From Pomacea canaliculata (taxonomy: Eukaryota > Mollusca > Gastropoda > Architaenioglossa > Ampullariidae), in the NCBI RefSeq assembly GCF_003073045.1, contig NC_037601.1, positions 10,155,807-10,219,806 on the forward strand: 64,000 nt of DNA, read 5' to 3'. The position numbers were made by a program, and so were the translations under genes. Below the pieces are notes generated by a model. That model was not told the origin of the DNA and did no database searches. It saw nothing but the letters and a program-made list of their open reading frames with translations. This document shows positions 1 through 64,000 of this stretch, piece by piece (the first letter of the stretch is position 1; each line of letters starts with the position of its first letter).

Positions 1-760
1 TCATTTTCTTGTGAACAAGCTGTGTTCAGCTTTTGTGTGGACTGTGGCATGCTGCTGCTTATGAAGCAAGCATTTTTGTGAAGGCTGTCTGAGCAACAGA
101 TGAACATTGTCACTAGGCAACAGATATTTCAAGTCAAGGGACAGCATTCATTCAGTTGCCATCTGAGTGTTGTGACTTATTATGTTGGAAGACAGTGGTT
201 CTTGTTTGTGCTGCTAGCATGTTTTAGATCTTCATACTGCTAGGAAAGTCACAATCAATGGTTGCTGTGTGTTGAAGAAGTGCAGTCAAGATGGCTTTAC
301 ATAGTATTACTTGTGGCCCCTAGTTGTGTGCCGGTTAGTTGGGTGCCAGCAACATGGAAGCTGGGAACTACAATTCTGCTGTCCTACCATTACAGATATG
401 TGGCATTTGTGAAGTTAATGGAAGCAGAAGGTAAACAGGTTTAAAGAATGCTCAAGAACTGTTGTTTCCAAATAAATAATTTTGTATTATTGATTAGATT
501 TAATTATCTTTTGAAGATGAGAAATTTAATCGCCAAAGATTTTTGTAATGAGATAAATGGTCATGTGTAGTCCCTATATATTTATATTACTGAATACTAT
601 GTATTTAAATTACTGTTTATGATGTGCATTTCTGTACACAGGGGATTTTCCAATCATATTTTACTACATTATCATCAAAATATTTTATCAGTTACTAACG
701 CCAAATATTTATTTGATTATCCCATGAAATAAAGTGATGAGTTGTCCGGAATGCTTGCAC
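1..760 (+). other. AT-rich stretch, possible 3' UTR of a gene to the left
   Basis: No open frame here resembles a protein. An AATAAA signal at 728-733 on the plus strand fits the 3' end of a transcript entering from the left edge. This is only an inference, because AATAAA is common in AT-rich DNA. Confidence 0.2.
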
Positions 761-2100
761 ATTTTCTTTCTGCCTGCCAGTCTTGTTCTGTAAGTCTGTA
801 GTCATCCAAGGATGGGATGGTGTTTCCCAAAGCAATACTTAAAAATTAATTTACAGAAAAAAGTGTTGTTTCTTCTAACATTTTAAATTGTAGAGTCGGG
901 GATGGGGGGGGGAGCACCATCAGCCTATAGTCACTTGCTGCTGCTCTTTGATGCAAGCAACTTTTTTTTGTTTTTTGGTGGGGTGGGATGGTTGACTTAA
1001 CCAACTGCTATAGCTTCATGTCCATGAACATTGTGGGTGACCATTATGGCCTGACCAGCTGTTAAAGCTTTGGACAGGATTAAGAAGCTGTTTAAGAGAT
1101 TATAAATAATATGCTGGCTGAAAATATTGATCAGGAACTCATACTTGCTGCAATCCTATTGAGGATCCTTTCCCCCTGTCTCTTGCAGGTATTCTCACAC
1201 ACAGAGTTACAATGAATGTTTTTGTAATGTGGACATTAAGAATATTGACAACTAGTATTCTTTTATTCTAATTGATCTTTTAAGGTGTAAATTTGCATGT
1301 GGAAGTTTTTGTTGTGATTGCAAAAAAAAAATTTTTTAATGGAATGTAGTCTCACAAATTGTGTGGACAGTGAGTTTGTGTAAAGTGGGTGGGACAAATA
1401 TTACAATGATGGGATGTTATGCAAGAGACATACTTTGTAATGCACACAGAGTGCATTCCAGTAACTAATGCTTGTTTCCCTATAAAGAAATCAGACAGTA
1501 CAATATTGTGTGATAATGAGAATTGCACGTATGTGCCATTCAAATGCTGTGTGGTTGATGAAGTGTGCACTAAGTGATAGAAACGAGAACAGAAAATGTC
1601 TTGTGGTCCTGCACAGTGGAAAGAACAGTTTCCACACTAGGCCCTCTTGCTCTCTGTGGACTGAGTCCTCGGCTAAAAAGTATTTCATTTGATTTTTAAT
1701 TCCCATATCTTAGTACTTGTTTTACAAAACCAATATGCGTATTTTATTGTTTTTGAAGACTGGTATTATAATTTACATTACAAATACAACTTGTTAATTT
1801 CTACTTTTTGTTATGATTTTGTTGTTATGATGGTGTTAATTTCCTTTGTAGATGATGTCATAATGGTGTTATACAAAAGGTATGCAATATTACAGATCAT
1901 GTCAATGCTGTTACCATACATTGTATACCAGCACTGTATATCGATGGTGTGATCGTGCTATAAGGATATACTATGTTGCATACATTCCAATCTGAATGAC
2001 TCTGTTATTACCATTCCAACCTAAACTAGTCTGTTGCATACCTTTCCAACCTAAACTACTCTGTTAATCTTTGTTTCAATTGCCAAAGGTTTGGACTTGG
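761..2100. other. Non-coding AT-rich DNA, no gene seen
   Basis: I see no conserved coding segment, splice-framed exon or RNA gene here. The short open frames have no protein-like composition. A small tandem repeat lies at its right end. Confidence 0.5.
1966..2063 (+). repeat. Short degenerate tandem repeat
   Basis: The motif TTCCAACCTAAACTA followed by CTGTT recurs two to three times with changes, alternating with TGTTGCATAC. It looks like a small local tandem duplication with no evident function. Confidence 0.5.
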
Positions 2101-2109
2101 GTCGGCTGC

Positions 2110-4770
2110 ATGCGCACACACACACTCATGCCAACTCCATCCACAAAAACACAGCAGACCAAACCCCTTACCCCTCAGCCAATCCCAGCATACACCTCAA
2201 CCCGACCCTCAGCACGTACACCCACTCGAAATTAAACTTCTAAGATTCCAACAACAAAATCTCACTCTACAAAGCCAGCCACCCCTCAAAAGTCTCCTCT
2301 TCGACCTTCACCAACATCCCGGCCCTCTGGATCCAAAACAACTAGTCCACAACAACACCTTTCTTCACCTCGCTCAAATAGATTCGCAGTATTTTCAGGT
2401 GGAACAATGGACGTGAAGGAACGAAGGTCCCTTCACCTTCACCCCCAGGTCGTTCAAACACTTCGTCTTCTACCAGACGTTCTATGTCTTCATCCCATAC
2501 ATAATTAAAAATTGTCAAATTTTCTACAATGGAACTGTCGAGGAATTAGCGCTAATTACGAAGAACTAAAATGACTTTTACATCAAACAGATGCTAAAGA
2601 GATGGCCCTCCAGGAAACCTTTTTGCAAGATAGATATTTTATCCTGTAAAGGTTTTCAGATACTCCAACACACCATGCATTTTTAATTAAAACACAAAAT
2701 CTACTATCATCACAAATGGAAGTGGAGAAATGACTTTCAACCAACTAAAATGTAGGCAAAACATAATACATCATCAAGGTTGTCCTGAAGGCAGACGGTA
2801 ACAAAGAGTTACTACTAATGACAGTACATTATGCCGTTTTTTTAAACTTTCAGGGTACTGATAAATGTGATGTTTGTTGCTGTTGGGAAGGGTTCTCCTT
2901 TTATCTCTTCCCCTCATCACCAAGGAAAAAAAAAAAAACCTTCATGCCGTGCGAAATCGCGCTTTGGACAATCTGGCTCAAAGATATGACTGAGCTCCAA
3001 CCTTCGTTATTGCGATGAATGACTCATTAAATCAGTCGAGGTTCTTAGCCCATTGTTGCAAATCTTAGATTTCGGTGTCCGCAATTAAACCACGCTTGAG
3101 AAATGCAGCACTATTGGGATCCACAAACAGGCGGAGTGTCCTCAGCTAAACACAGCCAAACTTCCCACAGGTGGATGTGTCATCCTGTCGTTGCGTCTGG
3201 TCACGAGGGTCAAACCAGATAAAACTCCCGACAGATGGCGCCGCTTACGTCTTTACTCAGGGATCAGGGATGGTTTGGGTGACAAATACTCAGTCGCACT
3301 TACGCCGACTCTCCGATTGCCTAAGATGTAGGATTTTAAGTAAGGGTTGAGAAGGGTATAATTATCTACCCCGCTTCAGCTGGTTCATGACAGACAGTGG
3401 TGATGCCTTCCCTACTGGACCTGTCTGCTGTATTTGACACTATGGACCACTCTCTGCTCCTTCACAGACTACACACCCTCTGCGGAATTTCTGGACCTGC
3501 ACTATCGTGGTTCTACTCTTATCTCACTGATAGGACGCAGGCTGTGTTTGTTGATGGTCAAATATCTCGCTATGTTCCACTTTCATGTGGCGTCCCTCAA
3601 GGCTCAGTACTCGGCCCAGTTCTGCTAAATTTTGTAAACAAAACCACTTTCATCATACATCCAGTCTCACAACGTTTCTCATCAGTCATATGCTGACGAC
3701 ACGCAACTATGCAGCTTTACACCACCGCCTGAGTCTCACTCTGCTACCTTCACCATAGAAGTCTGTAATAATGAAGTCAAAGACTGGATGGTGACAAACT
3801 AAACGATGATAAAACGGAAGCACTCCTATGCCTGAGAAGAAGAAATCAACCTTCGCTCGTCAGTCTGGTCAATTACACCAAGGTGGGCGACACCAACATC
3901 ACCCGTCGGTAATCTAGGATTCATTGTCACTACAGACATGACTCTTGATAAGTTACAGCTGTCAGTCTGCCAATTATGTCAGACAAGCGACAGCTGTCTG
4001 CCTGCCTATTATGATAAACAAGTCACAGCTGTCAGTCTACCTACTATGAGTTCTGTATGATCAGCGCCATCCGTAACATTCTGTCTACGCGCTACCAACA
4101 CTGTTCTTTCTCGGCTTGATTACTGCATTTCCCTGCTTGCACTCTGCCCCTCATTAAGAGACTTCAAAAGATACAGAACTCTCCTGCACATCTGGTGCTT
4201 AGAGCTAGGAAACGGATACACACCACCCCTCCTTCGTTATCTACACTGGCTTCCGGTCCGCTCTGGCATCCAGTACAAACTGTCCGTGCTGTGTTTTAAT
4301 TTCTTCGCTGGGTTCTGCCCTGACTAGTTCTGAACGTCTCTTCCCTTACATCCCGGCAAGAGAGCTATATGCTCTTCATTTGATGATAGTATCATATCCC
4401 TGCACCAGAACAACATATGGCCACAGGATATTTAGTTATTGTGCAGCGAAACAATGGAACTCTCTCCCTTTCCATATCCGCCACCTATCAACTATTAAAT
4501 CCTTTAAACGTGCACTGAAAACACACCTCTTCTGGAAGCTTCACTCCCAACAACGATCCACACAATGCTTCCCTGTACAGAATCACGATTTTCTCAGTTC
4601 TTAATGTTACTCGGTAACTCTGTGTTTTCTATACTTGTCTTCTATTTCGTCAGTACTGTTGTTTATTCTTCTGCCCCTCGTATTCTGTCCATGTCTTATT
4701 CCTGCTGTAATCGCTAAGAGCATGCTCTGTAGGAGTGTGAATATACGCTATATAAATCTTTTTTTTTCTT
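2110..4770 (+). mobile_element. Decayed non-LTR retrotransposon (CR1/L2-like)
   Basis: Three pieces on the plus strand occur in LINE order. Around 2515-2690 an endonuclease start is readable (LQWNCRGI, then LLHQTDAKEMALQET). At 3397-3630 there is reverse transcriptase with [27 protein letters not shown] and the palm motif [10 protein letters not shown]. At 4380-4560 there is the typical C-terminus (AAKQWNSLPFHIR, then SFKRALKTHLF). The element ends with a tail containing CGCTATATAAAT before a T-rich run, as in CR1/L2-type elements. Frameshifts, stops and about 0.6 kb of unrelated sequence between endonuclease and RT show it is dead. Clade is by resemblance only. Confidence 0.75.
3950..4050 (+). 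repeat. 35-bp tandem repeat, three copies, inside the LINE
   Basis: Units begin at 3950, 3985 and 4020, each starting AAGTTACAGCTGTC or a close variant and carrying CTGCC and ATTATG. The 35-bp period is regular. It sits within the degraded RT C-terminal region and probably arose after the element died. Confidence 0.7.
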
Positions 4771-4779
4771 TTTTAGTAT

Positions 4780-7480
4780 TATTGTTATCAAGAGTGCCCA
4801 GTGGAGCAAACAAGGCGCTCACGACATTCCACAAAACAAATCACTCGATAACTAGTCACCCATCCGTTTCTTTTCCTTCGTTTGTTCTGATAGCGCCCCT
4901 GCGTTTGAAAAGATTACCTGCTCACCGCTCTCTCTACTATAGTAATAATAATAAAGATGTGATTTATACAGAGCAAACTCGATCGCGCTCTTGAGGCAGC
5001 ATGCTCTCTGTGCTTGAGACAAGAACGAGACTGGACAGCATAGGTAGGAGAAAAGGATAAACACCAGATAATGAAACAACTGATAACTAATAATGATGAT
5101 AGATCACTCCATGCACTAAAGAATGTTTGATGCCCTTAGCTGTAACTTGTCCATGTTGTGACCGTTCCCCGGACACCTACATTCCACGGCCTTCCACTGA
5201 CGCAATGTCACTATACCCGCTCTCTACCCAGCCAGTCGTACCGCTATGAATGGATTTCATCATTTTCATCACACACCCCCTATGTGACCCGACCTTGACC
5301 TAGACCATGCTTCCTTACCATGATTTCTAGGCCATGGATCATCAGAAGTCTATAGGCGCCGTTCTCGCGTGACCTCTCGCATCGCACACTGACGACCGGA
5401 GACGATGACTGGACATTAGACGCGTGCGTCTGTTCTGACTCGATCTGCAGTCAACTGCACGTGGCGAAGCTAGGATAAGAACGGCGACTGTCAGCAAGTA
5501 AGGTATACCTTACCTTCTACCCGTCAGTTACTACGCACAGAGCAAACAGCGGGAGGTGTAAATATAGTTCGTAAGTGTAACCATGTCAAAGATTAACATT
5601 TATATGAGTTTGTCTTTCTAGTTTTCTGTATTGGCACATTGTGAACATTTTTGTTTCCTTTCTGGAAGACGAGGTAGAGATGGATGAAGCTCGATGACAA
5701 TTAGTGGCCTGCGTGTATATCCGCTGTCCACTTGCTCGTTGAACACAGCTTCCATAGTCGTATTTTCTCTGACGTGGCGAACGTAGGAAGTCTGTCGACT
5801 GGTCGCCACATAACTGTTTTCTCTTCTTTTATCAAGCAGCAAACTTGTTCCCCCTGCAATCATGTGCTGTTGTAACCGAAACGGACAAAGAGCGGGTCTA
5901 CAGAAAAAGTTATGTTATTAATTAAACGTGAGGAAAGATTTAACTTGTTCCAAGTAGTTTTGTCTTTTCTTTACATTTCTCTTTATATAACCTGGTTATA
6001 CGCTAAATCTTTCCAAGGAAATACCCCTATTTCAAAACTTCATCGTGTCTGTCTCTGGTCTATTCACCTGAGAGCACATGCATGGCTCCCTCCCTCCAGA
6101 TTCACCAGAAACAACCGTCTTCTTTCAGAACACCGCTGAAATCCTTTTTTCGTGTTGTCATAGTCCTGACTTTGTTGTTCCTACTAAGGGTGAGGCTGTC
6201 TACATGTTCTTGTACTTATTTTTCATGTCTCTATTCTTATTCATATTTGTACGTAGGTGTGCGTGCATGGGTGTTTGCATGCGTGCGCCGTGAGATTCCT
6301 TTTACTATTACTGTAACCTATGTTTCAAAGGCTTTCCGACTGATTGCCAGCGAGATGAGAATTAGCCTCATTAGAAGCCAAATGCTTGAAATGTTAAAAT
6401 ACTTTGTGTTAAGAACACTTTAAACCTAATTTGACGAAACGACCCACCTGTGCAAAACATACAACTAGTCCTCCGCAGCTGTTTCTGCTTCTTATTGTAC
6501 AACTACAGCTTCTGTTTGCTTCTTACAGCCCCAGACGGTTCAGGGGATGGGAGAGATCGAGTGTCCCTGCTGGGTGTTTCTCCTTACAATGTCTCCTCCC
6601 TCATCTCCATGCACGCATACACTCACGCCTGACGAGAGGGGGGGATGCAGGGGAGGATGTTGTACCCGGACCCGCGTTTGTAAAGGGACCCGGTCTAATT
6701 GTAAGGATATTATTAATTACGGGGAAAAAAAATTACGATTACAATTATGAAAGGCCCGGAGAGGTTGTCTGCCCTGGGCCCGTACTGACTGTCGGCGGCC
6801 CTTCATACACTCAGTGGACACCTGTTATAACGGAAAAGCCCGGAAAAGATCGTAGTGATCGTCACTGTCCTACTTGCCGCATTTTTTTTTTTTTTTTTGC
6901 ACGGAACGGACTTTCCTTCATTCTCATTGCCTCTCGTCTGCCTCGGGAAGTTCCGCAACACTCGAAGCTAACTCAGGCCGCTCCCTGTAGTGATGGGCTG
7001 ATGGCAGGGACTTATTTTTGTTCGCAGACCTTGATACGCATGACAGGAGAGGGTGTCAACCTGAAGGAGACTGGAGAGAGACTGAGGGGCTGTCATAGTC
7101 TTGTACACCTGTACACCAAGCTTCCACCCAGGTAAGCTGCTACTCTTGTAGTTGTTACATAAGCTCGCTACACTGTGCTAGTGGCGTCTTCACGGCCTCG
7201 CCCCCACCACTTACAAGCTAACCTGAGAAGGAAATTAAGAAATGGGATCGAGGGCGTCACAACGGCCACATACAGGGAACAGTACATTGTACCAGAGACG
7301 TTAAATAATTATCTGATTGTACATTGTACTTTGACTGGTCAACTTGTTAGACTTCAGTGGTCATGGTTTTTAAACTGTGTGTTGCCTAGACAGAGTATTT
7401 CACAGCATGTCTACCTTTGTAACCTTGGCTAACTGTCGAGCTGCCTTCACCTTTCACTTATAGTGACATCACTGCCAGCT
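4780..7480. other. Intergenic, no gene recognised
   Basis: About 2.7 kb with slightly higher GC than the flanks. Open frames up to 234 codons occur, but none has a recognisable domain, and one runs through a poly-T tract. I see no RNA gene and no clear repeat family. Confidence 0.45.
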
Positions 7481-7493
7481 GTCACTGTCGACC

Positions 7494-7548
7494 TCTGACG
7501 TCATTGCACTCGGCACGTTGGTGCAACGTGCGGTGTTTTATATTTAGA
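7494..7548 (+). promoter_or_regulatory. Candidate promoter of the cytochrome b5-domain gene
   Basis: A perfect palindromic cAMP-response element TGACGTCA lies at 7496-7503 and a TATA-like TTTTATATTTA at 7536-7546. Both are about 0.3 kb upstream of the b5 gene's ATG at 7827. The spacing is plausible for a core promoter, but no transcription start is known. Confidence 0.35.
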
Positions 7549-7826
7549 CAACAGTTTGTCCGGCGTTTATAGTCGTTTGCATACGGAAACATCTTTATCA
7601 CTTGTCTGCATTGTCTACACTAATTCATATCGCTGACCGCGTCACTGTTGTCATGGCAACTTGCTGTGTTTTGAGGGCCATGCGTTGATAAGCGACATCC
7701 CTGGCTGTCACAACACACGACAGACGTATATATAGGTTGCAGTACAGGTCATAGTATAAGCTGTATATATTACAAAGTTTTTCTCCATTCAGTAAAGCGT
7801 GGGAAGTCATCAGCTCTTGGGTCGTC

Positions 7827-9215
7827 ATGACGACTTGCGTGCACACCGCCCCCGTCCTCGTGCCCTCGTGCTCGTGCAGAGAAAGTGAGCAGGTGCCACC
7901 CGTGTACACCCGGAGTGAAGTCAGACAGCACTGTCACGTCGCGTCGTGTTGGATCATCGTCGATGATGAAGTGTACGACGTCACCAAGTTTCTTCTACAG
8001 GTTGGTGGTGATTACAAGGCCTGCCTCCACCACGTGGCATGATGAGTGAACTACTTTCACCTCACCACTGGTCTCTCCTGACTACTAGTCTCTCCTTGCC
8101 ATTACTTTCTCCTCGCCACTACGTACTTTCTTTCTGATGCTTTCTTTCTTTTTCGTCTTTTATTAAATGGAAAGAATTTTTGAAATCTTTCAGAACATAA
8201 AAAGGATATAAGAAATCCAAAGCAAAATGCTTCTGCTAAGTCGTATGTGCTTTTTTTTTTTTAATGAAAAAGTCACTGTGATGTTATGACGGTAGAAAAT
8301 GTGGCTACCATTAAAAAAAGCATGTATTGTCGAATTTGAGAGTTTGAGAAGGTCACATGACATGGAGAATAATTAGGGACCTGCTGGGGCAATAGTGACT
8401 CTTGTCGCCATGGCAATATAAAGCCGCAGGACCGTTAGCTCCTTCACCGGGTAGTCCATTAGACTGATTAGAGATTATGTTTCTTGTGTCGTCAGCATCC
8501 GGGTGGAGAGGACTTAATCCTGGAGCATGCCGGCCTTGACGCCTCCTCTGCATTCTGGGACAAAGGTCACAGCAGCGACGCGCACCACCTGCTGCGAGAA
8601 TACTACATCGGCAAGATCAAAGACGTGAGTGTTGGAGCAGTCTTCACTGCACACCTTCGCTACCTGCCTGTCTATTGCTTATTGTTTGTAGAAAACTTGG
8701 TATTGTTGTGTGCCAGACACAAACAAAGGTCGGTGTCTGAGACTGGTGTCCCTGATGTCTTGTCAACAGTTCGCTTTGACGATAAACCAGATAACAGCAA
8801 GGAATATAGTGCAATATGCTGACGTACCCACCCCTTGTACACATGTCCATTACTTGTCAGATGCCAATGATAGGTCACGTGACGTAGTTGTCCTGGGCAG
8901 ACGGCATCATGCCTTTATTCTCACATGCTAACAGCTAATCTGATGTGCTAACATATCTAGTTATCTGACTGACAAACCAATGGCAAGTTTAGCAGAGACC
9001 ATTAGTCCTCATCAAACATGCTGGCTGTTGCGACAGTAGAAAATAAGCAAACAGGTGTGACTGCCCACCTCAGTCAAGTCGCTCTCAGTAGCCACGTACG
9101 TCGTTAAATAGCTTGAACCGCGCTTTACTGCTGTTGATGTGTGTAGTGGTTATGCTCTTTGTCGTTCGATGTCCTATATACATTACTACGATTATTATTA
9201 TTATTATTATTATTA

Positions 9216-9266
<51 letters not shown>

Positions 9267-9492
9267 TTCAACACTTCTACAATTTGTTGTGTTATTCCTC
9301 CATCTTACGAGTTGTGATAGGACCGTCTGATGGGAAAGGTCTCAGACAACTAAAACGAGGTCATTTCAGTCGGCACATCCACTTTGCCAAGTAGTGGGCC
9401 TTACACCAGATTCGTTTATCTGTGCTCCTGTTGATGAAGTTAAATACAGCTCATTTTCATTTTCGTTCCAGGAATCGACACCCAAGACATGA
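7827..9492 (+). CDS. Small cytochrome b5-domain protein (FA2H-like b5 fold)
   Basis: A haem-binding, electron-transfer type protein. Exons: 7827-8000, 8496-8624, and a terminal exon at 9472-9492, all in phase 0. The joined protein is about 107 aa. Exon 1 gives WIIVDDEVYDVTKFLLQ and exon 2 starts HPGGEDLILEHAG and ends LREYYIGKIKD. The two axial haem ligands are His59 (HPGG) and His83 (GHSSDA), 24 residues apart as in classical b5. The EYYIG ending resembles the N-terminal b5 domain of fatty acid 2-hydroxylase, but no hydroxylase domain follows, so this is a free-standing b5 protein or a truncated relative. There is no signal peptide or membrane anchor. The last exon (six codons, ESTPKT) competes with another in-phase exon at 9608-9913. 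AATAAA signals lie at 9950 and 10183. Confidence 0.75.
9191..9264 (+). repeat. (ATT)n microsatellite
   Basis: About 24 near-perfect ATT/TTA units with one register slip near 9216. It lies in the second intron of the b5 gene and creates poly-Ile/poly-Asn pseudo-frames on both strands. Confidence 0.95.
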
Positions 9493-9607
9493 CTGATGAC
9501 TGAATGTCGCTGAGGTTTATGGCGTCACTGCAGCCCAGATGTCATCCATCTCGACAACATCGGTTTTTAGCCCGTACTGACGTCTCTCACATCACACTCA
9601 GTTTCAG

Positions 9608-9913
9608 GCAAAAAACAAAACAACCGAGTGTGTTTTCCCTTTATATTTGATTGATCTGTCAAGACCTTTTCACTTTATCTTGGATGGTGATGCATTGGTT
9701 CAGCAACTGGATAGCAGCTGTCACTTTGGACACAGTAATTCTGGTATTGGGTGTGCGTTTGTAAGGGCAGTCTACAAGGACAGCTTTACAGTGTTGAGGT
9801 GCTACAACAGGGAGACATGTTACCAGGACTGTGCTTCATTATCAGAGTTGTGTGGAGGGGTGCACTTTGCAATAACAAATGCATTGTTGGCGGAGTTCAT
9901 AAAATGTGACTAG
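9608..9913 (+). CDS. Alternative last exon of the b5 gene or orphan open frame
   Basis: An acceptor (ACTCAGTTTCAG) at 9607 opens a 101-codon frame ending in TAG at 9911-9913. Its phase (0) matches the end of b5 exon 2, so splicing 8624 to 9608 would give a protein of about 202 aa with a Cys-rich C-terminal extension. The frame contains SRPFHFILDGDALVQQ and several Cys (CHFGH, RCYNRETCYQDC). I do not recognise the family. It could equally be 3' UTR of the shorter form. AATAAA at 9950 follows closely. Confidence 0.3.
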   Translation, partial: AKNKTTECVFPLYLIDLSRPFHFILDGDALVQQLDSSCHFGHSNSGIGCAFVRAVYKDSFTVLRCYNRETCYQDCASLSELCGGVHFAITNALLAEFIKCD

Positions 9914-10029
9914 AATTCATTGTCAGTCAGATATGGCTGTGCCCAAACAAATAAATACACAAGATGAACAGGTGTCACTTTGACCCCTGGCCTGAAGACA
10001 AGTACATCAAATATACTTGTCAACAGCTT

Positions 10030-11725
10030 TTTATTGGTGATTTACAAAAAAAGTTGTAATTCCCCCACCAGCCAGCTTGCACTTACACGAATTTTATCAC
10101 AATGTGGTCACTCCTTTTATACCTTGTTTTTCTCCTGATTAGGTAAACAATTGTGGTGTTGTGTCTTTGTGTGCAAGTCCTAAATAAAGGTTATCCAACA
10201 TCAGTAACTGTGGTTTCTAAATTAATGAAGATGGCAACTAGAAGACATCAGTGAACTGGAGTAGTGTGTGTGTGCTTTGCATGTACAACCTGATTTGCAA
10301 GTGAACACTGACACAAGAGGTATTCTGTTCTTACTCCTCATGGAGTCCTCAAAATGCACATGTTGATGAAATGCCTTGATTATCTTGGGTATCTGTTTTT
10401 GAATGTTATTCAGGAATAGTTTTTTTTTTTTAAGAATGACTCAAATGGATCCTTAAATTGAATTTTTTTTATTTCCTTAATAATGCAAGAAAAATAAGAC
10501 ATTTATTATGACTGGCAACAATTGTGCATGAGCAGAAATATGCATAGGTGAGTAAATGTTAAGATACATGAGGCCAACAGTGCCGTAATATTTCCTGGTA
10601 AAGTCACCATTCCTATCTATCGCCGACATAAAACCTAAACCCTCCTGCCCAATAACAAATACAATAAATTAATTATGCACTATACGTTCAGTGCCTGAAG
10701 ACAAGACACAAAAACTGAGACAAAGTGCATATTTAGTGTAAACATAACTGGTTCGAGATGACTGTGACCATGGTGCTCACCTACCATATCTTTCGGAGGG
10801 ATAATAAGAAATTTCCCCACCATACCATATGCCATAAAAGAACTCAAACACAACTATCAAATCTTTTTAAATATTCAAAAGGTCTCATAAAAATGGATGT
10901 CTAAATTTATGATGCATCAGCGGCTATCAAACAAGTGAACAAGTATAACTATTTATAAGGCCACACAGTGAATTATTGAAGGTCTGATTTCAAAGTTTTG
11001 CACAGAGTTGCCAGGTTATAAAGTACATGAATTAAGAAGCAAAGCTGCCAACAGTAAGATGAATTTTTTTTCTGTGTAAGTTATTGGCAAATATCAACAG
11101 AATGATTCTGATACATGGCAACTCCTCCCCCCCTTTTTACACCAAATACCTTCACCAGCATGATGAAATCTATATTTTATTACGGCCCATGAGATAAAGA
11201 CTAATGCATTAACAAACAAAATTTATTAGCAGTCGACTGATACTCTTTCCTCGTTAAAAATAAAAATGTCTTCAGGAACTTATGTCAATGAAATGATATT
11301 TCTAGTTAGATGCAACGATATTTTAACTTAATTCTTGATCAACACAATTTATTGAATCTAAGCAGTAATTTCACATTGCAATCATTTCATGTTCTTTCTT
11401 GTAGTAGCATCCTCAATTCATAGTCTTTTACTAACATAATCTGATATGTTTTTGGTCATAGTTAATGACAGGTATCATATAGAAAAATAAAATATATCTT
11501 GTGAAATAAAAGAAAAGCTACAATGTATTATTTCTGTGAAGTGCAGAAAACAAGCCATTCTTCGAGGCAAAAATACAATGCATCATGTTTATTTTTGTTG
11601 GGCGATAGAGGAAAATAATGTGTCATGTAAATGAAATATATCTGAAAGTCAAGCTAAAGTGAAATGTACACATGTACAGAGGAAAGAAATGCCAATGGGG
11701 CATCCCATTTCTTCCTTCATCTGCA
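10030..11725 (-). other. 3' UTR of TRIQK (minus strand)
   Basis: This is the 1.7 kb between the TRIQK stop codon and a minus-strand AATAAA at 10030-10035. No other gene is visible. The end overlaps the plus-strand b5 transcript if that uses its distal poly-A signal at 10183. Confidence 0.45.
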
Positions 11726-13546
11726 CTACAAAGGCAATTTTGGCCGTTCCTCCAGATACCATGCCAGTAAAACATACACGCCACCCACCAATGCAAACAG
11801 TGCCAGGGCAACTAGGATCATCTCCTGCAAACAGTCATTTGAACAGAATAAGATTTTATTCAAAAAAGGAAGAAAAAGGTAAAAGAAAGCAAGCAATTAT
11901 ACCCTGAATACAGCAGTGCAAGGGATAATTTGTAAGTTCCACTATTTCGTTCTATCACTGAGATACACTGAAATGTGAACTAATTAGGTCTCGAAAATTG
12001 TGACGGAAACAAAACAGCATATTTACGCTGATATACAGAAATAAAGATAAAATTCACACTGCATGAAATGCACACACAATACACAAAGTACACATATTTG
12101 TACATTCCCTACATGTTAAGCTGCAAATACGATACCATATGTGAAGTAAAGCTTTGAGTGTATATCATAATGAGGTCAGACTAATAATTATGATGTTAAC
12201 ATGATTACCAACACGTGGGAGGTGGGCGTGTGAGGGAATTAGTATTTTATGCTGAGCCAGCAACTAAGGCTATATCATGGCAAGGCAGCCAGCCCTGTAA
12301 ACAGATGCTACATGCAGAGAAAGAACAGCATGCCCAAGACGAGAGCTGGTATTTAATTAATACAGATCTTCATATACGCACCCATACACCCATTGCTGAC
12401 TGCTTCTGGTCTGCCGCTCTCTTGAGAGCTTTCACATCTTTCTTGGACTTCTTCCAGTCCTGTTTGCCTTTGTGTCAATGAACAAAAGTTTTTTGTTAGC
12501 TCTGTAAGGTCATGAAAAAATATTGCACAAAATTATGAAACAACATACAAAAACCAAAATGAACAAGACTTTTCATTCTTATTATCTTCTTAGTCCTGTT
12601 TGCCCCTAGTGCAACCACACCACACCAGCAGATCCGCCTCTGGGCATCCTTCTTCAGCTGGCCCTATATCATCCTAGGTGCCTCTGTTTTTACTGTGGAC
12701 GGATCTCAACATCTCTCTGGGTCTCCCAATGCTGCAGTTCCCTGTGGGTTCCAGTCCAAAGCTCCTCCACATCTATCTAGGTCTCCCAATGCTGCAGTTC
12801 CCTGTGGGTTCCAGTCCAAAGCTCATGTTGTTCAATTGTCAGCCAGCTTTGGCAGGCTGTGACCAGTCCAGCCCCCACTTGTGCTCCATGATGTCTTGGC
12901 TGGTAGGCTTTTAGCTGGGTCTCTCCCACAGGTCTGTATTGGAGATCTTCTTGGGGCATCTGATGTTGAGGATATGGTGCAGACATATGTTGACGAATGT
13001 CTGAATCCTATTGGTGATGGTGTTTGTCACACACCATGTCTTGGATCCGTACAGGTCAGGACAGTACAGAAGGACTGACTTTACATTGACTAATTAATTA
13101 TAATGATCATTCATAAAAGCTCAATATATCCCATGGAAATATAAACAGTAACCATCTCTGGTGTTCAAGTGTGCATTAGACATCACAGCTAAAAGTAATT
13201 AGTAAAAAGTGAACATCAAATATCATTAGAAAGTTTAATGTTGATGGCTGTATTTGTGCTACAACAATGCTTTTTAGCAAACTGAAAAACTAGCTTTGTA
13301 AAAACTGTCTCAGTATTTTTTTAAATGTTACTTATGAGGTACTTGTGAATTGAATATTTTTATATATTATTTCTTCTCATACAAAGTAATTTGCTTTCTT
13401 ATGTCAAGTAATCATTTCTTTAGTGTCAGATGTCATGCTATGTGTCATATCAAGTGCCAACTTTATCGTGACAGTCCCTTACCTATTTGCTTTCTGTACT
13501 GGTCAGTTGGTGTCAGGTGCTGGCCTGCTGCATCTTTTCGCCCCAT
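11726..13546 (-). CDS. TRIQK: TRIQK, triple QxxK/R motif-containing protein
   Basis: A small single-pass membrane protein; the vertebrate family is reported at the ER membrane, function poorly known. Coding exons on the minus strand: 13546-13483, 12467-12382, 11824-11726; total 82 aa (vertebrate protein 86 aa). The start MGRKDAA equals the vertebrate start. Three consecutive QxxK motifs follow: QYRK (16-19), QIGK (20-23) and QDWK (24-27), the family signature. A charged Lys-rich segment (28-44) precedes one membrane helix in exon 3 (EMILVALALFALVGGVYVLL), ending LEERPKLPL. Splice phases are 1 and 0, with donors GTAAGG and GTGCGT. The glycine split across the first intron (G|GC) restores IGKQDWKK exactly. 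A LINE fragment lies in the first coding intron. Upstream untranslated exons are likely but not found. Confidence 0.93.
12670..13080 (-). mobile_element. LINE 3'-region fragment (RTE-like), minus strand
   Basis: Translating the minus strand gives YGSKTWCVTNTITNRIQTF, LHHILNIRCPKKISN and DLWERP, then QDIMEHKWG and, after a break, a GLEPTGN segment. This is the characteristic region C-terminal to RT in an RTE-like LINE family. It is truncated at both ends, with stops and a 60-bp internal duplication. It lies inside the TRIQK intron. Confidence 0.65.
12709..12824 (+). repeat. 60-bp tandem duplication within LINE fragment
   Basis: Two adjacent copies with an exact 60-bp period (starts at 12709 and 12769), nearly identical over GGTCTCCCAATGCTGCAG and the sequence after it. 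The low divergence indicates a duplication younger than the LINE insertion. Confidence 0.9.
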
Positions 13547-15870
13547 CTTTGAACTTGCTTTTCACAACAACATGGCACAATGACAATATATGTTACCTCT
13601 CAGGTGTAACTGTAAATAGATGACAATGACAGTTAATCAATCATCAATGGGGAATATGAGAAACTAAACAAATTGGTCATGATCATCTATAGGCAAATAT
13701 ACTTGTCAGAAACATACTAAATATGGGACATACTTGTGCTTGCTGATTACTTCAGGAGATTCGCTTGTCACTTAGAAATGTTTATTTTCACAGATATTTC
13801 ACAAGATAAACCCACAATATTAGACTGTTTGTCTTACTGCCACCTCACAATCTCAAGCCAAACAGATTAATTGTACATGAAATATTGTGTTAATATATTT
13901 CTCATCAATATTAATTGCCATGAAAGCTTAGACTTCTTTGGGTGGTGCAGAGTAAGAAACTGACATGAACACTTCTACTTTGTGCTTACATTTTTTCCTG
14001 CCTCCTTTAGTTAATCCCTTGCATCTGAAAGGCTTGTGAGAGGCCTGATCATGTAGTTGGAAGTGAAGCTTGGAAACAATTTTGATCCGATTGTGTAGAC
14101 AAGTGCAGAAAGACGACAAACAACCGGATCTTTGTTAGCTGAAGGGGAGATAGGAAAAACGTGATTGGATAATTTAACTGACGGAGGAAATGAAGAAGGC
14201 AGAAGTGATTGTATGATGTAGATGGATGTGGAGAAAGATATGAAATGCGGTGTGGTACAAGGAAAAGCTCTAAACAAAACATGAGACAGCAGTAGTAAAC
14301 AACCACGTACTATAGCAGGGTAAACCAATTTACACTCATGCTGAAGAAAAGACCGTTTATTGCGCTCATTCCACGCAATGAAAAAATAACAGGAGGCACA
14401 TCAATGTGCTCAATGTCCACGTTATACATGTGTATGTGACTATGTATACGTGTGCACCATTGCCCACTTAATGAAGTTCCCCTCTCTTAAACAGTCTCGG
14501 CCAAACGGCCTGGTAACAACGCCGTGGAAAGAAATGCGTGCAAATGTCTGAAGATTATTTCATGCTTTTTTGTGACCAACCTTCAAATGAGAAAATTCCT
14601 GAACGTTTCTGCAAACGTTTATGCCAACTTCTGTGGTCCTGCAGCAGACGCTGTAACTCAGCGTGTCAGTGTTCAAGGGAGATCACTTCTAATTCAGGCA
14701 ACCGACAGGAGAAGACAACACCGACTATAGGCTTACCCTCGCTGAGAGGATGGTGGCGTTGAGTAGTTTGATGAAGAGAGGTTCTAATCTACTACATGAC
14801 ATGTGAGCTCGGACGCCCAGGCTAGAACTACTGTGGTTAAGGAAAATTCTAGATAGGGTGAACAGTCGATTGGGAAGTGTGAAGAAGCATGCCATGGTTC
14901 ATTTGACTTTCATTATCACTTTTTCCTCTCCAGGACGTTGAATCTGATTTCACGTCCTTGGTCTTCCGTGAATTATTGCAGTTAAGGAATTGGAGTAAAT
15001 AGTTTTGTTGTTGTTGTTGTGAGTCCCTCGTCGTAGCATGTATTCCTTGTGTATTTATTCGATTGATTTACACACTAATTTATTTTGATGTGCAACACAT
15101 TTTAGACCACTGGAACAAACCTTTTGTGTGTGCGTGTACGATGAAAGATGGAGAAAATGAAATGGAAAGGGATAGAAGATAATTGTTATTGAACTGTGTA
15201 CAGATGCTAACATATACTCGAGGGGTTTTGTCAGGGTCTCAAACTTTCCTCAAAGCGTAGCAGTTTTAAAAATAAAAAAAAAAAAAAGAAAAAGAAAAAA
15301 AGAAAAGAGAGTGAGCTACGTGTTTGATATCTCCCTTATCTCGGGGATAACGTTTGTGAGGTTGCTGCTCTACCCCTTTCCCTAGCTGTCTTATATTGCT
15401 CAACCCTCTTCGGAGTCAGCTATACCCACTTCATAGCTTGGTTAACTTCCTTACGGGTTCGAACACTGCTATATTACTACTCCGGCCGCTTCCCCCTCCC
15501 CTTCGAGAGCGTGGTGGTCTGCGAGCTTGGGTCATGTGTGTCCGGAGTCAGAGCTGGTTGAGAAGGGGATATATCAGCAGTATGTATGCTGACGTCTAAT
15601 CTCTCTATCCACAGTAGCCCGCAACTGCTGCGTATTTTCCGCAGATATTTTCAGACAAAAGTGTCACGGAAAACGGCAGTCTGTAACGTACGGCTGAAGC
15701 GAAAGGATACTTCTTCGTGAGGTTTGTAACAAGAGTTCTTATGGGGCAATTTTAGTTATTTATTACCAAGGATATCCGCCGCTAAAGAAACATCATGCCA
15801 GATCGGTCGAGGTCTTGATCAAGAACGGTTTCGCTGGAATAGCCAAAAACGTAGTATATACTGGAATCAA
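13547..15870. other. Intergenic/TRIQK 5' region, no coding exon found
   Basis: TRIQK 5' untranslated exons and promoter should lie in or beyond this stretch. A CpG-richer patch around 15470-15530 is the only promoter-like place I see. Open frames here have no protein-like features. A purine-rich A/AAG run lies at 15270-15310. Confidence 0.35.
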
Positions 15871-15879
15871 AGCCGATAT

Positions 15880-17640
15880 TAAGAACAGAAACATCCCTTG
15901 GAACGTGGAACGTGCGCATATTACACTAATGCGGAAAAGTGAAACAACTCGCCCATGATCTAAAAGAGAATCGATGGACAATATTGCAAAGACCTGTCCG
16001 CTAACACCCCTCAAAACAACCAAACTAGAGCTAGTGAACCCGCAGTCCTACGGGAAAAAGTCAAAAGAGCGGTACGCAGTCTTTAGGGAAGAAAGTCGCC
16101 TGGGGTTGGCAACATCCCAGCTGAGCTGCTCATCCAGGGTGGGGAATAAAAGACCCTCCCTGATTTGTGCCAAAGAGTCTGGTAACGCGAAAAATAGAGC
16201 GACGCAGTGACTAGTCATACCACTTTCCAAAACAAAAAGAAAACTGCCGTAACTACAGGACCATAAACCTCAGGGTTGTCCATGGGACATCTTTTTCTAT
16301 CCCGTCCCATCCCATCCCATGGCAATTTATGCCTGTCCCATCCCGTCCCATCCCACGGGATGTTTCCCATGGGATTCCCATGGTATTAACAATCCTATGG
16401 ACAACACTGAAAACCACTTTTCGGCTTTTGTTCTATAATTCCTGCTACTTCACATACAATAGATGATTCAGAGGAAAGATTTAAATCCTTGATGAATGAA
16501 ATAACAGTAAATTTATTTTGCAATATCAAGTATCGACTACCATGGGAAATACAAATGTGTGCTGTCCCATCCCATCCCATCCCATGGGACGTTTCCCATG
16601 GGATTCCCATTCCTATGGACAACACTGATAAGCCTTATCAGCCACCCCAGCAAAGTCACGCTGAAAGTCATACAGAACGGAATCAGCACCACCGATGAGG
16701 AACTGCTGGAAGAAGAACAGGCTGGCTTCATAATCGGCAGGAGCACAGTTGAGCAGATCTTTAACTGTCAAATCCTGATAGAGAAGCATCTACAACAGTA
16801 ATGGTAATTCTGGAGAGACTGAAGAAGGCACTAGACCAGAGACTAAGACCAGAACAAGCAGGGTTTCGCCAGGATATATCATGCACTGACCACATTGCCA
16901 CCCTATCATCATTGAGCAGTCCATCGAGTGGCAGTCCTCCCTCTATATATCTTTTGTGGACTTCGAGAAGGCATATTTGACAGTGTAGACAGGGAAGTCA
17001 TCTGGAGACTCATGATCCTCTACGGTATTCCACCTAAGATCATAAACATTATCCAAGGGTTGTACGAAGACTCGCCCTGCCAAATTATTCACAATGGCAA
17101 ACTCACTAAGCCTTTTGTGGTGAAGACAGGGTTGCATATTATCATCAACAATCTTCCTGATGGTCATAGACTGGATTATGCGCGACAACCCAAGACAACA
17201 ATACCGGTATCCAGTGGACTTTCACCAAACAGCTAGAGGACCTGGACTTTGCAGATGACATCGGTCTTCTGTCTCATCAGCAACAACATGCACAAACCAA
17301 ACTGAGTAAGCTAGCCGATGAAGCAGAGAAGACTGGCTTAAATGTCAACAGAAAGAAGACCGAAGAGATGAGAATCAACAAGCAAGAACTCCCAATCCAA
17401 CTTCAAGGAGAGAACATCCTAGAAACAGACCGCTTCACGTTTCTGGGGAGCATTGTCAGCAAGGACGGTGGAGCAGATGACGATATCAAAAGCCGCATCA
17501 ACAAAGCCAGGCATCCTTTCAATAGCCTATACGTACACCCCATCTGGAACTCTCGAGCATTATCCTTCCGCAATAAGACTCGCATCTTCAACACCAATGT
17601 GAAAGCACTTACATGTACATTCAAGAAAATTAGATGAGCC
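15880..17640 (+). mobile_element. Rearranged RTE-like LINE remnants, two families joined
   Basis: At 15898-15950 an endonuclease start is readable across a frameshift (GTWNVRIL, then GKVKQLAHDLKENRW). From about 16040 comes pre-RT sequence, then QNYRT-type text (NYRTINL), interrupted by a hAT-like MITE, then SHPSKVTLKVI and EEEQAGFIIGRSTVEQIF up to about 16798. At about 16800 a second related LINE begins (LERLKKALDQRLRPEQAGF, FDSVDREVIWRLM, LYEDSPCQIIHNGKL, then LDFADDIGLLSHQ with the catalytic FADD, and TDRFTFLGSIVSKDGG). The copy is disrupted by stops and missing pieces. The switch from one family to another suggests insertion beside, or recombination between, two elements. Confidence 0.8.
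16271..16627. mobile_element. hAT-like MITE (357 bp) with TIRs and 8-bp TSD
   Basis: Terminal inverted repeats CAGGGTTGTCCATGGGA (left) and CAGTGTTGTCCATAGGA (right, reverse complement) enclose (CCCAT)n-rich sequence. The flanking 8 bp are ATAAACCT (16263-16270) and ATAAGCCT (16628-16635), one mismatch. CAG-type ends and an 8-bp duplication are hAT hallmarks. There is no transposase frame, so it is non-autonomous. Removing it restores the interrupted LINE reading (TIxLISHPSK). A partial second copy of the right end lies inside at 16393-16409. Confidence 0.85.
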
Positions 17641-17859
17641 CTAGCTGTAGAGATACCTCCCAACTCCACGAAAGCTTTTAAATAAGTTTTTTTGTTCATA
17701 CTTGATTTACTTAGTTTATTTTTTCCCCGTAATGGACGAGTGTTAAATGGAAAAAAAAGCATTTTCTTGCTTATTTTACTCTCCATAATAAAGAATTGTC
17801 AATGTCACTTCACCACCTTTCCTCACCCCCCTCCCTTTCCCACGCTGCTACTGATGGTG

Positions 17860-18015
17860 GCGGTCGGCGGGGAAACTTTTTGTAAGGGACGTAACTCTGA
17901 CTATCACGTGACCGCTAGACCTGACGCCATTTTTGAGCCGTTACGATATTTTCGCCCCATTCAAATATTTTTAACGTGTCTTTTTTAGACATCACACCGT
18001 GACAAGAAAGAGGCA
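17860..18015 (+). promoter_or_regulatory. Candidate promoter/5' exon region upstream of ZFAT
   Basis: A locally CpG-richer segment contains a CACGTG E-box (17907-17912) and a YY1-like GCCATTTTTGAG (17928-17939), the kind of elements found at TATA-less promoters. The first coding ZFAT exon is 3.5 kb downstream and starts at a splice acceptor, so an upstream untranslated exon must exist. This is the best candidate, but assignment is inference. Confidence 0.25.
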
Positions 18016-18739
18016 AGTACCCAGATAAAACTTTATTTTTGTGAAAGACTGCTTCAAGTGGACGAGAACATTTGTTAGTTACGTACGCTTGCTTGACGTC
18101 TAGCTCCTTGCTTTATGATAGAGCTGGAAGCCGACGAACTTTCGAATTTTGTTTCGTACAAATATTTTCTCAGACGTGTTGTTGTTACGGTGTTCGGTAT
18201 TGCCAGCTACCACATTCTTTCGTGCTTTTATATCTTCACATGTCCATCAGTATCAGACTTTTTAATGTGATAGTAGCATACTGCAAAAATAGTATTTCCC
18301 TCTTTATTTATATTTCTTAGTACCAACTTTGTTTGCTGAAATAGTAACAAGAAGTTTTTACATGTATTTGTAGCAATCAGTTTGAATTCAGATTCTGCCA
18401 GTCATAGAAATTATTTATGAATGTGACCTCTAGTTACAGCGATCTTTATTTAAGACATACTATCTCGCCGCCATCCGTCCAGTACATTTCCCAAGATACG
18501 AGGATGGCGACATAACAAGGATAGTGCTTTTAACACATTAAGTCAACAGAGACATTATATACCGACAAAGCCGAAACGAAAGTCAATAATATGCACCACA
18601 CTCTTGGCCTTGTTCAGTGACTTAGCTTTGAAAACTCAAAACAATGGAACTTATCCATCTACACCTGCACACTTTGTACACCACACAGTTCTTTGAAAGT
18701 TGTGACTATACTACATGAAACTGGCAACATAAGAGGTAG

Positions 18740-19500
18740 AATAGTACATGAACTTATATTGTTCATTCCTTGTTACTCCTTGAGGAGCATAGGACCGCAA
18801 CAACACCTCTCCAGAGGACCCAGTTATCGGCAGCCCACTCAGTTGGGCCCATGTGGTTCAGACATCCTTTGCCACGCTCTCTGTCGTTCTTTTCCAAGTC
18901 TGCTTTGGTCTCCCAACTCTTCCCCTGAAGGTTCCATTCAAACGCCACCTATGACATGGTCAGTGAAAGCGCAGAAGTCTGTGAAGAGTTCTCCGTTTTC
19001 ATTGCAGGTGCTGACGCCATCTTTTTCCATGATGAGTTTCCCATTGGTGTTATCATCTCCCACTTTGGCATTTAGGTCTCCCATAATGATATTCAGGTCA
19101 CTTGCCATTTTCATAGAGGGTTCTGATGTTCCAGGTCCCTATCCTGGTTCTTGCCTTGGTCGTCAAAAGATGAGTCAGCGAGCTGGCTCCCCTAAGGCTT
19201 TCACCAGAATGCGTCATAAACTCTTCTAGAGAGGAATCTTTCTGACCAGGCCCTTGCTGTGGTACTGTTGCAATTTCTGTAACAGCTGTTTCTTGTATTT
19301 TTTACATGAGTGGGTTGTTAGCCAAAAGCATTACCCCCAACCTGAAGGGCCAGGGTGCAACATTTTAGTCTGACCTCTCCCCTGACAGACCTGTTTGGCT
19401 TGGCTAGACCTGCCAGGAACACAAGGCTCCTGCCGACATAGCTCTGTGGATCGAGAAGCTGCACAAGCCACCACACCACTACAAGGCAAATTGCACTAAT
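18740..19500 (-). mobile_element. Internally deleted RTE-like LINE, minus strand
   Basis: Read on the minus strand in order: a 5' region (19500-19320) similar to the segment at 44968-45200; an endonuclease segment (about 19110-18960) with IIMGDLNAKVGDDNTNG, STCNENGELFTDFCAF and DHVIGG; then directly the 3' tail (18950-18750) with KSWETKADLEKNDRE and NHMGPTE, ending GGAGTAACAAGGAATGAAC. The whole RT region is missing, so the copy has both ends but no middle. The tail matches the tails at 26703, 34700 and 49689. Confidence 0.75.
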
Positions 19501-19509
19501 TGGTGGTGG

Positions 19510-21470
19510 AAGCACTAATATATTCTACCCCAATCAGTAGCAAGAGGTGTGATCAGTTAACTGAAATATTTATTTGATGGGTCGACGACCCTTTCAAAGC
19601 AGAGCGAGATATAAATGTTATCATCGGTCATAGAACATACACAGGCAGAAGATGTAAATTACATGGAGTACATAAATATTTTTGTATCATTTCAACCACT
19701 TATATTACCTAGCACTTAACACTCATGCCAACCATTCTTCATTTGCTCTCTCTCTTACTTCCATACACAGCTCTCGCATGTACACACACATCAGTGAGAT
19801 ATCAGGTGGCCAGATAATAAGTATAAAAAATACTTTCCCATTTGTTTTGAGGTCTCTAACTCTTAACCTTTTTTTTTAACAATGGTACAAGCAGGTGTAG
19901 AGATAGATGTCTGTTCTGCACTGCATAGTAATGTCACAGGTTTCACCCCTTTACATACATATGCAGCCACACACAAGTAAGCACATGTACAGACATATTC
20001 ACTTAGGAAAAGTATTGCAGGGGAGTACTTAAATGTGGAGAAGAAAGTACAAGCATAAGATAAAGATATGAAATAAACACTCTCATTTTTGTAGTGATGA
20101 AAAGCAAAAAAAAAAAAAAAAAAAAAATGGTGATTAAAACAAGGCTTAAGAAGGGTTACAAGTCTACAAAAGTCTGTATTCTTACCAGTACTAGGAGAAG
20201 CAATATTCATTTGAATTTGTGTCATAAGTTGTTACCTCTTTTATCATGGAAACTTGGAATACTGTAATTTAATTAAATCAAAATTCTACAAAAGAAATCT
20301 TGTGTTTGACTTCAGTTTGAAACAAAACTTGTTACACACATTCACAGAGGCAAACAGATATGCACAAGCCCTAATTTTGGTCACAAAGAGAAAAGGAAAT
20401 TCACATTCATCCAAATCTGCCATAAGCAGGTAACGACTACACTTAGTCTGTGAATGTTAAAATCAGGCAGGTCTAGGTTGGTCTCAGTGAACTTGTTGGG
20501 TATTTTCTTAATGACTCCCATCACTCTTGCATTGGTGGGCAGGGACCAAAGACTGGATGTAGACTAATGTCAATAGCTAGAGTCACTGAGGTGCACTGAT
20601 GAAGTAAAAGAGTAGGGAGAACGAAAACGATTGGCTTAGATTTATGTGTGACATCACATGTGAAGATGGGATATTTGACAATAATATGACCTGTGGATTT
20701 TTTTTTTTACTTAAATCTTTGTAACCCTAAATACAGTCAGAAAAAATGGGACAAACTGGACCACCACATGGTCCTCTGTAGCTTTGAGGGCGTGATCAGT
20801 GACAGTCTCATGTTGTAGGTGTAAACGCATAGTCAGTCTCATGTTGCAAGTGTCAGGATTAGCAGCAGAGAGGCTTATGCTGGTCAGAGCAGCAGTGGTT
20901 TTATTTGTGTTGCCATTTCCTCAAGTAGGAACAATAGACAGTAACAGAAATAGCTGCACTTTGAGGTATGCTGCCGAACTCCTGCAGACTGAGATAAAAG
21001 AACAAGATGAACAATCAGAATAATTGTGAGATGAACAATCAAAACAACTGTGAGATGAACAATCAAATAACTGTGAGATGAACAATCAGAATAATCATGC
21101 TAAATGGCTCTATAAAGAGAGGCAAATGCTGAAATGGGTATGTAACATTATGATCAGGCTAAGAGTAGAGGAGGAATATTAGAAGCGGGCTGTTACTAAA
21201 AATGGCTGCAAGACATTTAAGGCTAATATTGAGAGAAGAGTGTGACAGGCTAATGCTGACTTGTGAGTCTGAGAGTCAGGCTAAAAACATTATCATGAAA
21301 TCTCAGGCTAGTTTACAAGTAACTTTGTTTTAAAAGAAATCTGTTGTGTAAACTTTGACACATGTCTGTGAAGTTTAACAGACAGAATCAAATGGACTTT
21401 CTGTAACTATGTTAAATATTGCTTAAAATTGTATAAATTTTCTTCATTAAAAACACTTTCTTTGCCATAG
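19510..21470. other. Upstream/intron of ZFAT, no coding exon found
   Basis: AT-rich, with poly-A at 20107-20127 and no protein-like frame. It is probably intron if ZFAT transcription starts further left. Confidence 0.4.
21006..21097 (+). repeat. 24-bp minisatellite, four copies
   Basis: GATGAACAATCA begins units at 21006, 21030, 21054 and 21077 (periods 24, 24, 23), separated by variants of GAATAATTGTGA. It lies about 0.4 kb upstream of the first ZFAT coding exon. Confidence 0.85.
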
Positions 21471-21481
21471 GCACAGCAAGT

Positions 21482-24400
21482 ATGGATACTTTTATCTGTG
21501 GAACTTGTCAGGGTGCATTCAATGACATTGAGATCTTCATGCAACACAAGCAGGCTGGGTGTACACGCCCCCAGCAAGAAATCATTCGTGTCCATGTTGA
21601 TGGCTCAGGGGAAGTTACTGAGGTTACAGGTACCCAAAGTGTGATTGGTAAGTTGATGTTGTCAGTCAGATACAGGTACTTAATAATGGAGAATTATCGT
21701 AGGTGACAGTTCACTCATTCTCTTGACCTGTACTGACCGAACTGTGATGGTAAGCCTGGACTGGTTGTTGGGGTAGGTGGAAGTTGGATGAATACAGTTG
21801 CTGACATGTTTATTTTTGTTATTTTTTAGCAGCAAGCAGGTCCCGCTTTGTAAGGCCTGACCACATTTTTTTATGTTACCCAGTCATTTTTACCTTCATT
21901 TCAACTCTTGATGATTGTAGAGTAGATTGTTGTGCCAGGCCATATAAACAAAAGCAGATGATTTGCATCATTTTACTGTTTCCAGAAGAGGTTCTTGGTT
22001 GCTCACCAGGGTGGTGACCATGATGATGATGATGATGTCGTTTTGTAGCTTGCAGGTATCCATCACGAAGATGCTCATTGTGTACAGGAAGAAATTAGAG
22101 AAGCATCCAAAATGTGATGTAGTCAAAAAAGGAAAGAAAGGTTTAACATCTGAGAACTGTCCTAGGTGACAGTTCATCTGGAGAGAATATTATCGTGCTT
22201 CATGATACATTGTTGTTTGTCTTTCCATTCATGTATGATATTCAGAGTGATTTCATCAGGCACATGTTCTTGAAAAGCCTGGATTCTTTTTTCTATGGTA
22301 CCTAGCAGAATGGATGTCTCACATCTGTAGGGCTCGATGAGATACACTAAGTGCTTGTACAGTTGCTACTTGCTGGCAAATTTAACGATGCTGTTATGTC
22401 AAATCATGCTCAACCTAGTCATTGCTGCTGTTGTAAAAATCCTGATGGGGATTTCTGCATTGCAGTCACAGTGGAAATTCTAGAAGAAATATGTCTACAA
22501 GTATATAAAATGTTTCCTTTCTTATTTATTTTTCAAATAATCATTTTGTTATGAATAGAATGTAATCTTGGCTTTTAACAGTTTACAACTGAGAACAGTT
22601 GTAGTTAGATAAAAGTACACACAAGGATTCTTATCAACAAGAAGCTTTAAGTATATTGGTGGTGTTTTACACATCACTTTTTAGCTGACTGACAGATATC
22701 AGAGCTCCTTTGGCACAGTTTGGCTTGTTTTGTTAGAAGTTATGTACCAGAGTCTTTGGCTCGTTTTGTAAAAGACATTGTGTACCAGAGTCTTTTTTTG
22801 TAGAAGACATTGTGTACAAGAGTCTTTTGTTGCAGAAGATGATGATCATGCATCCGTGGCAACTCTAGCCTACCTAAATGAAATAAGTGCCAAGGGTCAT
22901 CTGGCAGCAGTAGAAGGGGAAGATGGAGACCTTCCTACTCGTACTTTCATTATCCTCAACAATGCTCATGACATCGGCATTTCCTCTTCTGCAACCATCA
23001 CTGCAGATGCAGTTCAGTTAGAGGCCTTGGGTGCTGTGGGGTCCACTATAGCAGCTACAACAACAGGTCAGGAATGCACTGAGTCGGTATCATCCACAGC
23101 TGGAGTTACTGAGATTGCTCCAAAAAAGTCAGGTATGCTGATGGTGTTCAGGTTTTGGGCAGTTTGTTAATAAGGCTAGTGCATACTTTAAACCAGGGAG
23201 CATGCCAGAGGACAAAATAATTTTCAGATATCTAAGCTGAGTTCAGCAGCAGATATAAACACTTGTAGTCTGCATGAATAACCATGTGTTGCTTTATTTG
23301 CAAGGTCGACGTTGTGGACGACCACGTAAAGGAGAGGAGAAAAACAAGCCTGTTCAAGCAGTTCCTGCCACTTGTGCAAAGCCTGAAGTGCCAGAGCAAG
23401 GTAAGTTTTTCTGCATGTGAGTGCACATGATCCTGTTGTAACAGCACCATCTTTCTTTTCCTATGCTAATAATCTCCACCTTCTTTGTCAGTGGGTTTAT
23501 TCATTAGGCTGCCTCATTAGCTTTCATATCAGCACTGTCTTGCTCACTTTCCTGCTAAAACAGGGTTGAGGCATAAGCATGGAAATGACTGATGACTATC
23601 CCTATCATGCTTTCACTGTTCTGAAAAATCCATAATATAACTGAACAGTTGATTTAGAACACAAATGTGAAAGTTTATGCTGTCTCTCTGAAGCTTTGAA
23701 TTATTCATGTGGCTGCTGCTCTGTGCTTTTTTTTTTTAACTCTTTCTCAACTTATATATTACTAAAATACAACCTGCATTCTGTCTTGCTGCTAGGGAGT
23801 GATGGCAAACTTCGCTGTGGCCAGTGTCAGCGTGCATTCAACAAGGAACGTCATTATAAAACTCACAAGTGCCTGGCAAGTTCTGCATATGTGGACATCA
23901 GTAAGCGTGATATTTTCAAAATTGATTCCGGTAAGTGAGTTATTTTCTTTTGCAGCTGTATTAGATGGTTAATTGACACTTTGTGGGGATGAGAAGATAG
24001 GCAACAGGATGTATAATTGGCTTTCACCCACAGGTGATGAAAACTCATGTTTGACTTTTACCCCCTAACAGGTGATGAAGATGAAGAAGAAGAGGCAGGG
24101 GCACGGGATGATGACCAGGAAGAATATAAGGCTGTTGTTGACTTGATCACAGATGATGAAGATGATGACACAGACAATGATGATGAGTCCAGAAAAAGAG
24201 CGTCTGGTGGCACATTTAAAAAATACCAGGTAAGATACAGCCAGTCTACGACTGAGCCATGGCCAGAGTTCTTTATTTGTTTTAAGCTGGAAACCCCTAT
24301 TGTTGTCAAGAAATTCAGCAAAATCACTAGTTGGTAATAGTTGATTTTAAGTGAAAGCAAGTCTCACTGTTATTGAAAACAAGAGAAACATTACTTGTGA

Positions 24401-27400
24401 CGCCCCCCTGACAAAGAAAGGTACGTCCACGCGCCCCCCTTAGCCAGCAATGTAAGCTAATTTCACTAATACCGGTATAAGAAACTTGACCACCTTCGCT
24501 CCCCACTTGTAAGCACGTCGCGTCCCCCTAGGGGAGGCGTGCCCCACCGTTTCAGAACCGCAGATGTAGGACATTAAAGAACAATTGTAATGGCTGTGGT
24601 GAGCTTCGTTGGGAACTTCTTGTCTTTGTTGCTCTGCCTCTGTTTCCACCATGTTCTTGTGTTTTTGTGCCAGCTTCACACAGATCCAGATGTTGATGTT
24701 GCTCCAAGAGAGAAGTCAACAGAGACAATAGAAGATGTTCCCATTTTTCGCAATGAGGAAGAGAAGCTTGAGTTTGAGGCCAGTGTGACTGTGGACCTTA
24801 GCTGTGTTGACCACATGTTTAAGGTACACATGCATTTGATTTGCTTCCTGGAATTAAAAAAGAAACCTGCAGAATTTTAAACTAGAGATAATAAAATCTT
24901 GGTTTAGTAGATAATATCTGTAGATGGATGACATAAAATTCAGTAATACAGCTGAACAGTAATACATATTGTTTTTCTTTGTCTGATGTTTTTTTTTAAT
25001 GGAAGATGGTCACTTTCCTGTCCCTGAGATTTGAACATAGCAAGAACCACTTGTTGTACTGTTGGTAATATGTTTTTTGGCTTATGCTTAAGTTTTGTGT
25101 AACTTTTATGGTTGTACAGTTTATAACAAACTTGCTGGCATGCTAATTACCCTCTGGGATAAATAAGGTCATGTCTTTTCTGTTTTGTTTGGTATGTTTC
25201 TCTTCTAGCATTTATGGCTAGATGTGTTGTTGATGTTTTGTCTTTTTGTCAAAGATCCATGTCATAGACCAAGATGTTAACGAGCATGGTGGAGGTCAGG
25301 GTCGCAGTGTCTCATCATCCCTGTCCTTGTACTCATGCACAGTGTGTGAAAAGGTTTTTAAAACCCTGTCTCACATGCGGCTTCACTGCTTAGTCCACAC
25401 TGACCTTCGGCCTTTCCGATGCAGCAAGTGCCAGTATTCAACAAATTCTAAGGGTAACTGTTTTAACCTATCCTTTCTTTCATTTTTAACCATGGATGAC
25501 TTCCCCTTGGGCACTTAATAATAGAAGAAAACTCCCTTTACAGTATTTTCCCCTCCTCTTCATTTACATTGACAACAAGAAGTAGCTTAGTGGCTAGGGT
25601 CTGTGACTACAGAGAAGATGATTCTTGGGTCGAGACGTGCTTGAACTTTAGGCTAAAATATGCCCCCCACCACCATTTACCAGCTGGCTAAGCAAGAATG
25701 GGCACCTAATTATCAGGGAGGTAAAGATAGCAAAAGGAGAGGGTTGGAGTCTGCCTTCTCTGTTTCTTGACCTAGATACAACGACCCATGCTTGCTGCTT
25801 CTACAGCCTATGGGACCTTTGGTCTTACCTTCAGTCATCTCTGTAACCAACTAGAACTAAAAGGCTTTAACAGTCTGCCAAGAGAACCAGAAATGAAATA
25901 TTTGTGCATAGTGTGGACTGGAAGAAATAAGAGAAAGGATCTGCATAGCTATCTAAGCTTTTTTCAATCTTCTGTCACTAGGTAACCTGTATACCCATAT
26001 GCGGAAACACACAGGCCAGTTTTATCGTTGCAAACACTGTGACTTCCGCACAGTGAACAAGAGCCATCTGTTGGAGCATGAGGCCACACACAGCAAAACA
26101 CGGCATCCCTGTGCACTGTGCCACAAAGACTACAGCACTGGGAAGTCGCTCATCAACCATGTTCGTAAATACCATGCTAACTCCCGGCGTGGCAGGCAGT
26201 ATCTCCAGACATTCCTGCAGGGGCGTCAAGCGCGAGGATCCACTGTCATACACCAGTGTCATGTTTGTAATCGAAAGGTGATAACTGTCATACATCAGTG
26301 TCTTTTCTGTAATCGAAAAGTGACAGCTGTTATTTTTGGATCTATCAGTTTGGTGTGTCAATAGCTTGTATATTAGTGTCCAACTCTTTGGTACTTGTGT
26401 AAATTTCTGTGCAATATCTATGTCAGTGTTTCTTAACCGGGGTTCTATCAAACCCTAGGGGTTTGATGAGTCGGTTTCAGGGGTTCGGCAGAGCCTCTGC
26501 CACAGAGGTCAAGACACACCCGACTGATTATGTAAATTCGTGATGACACTAAAGAAGGGTTCGGTGAATGCGAAACTGGTGGGTTCGGTACCTCAAACAA
26601 GGTTAAGAACCACTGATCTATATGGTGCAGAAAAAAACCAACTGTACTAGTTACACAGGCATACAAATTCAAGGTCAGAATTATTTGTATAATCGCTAAA
26701 ATGGTCTTGAAAAAAAAAACAGTAGGAAGCAAGGCAAAGGATATCGGAACCATATGGGCCCAGCCAAGTGGGGCTGCCCAAAACCGGGTCTGATAGTGAG
26801 GTGTTGTTGCAGCCCTATGCTCCTCAAGGAGTAACAAGGAATAAACTAAACTATAGCAACGTTTCACCACAAATAAGCAAATGTGAGATTTCTGCTGTGC
26901 ATTGTCCTTTATTATAATGACATAAGGGCAATGTCAAACAAGGGGAATATTTGGTATATTAATTAAGAAAAGTAAAACTGCTTGGGAAGTGAAGCATCAT
27001 AAATATGGAATGTGGTGAGAGGGGGCATAGCTGAAACTTGTTTGGATTTTGTGTTTTCTGCAGTTTAAGAAGAAGATAGACCGTGACAGGCACTTGTTCG
27101 TCCATGACATCCGAGATGTTGGCACAACTCAGCAGTGTGAACTGTGTGACTATTCTGCCAGTCGCCGTGTATATCTGGAGAAACACTACCTCAAGCATCG
27201 TGTTCTGTACTGCTGTGCTGCCTGTCCTATGAAATTCTTGTCCACGATCAGGTGTGTATCTGGGGTGGGGTGTGTGTGCGTGTGTGTACATGCACGATTG
27301 AGTGTCATGACTTTATCAAGAAGTAGTGTCATTAAATTTGACAACCATTGTTCTTTTTAAATGTATTACTTGCAGGCTTCTTGACCATCTGGAGAACAAC

Positions 27401-30400
27401 CACTCCACTCCTGGGTCAGATGGTTGTGTAGCTGCTAGCTGTGAGGAGCTGTTTGAACGTAGTATCAACAACAGCCTCTACCTACCAGAGCCTGATGAGA
27501 AACTGCCTGCTGTTGACAAGCAGTACATAAATCTGCCTCCAGAACTCTCTTCTACAACACTATGCACAGACCCGAACCCTTCAGAAATGCCCTGCACCAC
27601 CCTGACTTCTCAGTCAACAAATGTGAGCAGCAGTCTTGATGTCAGTGACTCCTTCAACACAGCCATGACAAGGGGTGCAATTACACCTTTACAAGTGGTG
27701 GATACAGAAAGAAGACCAGAACTAGAGAACAGGTGCAATTCTGGCTCTGATTGTTTTGATGGCTCTGTAGTTGTGACAGGTACAGAGCCTACACCTGAGG
27801 CTGCATTGGCTTCTGACGGAGAAAAATCCCCATTGTGTAATGCAAGCTTGATCAGCCAGACTGTTGAAGACAGAAACAAAGCTTTGGTGTCGTCTAGCAC
27901 CAGCCTTACCATTGTAGGTTCTGTAGACAGTGATGCTATGTTGTCGACTGGTGTCAGTCAGAGTGATGACATTGGTGACAAGATAGTGCTTGGCACTAGC
28001 ACTGTCATCACTCCTGAGTATGCACAAGACATTGAGACAACATTTTCATCAGATGCTAGCCTCATCAGTAAGAGTGATGGAAATAGCAAGGCTATGCTGT
28101 TGTCTAGCAGTGACCTTTCCACACAGACTTCAGCAGAACAGGGCATGCTGACAGCAGATGTCATCACCGATGCCAGCATGGCTGATAATCCAAATCCTGG
28201 AGACATCAAATCCTTTGACACGCTGCAAGTATCATTTCCATCTTCTGCAGAGGAAGCTAGGGTCTGTATGGACACAAGCTCTGTAACAGAGGAAGCTGGG
28301 GTCTGTGTGGACACAAACTCTGTAACAGCAGATTCAGAGTCAGTGTTGGTCCCACTTGCTCCAAACCCTGGCTTAGCTTTGGGTCCTGATGTTGATGAAG
28401 ACGAGATGGCAGATGGGATAGAGAATGAAGAAAGTTCAATGGACACATCATCCCACATGGAAGAACTGAAAGAGTCGCAGGAGACAAATTCAGGACGGGT
28501 GATAGATGTTGATAGTGAAGGGAAAGTGAGTGTGGTTGAACGCTTAGGTTACTGGCGCATGAACATGCAAATTTTACACAAGATGAGGGAAACCTTTGGC
28601 TCTGAGGAGTGTGAGTTTTGTGGGAGGTTGTTTCACACCAAGCAGGACTATGAGCCACATCTCCGGACACACACAGGTGAGTGAACTGATACAAAACTGA
28701 ATTGCTTCTTTAAGATCTCAAAAGCACCAGTTGTGTTCACACACAGTCTTCTTTGCTAGTTTTTATATTCTTTGCGAGTCCCTAAAATCCTTAACCAATC
28801 ATTTGAAAGCTTAAGTTTATGGCTACATTTCTTTCTTTGTTTCTATGTACTGCACATCATACTTAACCAGTTTGAACTGGCTGCAAAGATGTGAGTTTGA
28901 CTAATAAGATGTATCCATTTCTGTTGTATATGTTTAGTAAGTAATTTATTCTGATGACATCTATGTAAAACACAGTTAACAACACTGAAAGTTTCTGATA
29001 TGCACCTGTTCTGCAACTGTAGCCTTGCAATGATACTGTGACAGCATAGGGTTTCTTATGTGCAGGTGATAAGCCTTTTCGCTGTGAACAATGCGGCCTC
29101 TGCACCATAACCAAAGAATGCTTGCGGCGCCATGTGGAACGGGACCATGAAAACATCCAGTTTCCATGCAAGTCTTGCAATTTTGTGGCCACCAGCAGAG
29201 GACGACTGTGGAGCCACCAACTAACACACTTGGGTGTTTCTGGTTTGGAGTGCCCTCAATGTCAGGAGAGGTTTGAAACGTAAGCTCTGGCAAGGATGTC
29301 ATCATGGTTAAGACAATATCTTATTTAAATTTTGTGTGTGTGTGTTGGAGGGGGGCAGGATCCTGTGCTAAGTACCAGCCTTAAACAAGGAGAGTTGGCA
29401 TGTGAGGCCTGCTCATGTTTATTACAGACCAACACAGTATTTATCAGCTGCTTGCTTGCTGGATCCTCTTCCCATCCCTTGCTGGCTAAATGTATTGACC
29501 CACTTTTGCCAATCATCACCAACATCATTAATAACTGTCTATATCTGGCTTACTGCCACCACCATTCAAGCATGCAGTCATGAGACCACTCCTTAAAGAC
29601 TGGACTCTAGATCAGAATTGCCTCAAGAATTATCATCTCTACTTTCTCTCTCCAAAATCTTGAAAAAGATTGTCCTCAAATAGAACTTTGCATAATTAAA
29701 TGTGTGTTCTTTCATCAGTCAGCATCACGCAGCATCAAGGCTGTGCTGCTGCAAATTACAAATGACATCTTATTGGCTTTTGATTGTGGAGATCTTTCTG
29801 TCTTGACTGTTTGATCTCAGTGCAACATTTGACACCATTGTCATTTCAGTGCAGATAAAAGATTTCAGGTTGTGATGTGTTTGTACTTAAACTTTTGTGA
29901 CCTGTATATCTTAAAGTATTTTTTTTTTTTTTTTCCTTTTACTGTCATAGCTTGTTATATCAGTATTTTACAAATATTTGCGCTGTGTGCCATGTTTCTA
30001 TTTTTTTTTTTTAATGAATATGTATTTTGGTATTTTGCAAACAGTATGAAGAGACTGCGTGCCCACATCATCTGTACACATCCAGAAATGCCACGCGAAG
30101 ATATGGAGAAACTCACGGGCTATAAGCACAAGACACAGGGAAAACTAGGTAAGACACCATGTCTAAGTAGTGTGAGTGCAAGATGAGTAAGGTCAAATGT
30201 GGGAGTAGTGTGAGATTTACAAGCTGGGTTAGGCACTATGTTTGAGAAATGTAGTATGTACAACTTGTACAAGATCACATTTCTGATTCTCTAGATTAAG
30301 GGGAAAATGTAGTGTTGACATGAAAATTTGAAAACAGTTGAGAAAATCTACTGCTTGCATTGCTATTTATGCAAAAGCGTCCAGATTTATGGTCAACAAC

Positions 30401-33400
30401 GATGTATTTTTTCTTATTCTTTTGATTTTCTACAGGTCGAAGGTCATACAAGTGTCCCTACTGTGACCGTATTTTCATCCGAGCTAACTCTGAACTGCAG
30501 AAGCATATCTGGATACACGAGGGGATCAAGCCATTCAAGTGCTCAGAATGTTCATATGCTTGCCGTTCCAAAAACAACTTGCAAGCACACATGTTGCGCC
30601 ACTCCAATCAGAAGGTCAGAGAGAAGCCCAGGTGTTCTTCTCATTAAATGTGCATTCTTCTAGCATTCTTCAAGAAATCTTTCTGTCACTGTATGTACAC
30701 TCTATCTATGAACATTCTTCCTGTCATGTTTACATTCTTTAAGCACTCTTTCTGTCTCTGTATGTACACTCTACCTACAAGCATTCTTTTCACAAGGGAA
30801 TAGGAAAGAGTAGCTTCTATTCATCAGTTCTATTCTCCCACTTAGATGAGAAAAATCCAAACTGGATTTTTTTTCATTTGCTAGATTTTAAAAAAAATGT
30901 TCCAGTTTGCATGTAGTGTAGTATTTACAGCTCTCTCCTCCAAACTTTTGCACAGACAGCAGGCATAAAATATGAATTTATCTAAACCTGGCATTCATAA
31001 CAAGCTCATTTTCAGCCATTCTCCTGTCAAGAGTGTGGAAAAGCCTACAAGTCAAAAACAGCCCTGCGATGGCATGTGCGTTCACACAAAGATGGCAAGC
31101 TGTTCAAGTGTGACAAGTAAGTTTACAACTGCAACAGGTGTTTATAGGTTTTGTACAAGGAAGAAATATATTTAAAAAAAGACAATTTGTATGCGAGTAA
31201 TGCTTTCATTTTCACCTTTTTTATGTGTTTTGATGCAAGTTGAACAATATTTAACTTGAATTCATTTGTATAAACATTTTTTGTTGGGCACTTGTTACAG
31301 TACCTTTCTTGCTAGCTGAATCATTGCAATAGCTAACATGTCAAACGTTATTCTGATGACAGTCTCCTTCTAAACTAGGTGTTCTTATGAAGCACAGCAG
31401 CGCAGTCATTTGAAACGACACATGGAGACACATGAGGTGGTCAAGCGCTTTGTTTGTCAGCACTGTGACTATTCAGCCAACACAGCTGGTTATCTTAAGA
31501 TTCATTACACCCGGGTGCACAAGGGAATGGTGTACTTGCCTGAGTTGCAGCCCCCATCTCCAGCAGATGGCAGCACCACATCAACGTCAACAGAAGCCCG
31601 TGTTTTTAAGTGTTTAAGCTGCGACTATGTCTTTGGTAACTTGTCAGATCTGAAGCGACATCTGAAGATCCGACATCACGTGCAGGTGCAGGATATTGCT
31701 GGCATAGAGCAGATGCAAATCTCAGAAGTCGAGGTTAGTTTCATTCTCATATACTTGAAGTGGTTCTCACAGAACACAAAGTGATGTCCTTTCAGCAGAG
31801 AGCCATCATTCTGGGTGGTGATTTGTGCAGGATTGTCATAGTTTGTCATCTATACAGCTAGAATAGGAGGAGAGTCACTAGCTCCTTGCAGACATACTTA
31901 CTGGCGGTAGACTTTCCCATGCTGAGGCACCAAGGTTGTGCCATTGTCCTGACCAGGAAAATCTCATACTTTCTGACTGTGGATTTATAACATAAGTCAA
32001 ACATTTTAATTTCTTAAAATTTATTTGTATTTTAAGACAACAAGGCTTATTGCTTTTGGTAGGTCTGGCTTGAGGGAGGAAATTAGTGTGATTACGGATC
32101 GTGAAGTCCCACAGATGCTTTAGACTATTTTTTGCTGCTTATAAATCTGCATTTAATCATGCTGTCTGCTTTTTAACATTTCAGTTTTTAGCTAAGAGTA
32201 AAAATGCATCAGTGGATATTGTATCTAATGAAGTCACTGAACTGGATGGACCCGTTATTTAGAGGGCCAATGAGATTGTGAGCATCATTGAGATCCCAAA
32301 AGCCAAGTTTATATTATTTGTTGTGCATTCTTCTCATTTTCATTGTTTGAAAATTGTTTTAGAAAATATTCTTTTTTTTCTATTTTTGAACTGAACAGTC
32401 TACTTGACTATTTTTAGCGGATCTGTAGCTACTTAAACTAACCATTTTTTTTAAATGTCTGTTAATTTTGACAGCTTTTGTTATCATTTGAAATATTGTC
32501 TTTCCCTACATACATATTAGCATCTTTTTACCTGGAATCTTTGTGAAATTATATTCTTATCTGCAACATGTATTCCAGGTCTTGCAGTGTTCAGAAGAAG
32601 CTTCTGTTGGCACAGGAGAAGTAATGGAACCTGGTACTATGCTGTCACCGGCATTTTCTCAGACAGGTAAATTTGCTACTTAAAGAATAGTGATAACATC
32701 AACAAACTCCCAAAAAGATTTAATTAAATGGAAGAGCATATGACATATTGGATGGAGAAATGTAACTGTACAAACATGGTTCATGCCAGGAAGCAGAATA
32801 TTTGTCATGACTCAGGAGATGAGGAAGACATGACAAAGGATGGGTAAGCAACCAGATCTTGATGTCATAATACACAATATGATGTCATGCAATGGTGAAG
32901 GTGGGAAAGCAGCCAGGTCTTGACATGGGTAATTGAAGCTCATCTGTTTATTCATCTGCCAGTGTCTTGTACTCTGTGTGCAGCTCTTATGAACACTACC
33001 CCTGAAAAGAGTGTGTGTGGTGAGAAAGTTATTTATGCTATGTTCAGTCTAGGTAGTCATGTTATAGAGTTTTGTGGTGCGTTCAGTGTTCAGATAGTCT
33101 TTGAGTGATCAGTATTATCAGGGTCATGCAACTTACTGTGTGATGGTGACTAGACATGACTTGATTTCTGGTTTCAGTAACAAGCTCAGAGCTGGATGAG
33201 AAGACTGCATCAGCTGTGACACTTCTGCAGCAGATCATCACCATGCAGCAGCAGGTATAGATAGTTTCTACACACGGTAGTTATTTTCATCATTAACCAT
33301 CAGCAGGTGTCAGTTTCTCATTTTACTTTTATCATGAGCCATCACTGGACATGGGCATAATATCTCTTTCCATTGCCATCAGCAGATGTAGACACAGTTT

Positions 33401-34112
33401 CGCACTAGACAAGGAGATTCTCACCTTGTGGTTACTGCATTTGGTCAGCCGCTATGAATGTAGATGGCATAATTAAATCTCACAACACAAGAAAAGCTTG
33501 AAAGTTGTTACTACACATGACCAGCCACTTGAAATATCCCTTTATCCACCCAATGATGAATAACTAATGTGAATAAATATGGAAACCTTTTGACATGCTG
33601 TGCTGGTTACTGTGAACCACTGACAGTCCATTGCACCTATGGCCATGAGACATTAAAACCATAACCTTTAACTTTAATCATGGACTGGGAACCTCGATGT
33701 ACTTATTTGTTCATCTCCCATGTCTACTACTTTGTGTCTAGGGGCACATGATAGCATTATCTTTTTCCTAGTGGCAGGGTGAGTCACCATCACTGAAGGT
33801 CAGGTCGACATGCAGTTGGGATTTAGCAGTGCTTTCTTGTTTTTGATGCAGGGAGCATTTGGTCAGCAAGAAATCAAAGTTTTGTCTGAGGATGGCCAGA
33901 TGGTGGCAGTCAACCCAGAAACCATCATCGTCCAACAACATGGAGAACAGGTGCTGGTAACCAATGGCGATGATGGTGAAGAGGCAGGCCAGTACGTCAT
34001 CCAGTACGTCAGTCCCAGTGATGACCCCACTGCTGACCCCTCCATGGAGGGCGTTCCTATGGAAATCCAGACAGTAGATGAAGCCGATTCAGTTGCAGTT
34101 CTTCAAGGATGA
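21482..34112 (+). CDS. ZFAT: ZFAT, C2H2 zinc-finger and AT-hook transcription factor
   Basis: A nuclear DNA-binding regulator. Exons: 21482-21647, 22836-23132, 23305-23400, 23796-23930, 24072-24229, 24674-24823, 25255-25453, 25982-26277, 27064-27251, 27376-28676, 29066-29279, 30045-30148, 30436-30614, 31016-31116, 31379-31733, 32579-32666, 33178-33254, 33852-34112. They join in frame to 1,454 aa (human about 1,243). There is a divergent first finger (CGTC at 6-9), an AT-hook CGRPRK near 158-163, one finger near 195-215 and seven in exons 7-10. A Ser/Thr/Asp-rich linker of about 400 aa (mostly the 1.3-kb exon 10) follows, then ten fingers (from CEFCGRLF), then a Gln-rich tail with VTLLQQII. 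Finger order, the IDRDRHLFVH and QKHIWIHEGIKPFKC segments and the LLQQII tail motif match vertebrate ZFAT. The first exon starts at an acceptor, so the 5' UTR is spliced. Confidence 0.95.
23305..23400 (+). CDS. ZFAT: ZFAT exon 3, AT-hook exon
   Basis: A 96-nt exon flanked by phase-1 introns encodes GRRCGRPRKGEEKNK, a canonical AT-hook core (GRP flanked by basic residues) matching the KRGRPK hook of vertebrate ZFAT. It is symmetrical, so skipping it removes the hook without shifting the frame. Confidence 0.85.
24376..24563. mobile_element. hAT-like MITE, inverted copy of the 42,980 element
   Basis: The reverse complement of this segment matches 42980-43168 closely over about 85 bp (including CTTATACCGGTATTAGTGAA and GCTGGCTAAGGGGGGCGCG). 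The ends are degraded (CTGCGGTTCTGAAACGG instead of CAGCGGTTCTCAACC) and no target duplication is left, so it is an older copy. It lies in a ZFAT intron. Confidence 0.75.
25577..25830 (+). mobile_element. Probable tRNA-derived SINE
   Basis: TAGCTTAGTGGCTAGGG resembles a Pol III A box and GGGTCGAGACG, about 43 bp on, a B box. A body with CACCTAATTATCAGGGAGG follows, and the end GCCTATGGGACCTTTGG resembles known mollusc SINE bodies. It lies in a ZFAT intron. Identification is by general pattern only. Confidence 0.45.
26424..26615. mobile_element. hAT-like MITE (192 bp) with 8-bp TSD
   Basis: Ends CAGTGTTTCTTAACC and, reverse complemented, CAGTGGTTCTTAACC form terminal inverted repeats. The flanks ATCTATGT (26416-26423) and ATCTATAT (26616-26623) form an 8-bp target duplication with one change. 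There is no coding capacity. It lies in a ZFAT intron. Confidence 0.85.
26703..26854 (+). mobile_element. 5'-truncated LINE tail (RTE-like)
   Basis: About 150 bp matching the 3' end of the LINE family also at 34700-34987 and 49689-49831 and inverted at 18740. Shared landmarks are AGCAAGGCAAAGGA, GGGTCTG, GAGGTGTTGTTG and the end AACAAGGAATAAACTAAACTA. Extreme 5' truncation is typical of target-primed insertion. Confidence 0.8.
29400..29860 (+). mobile_element. CR1/L2-like LINE fragment
   Basis: Degraded RT text on the plus strand: PLLPIITNIINNCL, then a KNYHLYFLSPKSL stretch, LLQITNDILLAFDCGD and SQCNI..HHCHF, corresponding to the region just before the RT palm. It is shifted and stopped throughout. 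It lies in a ZFAT intron. Confidence 0.55.
32185..32262 (+). CDS. Possible alternative last exon of ZFAT
   Basis: The acceptor TTTTTAACATTTCAG at 32184 is followed, in the phase left by exon 15 (0), by 25 codons (FLAKSKNASV, then DIVSNEVTELDGPVI) and TAG at 32260-32262. If used, the protein would keep all fingers but lose the 141-residue C-terminal tail. No poly-A signal was noticed directly after it, so it may be a poison exon or chance. Confidence 0.35.
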   Translation, partial: FLAKSKNASVDIVSNEVTELDGPVI

Positions 34113-35365
34113 CAGTGGAATATGTAAATGGTGGATTTTTGGTGCCTCATCAATATGTGTGTATATACAAATATTATTTGCCATTTAGGATTTTTATTTG
34201 CACATACATTTAAGGTACTCTTGTTGACCTAAACACAATTGCATCATGATGGACAGAACACTGTGTTTACCAAGTGAGTGTGAATTTATTCTGAAGAGAG
34301 TTTTGTCAGGTGAGTAAGCCTTGAATAAGAACTTTGTCAAATGAGCATATAAGCCTAGAATGAGAATATATCACATGCCAAATGTGTCTTAGAGTGTGAG
34401 TCTAGAATAAGTGCCTCAGGTGTCCGAGTGTGAGTCTGCTATGAATCATGTATGAAGTGGGCAAGTGTGAATGTAGTACAAAACTTGGCTGTGAGGTAAG
34501 TGAGTCTAACCTACCACAAAAAGATAGGGTGGGTGCATATACCAGATGAGTTATGGTCTAGACCACCTTGTTCGTCACACTGCCTATTGTTTTGCCACAA
34601 CAGCAACAAGCAGTTTTGAGATTTCAACGTAACTTATAGATAGGTGTGGCAGCTGACAAGTTTATGCCTCATGGCTGTCTTGGGTGATAGTGAGCAGGCC
34701 CTGTTGCCAAACACCCTTCAAGGTACCTTGAAGGACAGCTCCTTTACAAACCGATGCCTACGCCATATTCTGACACCATTGCAAAGCAGGCACTTGACTG
34801 GAACCTCAGGGGAAGAGGAAAGTTGGAAGACCAAAGCAGACTTGGAAAAAAACAGCAGAGAGCAAGGCAAAGGACATCAGAACCACATGGGCTCAACTGA
34901 AGGGGGCTGCCAAAAATCGGGTCTGCTGGCGAGGTGTTGTTGGGGCCCTATGCTCCTCGAGGAGTAACAAGGACTAAACTAAACTAATTCTATGGTTTTC
35001 ATACTGACTTTGTACATATGGAATCACAAACTTGCATTTCTAAACCACTGCCACCAATAGTTTTTTTTTGGATAACAGATGGTCATTGCCTGAATAACTT
35101 GATCAATGTCTGTGCCATTTGTCTTATTGCTTGTGTCATCATTATCTGTACTGTAGCCAATGCTGCTACCTACACTGTTACTGGCATTAGTATTCTGCAG
35201 CTCAACTGCTTGTATGTAAATTTTCTTTGATAGTGCTAAGTAATAAAACTGAGAAGATGCAGGCTGTTTGCATGAAGAAATGTGTACAGAAGTACCATAT
35301 ACAATTTGAAAATTCACAAGTGAAATAAAATTTCTTAAAAGTAATAAAAGTAATAATTTGTGCAC
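34113..35365 (+). other. ZFAT 3' UTR with poly-A signals
   Basis: Non-coding sequence after the stop, with AATAAA at 35242-35247, 35323-35328 and 35343-35348. The stretch includes a LINE tail. It abuts the 3' end of the opposing minus-strand gene. Confidence 0.5.
34700..34987 (+). mobile_element. 5'-truncated LINE tail in the ZFAT 3' UTR
   Basis: The longest of the family tails. It reads RHILTPLQSRHL, SWKTKADLEKNSREQGKGH and QNHMGSTEGGC, ending AACAAGGACTAAACTAAACTA. It lies between the ZFAT stop codon and the candidate poly-A signals, so it should be part of the mature transcript. Confidence 0.8.
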
Positions 35366-35366
35366 T

Positions 35367-37955
35367 TTTATTGTTCAGTATCATGACCAAGATAGGTTGT
35401 ACTAAATAATACTGACCAGTAATGATGAAAAAGAACATTTAAACATTAGGCAACAATGGATGGTGAGATAGGCATAGACACATTGAACAACATAAAGATG
35501 AAGTACAAGAGCAGAACATAATTTAAGGTATAAAGGGATGTAGGAACTGTAAAACTGTAGAGATGGAGTAGCTACATAATGTTATAAAATGACAGCCATT
35601 GCAATAGTAATTCAGGACAGTAATTCAGGGATAGTACTTAGCAGACAAATATGTTTACCGAGAACATTTTGAGCCAAGAGTGGTGAATGTGATGAATAAT
35701 AATGGTTGCATTTTAGTGGCTGTCACTCAATTTTTTTCAGCACTCTCACAAATGGTTTGTAGTCTGTTTTCACTCTTACATAGTGCTAGCTGACTATTCA
35801 CCATGGCCTATCAAGCAAGCACTTCTAACTTCTGTTGAAAAGATGAAGACTTTGAATGGTAATTAAAATAGGACATCTAACCAAGTAATGTATTGTTTGA
35901 ATAATGTTCAAATGTCGTTCTTAAGGCACAACGTGGAGTAGTCATGTGCATTTGGAATCACAAATATCTGCAGGACAATCTTGAATCTAAAGAAATTGAA
36001 AAATACCAAAAAGGAACTGATACGAAATTTCCCCATGAAATGCACTGCACATGAAAGACAAGTAATCATCAGTAACGATACCATAGCAACTATGAACTTT
36101 GTGGCTGGATGATGATGAACAACTAAGGTGTGAGCAGGAAAAAGTAAGTTCGAAATATAATTTTATGCTTACTATATACATATAACACAATAACAGCTAT
36201 TTCACCTTCTGAAAAATGAGATATAGCAACCTATGTCAGTGCCTTCATTTTATTGTAATGTGGCGTAACACATAATAAGCCTTCATACTTCTCTTTTAAA
36301 AAAAAAAAAAGCCTTTCTAAATGAAAGGAGAAACAATATTGTAAAATCATATAAAGAAAGAATACCCCTTAGTGCCAGGCCAAGCTTTACCTTTAACATT
36401 TTATACAGACACATCAGGTCAGACATTCCTCATACTTCCTTAGACCCATTAGGTCTGACATCCCTCACATCTGCAACCTGATGTCCCTTACACACTCATA
36501 GTCCCATCAATTCTGAAATATTTAGAAAAATCCTTTGCAGAATATTCAGTCTGCCATTGTAATACTTTCCTACCCACATAAATATTTGCCATTGGATATA
36601 CCATGTGGGGACAAGTTTCCAAACCTGCTCCTTTATGAGAGGAGATACATGTTTTTATGTGAGTCATAAGGCAGGTATACGCATGTGAGACGAGATATGT
36701 GTTGCATGTGTGGTTATTGTGTGGGCACAAAGACAAACTCCACAAAATTCCTTAAACAATCTAACAGACATTGACAGGATGATTGTTCAAGGAACATTTT
36801 TTGATTTTGCATGACTAAAAATAACCTTCAATTGTTAAAAACAGCTGAAAGAAAAATGAGAATTGCAAAAGATTTCAAGTGGTGCTTTCATACACTATTT
36901 CATGCCAATGTGCAATGTGCCATGTGAGTTTTGGAAACAGCCATTTGTTTGCCTCAATAGCCTTTTAAAAAATCTCAACACGCCCAAGGTTTTTGACAAA
37001 TAAATACAATATAATCTGGATTAAGACCTAAAACCAAGGTTGCCTGATCTCAGGGAGGAGGGACACAAGAGGAATTATCCTGGCATTGTGTGTTTGTGCC
37101 TAAACTTTTCGAGCTACATTCTTCTTTTCTTCATAATAATTTTCCAAAGAAGCAGTCAGCTTCACAACGCAGATTACGAAATGGAAATCTAATTTAAATT
37201 TTTTAATTGTGCAATAAAATTAGTATCAGCAGCATCATACGAATGGCATTTGGCACCCCTAATTAACAAAAGTTAAAATATTTGCTCATTTTAAATAAGA
37301 CAAATTAAATTAAATAGGATTTTAAAGGAATATGGCAATAATTGTTAAAGAAGCAGTGGTTATTTAAATAATGCTTGAGATTAATCAAACATTTCAGAAT
37401 AGATATGTGGTAAATAATCATTGTATTTACATTAAAGCTGTCAAAACAAGATATTTCATGCCCTTCCCATCTATGGCCCCCCCTCCCCATTTGCTAGGCC
37501 ACTGACCACCATAAAAACCCATTTTAAGTATTGTTTCTGCTTAAAATATTATTATGGATAACAGATGTTGAAAGTCCCATTTTAATTAAGTGCTAATTTT
37601 CCAAATAAATAAAAATCAGAAGACTTCTGATTTATAGACGATGCAAGGAACTGTCTCTCAATTATAGTATGTGACCCAACAAAATTATTAGAATTAACTC
37701 CCTTTAGAAAGAATATGGTCAAGTGCTGCCACAAAGTTTAGCACAGAAATCTGTCAGGTGAGTCAGGGGTATGACGTTTGGCATCACATGTAGATCAACC
37801 TGTTCACAGAAAGTTTACATGCCATACTTGGTTGGTTGGTTTGTTGGTTTAGTAGGTGCTTCCACCTTGAGGTGATTTTGCACTACAGGAGAAAGGGAAA
37901 GTGGAGGAAACCAGAGTAACTAGAGAAAACCCCTGATGTGATAATTCAGCACTTT
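35367..37955 (-). other. 3' UTR of the RBCK1/SHARPIN-like gene
   Basis: A minus-strand AATAAA lies at 35367-35372 and others occur further in (for example near 36248), so the UTR length is uncertain. No coding exon is visible here. Confidence 0.4.
37830..37935. repeat. Interspersed repeat next to the RBCK1-like stop codon
   Basis: Contains GGTGCTTCCACCTTGAGGTG and GGAAACCAGAGTAACTAG followed by AGAAAACCCC, with a (GGTT)n run on its left. The first block recurs at 49988-50012. I recall the GGAAACC/GAGAAAACCC core from molluscan repeats, but cannot name the family. It begins about 20 bp downstream of the stop codon on the minus strand. Confidence 0.45.
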
Positions 37956-40900
37956 TTAGTGACAGTTGTTGCACTGGGGGTGACATTTTTGCTCATCGAC
38001 TCGACAGCGACATCCTCCAGAAATGTCTCCTTTTCCCTGAAATTCAGAAAAAAATGTTATCAAGTCAAAGAAATGGTATTTCAGTTTTTGTTACTTGTAG
38101 TAAATAATGTTATAGAATATAGAATACTATTCTGGGGAGGTGTTATCACATTTGAGTAAATCTAAGACTCACAAACTCTCAGCCCTGATTTATAGTTTTA
38201 CTGCCAGTGAAACCTGATTGCAATACATCTGAATTGTCACCCACTGATTGCTTTATAGTGCAGATGATCTACGTGCGCAGACTTTGCCAAGATGGCCATT
38301 CTGTCCCAAACATCAAGGCACATGACAAAGGCAACCCATGAGAAGCATATGTGTCTGTCTCATCTTATACTCATCTGTGTACTATTCCATAATGGACATT
38401 CCTTGCATGTCCCTCAAACACTGACATTATTATGATTCAAATACTCATTTATAAACAAATTTTTGTTGCTATGAAAAAAATCTAGATTAAGTGAATTTTT
38501 AAGTGGTTGCCTAACCTAGGATCAAACTCACTTTTGGGCCCCACCGACGACCTCTGGTCACCCAGCAGATCTCTGTTTTGCAGATCGAGCAGCGGATCCA
38601 GTCACAGCCATCTTTTTTCTGTAAGATGACATGACACTGAGGACATTCCATTGCCTTCCCTTTAATGAGCATTTCCTGTCAAACAGAAGATGTCCTGTTA
38701 CCCAATGTACTTGCACCGTGGCTTCTTTTAAAATAACAAGCTGTTGTCGCATGAGGTGAAATATTTCCCCACAATGTAGCACATTTCTCCTCTCCCTAGG
38801 GCTATGAAGTGACACAGTTACAGAATAACTTGCATGGTACAGGTCACTGTGAAATCATGTAACAGATGTGACACCACACAAAGTGATACAGGTCACTTTT
38901 ATACACTCATATGTCTCAACTTCGCCCTGCAGCATTGAATTTTTTCAGATAAATGTCACAAATTTTCAGACTTGGTATGATATTTATACTGTTAATATTC
39001 TATGACAATAGAGTTGAGGGATAAGACCTTAACGATGCAGAGCCGACAAAGTCAGATAACAGCTACAGAAAATATGCAAATAAACAGGAACAAAAGAAGC
39101 AAGATACTTCACTACATGAACCAGCAGAAATGACATCAACTACATTTGTTTCCTGAATGCAGTACATCTTGACAGCAGATAATACCAGTGAATATAGAAA
39201 TCTCAGGCGACAAATGAAAGAAGTAGAGACAGTACAAAAGAATATAGACAGCAACCTAACAAGTATAAATGAGCCAGCAAGTACAAGTAAAATACCAACA
39301 TTTCAAGTACAATTGGAACAGCAACGTATCAGTGAGAAGCAAGTGTGCAACATTGCCGATGATAAATGTAAAAGAAGAATTCTGACTAATGCAAATGAAT
39401 GCTGAGAGTATAGGTGACATACATGAGCAAAACCCTCTGAACTATGGGAAGTGACAGGGTACCTTCAAAACCTCCTGGGTTTGTCTGGCAGCTACATCAT
39501 TGGCAGCACGAATCTTAAGATCCTCCTGGTACTGTTTGCAGTCCATCCCATGGTGGATAGCTCGGCAAGTCAAGCAGTTGACACGTCTACAAACAGGGCA
39601 GTGGAAAAAGTTGACATTGTCCTCGTAAATACACCAGCCTGGACAGTCGGTGGTCACGCAGTGATAGCTGTTCGTCTCATTGCTTTCTGCAATACTCAGG
39701 CTTCGCTGAAGGTGCCGCTCATAGACCTCATGGGAAACTAGCTGACAAACAGTTGGCAAGGGTCCTCTTATCATGCAATATAATGACAATTACTCATCTA
39801 TGTTATCCTTTGTTGTTTCAATTGTCCTAAGTTCATGATGGTTTTAAAAAAAATTTCTTCAGGTCTTAAATTCTGAAAAATTAAATTGACCTATTTGTCA
39901 TTTAGGATAAGGAATTAGACTAATTCAAAACAGGATGCATAGCTGGTTTACATAAGTTCAAAACAGTAGACATATTTCATTATTACTTAAAATAGTAGAA
40001 TGTAATGATGGTACAAGGTCAAGAAGTGTAGACTCACTGCACGAATTTCTCGGTCTTGCAAACGAGCATAGCAAGTGTAGTTGTTATCTGTATAAGGGCA
40101 TGAAAGCTCTGCTTCCTCAGTCAGCCTCACGGTCTCTACCAGACAAGACCTGTGTGACAAACAGATTGTCATTGCACCCATGGAGCATGGCCTCCTTTTG
40201 CGTACACACCAGTTCTGGTTATTTTTCAAACCCACTGACTTAACTAGAAAAAAAACCTGTGCCACAAAAGGTCCAGTTTCAGCCAGTTGACCTAACTTTA
40301 TCTCCATAATATAATAACACGCAGATCACATTTAGTTCCATAGTATGTTCTTCTCAATTATACGTTGCAGTTTACAAGCAAAAGTTCTCTATACTTTGCA
40401 GTTACATACTGTTGTGTAGTTGATTCCATTCACTGTGGGTTTGAAGCTACTTGTGTCAGATCAGAAAACTGTCTAGTGAGCAGTGATTTAGCATCTGCTT
40501 TCTAAGGAGAGGTATGAAGTGTCAAAAAAGGAGTATGGGCTCCACTTTTATGCCCAGCCCAGATCTAGTGAATGACTGACTTTTAGGCAGCTATACAGTT
40601 CCCCTGACTAGAATGCAATAAAGACCATTACATGTTCAACCTGCATCCATACTTGTACAAACCATCCCTCTCACCTAAGTGTGTAGTTACATGCTCTCCT
40701 CTCATATATGCTTTCTATACATCACCTCCTGATCTATACACTCTCTACACTGGACATCACTTCCTCCACTCCTATCTCACCTATATCCAATGCACATAAA
40801 ACATCACCCACCCCCTTGACAGTAAAAAAAAGACAACCTGCAGAACTGGTGAAGACATTCTCTCAGGACAACTCCCTGTCCTACTTCAACCTCTTCAAAG

Positions 40901-43900
40901 CAGATGGGGCAAGAAAAGTTGATTGTGTTGTAGACCAGATCCTCGCTGTCTGCTTGCAGCAGCTGCTGATAGTTCTTCTCGCGCAGTAGTATCTCTGACT
41001 GTACAATGTAATCAAGATGTCAAAACTGAAGGGTCTATGGTTTTATCAATAATCCTAAACTTTTAATTTTAATTGGACTTGTCCCCATGAGGCTTGCTTA
41101 ATAATTATGTAATGACCAAATCTCAGCAAATATCTTTCTTCTAATTGTGTGATAAAGGTTCCAAATATCAACATTTTCATTATCTCTTGTGCTCAGAAGC
41201 CCTTCAAAAACATGACTTCATTTAGGATGGATATGATTCATGAACAAAATTTTTTATCTCTTTCATTGGCTGCAGCAGGGTTGATGTCAGCAGATGTTTC
41301 AGCAGCTTTAGTTCTGATAATGTCAGCACATCTTTGCAGCACACTGAACTATGTAGCCTGATATTTAAAATGAATTAAACCCACTTAACTTGAAAGAAAA
41401 ATAATACACTTGGGTTGATTTAGAGAATTAAAATACTATTTTGGCATCCATTTTTTTTCCGACAGCCTTCACTGTTTATTTTCTGAAGAAAATTAAAATG
41501 CATGATAGTGTCCAACATATGATGCAGTGTCACAGATGGTATAATGGTGCTTCAAAAATGATGCAAGGATGAGGGATGAGAGAGGACATAGTTATTAAAC
41601 AAAGGCAAGTCACTGTCCTGGGGACAGTTATTTAAGCAAGGGTGTGGTCTCTAGTCATAATGTGGTATTTAGGCATCACAGATGTTTTACCCTTGGGACT
41701 ATAGTTATAAAGCAGTGGTAAAGATGCTGTAGGGTAAAGTAACAAAAAGCAATATTTGCAGGGCCTTTATCTCTATATATAGCTAGCATTAGCCCTCTCT
41801 GGAATTTGTCCTTGTGGATTAATAAAGTTGTTTTGCTTGCCCTTGTTGTCCCCATTTTCCCCCGGGCAAGGCTTCATGTTGCTTTATAACAATGGTCTCA
41901 AGATGTCACACGCTTGCTCACTCACATACACATGCTGTTGCTAACCAACATGGTACTAGCCCCAAAACATGCCCAATCAAAACACCATGTTTATTTACTT
42001 TCACTACATAAGTTGTCAAGTTACAGAGCACTTTGACCATGCTAAACATACAAGACAAGATGGAACAAAAGTCTACTTGTAGAAATAACAGACAGGACAA
42101 TATTTCTCCTATGTGCAATCTGCAGGTGACATGAAGCATTATCTGTTCCCTGTAAAAGTCACTTGTGAAGCATTATCTGTTCACTATAAATGCCAAAGTA
42201 GCTAAAACAATTATTTCTGTCACCTGCCCACCCAGCGAGATGAAAGAAAACAGAAAACATTGCTCACAAAAGTTGTGGGACATACACTCATTAGTTAAAG
42301 CTGTTAGACATAACACAGCTCAGTAATGTCAGACATTAGACACTGTAGCACAAAACACTAGCTTATCATACCACAGTAGTTGTGGAACTCAGATAACATC
42401 ATCTGCTATGACAGCAATGGTAAACAGAACACAGTTACAAATAAATTTTAAGTTGCAGTGCTTAGCAGTTTTATTCACCTATCACAAGACAATTGCAATC
42501 AGAAAAAAAATGAGTGGTGCTTTTTGGGAAAGAAAGGAGGTCAAGATTACCCACTTCCCCAATGTGAGAAATAGTAATGTGAAGTTACTGTCATGTGTGC
42601 ATAATGAGCTGTGCAGATAAACCAGTTCAGCAAGCATTTGTTCTATGGTGGCCTCCAGGCAGGAAGACAAAAGTTACTGTAATATGTACACAGGGGTGTG
42701 TGCAGACGAATTGGTTCAATGAACATTTGTTCTATGGTGGTCCCCAGTGAGAGAAGAGAGGGTGTAATTTACATATAGCAAGAAATGATCAGAGAAATCA
42801 GTGGAGTGCTTCTCTTATGTGGTCATAAGTAAAGCTTTTTTAAATGTATTAAATGTCCTTACTTGTTGGTACTAAGGATTATCTTTTAAACCCATAAAAC
42901 ACCCTGAACATAATAAGTTGAATGACAAACTGTTAGCAAGCAGAAGTGCATTTCCTATCTTCCTCTTAATGGCATAATGCAGCGGTTCTCAACCTGTGGG
43001 GCTTGGACGTGCTTAAAAGGGGGAGGGGGGGCGCAAAGGTGGTCATTTTTTGTAAAGTTTCTTATACCGGTATTAGTGAAATTAGCTTACATTGCTGGCT
43101 AAGGGGGGCGCGCTGATGTACCTTTGTTCGTCAAGGGGGCGTCACAAGTAAAAGGTTGAGAACCGCTGGCATAATGTCTATCAAAGAAGTGCTCACTGCT
43201 AAGGGTGGTGAATAACAAAATCATTTTAGTCTTATTCTTAAATGCATAAAAACAAAAGATGTCTTTAAAGTTATGTGTGCTTTCAACCCAGCTGTGGAAT
43301 GTTTGAATAAATTTAAAACAACTACCACGGCATCTAGTGATGCTCTTAGGTCACTGTATCCAAAAAAAGTAGCCTAATGGTATGAGGGGACTTTCTATGA
43401 TTGCTGTACTCAAGATGGCTTAATGGTATAAGGAGACTTTCTTAGAAGGACAAGCCTTTATGTCAACGTCCATGACATGAATTCCCAGTGTGGTCCAACA
43501 ATAGGAAATCATAGAAGATGGGATTTGTGAAAGGGCTCAATGTCTGTGTTACATTTATTTGTCCATATCAAGCAAACTTGCTTTCATGCCCTGGCTCTTA
43601 AGTCTTATCAAGATTTGTTCACATAAAAAGATCCTATTGATGGTGCTTAACTACACTGATATACAATGTAGGGGGGGCAGTTTCTGTGATAACTGACAAC
43701 GCTCAGGTAAGAATGGGGCTCTATTCCTCATCCCTGTCTAACGGCCATCCAAGGAAAGTGTCTGGTACATCCTCTCCAAGTTCATTCTGCACAGGCTCTC
43801 TAGTACTGATGAACGACGCTGTCAGTCTTGCTGTCTGAGGGGCTGTGCCTGTAGACTCACCAGAAGGATGTGTTTGCTGCTGCAGGGCATCATTAAGGCA

Positions 43901-46900
43901 CAAGATAAGATTGAGTTCTTGCTCTGTTAGTTTGCGACTGACTGATGTAGCACGTGCATGCACAGTGCTCTCTCCTGGACCCTGGGTGTGACCTTGGCCG
44001 TGCCCCTGCCCCAACTCCTGAAACACATTGAACAGGACACACCATCAGGACAAGGGCATGGTAAGGTCACACCCCCACTCGTGAAGTAACTTTTCATTCT
44101 ACAGTGCACATTAAACATCTCGTATAACTTAGTTTTACTACAGGTTGTAGTGACTGGAATGCAAGTCCACTCCTCAGATGCCAGCAAAGTGACAACAAAA
44201 AAGTTCTGGCTATTATGTAGCCAGCCAGGATGCTTGAACAACTCTATTAACTACAATGAACTGTAAAGGGCATTAACTCATGGTAAAAAGTGTGATCTTT
44301 AACATCTTAATCCCCAGCAACCTTGTAGAAGTTTTGGAATTACCTTTACCCTTTTTTTTTAAACTCTGCATGTACAAGATAATTAACTGACTTCTGTTCT
44401 CCTGATATTTGTGAATGCATAAGCATACTATTTAAAAGCCCAAGAAAGTTGATGTAATCTCTCAATACCCAAGAATATAACTTATCTGCTGTTTCCCAGT
44501 CCTTATTACAGCACAAAAGAACAACAAATGCATCAAGCACAGAGAAGGTGTGATAAAAATATATATAAACAGGGCACCAACGATGTCCATGTGCTTGGAT
44601 GTGTAAATACACATAACACAGAGGTATGGAGCCTGACAGATCTGGGCACCAAGATCTTCTGCAGCATATAAAAAATGTATCAGGAAGTCTATAGGCAGTC
44701 TCCTCAGACAACAAGCTCACCTGAAGCATAAGTTCTTCCTCCCTCAATTCACGCTCGTGTCGTTGTCGCTCTTCTTCCATCATAACATAGCCCTCAGGTA
44801 CTCTATAGTCTTCAGGCCGAGCTGACCCACAGGCTTCACAGCCTGGCCGTGTGGGAGTATTTATAAGAGTACAAGTATCACACTGCCACCCCAACTGCAG
44901 ACAAGAAAAGAAAATTTAATATTTTATTCATACCAAGTACACAGAATATCAAACATATAAAATAGTTAATCCCCCTGTTGGATCACCACCTTGCCGCGGT
45001 CGAGGGGCTTGCATGTCTCGATGACCCTAAGAGCTATGCCGACAGGAGCATCAGCTCCTAGCAGGGTCACCCAAGACGGACAGGTCGAAGGGTAGAGACC
45101 AGACAAAGAGTGGTCCATGAGTGCTGAAGTCGGAGGTGGTGGGCCGCAAGGCGCACTCTGAAATAACCACACCACCACGCAACAAAGCCTATGCCACTTG
45201 GAGAAATAGTTAATTGAGATATGGCTATCTTTCTCCATTATTGAACCCCCAGAAATGCTTAATTGTTTTACTACCAATAAAAAGTTAGAATGACAATCAT
45301 GTCGCTGTTCAGCACTTGAGAGATTGCAAAGGACAGTAACCCCGCACACCAGTAATGACAAGTTTAGCTCCCTGCTTGTTGCAACTGATCAATCTGCTAC
45401 AGGACAAGTATGTAGTCATGCTTGATGTAACTTTGACAAGTCCATGTAGTCATGCTTGAGGTAGCCTTCATCAGTCCTGAAGTCATGGAGTCTACTAGAC
45501 TTGTGTAGAGTACAGATTTTTGAGGATGGCACAAGATGCAGCTTCTGGTGAAACAGTGGTTTTAGTGACTAGTTCATTCAGCTTTGTTACAGGTTTGATT
45601 AGTCCATCTGATATTGGATCTGCCAGTTTTTTCCTAGCTTCAGTCATTCCATCAATTTGCTTTATTAGCAAAAGTAGCTGGCATCTGTGTGTGAGAGAGA
45701 GACTGTCACTAAACTACACTGGCTCATGACACCCCACTGTGTCAACAAGCTCAGTATGATGTGAAAGCCTGTAATTCTCATTAATATGAAATTATGCACA
45801 GCAAGAATTCAGGACTGGGCTTCAGCATCTAAATGCTGTTCTACTTACAGTAGGTAAGGGTAAGCAGGTGATGGGCTTGACTTTTACGTTCTGAATATGT
45901 CAGTGGAGTCACAAGGTATCAATGAAACACACTGAGATACACCTCATTTGGTGATGAGCAATCTTCCAGCAGTGTTTACCGAAAATAGGATAAAGGCTTT
46001 GGGGGTTGGCGGGGAATAACATCATGCAGGAAATCAAAATCCCTCTGGTTGGACAGCGTCCTCACATGCTGAATGTTAAGGGGCATTACACAGTTACCAT
46101 ACATGATATCACCAGATGAAAACAAAGATCCAAGACCTAGCAATCACCAGGACAGGTGACAAAAACATTGCTGAGTCAGAACAGGGATGAAAATGGTGAT
46201 CCACTTTCTAAGGCACAAGTAAATGGAAGCCCTACCATCAGTATTTAACCCTAACCCTGAATGAAACAGTAACAAAGATAGTCCAGCATTAAGAGTATCT
46301 CATATCTTTACATGCACTGTTAAGCTGATATACATTACATCTCTGTTGTTGTCCCAAGCTATTATGTTAACAGTAATCACATCTTACCCGTCTCAAGGTG
46401 CCACAACTGACACACACTCATCACAAGTATGACAGACAACTACACACCTACCTTTCTTAAGGTGTCAGATAACAGCTGTCACATCTTACCTGTCCCAGGC
46501 TTGTAGGTTCCTCCTCTTCATTGTGCTGCAAGATCTCAGGGGCACTGCAAGCCCTTTGAGAATGCACCCTAAGCCCTGTTGGTATCACTGGTAGATCTGA
46601 AGCTGCAGGAGCATGTTGAGCACCACCAACCCGTCCAAAACCAGGCCCAGAGAAGGGACCAGAGGTGAGGTCAGATGGGGTGGTTATGTCTGACATTGTT
46701 GGAAAGTCGGAGGGTAAAGAGTCTACACTTGTGGCTGTGGGATGACCAGGAGGATGGCAGGCTGCTGGAGGTAACTGAGTATGACCTTGACCTAAGTTCT
46801 GGATCATGACACCTAATTGATGACTGCCTGAGGTGTTGCTTCCTGGGAAGTGCATAGATTCATAGTCTGGAAAATATAACAGTATCAGAATAAAAAAAAA

Positions 46901-49900
46901 TTGCTGTGCACAATATTTAACAAAAGATATGACAATGGAGCTGTACTTCTAAATAACAAGATGCATGTAATGCAGTACTTAGCAGTTGGAGCTATAAAGA
47001 TACGTTACACAGTACTTAGCAGTAGGAGCCATGCATAGCTTATAGCTCACATCCACGAGGAAATATGCATTACAAATTCAATTATTATTATTAAAAGCAA
47101 CATAATCTCAATTATTATTATTATTGCTAAAGACCCACCTGAACATTTTGTGTGTTTTTCAGATATCAATAAATATAGGCGATATAAACCTAACCTGTAA
47201 ATTTCAGCCCCCAAATCCATCCATTAATTATCCACTATGATTCGCACCTGCGATCAACATGTGCTGATAACAGTGTACTATGTCATGTTAGTGCAACATT
47301 CACAAGGTTGCCTGAAGTCAACACTAATCAGAGAGAGAGAGAGGGAGAATGAGTGACAGTTTAGATTATTGGTACGATGGAAATCTGCATTTCTCTTGGT
47401 TCTGAAAACCTGCTACTTTAGCATGAGAAATGCAGACTTTCAATGCCCGAATAACCCAAACTGTCGCTCTAAAATCTAAATAGTGTTGTGAATGGTGTAC
47501 CAAAGTGACATAGTACACCGTTACTAGAGCTTGTTGACTGCAGGTGTGAATCAGGTACTTTGGTAGCGGATAATTAATTAACAGATGGGTTTTGGAGACT
47601 GAAATTTACAGGTTAGTTTTATATCGCCTATATCTACCAATATCTGCAAAAAATGCAAACCATTCAGGTTGGTCTTTAATAAGGGCAGCATGATCTTAAT
47701 TATTATTATTCTTTAATGACGGTGACATGATCTCACCTCCACTAGCATCCCTGGTATTTCTAACACTGTTTCCCTGCCCTGAAATACATGTGAAGAGCAA
47801 CAATTTAATTTGCATTGAATAGCATTTCAGTCAACATAGTTTGCACTATCTGCACTGACTAACAAATAATGAAAGCACAAGAAAACAAAATATGAAAAAC
47901 ATAAGCCAATAAAAGCATGCTACAATACATAAAACACAGCTACTATAACAAGTAATCAACAAACTCAAAAGAAATACATAGGCAATAAGAAATATTTTTA
48001 AAAAAAGCAGAAAATAATCTAATGGAAAATGCCATTGAACAAGAAACTGCTGTACGATGACAAAAATCAACTCACTATACACTTGATATTTGTCCAAATA
48101 CAAAAATATCTAGTAAGAATCACTAAAATCAATCAACACTCCTGGCAGGTAAAGGGGAACAACATGGACAACAGAAGGCACAACACTGGTCAGTTGACTG
48201 AAATCAGCTTGACCAGAAAGATATTTGGTTACAATTTAAAAAAATGTCTAGAAAAATACAAAATATGTAAATGCAAAATGTATTCTGCACCGTAACTTCA
48301 TAAAGACAACAATTTGAGATAAAAGATCATGGCTTTTAAATGTTATTACACCAAAATCCTTTATGACCACACTGTTATCATAATTTGTTACATTTGCTAT
48401 ATAAACCAAAAAAACTAGAGATACTGTGACCCAGTTACCCTTCAGATAACCAGACATGACTTACCTTCAGTCGTGGATGCCTGTTGTGCAGGGTGATATT
48501 CCTCACGAGTACCGATTATGTTGCCCGCACGTGCATTTAGCAGATACAAGTACAGAGTGTGCCCACAGCTGTTCACGTCACATTTACTAAGGCATTCTGT
48601 ATCTGTTCGAATTTTCTTTCCAATTATCCATTTCTGGACTTCAGCTGGAAATCCATATTTTCCTAGGAACTACAAGGGACAGGAAACAAACTGAGAGAGT
48701 GAACAGTCCCCTAGCGCATTCCCTGTTAAACCAATGGTAAATCTTGTCCATGTAAATTTTCATCTGGCTTTCATCCTATTTTCAAACAGAAGAACTGAGC
48801 TCAAATCTTATTATGGACCAGGCTAGTGCAGCTGGTCTATAAAGTGGAATAAGCAATCTCCTGCTGGTAATCATCAGACTGATGTACTTATCTATAAATT
48901 ATAATCAACATTATAAGATGAAGAATGACTTCAAGGGCTGGTTCTCTGATTAACCCCAGTAACTCAGGCTGGCAAATCAAACCATGTTAAAGGAGATATT
49001 CTGACATTCTTAGAGGACAAAAAGGCTTATAACATTCACAGATTCCTGTTTTTCTCTCACTTACCATGTATTTCAAATCTGCAATTGTGTCATTAGGCTT
49101 TACTTTGATGTCCCTCAGAGTTAAGGCTGATTCTCGGTCTTCCACATGAACTGTAACACTACAAACAATACACTCATACTATTAATATGACACCCTCATC
49201 AATAACTGTATCATTACAATGACACTCATCCATACCATATAATGAAAATAATAGGATTTATATAGCACATTTCCCCACATGAAGGAGAGCTCAATGCACT
49301 ATATAAGATGTAAAGGCAGTTGGAATCTCTCCAGTCTCCATGTGGGACAACAAGAAAAGGAGTGTGGGAAGACCAAATTGACTTACCATGCTTGTCAGTT
49401 CAAAGCTGTTGTTGAAGAGTCTTTTAAAGAAAACGAAATAGTGGTATTCTGAAAATATTGCACACACTATGAACAAACCTGAATTCTTGTTCAAGAGAAT
49501 ATTGTTGCTGGGAGTCACTGTTAATGATCGTCAAATGTGCATGGCCCAGAGCCATGTATGCAGCAATCTCTTGTGCCCGTCTGACGTTGCCCACCCGAAT
49601 GACTGCAGCAAGCTCCTCAGACAGCTGTGGCATTATATCTTGATTCATCTGGGAACAAAAAAATCTACCTGATTATTTGACAAGCCACAGTAGAGTACAA
49701 AGTAGAGAACAAGGCAAAGGATGTGAGAACCACATGGACCCAACTGAGGGATGCTGCCCCAAACCGGGTCCATCGGCGGTGTTGTTGCGGCCTTATGCAC
49801 CTCGAGGAGAAACAAGGAATAAACTAAACTATTTTACATGCCATTATGAAAACCAGAATGAAGCTCTTACTATAAAGCATATGCTTAACTCTTTACAATT

Positions 49901-52900
49901 TACTCAAACATGGATGGTCAGGGTCATATAGATAAAAGAACAACAAAGTTTTACAGATAAGCAAGGTTGCTGATTTTGAGATGGACATGTGCTTCCACCT
50001 AAAGGTGATTTCACAATGTGGGGGAATGGGGATCTGAACAATATGGAGAGTATTGGATGGGAGAGGCAAAGTAGGAAGTGTGTGTGTGTGGGGGGGGGGG
50101 GCTGGGAAGTGTGAGAGGAGGGTTCCTGCTCCACAGGTATTGCTCACTGTTGTTGGTGTTGTTTACTGTTGCTCTATTTTTCCTGTTGTGGTCTTTTTGC
50201 TCTTGGTGTCTGAGAGGCCAGCCAAGTTCGCAGTGGGGAGTATTGTAATGGTTGCCAGATACCTTACCCTATTCTACTAGAATACACTTGTAAAGAGTGT
50301 TTTATAAAGTACACAGTTTTTTTAATTTTGCGGGATTTTTTTGTTTGAAGATTGTCAGTGCTGTTCTTATCATTTTTGCGATCTATTTTCACTCCTATTA
50401 GACGCCTAGACATCATTTTTTTCATTTTGTAGCCATGGAGCAGTTCAGTATCGTGCAACACATTCTTATTTAGAAAACTCATTACAAAAATGGGGAGTGC
50501 TATCCAGAGACTGATCTCGCTTCAGGTGGCAACCAAGAATGGGGGCATGTGACCTTATACCTTGTGACTTCTTTTTAATGGGCATATGTGAAGTCACAAG
50601 TTTAAATGAACAAACCTCAAACGATAGCCAAACTGAAAAGGGATATTCAATAGGTAATTGGCAGAATCAACAGGGACGTCTGTGAAACAGTTATAATTAA
50701 TTTCAACAATCGGATGACTTCCTGCAGAGAAAATAGAGTTGGAGATATGCTTGATAAAATTTTTCATTATTAAATTGAAGCATATGTTGAATGAAATTAA
50801 ATAAGAATTTTGAATTTTGCTTTGATTTAGCTGATTTGTTGCATTTTTTAAAACTGCTTTATGAAACACTCTATATTTAGTTTTAGGTACTATATTAGTT
50901 TTTACTGTTAAAAGACCATCAGTTTGTTTTAGTGTCTTTAATAATTTTTTTGTCTTTATGAACCTTGTATTTGTACGGTTTGTTGCTTTCTTAACAGTTT
51001 GTGTATAGTTTCTTTTTTTTACAAGGGTTTAGACTTTTACATTATCTGTTGTTACCCTACCTTATTTTTGGTTATAGTTCTGGTTATGGATGAGTGAAGG
51101 AATCCCATATTTCCTATGGGTAAGTTTGTTTCAAAGATATTTTAAATTATACGGTTAGGTTAGATTAAATGAAGCATGGGAGGATGTAAGAAACTAGTGC
51201 AGTGCCCATCATAAAACAAAAACTTTCATGAATTTAAAAAAAAAACAAACTAATGAGCTGTTTAGATCAAACACAGGCTTTGATGACAGCTCTTACCATG
51301 GAACACAAGAGAAGAGAAGAGAGCTGTGACATACCTTGTTTTGCTCCATGAGTTTTCCTGGACCAACAAGACTTTCCTGTGCCTTAGCTGCAACACCTGG
51401 TCTCAACATGTGTCTACTTCCTGTGGCGGGATCATGTACGACTGCATTTGATTCTAAAGATATGCTTTTAACAAGTGACCTGCCACTGGCCAATAATTCT
51501 TCTGATCTCTCAATCAAAGAAGCCTGGTTGTTAGATTTAGCTTGTGCTAAGATTTCCTTTTTAACCTCACATAGGCGCTGGTTAAATCTCTTACTCTCCT
51601 CAGAAGCCTTCAAGCTGAAAATGAGGTGTTGTGCTGGTCGATTTTGCTTGAAGATAGTAACTTCATGCCAGTATTCTCGACTGTTGTCATATATGAGGGA
51701 GCCATCCAATATACCATCAAGGGGAAGAAACAAGAATATCTGCAACACATACACAAAAATATAAACTTAATATAATTAAGGTGGAGAATAATTTAAATTA
51801 CAGGATCTAAAAGTGTTGCTCACAAATTTATTTAAATATTTACAAATGTTTATTTATTTATATATTTACAAATGTGCATGTAAATAGTGGCCGATCACTT
51901 TGCCCCACAACAAAAGTCAGTTCATCCCAGCTAGGTCCATTTAGACTGAAAAAGTCAAATTGTCCCAAGTCCAAAAGACGAAGCGATCACCGAAGAAACA
52001 AGCAGCTATTAATATCAAATATTACCAAAAGAGCCATTATGTTATTTGAACACCAATTATATGCAGAGACTTTGCTGATTGGGAACTCATTTAGCTCGAC
52101 GCACATCATACTACAGCAGTGCACCCACACTATTGTCATCAATTGTGAAACAAACTTTAAAAAGATTAAAATGTGCTATATAAATCCACTTTACTGTTAT
52201 CATTAATTTATAGTCATGCTGTGTTTATTGTAAACCATCCCATATAAAGACTGGTCTGGGCAATCGATGTGACAAATGAACTCTGGCCACTTGATGCTGA
52301 CTGTCAGTGTAGTCACGAACTTGTATATACATGTCCATAATGTAGTCTACAGTCTAGACTTTGTTTTTACAGTCATATGGGGGGTGCGGTTAGCCACTTG
52401 CCCAATTGCTTAAGGATGAAAATCTTTCACACTATCCAAAATGCAGGCTCACGTCATGGCAGAGACGGTTAAATAACTACCCGAGTAGCGATATTTCTGC
52501 AACAAATCTCCAACTAAAGAATAACTAAAACCAGTCCAGACCAGGTTATGGTTTAGGATATCAACTAGACATCTCACAATTTCTATAACTCTGGCCCCTG
52601 CTCGCTCTTCCACTTCTGTCTTGGATGAGGCAACTGAAATTAATTTCTTCTGCAATACTATACAGGAATTTAAGCCAAATACCTTGAGAATTCAGTTCAT
52701 TATATGAGTTATCAAACATTTTAAGTGTAAGTCAGTGGGAAAATAGGATCCATATAAATTGTAAAATTGTTCTCTAGAGTTCAAAGAAATAAATATTCCA
52801 CGCGACCATGGGAAAAACTAACAGGCATTACTGTTAGACTTTAAGAATACCACTATGAGGCTACGGATTGCCAATACACGTATTTCTGGAAGCAATAAGA

Positions 52901-53212
52901 TATCACCCCAAAACTCACTTTGTCCGCCTCCTTCTGAAGGACAGCCAGTGTGTAGCCATTTTCGTGTTTATTGAGACACAAAGTCCGTGTGTTCGCCGGC
53001 AACAGCGTGTCACAAGTTCCTAGAACTGACTCTGAGGAGCTCAGACGTTTGCCGCGCCGGGTGTTTGGTGCCAAGTCTAAGCAGCTGGGTTGTGGCTGCA
53101 GCACCACACACTGACAGGACAGCAGAGCGGTTTTCAGGCACAGCTCGGCATCCCCGGCACACATGCTCAGCCGCAACCTGCGGTTTCTCGCCAAAACTGG
53201 CTTTTCTTCCAT
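37956..53212 (-). CDS. RBCK1: HOIL-1/SHARPIN-type RBR E3 ubiquitin ligase (PH-like, LTM, UBL, NZF, RBR)
   Basis: Probable linear-ubiquitin (LUBAC-type) component. Minus-strand exons: 53212-52919, 51739-51335, 49648-49479, 49158-49065, 48669-48465, 47778-47737, 46866-46490, 44894-44721, optional 44017-43861, 40998-40838, 40149-40038, 39741-39463, 38675-38532, 38036-37956. They join in frame to 845 aa (about 896 with the optional exon). Residues 1-175 form a PH-like region ending [19 protein letters not shown], comparable to SHARPIN. An LTM-like helix pair follows ([19 protein letters not shown], about 243-261), then the UBL (about 290-380, [15 protein letters not shown]), a disordered linker, the NZF (WQC at 532-534), RING1 (from Cys617), IBR, and RING2 with KKDGCDW, whose Cys795 corresponds to the HOIL-1 catalytic Cys460, ending CHPQCNNCH. 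The RBR is closest to HOIL-1; the N-terminus is SHARPIN-like. Confidence 0.94.
41760..41840 (+). repeat. LINE-tail-like sequence
   Basis: CTCTGGAATTTGTCCTTGTG followed by GATTAATAAAGTTG resembles the short 3' tail of some invertebrate LINEs. A similar CCTCTGGGATAAATAAGG occurs at 25150. No coding part is attached. Confidence 0.3.
42980..43168. mobile_element. hAT-like MITE (189 bp) with perfect TSD
   Basis: Perfect inverted ends CAGCGGTTCTCAACCT and AGGTTGAGAACCGCTG, flanked by the identical 8 bp GCATAATG (42972-42979 and 43169-43176). There is no coding capacity. It lies in an intron of the RBCK1-like gene. The intact duplication suggests it is fairly young. Confidence 0.92.
43721..44017 (-). 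CDS. Optional internal or alternative terminal exon of the RBCK1-like gene
   Basis: Acceptor TGTTTCAG opens a phase-0 frame after the NZF exon ([13 protein letters not shown], then [19 protein letters not shown]). A strong donor GTGAGT after 43861 ends it in phase 1. That phase fits the RING1 exon only if the acceptor 4 nt further in is used (exon start 40994 instead of 40998), which exists. If the donor is not used, the frame runs 45 codons further to TAG at 43721-43723 and would end the protein before the RBR. Confidence 0.5.
   Translation of the reverse strand, partial: ELGQGHGQGHTQGPGESTVHARATSVSRKLTEQELNLILCLNDALQQQTHPSGESTGTAPQTARLTASFISTREPVQNELGEDVPDTFLGWPLDRDEE
44968..45200 (+). mobile_element. 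LINE 5'-end fragment (RTE-like family)
   Basis: A GC-rich block with ATCACCACCTTGCCGCGG, GGGGCTTGCATGTCTCGATG, AGCTATGCCGACAGGAGC and GGGTCACCCAAGACGGACAG. The same order occurs inverted at 19500-19320 just upstream of a LINE endonuclease, which identifies it as that family's 5' region. It lies in an intron of the RBCK1-like gene. Confidence 0.6.
47129..47677. mobile_element. Foldback (long-TIR) element, copy A
   Basis: The left arm starts AAAGACCCACCTGAACATTT and runs through GATATAAACCTAACCTGTAA; the right arm ends with the inverse, CCATTCAGGTTGGTCTTT. A second inverted pair lies inside (AATCTGCATTTCTC and GAGAAATGCAGACTTTC), so the single strand could fold into nested hairpins. No coding frame. 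A related copy is at 61744-62149. Confidence 0.75.
49220..49350 (+). repeat. Interspersed repeat with LINE-tail features
   Basis: AATAATAGGATTTATATAGC, then TTTCCCCAC and GAGCTCAATGCACTATATAA, matches the general pattern of the antisense 3' part of CR1/L2-like elements. It is short and degraded. Confidence 0.35.
49689..49831 (+). mobile_element. 5'-truncated LINE tail (RTE-like)
   Basis: Same family as 26703-26854 and 34700-34987: GAGAACAAGGCAAAGGA, AACCACATGGACCCAACTGA, GCACCTCGAGGAG, ending AACAAGGAATAAACTAAACTA. It lies in an intron of the RBCK1-like gene, 41 bp upstream (in transcript sense) of an exon. Confidence 0.8.
49985..50015 (+). repeat. Second copy of the TGCTTCCACCT repeat core
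   Basis: TGTGCTTCCACCTAAAGGTG matches GGTGCTTCCACCTTGAGGTG at 37856-37875. A short G-rich GT run follows at 50080-50102. It is part of a dispersed family of unknown type. Confidence 0.4.
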
Positions 53213-56200
53213 GTGGCTTTACTTGGCTAAGATGATGAGTCAGTGCTGTGGCTGAATGTCGCTTCCCTGCTCTCGATACTTAGCCAGTAGCAAATAATAC
53301 GTACCAGCACTCGTGATCATCTGCTGCCACCACCACCAGACCCCCAGCAAGTGGCACCAGCCCACAAATGACTTGTCAACACAAACGACTCCAAATAAAA
53401 GTAATTTTAGTGCCGTAGCTTACGATTCCAACTGTCACATTTATAGTCTCCTGCTTGAAGGCTTGTATATGGCTAGCTGCCAGGCTGTTTGCTGGGTCTT
53501 GTCTCGAATCCTTGACAGGGGCAGCCCCCGAGGTAATACTACTTCCGCATAGCGTAGTGCCGTGACGACACAGAACCCCTCAGTCTCACCACAGCAGATT
53601 ATTATATATTCTTTCCCACTACACCTGCAGTGGCCTCCTGTCAACCTGCGTCCCAAGCGATGTTTTACCCTGTGTCGATAGTAGGACAGAGATATAGAGG
53701 GGCGGTGATAAGCAAAGCTGTCGATAGTTGAGGAAGGGGAGACAGCGATGTGGGGCACATGCCAGAACCTATCCCATCGAAGTTTATACGGTCTACTTGT
53801 TTCACATCTAAGTTTACTAGAGACGATCGAACATTGGCTTTGAATAGTACAAAGAACACCACGTAATACTGCAGGTCAAAGTACAAGAGTATGCATCGTT
53901 ATCTTGTTTTCTGGAAAGCCCGGCCTATCCACTTTCTTGTGTGTCAGAACAAAAAACTTTTATGGATGAGTATAGAGCGTGGAAAATTCAAATTCAAAAG
54001 CTAAGTGACAAACATCAAGAGTCACCATGAAAAATATAGAAAAACCCACCCCAAACTAACGGCTACACGATAAAACAGGGGTGGGCTGTTATACTGACGG
54101 ACAGAAGGTAGAATAGCTTCTGGCTTATACCACCTGGAATCACTGGACCGCGGACAGCTTACGTCACGACGGTCGCACACATAGGACTGCGGGACGCAGG
54201 TGGCGCAACAGGCGGTCCTTCTGGGAGAATTACGACTTAGAGAAGGACAATATTGTCACAACGCGAGCTAGGGAAGGGAAAACCAGACAATTAGGATTAC
54301 GTACCGTATACCTAGAGGCTGGAGACCTTTGTCTCACAATAGCGGAGATGTGTGATTTAATGTGTAATGGTTTGTCATGTGGTATGACCATGGACGTGTA
54401 TAGGTGGTCTGCCAAGACCAACGCTCAGACTCTTGCAAAATGATCCGCTGTTAGTCTCGGCGTAACAAAGAATGTGACTAAATCGGAAGCTTTGTCGTCT
54501 AATGCCTCGTTATAGCAGTTTTAGCAACTGGAAAAAAAATCGTCTGCCAGCAGTCCAGGGATATTAGTTCGTGGTATGACTAACCAAACGGGTGCATGTG
54601 TGCCACAAACCAGCGTTTAAATATTGGGTTGGTACCCCAAAATGACGCTTTTCGCTATTGACTCTAGGAGGGTGAACATCAAGAAAGGACTCTTCAACAA
54701 GTCTTCGCCACCTCGTGGTCAGCTATCACCAGTCCGACAAGAGATGTGGGGAATGGACAGGCCAAGAACGCGTTTGCCCGCTCATCAACCTGAGCGTAAA
54801 AGAAGAGTGACCTCTGTCCCTGCGAACCCACGATCAACTCCTGGCAGCGTAGTGGACAAGTTGCTCGGGTCATAAGAGCCGGCGCTGATTCCTACTTGGA
54901 GAAACTTCAGCCCTGCTGGTGACGGAAACAAGGTGCACGCTGGTGCACGGGGACGATTTGCGTGAGAGCTCGTCCCAATTCTCTACTTCGTACATCCCTC
55001 GTCGCGGTGCCGGACAATGGACGACCAAAGTCATCGGCGATCACTTCTTCTATGAGGCGTCGGAGGGTCCTCCATACAATAAGCACAGTTGTGTGAAATC
55101 GCAAGTGACAATTGTGTGTGTTCATCAGAGACTATACATCCCACACAGCAAGGGCGCTTGGGTCAAGCTAAGTGGCGTGTGTATGCGTATTCTACGGAGT
55201 GAGTGTGTGGTGGTTAAGAATAGATAAACTGACACCCTAGATAACTAGCCAAGATAGGGAATTAGTTCATTTGCATGTTCTTATTATTCCTTCATTGTGT
55301 TTGTAAGCTCTCAGCATTTTTATTCTTGTGAGTTGTGACTTAATAAGTATTTTTGCTTTCACTAAAATTCCGTTGTGTTGTTTGTTGAGGTGTGCGCTGG
55401 GGGCTCGAGTCAATAATTAGCATTAATTAACGTTGATTAGGAATTTAGTGAAAGTGCATTGCGCACTTGATTATGTCAGCATGGATGGCGGAGTAGTCGA
55501 GAGTGTAGTAAAGCCCTTACTACGAGGCTCTGCCCATCACACGTGCCTAGACCCCATAGGGTTATGAATGTTATCTCTGTACCTTGTCTGTGTTAGAATG
55601 TTACCTGCTACCAATTTCTAACAATGTTGTATTTGATAAATTAAATTTCAATCAAATTAACCTAGGATGAATTAAATCTGGCAGATGGGCCGGTCCAAAG
55701 ACCTCCACAGGCCAAATCTGGCGCACAGGCCGTACCTTACCAACCCCCGATATAAATTCTGGTTCATTCTTATGACAGCAGTCTCATCAATCTGGTATCT
55801 AATTTATCTCAATGCACCCCTCATCTCTCCTTCAAACACCCCTCCCAGTTTCTGGTAAAATACTTTTATCAGTAAAGGTGCACCATGGTGTTCCTACATA
55901 TGCATTCTTAACCAGTGAGGATACACCCAGCGGTTCCTACCAATACACCAGGTTGTTCCAACATAAACATTCTTGACCTACCTGGTTGTAACTTTAAAAA
56001 TACACTATGCTGACACTGCATTAGATCTCATAAAATAGTCCCATGACATTAGGGTCCTTGAGGTGTAAGTATTACAGACCTCATATAGTTGGGGCCCAAC
56101 TTTTGTGAGGGGCATGACCAGTCTCCTTACCTTCACTGCCCCAAGCTCTAATCAAGTCAGGTACCCAACTCCACAGATAAGGAAACTTACTGTCACAAGG

Positions 56201-57600
56201 GTATCACATAGTGGATGCAGTTGCCCTAAACATCCACTCCTCGATGGTTTGAAAAAACTAAAACTAAAATCTATCTCTACTTAAAAATACATAAACTATA
56301 GTTTACTGTTTGGTGCCTCACTCATGTCTCTTCTCAATCCTTTGAGTTGTATGTAAACACATGTGCACATTATAGCTGTATACCCATGATCTAGACAGCC
56401 AACAACACTCAAAAGAGCTCTAAATCATGCAAATAAATCTGCCAAGTGTCTGAAAATGTAATCAATTTGGTACCAGGATTCTGAATATTAACGAGTTAGG
56501 CAAAGCCTCAAGACATTTTGTAAAAAACCAAAGAAAAAAACGGATGTTTTTGGATTATTTTCAAAATGTATTCAAATGTTATTAGCACACTTTTACTGGC
56601 AGCATTAATAATAATTAAAGCACTTTTTTTTCTTTGGGGATTAAGATTACAATAATTTTAACACAAGTATACTGCTATGTAATTTTTTTTAATGACTCTT
56701 TTATAAAACCCCAAAATTATTTTTATGGGGGAAAGGTTGGTGTGTGTGTGTGGGGGGGGAGGTGGTGATCTAAAAACCACCAATAATTTTATATCTGAAA
56801 ATCCATTACATTGTATGCATGGGAAACAGTCTCTGCTAGATCACTCTTCTAAAAACTTCTCTTGGCTAGTCCTCATTCTTTGAGATGCAACGTGTGATCT
56901 TACCTCTGCTTAGACGTTTTAGATAAGATACGTATATATTATCACAAAACTTGTACCTAAAGTGTTATCAGTAAAGTGTTATCATAATGAACATATGAAC
57001 TGCCGTAAAACAGCTAGTACACTGGAAGAACAGTGAATTTACAGCAATGAAATCTGATAAAGACATCATTTGAAATCAGAGGAAGGCTGTATTATTTCTG
57101 ATCTGAAGACAGTCTGATATATACTTGGTTCTACGAAATCATCGTTTTCTTCCACATCAACTGCCTCGTGTATGACTAGGTTAGGTCACGGAATATATCC
57201 ACCTACGTGGGTTGATGTATCGTCATGGCATCAGTTCAGTAACCCTCTCTACACCGTACCACAGAAATTACCACTAATATAAGTTAATGAATAGTAGCAT
57301 GTCGCCATAAACATGTCTGTCATATTTATAAAGTGAAGCAGATACCAACCAGTTAAAGAAATGTCAGTCCTACGCCTTCTCAACAAATTCCCATGTTGGT
57401 GAAACTGCTAGCTCTGATGACCTTGACCGTACAAAAAGGAAATTCACAATGATTTCAACTGAATAATATTGAAATGAATATTTCGAAATTTGTGTTGAGA
57501 AAATGACTTTATTATAATTGTTAAGCAGTACGAAGATGTCTTTGGGGATCACAATGTCACTAGTTGCTAAAGACTTTCGATATCATGCGTGTGCGCGCGT
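53213..57600. other. Intergenic between the RBCK1-like gene and MAF1
   Basis: Divergent intergenic region of about 4.4 kb. The RBCK1-like 5' UTR and promoter must lie just right of 53212. Open frames (for example 54919-55227, 102 codons) have no recognisable domain. A possible SINE lies at 55990-56260 and a GT/G run at 56740-56760. Confidence 0.5.
55990..56260 (-). repeat. SINE-like repeat (tentative)
   Basis: The minus strand reads GGAGTTGGGTACCTGACTTG, then GGGGCAGTGAAGGTAAGGAG and CATGCCCCTCAC, a layout recalling the body of mollusc tRNA-derived SINEs and loosely like 25660-25740. No clear A and B boxes were found. Confidence 0.3.
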
Positions 57601-57639
57601 TACGGAAACTTGTGTCCTTTGGAGTTATTTTAGGAAACA

Positions 57640-57720
57640 TGTAATCCAGTGCATTGTGGGATATGTTGGTGAAACTTGAGGGACGTGAAGGTGCTAGTCG
57701 TGATATTTGGATCATCGGGA
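57640..57720 (+). promoter_or_regulatory. Candidate MAF1 promoter element
   Basis: GTGCATTGTGGGATA at 57649-57663 resembles the ZNF143/SBF-type CATTGTGGGA element common at vertebrate housekeeping promoters. It lies about 0.5 kb upstream of the MAF1 start codon. Use in this organism is inferred. Confidence 0.3.
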
Positions 57721-57863
57721 GAACGTGGATTACAAGAAAGTTTATATTCTTTTAATTCAAATCGAGCAGTTTGTGTACCTTAACGCTGTGTGTGTTTTCG
57801 CCGTGTAATTTTCGTTATTCGTGTGTTGTGGCTGGATTAGAAGGATCAACAACTGCAAACAAC

Positions 57864-58022
57864 ATGGCGTCTGATTGTTTTGGAGAAGTGTTTATGATGG
57901 ACTACAGTGGATGCTTTGTAACCGAGTGCAGCAAAATATCGCCGTCTGATTTTCATCCGAAAAGCATCCCCCAAAACAGTGGTAGATTCCCCCCCTTAAG
58001 TTGTTTGCTTCTTCTTTGCTAG
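57864..58022 (+). CDS. Upstream open reading frame in the likely MAF1 leader
   Basis: ATG at 57864 in a good context (A at -3, G at +4; AACATGGCG) opens 52 codons (MASDCFGEVFMMDYSGCF onward) ending in TAG at 58020-58022, 165 nt before the MAF1 ATG. It resembles no known protein. If the leader is unspliced here, the frame could limit MAF1 translation. It could also be an exon of an unseen transcript. Confidence 0.3.
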   Translation: MASDCFGEVFMMDYSGCFVTECSKISPSDFHPKSIPQNSGRFPPLSCLLLLC

Positions 58023-58187
58023 ACAGCGTGCATTGCACGAGGAAGTGATTCTAGACCTGACCCAAATTATCACTAGACAGTTTTACTGTGGTAGGTCCAA
58101 CCTCAACGTTTGTTGTTTACTTGATCTATTCTGTATTCAGAAGAAGAAAACTTGCGCATTTTCAGTAAAATTTGACTAACTACAAAT

Positions 58188-61100
58188 ATGAAGTTGCTTG
58201 AAAACACACGTTTTGAAGCAGTAAATTCTTTGTTGTGTATGGAACTGGAGAATTGCAAAATCGATGGCAGGTAAGTTGTCACAGGAACGGTAAAATCAGA
58301 TTTCGTCTGTCTCAATGTTGTACTAACTATTTAGTTATTTTTTAATATATAATTTTGTTTTGGATAAGGAAGTAAACACACTTGATCCTTGATGATGTCA
58401 TTGGGATTCTACAATTGCAGTCATAATAGATCACTATAGTATAATGCATCAAAGAGCTATAATGCCAGATAGTGATATGCTTATGTGTAAGACGTTTTAA
58501 TTTAATTTTAAAGATTAGGTGGTTAATAAGCAAAGCTTTTGGCATTTGGGACTGTTACACCCCTGGCTACCATCATAACCTTTCACAGTAAATGCTTGGA
58601 AGATGATCACCAGCCTTAGTGCAATTGCTAGCACTTTGTTAAGAAAACAGATCACATGCTTTGGCATAAGAGACAGAGTGAAAGAGATAAAAACACACTG
58701 TTGGTTTATTAACCTTATTGTATTTTTAATTGTTAGAAATGCATTCATGTAATTTTATTGATAGATATTGCTTATTTATTTTATGATACAGAATTGAGAG
58801 CTACTCATGCAAAATGGCTGGGAATGATAAGCGGTTGTTCAAGATGCTATCTGAGAAAAACAAAGAGGCACCTGGAGGATTGCAAGCACTCTCCCCACCT
58901 CAACTGTCACAGGTCCCCACCTCACGCAGCCCTGGCAGGTACTGTGACAGTTGATTGCAGTCATTGGAAGAATAGTGGAGGATCATAAGTCAGTATAATC
59001 TTAGAAATTGCCTCTGGTCAAACCATGAAATGGATGATTAAAGTACATGTTTGGGAAACAAAAAGGATAAAACAAAATGTATATGGTTGGCAAATATGAA
59101 TCTTCATTATATAAAAGTTAAAAGAATATAGCATAAAATTATATACAAATAATGATGACGTTATTCCAAAAAAGTACAGTCCTTGATAATTGACACCTAT
59201 ATTGCAATTCATTGCAGTCCTTATCCTCAAAAGCCTAATACTAAATTTTCATGCAGAATCACATCTTTTAAAAATTGTTTTCACTGGAATATTGTCTGTG
59301 AACAAGATGAGTACATACTGTACTTATTTGAATGATGGCATCTTTGATAATGTACAAATTCAGCAACTGAGAAGACACAACCAGGCCCAGAACAATCTAA
59401 ATAAAGGAAGGTAAAGCTTTCTTAGGATGCTATTCTATTCTTAGCCAGTTTAGCTATACTATTCTTAGCCAGTTTATGCAAAATATGCATAAGTGCTTTT
59501 GATCAACTTTGCATGACAAATATGCAATTTTGGAAAGCACTTTTTATATGGCTATGATAAACATTCATGGCAATGAATGTACTAACCAAACATGGCTGCT
59601 AAAATTGAAGGCAGGAAGAAAGAAAATCTAAATATTTTTATCGTGCCATTAAATAGAAGAACTAAAATAAATCTTTTATCTGCACCCAGCATGATGCAGT
59701 ACAGCTCAAGTTATGAAATGGAGCCAATGAATCCATTACTGCGGGACACCATCTCCACCAAAACTCTCTTCTACCTCATCTCAACGCTCAATGCCTCGTT
59801 CAACCCCGACTATGATTTTAGTAAAGCTAAGAGTGAGGAGTTTAGCAGGGAACCCAGTGTACAGGTTAGTAGAAATAAACAGTTACAAAGCCTTCTCTGT
59901 TTATGTTAGTAGAAATAAATGTTTACAGAGACTTCTCTGTTTATGCAGCTGTCAGTCATTCTCTCAAGTAGTAAACTGCTTTTTCTTTTCCCTGTCAGCT
60001 TTGTTCTTGTTTTCTCTACAGTCTTAAAACAGTTCACTTTTTTGCTTCCTCTGCATACATAGAGTATTGTCTGTTCCTCTGTTATTTGTTTACATGGCTT
60101 GCTATTTCATATTTCTTTCTTCCATCACCACAATGCGTATTGTATCTGTTTTCTTTTATTGTCAGATTGTTCAGGAAGAAAGGTGCGGCCACTTAGCAGA
60201 TATTCTTGCCTTGTCTTTTGAGACTTTCCTCATTTTGTCATTGTCTCAGTATCTTCACTGGTTCTGATCCTACCTGACAGATCACATCCAGTCTGTGGTA
60301 GCTGCAGGCATCCAATTATCACCTGCTACTTTAAAGTGTGGGGTGCCTGAGGCTGTGTTTTTGGGCTGGAATCTTGGAGTTGTCATCGTTATTATCTCTT
60401 TGTTTTCGTCAGCACATCACTATCTCTTGAATGTCTTATCAGTCCATCTTCCTTAAGCTTTGCAGGATCAGTCTTATCCAGCCCTTGTTGTCAGATTCCT
60501 CTTCTTCTTGTCTGCTGTTGATGTTCACTGTTCATCTGATCAGTCTGTAATAACTATTGTGTGACACTAGTATCTTTGTATGTGTCTAGGCTGTAGTGAG
60601 TGTTGTTTCTAGTTTCTCTATATCTGTTCAGTCTGTGATGACTGCTGTGTGGTAGTAGCTTCTCTATATGTTTCTAGGCTGTAGTGAGTGTTGTGATTCA
60701 CTAGTTTCTCAATGGGTATGTTCTGGCTGTAATGATTTGTGACTCACTAGTTTCTCTATATGTGTGTCCAGACTGTAATGACTGCTGTGGACACACAGAT
60801 GTTCGCGACAGCAGGGGATGTTTATGGTGCCCTCAAACACCACCTATGGGGTGCAATTGATGGAGAGATTGAACTAAAGGACTGTTTGGTGTACAGGTAA
60901 GGGGCATATTGACCTTAATATTGCTCTTGTCAGTCCTGATCTTCATCTTTATGCACTTGCACTGTCTGTCTGTGAGGTCAAAGCAGGGGAGATTTCCCTA
61001 ACATCCTGTTAACTGTTTCACATGTTGTGTCCATAATGTCAGCAGTAAATCTTCAGAACAGCAGATATTGTTATTGTTTTTTTTTTACAGCTACAACCCT

Positions 61101-62704
61101 GACCTGTCTTCAGACCCGTATGGAGAAGAAGGTTGCATTTGGTCCTTCAACTACTTCTTTTTCAACCCAAGGCTGAAGCGCATTGTCTTCTTCACTTGCA
61201 GAGCCAGCAGGTATCCTAGAAATACTCATCATAGTTTGGTGCACTATCATTCACTGTTTTCTGAAAACCCAAGAGTTTGGGTTAGATATTGTCCATTATT
61301 TTTAGCCTTTTAAAAGTACCTTGAGAGAGATCAAATTCATTCTAAATGTTCCATACACGCACACTATTTATATAACTGACCATCACAAAATGAGTCCTAA
61401 CTTGGAAATTTGTGATTTAAATATTTTAATCTACAAGTTTTGAGCTTTCTTTGGATATTAAAATTGTCCACACAGTCCCAAAATTGGGTGCGTTATACAT
61501 GTTTGATGTTCGCAGATATGATATCAGCCCTTTTAAGAAAAGCAGTATTAAAGGTTTTCAGCATTCCCACAAGGTTTTTTTTTTCAGTTTGTACTTCTAA
61601 TTATTCAAATTGTACTACATTTTTCAAATTTCCTGGCTACTAGAATGCGCCTTCTGTTTGAGAAAGTATAAGCACCCTTTTGAGATTAATTTGTCAACTG
61701 AAATAACCTCCCCTCTCCACCAAGCTATATGACTGCTGAGTTTAAAGACCAGCCTGAATGGTTTGCATGTTTTGCAGATATTGGTAGATATAGGTGATAT
61801 AAACCTAACCTGTAAATTTCAGCATTCAAAGCCCATCCGTTAATTATCCGCGACAATTCAAATTTGCAATCAACGAGTGCCTCTAATAGTGTACTTCGTC
61901 ATGCTAGTGCACTATTTTCAATGTTGACAACAGTCAACACCAAAAAGAGAATGAACAAAAGTTTGGATTGTTCGGATGTTGAAAGTCTGCATTTCCCGTG
62001 TTTCTGAAAAAGCTGCTATTATAGCACAATAAATGCAGACTTTCAACATCAGAATAATCCGAACTGTTGTTTAGTCTCTCTCTTATTCTGTTTATATTGC
62101 CTGTATCTACCAATATTTGCAAAAAATGGAAACCATTCAGGTTGATCTTGATAAATTTGTCAACTAAAGTAAACCCCCTTTGCCAGTGTGTAGACAAATG
62201 TTGAGAGGGTGGTGGTTTTGCCAATAATGCTGGTGTTTTTTGTGCTGACAAAGCAGCAGGTCTCTTCCCTATGACTCGGGGATTGCTGAAAGCATGAATG
62301 CAGACATAAGTGAAGATATGATTTTTCAACAGTAAGTTAATGTTACATTTCTTCTCTCACGTTCTCGCAGTGTTCTCACTGTGTATTACAGAGCAATAGT
62401 AAATTTACTGGAAGGTACAGCTTTTATAGTTGTTGTTCGAACACTGTATGGTTGTATAAAGCTGTTGTGTTTGACAGAGAGTATTGCTGATGTTAATAAT
62501 TGGCTTGTTGGTGCTGTTAATGTTGGTATTTAATGTAGTTTAAGAAACTAGTCTGTTTTTGTTTGATCTACTTTACCTGTAACAGCTGCCTAAATCTGTC
62601 TATAAAATGCTTAATTTTTCTTCTTAATCTTTATTGTGATCCTGTAGTCATTTCTCAGAAATATGTGTGTTATTTTCAGGGATTACGATGGTGACATGAT
62701 GTGA
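58188..62704 (+). CDS. MAF1: MAF1, repressor of RNA polymerase III transcription
   Basis: MAF1 binds Pol III and TFIIIB and shuts down tRNA and 5S synthesis under stress; mTORC1 phosphorylation restrains it. Exons: 58188-58270, 58792-58938, 59690-59864, 60772-60896, 61091-61210, 62680-62704, joining in frame to 224 aa (human 256). Box A is the N-terminus [16 protein letters not shown]. The linker has ALSPPQ (Ser62), matching the human Ser60 site, and TSRSPGR. Box B is [20 protein letters not shown], then EFSREPS. Box C is [20 protein letters not shown] after [16 protein letters not shown]. The last exon codes only DYDGDMM, so the long acidic tail of vertebrates is nearly absent. The start equals that of vertebrate MAF1. 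It lies head to head with the RBCK1/SHARPIN-like gene, as MAF1 and SHARPIN do in human. Confidence 0.96.
61744..62149. mobile_element. Foldback (long-TIR) element, copy B
   Basis: Arms start AAAGACCAGCCTGAATGG and end CCATTCAGGTTGATCTT, inverse of each other and matching copy A at 47129-47677. An inner inverted repeat (GATGTTGAAAGTCTGCATTT near 61977-61996, AAATGCAGACTTTCAACATC near 62032-62051) predicts a strong central hairpin. It lies in the last intron of MAF1. Confidence 0.75.
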
Positions 62705-64000
62705 TGAGCACCTACCCCCACAGTGCATTCAAGAAAACCCATGGGTGTTTAAGAGAGTGTTCCCAACCATACACATTTAGGTGTGGAATTTGAGAATAGG
62801 GGATGGGTGGGAGGGTTAAACATGGCGGACCTTTATCATGTAGCATTCAACACCCCTCAGATCTGCTCGGCAGCTTCTGCTTTTATCTCCAGTAGTTTAT
62901 TTTGTTAGATCTTTGTCAGCCTCAAGGTTTTTATTTTGATTTATGATCTTGCTTACCCCTTCATTTTTTCATTGTATTTTGAACAATTGCCCGTTTAACA
63001 TAAATATAATGCCATCTTGCAACACCCATGCATACACACAACTGTCACCATGACAGTGAGAATTGGCTGTCGCGAGTTTGTATTCTGACACCAACAAACC
63101 TCTCTTTGAGTGTGATATGTTTACAAGGCTGACCATCATGGGTGGGTGAGGTGGGAAGTGTGAGTGTGTGTATGTATGTGTTGTGTGGGTGTATATGTTT
63201 GTGTATATGTGTTGTGTGTGGGTTTATGTGTTTGTGTTGTGTGTGTGAACATATAAGTTTATTTGGATGTGTGTTCATAAAGGTTCACTTGATTCTTACC
63301 TTAGAAAGATGAGTGCTTGTGTGTATGTAAGGCACTTTGAGTGCAGCTGGTTGCTGTCATTTTTATTCTTATTTATATTCTTTTTAAAGCAACAGATGTG
63401 CTTCTATTAATGTGCTTTAACTTAAATTGCATTGTTAAAGATGTGCACCATTATTACTAATGTATCATTAACCAATGAATCGCTTTGTTTTTACTGGGAA
63501 AACTCTACTGCCAGTCAATAGCTATCATGCTTCTGAACACTTTGTGATCTGGCAGTCACGTTTGTTGGTGTGATAATCAGCAAGTTCAGCAAGTACTTAT
63601 CTCTGGATCTTTATAGCCGCCAGAATGTCATTGCTTATTATTTTAGCTTGTTGTTGCAGTTTTGTATTGGAGAAATGATGTTTAGCATTTATGAGCAGGT
63701 TAATTTTATACTAACACATTTTTCCCAGTTTTTAAGTTTTCCCAGTATCCTTTAGTAGATAAACACTTAATATTTTATGAGGTGCTGTATTGACAGGACT
63801 GGAACTGTCAACTGTAGTACAAGGCAGCATAAATAATCCTGAACACAGCTCTTGTGTCCTTGACTCTCTCCAGGTATGGAATGGGAATTATTTTAAAACT
63901 TTTTTCCTGCTTCTTTGAGGAGAGTTTTATGGCTCTCAGGTTTAAACAAGTTTATCATCTTGTTTGGGTTTTGTCACTTTCACCTGATTAATTAAATTTT
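62705..64000 (+). other. MAF1 3' UTR and downstream sequence
   Basis: No coding feature is seen. A TG-rich low-complexity tract lies at 63157-63248. I could not pick a reliable poly-A site. The UTR may continue through most of the remaining window. Confidence 0.4.
63157..63248 (+). repeat. Imperfect (TG)n/(TATG)n tract
   Basis: Alternating TG, GTAT and GGT units over about 90 bp, downstream of the MAF1 stop codon. Confidence 0.8.

Follow-up and report, generated by a model that had tools for sequence, protein, structure and literature searches.

The window, a stretch of 64,000 nucleotides from Pomacea canaliculata, carries on its minus strand a gene of 13 exons, a 42-nt microexon among them, that extends from 53212 to 37956 and, once spliced, encodes an uninterrupted protein of 845 aa. 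An alternative last exon (exon 8) ends a shorter protein. The features are listed below with residues in the 845-aa numbering; P0001 is a spliced database product.

52919..53212, minus strand: exon 1, aa 1-98, start codon plus the first strands of a putative PH-type domain; outside P0001
51335..51739, minus strand: exon 2, aa 99-233, remainder of the putative PH-type domain, C-terminal helix and linker; SHARPIN PH profile match, in P0001 from aa 102
49479..49648, minus strand: exon 3, aa 234-289, LTM (LUBAC-tethering motif); inside the 5y3t_A and 5y3t_C matches, in P0001
49065..49158, minus strand: exon 4, aa 290-321, first part of the UBL; 4dbg and 2lgy matches, in P0001
48465..48669, minus strand: exon 5, aa 322-389, second part of the UBL and linker; PDB sequence matches, in P0001
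47737..47778, minus strand: exon 5b, the 42-nt microexon, aa 390-403; letter for letter in P0001, similar stretch in Littorina
46490..46866, minus strand: exon 6, aa 404-529, low-complexity linker; in P0001
44721..44894, minus strand: exon 7, aa 530-587, NZF and C-terminal extension; PF00641 (4.2e-7) and 3b08 matches, in P0001
43721..44017, minus strand: exon 8, alternative last exon, tail of 98 aa that is acidic at its end, stop codon 43723-43721, protein ending at 685 aa without RBR; in P0001
40838..40998, minus strand: exon 9, aa 588-640, start of RING1; homology only
40038..40149, minus strand: exon 10, aa 641-678, end of RING1; homology only
39463..39741, minus strand: exon 11, aa 679-771, IBR; homology only
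38532..38675, minus strand: exon 12, aa 772-819, RING2 with the catalytic-Cys context KKDGCDW; homology only
37956..38036, minus strand: exon 13, aa 820-845 plus the stop codon, with the CHPQCNNCH end; homology only

With the microexon left out, the coding sequence comprises 2496 nt and 831 aa with one terminal stop, and the introns are of the GT-AG type, in agreement with the original prediction that the splice phases join the exons without a stop. The start and end proposed there are exact, as are the junctions at 52919, 51335, 49648, 44721 and 40998, and the motifs KKDGCDW and CHPQCNNCH are both present in the translation; the microexon and the alternative last exon had been overlooked. An exon 11 acceptor at 39737 yields stops, and the correct acceptor is 39741.

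The domains from the LTM onwards were compared by sequence with solved structures. The RBR matches HOIL-1 8eaz_A at 2e-106 and the NZF matches HOIL-1 3b08_B at 1.1e-13, the best PDB matches to the NZF being HOIL-1 chains. The LTM-UBL part matches both HOIL-1 5y3t_A (window residues 244-369, 1.8e-11) and SHARPIN 5y3t_C (window residues 241-368, 2e-8), and in the AlphaFold model of the Littorina orthologue the two best structure matches to this part are the HOIL-1L and SHARPIN chains of 5y3t. In Pfam, the NZF and RING models exceed their cut-offs, the ubiquitin and IBR models fall below theirs, and the LTM model is not listed for the window; for the Littorina orthologue it scores 24.6 bits, below the cut-off of 27.5. 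The LTM of exon 3 has Leu and Ile spaced by four, like other LTMs. An LTM-UBL HMM was seeded with the window sequence and is no independent test of membership. In the protein an LTM is thus followed by a UBL, the NZF is of the HOIL-1/SHARPIN type, and, as in HOIL-1, there is a C-terminal RBR with a catalytic Cys and a HOIL-1-type end.

For the N-terminal PH-type region taken alone, the Pfam search gave no match, and comparison with the PDB by sequence gave nothing meaningful (a single row, GCN5, E 0.84). Profile-profile comparison with vertebrate SHARPIN N-termini gave P 4.4e-5 and a score of 38.0, whereas 60 column shuffles did not exceed 18.7; the match to the pooled set, bivalves included, reached 5.3e-9, and linker controls and shuffles scored far lower. 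In the Littorina model, which is of modest quality overall (mean pLDDT 63.3, pTM 0.38), seven strands and a C-terminal helix are predicted in this region. The solved SHARPIN PH domain 4EMO (PMC9084887) is in neither fold list for this model; since ubiquitin-like rows filled both lists, its absence says nothing about the PH fold. On the profile match and the predicted Littorina topology, the PH-like N-terminus of the original prediction is well supported, but it is not proven, as neither Pfam nor the PDB gave a meaningful match.

A separate molluscan gain of this region, distinct from the SHARPIN PH domain, would agree with the missing Pfam match, with pairwise comparisons in which the PH exons fit vertebrate SHARPIN (swan included) and amphioxus no better than shuffles, with a gastropod-vertebrate profile probability of just 69%, and with the absence of a profile match to vertebrates in five of the nine groups tested, oysters and a cnidarian among these. 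We consider such a gain improbable in view of the profile values given above, the seven strands plus helix of the Littorina model and the position of the region in the same place, ahead of the LTM. Less probable still is a merger of two adjacent genes in which exons 1 and 2 form part of another gene, the outcome that would have spoken against the original prediction. Exon 1 is indeed missing from P0001, but exon 2 is spliced there to exons 3-8, and the N-terminus of the single Littorina protein P0121 matches exon 1 with a score of 114 (maximum 47 in 1000 shuffles), in an alignment that continues over the exon 1/2 join and onward through the tail; on P0001 and this alignment, a separate gene for exons 1-2 was rejected. 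Haliotis P0005 aligns over 100% of the query, the RBR with it, at an identity of 39%. The match of exon 1 itself to Haliotis is weaker (scores 49 and 54, reached by 0 of 1000 shuffles), and those to two bivalves, swan and amphioxus are not significant. One real gene with the order PH-LTM-UBL-NZF-RBR is thus supported.

P0001 matches exons 2-8 letter for letter over seven splice junctions, with its end in exon 8; its residues 2-585, 584 in all, are identical to 102-685 in the short form as predicted. An AATAAA is found at 43559. As an internal exon ahead of exon 9, exon 8 would shift the frame by its 157 nt, and it is therefore a terminal exon. Its product is a SHARPIN-like form without RBR, seen as a spliced product from exon 2 on. 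Among the 120 of 455 matches listed, no RBR-bearing protein is from P. canaliculata (best identity 70%), and homology and the open frame are thus the basis for the long form.

The exon 8 product might be a by-product of premature polyadenylation without a role, with the RBR form alone at work. The tail is barely alike between P. canaliculata and most other snails: of 12 tails other than that of Littorina, two are borderline, with scores reached in 6 and 9 of 500 shuffles, and ten are not significant. The Littorina tail, however, is clearly common to both (score 121; 500 shuffles gave at most 61), RBR-less proteins make up 14 of the 20 matches to P0001 (P0001 itself counted) and occur in eight named gastropods besides P. 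canaliculata, and in all three pairs compared the long and short forms part 56-57 residues past the NZF Trp. We regard a by-product without a role as rather unlikely, and with an RBR-less product of the same gene at hand, a single gene may be the source of both types of LUBAC accessory subunit.

The 440-Mb genome of P. canaliculata was searched with P0001 and P0003. All seven matches of P0001 fall in this gene, exon by exon, and no intronless copy was found; of the 11 matches of P0003, eight lie in this gene and three on C4, the latter spanning the RBR part only. No second SHARPIN- or HOIL-1-type gene was found by these searches. A UBA of the HOIP type (4.6e-18) is present in the genome, and nearby stretches look by eye like the NZF, RING1 and IBR of HOIP; there is also an OTULIN-family gene (2.1e-17).

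A tree of SHARPIN, HOIL-1 and invertebrate homologues places the snail gene outside the gnathostome SHARPIN/HOIL-1 split, and orthology to either one over the other was not found. AU tests, for which the groups were named after the tree was seen and an annelid was in the set, reject a clade of HOIL-1 and lophotrochozoans (p 2.1e-6) as well as one of SHARPIN and lophotrochozoans (p 1.3e-5). The Pfam SHARPIN PH family, PF16764, is present in 62 of the 120 homologues listed, and all 62, by database names non-mammalian vertebrates and amphioxus, carry the RBR C-terminal end; as mammalian SHARPIN is absent from the sample, it is no direct test of the timing of RBR loss. Contrary to the original prediction, a SHARPIN without RBR is thus a description of the mammalian protein, and the 62 carriers suggest that SHARPIN lost the RBR late, towards mammals, and not straight after the duplication. 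Lamprey, without PH, and hagfish, with PH, cluster together outside the gnathostome split, so there may have been more than one loss of the PH domain. Since a single gene with the order PH-LTM-UBL-NZF-RBR lies outside the split, the gene is best read as keeping an ancestral architecture that was split up following duplication, as originally proposed; the supposed rarity did not hold, the combined order being found in other animals as well. Outside subscription papers such as Marin 2009 on animal RBR ligases, the literature listings and passages searched contained no mention of an RBR retained in non-mammalian SHARPIN, or of SHARPIN and HOIL-1 as vertebrate paralogues derived from a single gene of this kind.

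The gene is probably a single-copy caenogastropod pro-orthologue of HOIL-1 (RBCK1) and SHARPIN, encoding the LUBAC accessory subunit in long and short forms. In the best explanation, exons 1-7 would provide the PH-type domain, LTM, UBL and NZF; skipping of exon 8 and reading of exons 9-13 would give a form resembling HOIL-1, RBR ligase included, and a transcript ending in exon 8 the SHARPIN-like form. The UBL is predicted to dock onto the UBA of HOIP, the LTMs of any two copies would co-fold and hold the complex together, and the NZF would bind linear ubiquitin. In mammals, LUBAC is held in check by the RBR of HOIL-1L and made stable by the pairing of LTMs (PMC10967397, PMC6044281). For the snail we infer expression of the long form, dimer formation, and an RBR that ubiquitinates LUBAC subunits and thereby restrains the complex, so that a regulated long/short ratio would set LUBAC output. 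More tentatively, an old alternative last exon of one gastropod gene may yield an RBR form acting as HOIL-1 and an RBR-less form acting as SHARPIN, their ratio tuning the self-restraint of linear ubiquitination, where mammals would have arrived at this protein pair by duplication and later RBR loss in SHARPIN.

The suggested order of events is an undivided PH-to-RBR protein in a bilaterian ancestor, followed by duplication in vertebrates, a HOIL-1 without PH, and a SHARPIN that lost its RBR only on the line to mammals. On this view the mammalian textbook domain set would have arisen late and would not be typical, and the snail gene would be a case from nature where a restraining RBR may be switched on or off through splicing instead of a second gene.

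Among known systems, vertebrate HOIL-1/RBCK1 shares the order LTM, UBL, NZF, RBR, the KKDGCDW context and the CH-rich end, but marsupial HOIL-1 (P0042) starts at the LTM and leaves no room for a PH domain. Non-mammalian SHARPIN, e.g. swan P0037, has the full long-form architecture of PH, LTM, UBL, NZF and RBR; it is one of two paralogues, and has a clear Pfam Sharpin_PH match (1.5e-30) which the snail protein lacks. Mammalian SHARPIN resembles the exon 8 form in having PH, UBL and NZF without RBR (PMC9084887). It differs in being a separate gene. It is not known to have a tail of the exon 8 type. An RBR-less gastropod isoform is already in print for Aplysia: in PMC9334734 the HOIL1 isoform without TRIAD, XP_035825204.1, is regarded as a possible functional analogue of SHARPIN. 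The annotated Aplysia RBR-less isoform (P0122) is likewise a product of the same gene, but Aplysia P0122/P0008 begins at the LTM without PH, and its tail is not significantly alike. Amphioxus RBCK1-like P0020 combines PF16764, LTM (26.1 bits, cut-off 27.5), NZF and RBR in one protein, but has no RBR-less form among the matches listed. RBCK2, like the exon 8 form a splice variant of an RBR gene, in this case RBCK1, is reportedly an inhibitor of RBCK1 ligase activity.

The SHARPIN/HOIL-1-type gene of P. canaliculata comprises 13 exons (E1-E7, the microexon E5b and E9-E13) with GT-AG introns on the minus strand. Its gene ends and named junctions were correctly placed in the original prediction; the GT-AG-spliced exons stay open in a single reading frame to one terminal stop. 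The spliced long-form protein has 845 aa with E5b and 831 aa without it. Features of the gene are as follows.

53212-37956, minus strand, SHARPIN/HOIL-1-type gene
47778-47737, minus strand, microexon E5b (42 nt)
47128-47218 and 47588-47678, arms of a 91-nt inverted repeat in the intron after E5b (82% complementary, 369 nt between the arms)
44017-43721, minus strand, exon 8, alternative last exon (stop 43723-43721, AATAAA at 43559)

The prediction of a single gene rather than two is borne out. An alignment of the Littorina orthologue P0121 covers exons 1 and 2 and runs through their join; for exon 1 the score is 114, against at most 47 in 1000 shuffles. From exon 2 onward the joins are carried by database protein P0001 (source lgn, contig of 1945 bases, 8 member sequences), which is identical over 584 residues to the predicted short form (residues 102-685) and spans seven splice junctions; it starts inside exon 2 and so gives no information on exon 1. 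All seven matches of P0001 in the genome lie exon by exon in this gene, and an origin of P0001 from spliced RNA is therefore most likely.

By sequence comparison with solved structures, matches to HOIL-1 were obtained for the RBR (8eaz_A, 2e-106), the NZF (3b08_B, 1.1e-13) and the LTM-UBL (5y3t_A, 1.8e-11), the last also matching SHARPIN chain 5y3t_C (2e-8). The Pfam NZF model and several of the RING models pass their cut-offs; the ubiquitin and IBR models fall short, and LTM is absent from the listed matches. The aligned LTM carries a Leu and an Ile at a four-residue spacing; by spacing and pattern these may correspond to L15/V19 of mouse HOIL-1L and L176/I180 of SHARPIN; changing either pair abolishes LTM pairing, according to a passage of PMC6044281.

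Residues 1-169 matched no Pfam model, and a sequence search of PDB returned a sole row at E 0.84. Profile-profile comparison of six gastropod pre-LTM regions with 20 such regions of vertebrate SHARPIN gave P 4.4e-5 at a probability of 69%, with a score of 38.0 where 60 column shuffles reached no more than 18.7. Against a pooled vertebrate-invertebrate set, which includes bivalves (alone P 9.8e-7), it gave P 5.3e-9 at a probability of 96%, with a score of 62.8 and a shuffle maximum of 16.9. As controls, UBL-NZF linkers from four groups were compared with the vertebrate profile and gave P >= 0.36. That profile was matched at P <0.001 by four of nine groups (gastropods, Mytilus/Mya-type bivalves, amphioxus and one further group) and not by the other five (oysters, Solemya, urchin, cnidarian and termite). 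Pairwise, exons 1 and 2 scored above all 1000 shuffles with Littorina and two Haliotis proteins; with bivalves, swan and amphioxus the score was reached by 12 to 893 of 1000 shuffles.

The PH superfold consists of seven strands followed by a C-terminal helix. An AlphaFold model of P0121 (51 sequences, mean pLDDT 63.3, pTM 0.38) predicts this order, with strands at 29-41, 73-82, 87-94, 99-105, 114-120, 123-129 and 136-142 and a helix at 147-179; block pLDDT is 77-92 over 71-180 and 51-62 in the first strand. The exon 1/2 join maps by alignment to the start of the fourth strand, and the fold thus needs both exons. Two fold-match lists for the model were occupied by ubiquitin-like chains. Two related RBR-less proteins, P0132 and P0133 (source lgn), match SHARPIN PH by profile in their N-terminal region (P 1.8e-5); P0132 has a weak WH1 match (0.044), and their last 19 residues are unlike gastropod tails.

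Since the combined architecture occurs widely, the gene is less novel than the original prediction claimed. Sharpin_PH (PF16764) was found in 62 of the best 120 of 378 homologues, and among these listed proteins the RBR cysteine-rich C-terminal end is present in all 62 and the GCDW motif in 60. By database names they belong to birds, reptiles, amphibians, sharks and rays, pipefishes, a hagfish and amphioxus. A swan 'sharpin' (P0037) has Sharpin_PH at 1.5e-30, LTM, NZF and RING above cut-off, and UBL and IBR just below. The only two listed without the GCDW context are pipefish proteins (P0036 and P0112), perhaps reflecting a changed RBR in that lineage. Mammalian SHARPIN is too short to qualify as a candidate in this search, so the sample bears on SHARPIN of non-mammals. 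A passage of PMC9084887 describes the mammalian protein as PH-UBL-NZF.

A tree of 42 rows was built from LTM-UBL, NZF and RBR, with linkers and PH omitted. Gnathostome SHARPIN (8 rows, 100/99) is sister to gnathostome HOIL-1 (9 rows, 99/98; node 97/86), with lamprey and hagfish immediately outside this split and amphioxus outside those (89/90). The 13 molluscs form one clade (97/95), in which the snail gene groups with Babylonia and another gastropod (100/100). Constraints joining lophotrochozoans to HOIL-1 (p 2.1e-6) or SHARPIN (p 1.3e-5) were rejected, the groups having been named after the tree was known and including an annelid that does not join the molluscs. The observation on the gene was correct, and ancestral architecture is the best reading, the snail gene lying outside the gnathostome SHARPIN/HOIL-1 split. 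Against a simple history, lamprey (no PH) and hagfish (PH) group together, and the Aplysia, Biomphalaria, scallop, chiton, crinoid and brittle-star models start at most 26 residues from the LTM; hence there have been several losses of PH, unless some of the gene models are incomplete.

It is the alternative last exon that merits further attention. P0001 ends in exon 8 and has no RBR. Use of exon 8 as an internal exon was rejected: it would shift the frame, so exon 8 is a last exon. A search with P0001 gave 20 proteins, 14 of which, P0001 counted, lack the RBR GCDW motif; besides P. canaliculata they name eight gastropods (Littorina, Aplysia, Bulinus, Bradybaena, Biomphalaria, Candidula, Plakobranchus and Elysia). 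In all three pairs compared (this gene, Aplysia and Biomphalaria), the long and short forms diverge at 56-57 residues beyond the tryptophan of the NZF. The exon-8 tail is clearly shared with Littorina (score 121, maximum 61 in 500 shuffles); of 12 other tails, two are marginal and ten not shared. An Aplysia isoform without the TRIAD domain was earlier described as a possible SHARPIN analogue in part of PMC9334734. No RBR-form protein of P. canaliculata was among the best 120 of 455 matches (top identity 70%).

Searches of the 440-Mb genome (24 contigs) with P0001 and a second query, P0003, found no second gene of this kind; P0003 gave eight matches in the gene and three on another contig (C4), the latter covering the RBR part alone. 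A HOIP-type UBA (PF16678, 4.6e-18) is located some 1.2 Mb from the gene on its contig (G000:C12:11448307-11448591; L008, L017), with one TAG in the frame read and, by eye, stretches nearby resembling HOIP NZF, RING1 and IBR. An OTULIN-family gene (PF16218) in at least three pieces is at G000:C3:11829217-11830550 (L019-L021).

Beyond what was observed (gene structure, domain identity, a spliced product of the short form, the copy number within the searches, and partner genes), the best reading is that snail LUBAC consists of HOIP and the products of this gene. Its two forms would have PH, LTM, UBL and NZF in common and differ in the RBR. In mammals, LUBAC is stabilised by pairing of LTMs and held back by the RBR of HOIL-1L (passages of PMC10967397 and PMC6044281). 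By analogy, we infer that they may pair through their identical LTMs and that the choice of last exon would set restraint.

Elsewhere in the window the following were noted.

3391-3693, plus strand, reverse-transcriptase fragment (PF00078, 3.7e-7), probably a retroelement remnant
8472-8819, plus strand, open frame with a cytochrome b5-like domain (PF00173, 9.7e-12), probably one exon of another gene
17170-17634, plus strand, reverse-transcriptase fragment (PF00078, 2.1e-6, below cut-off), probably likewise a remnant
25234-31784, plus strand, C2H2 zinc-finger stretches (by eye)
31374-31781, plus strand, zf-H2C2_5 match (2e-12)
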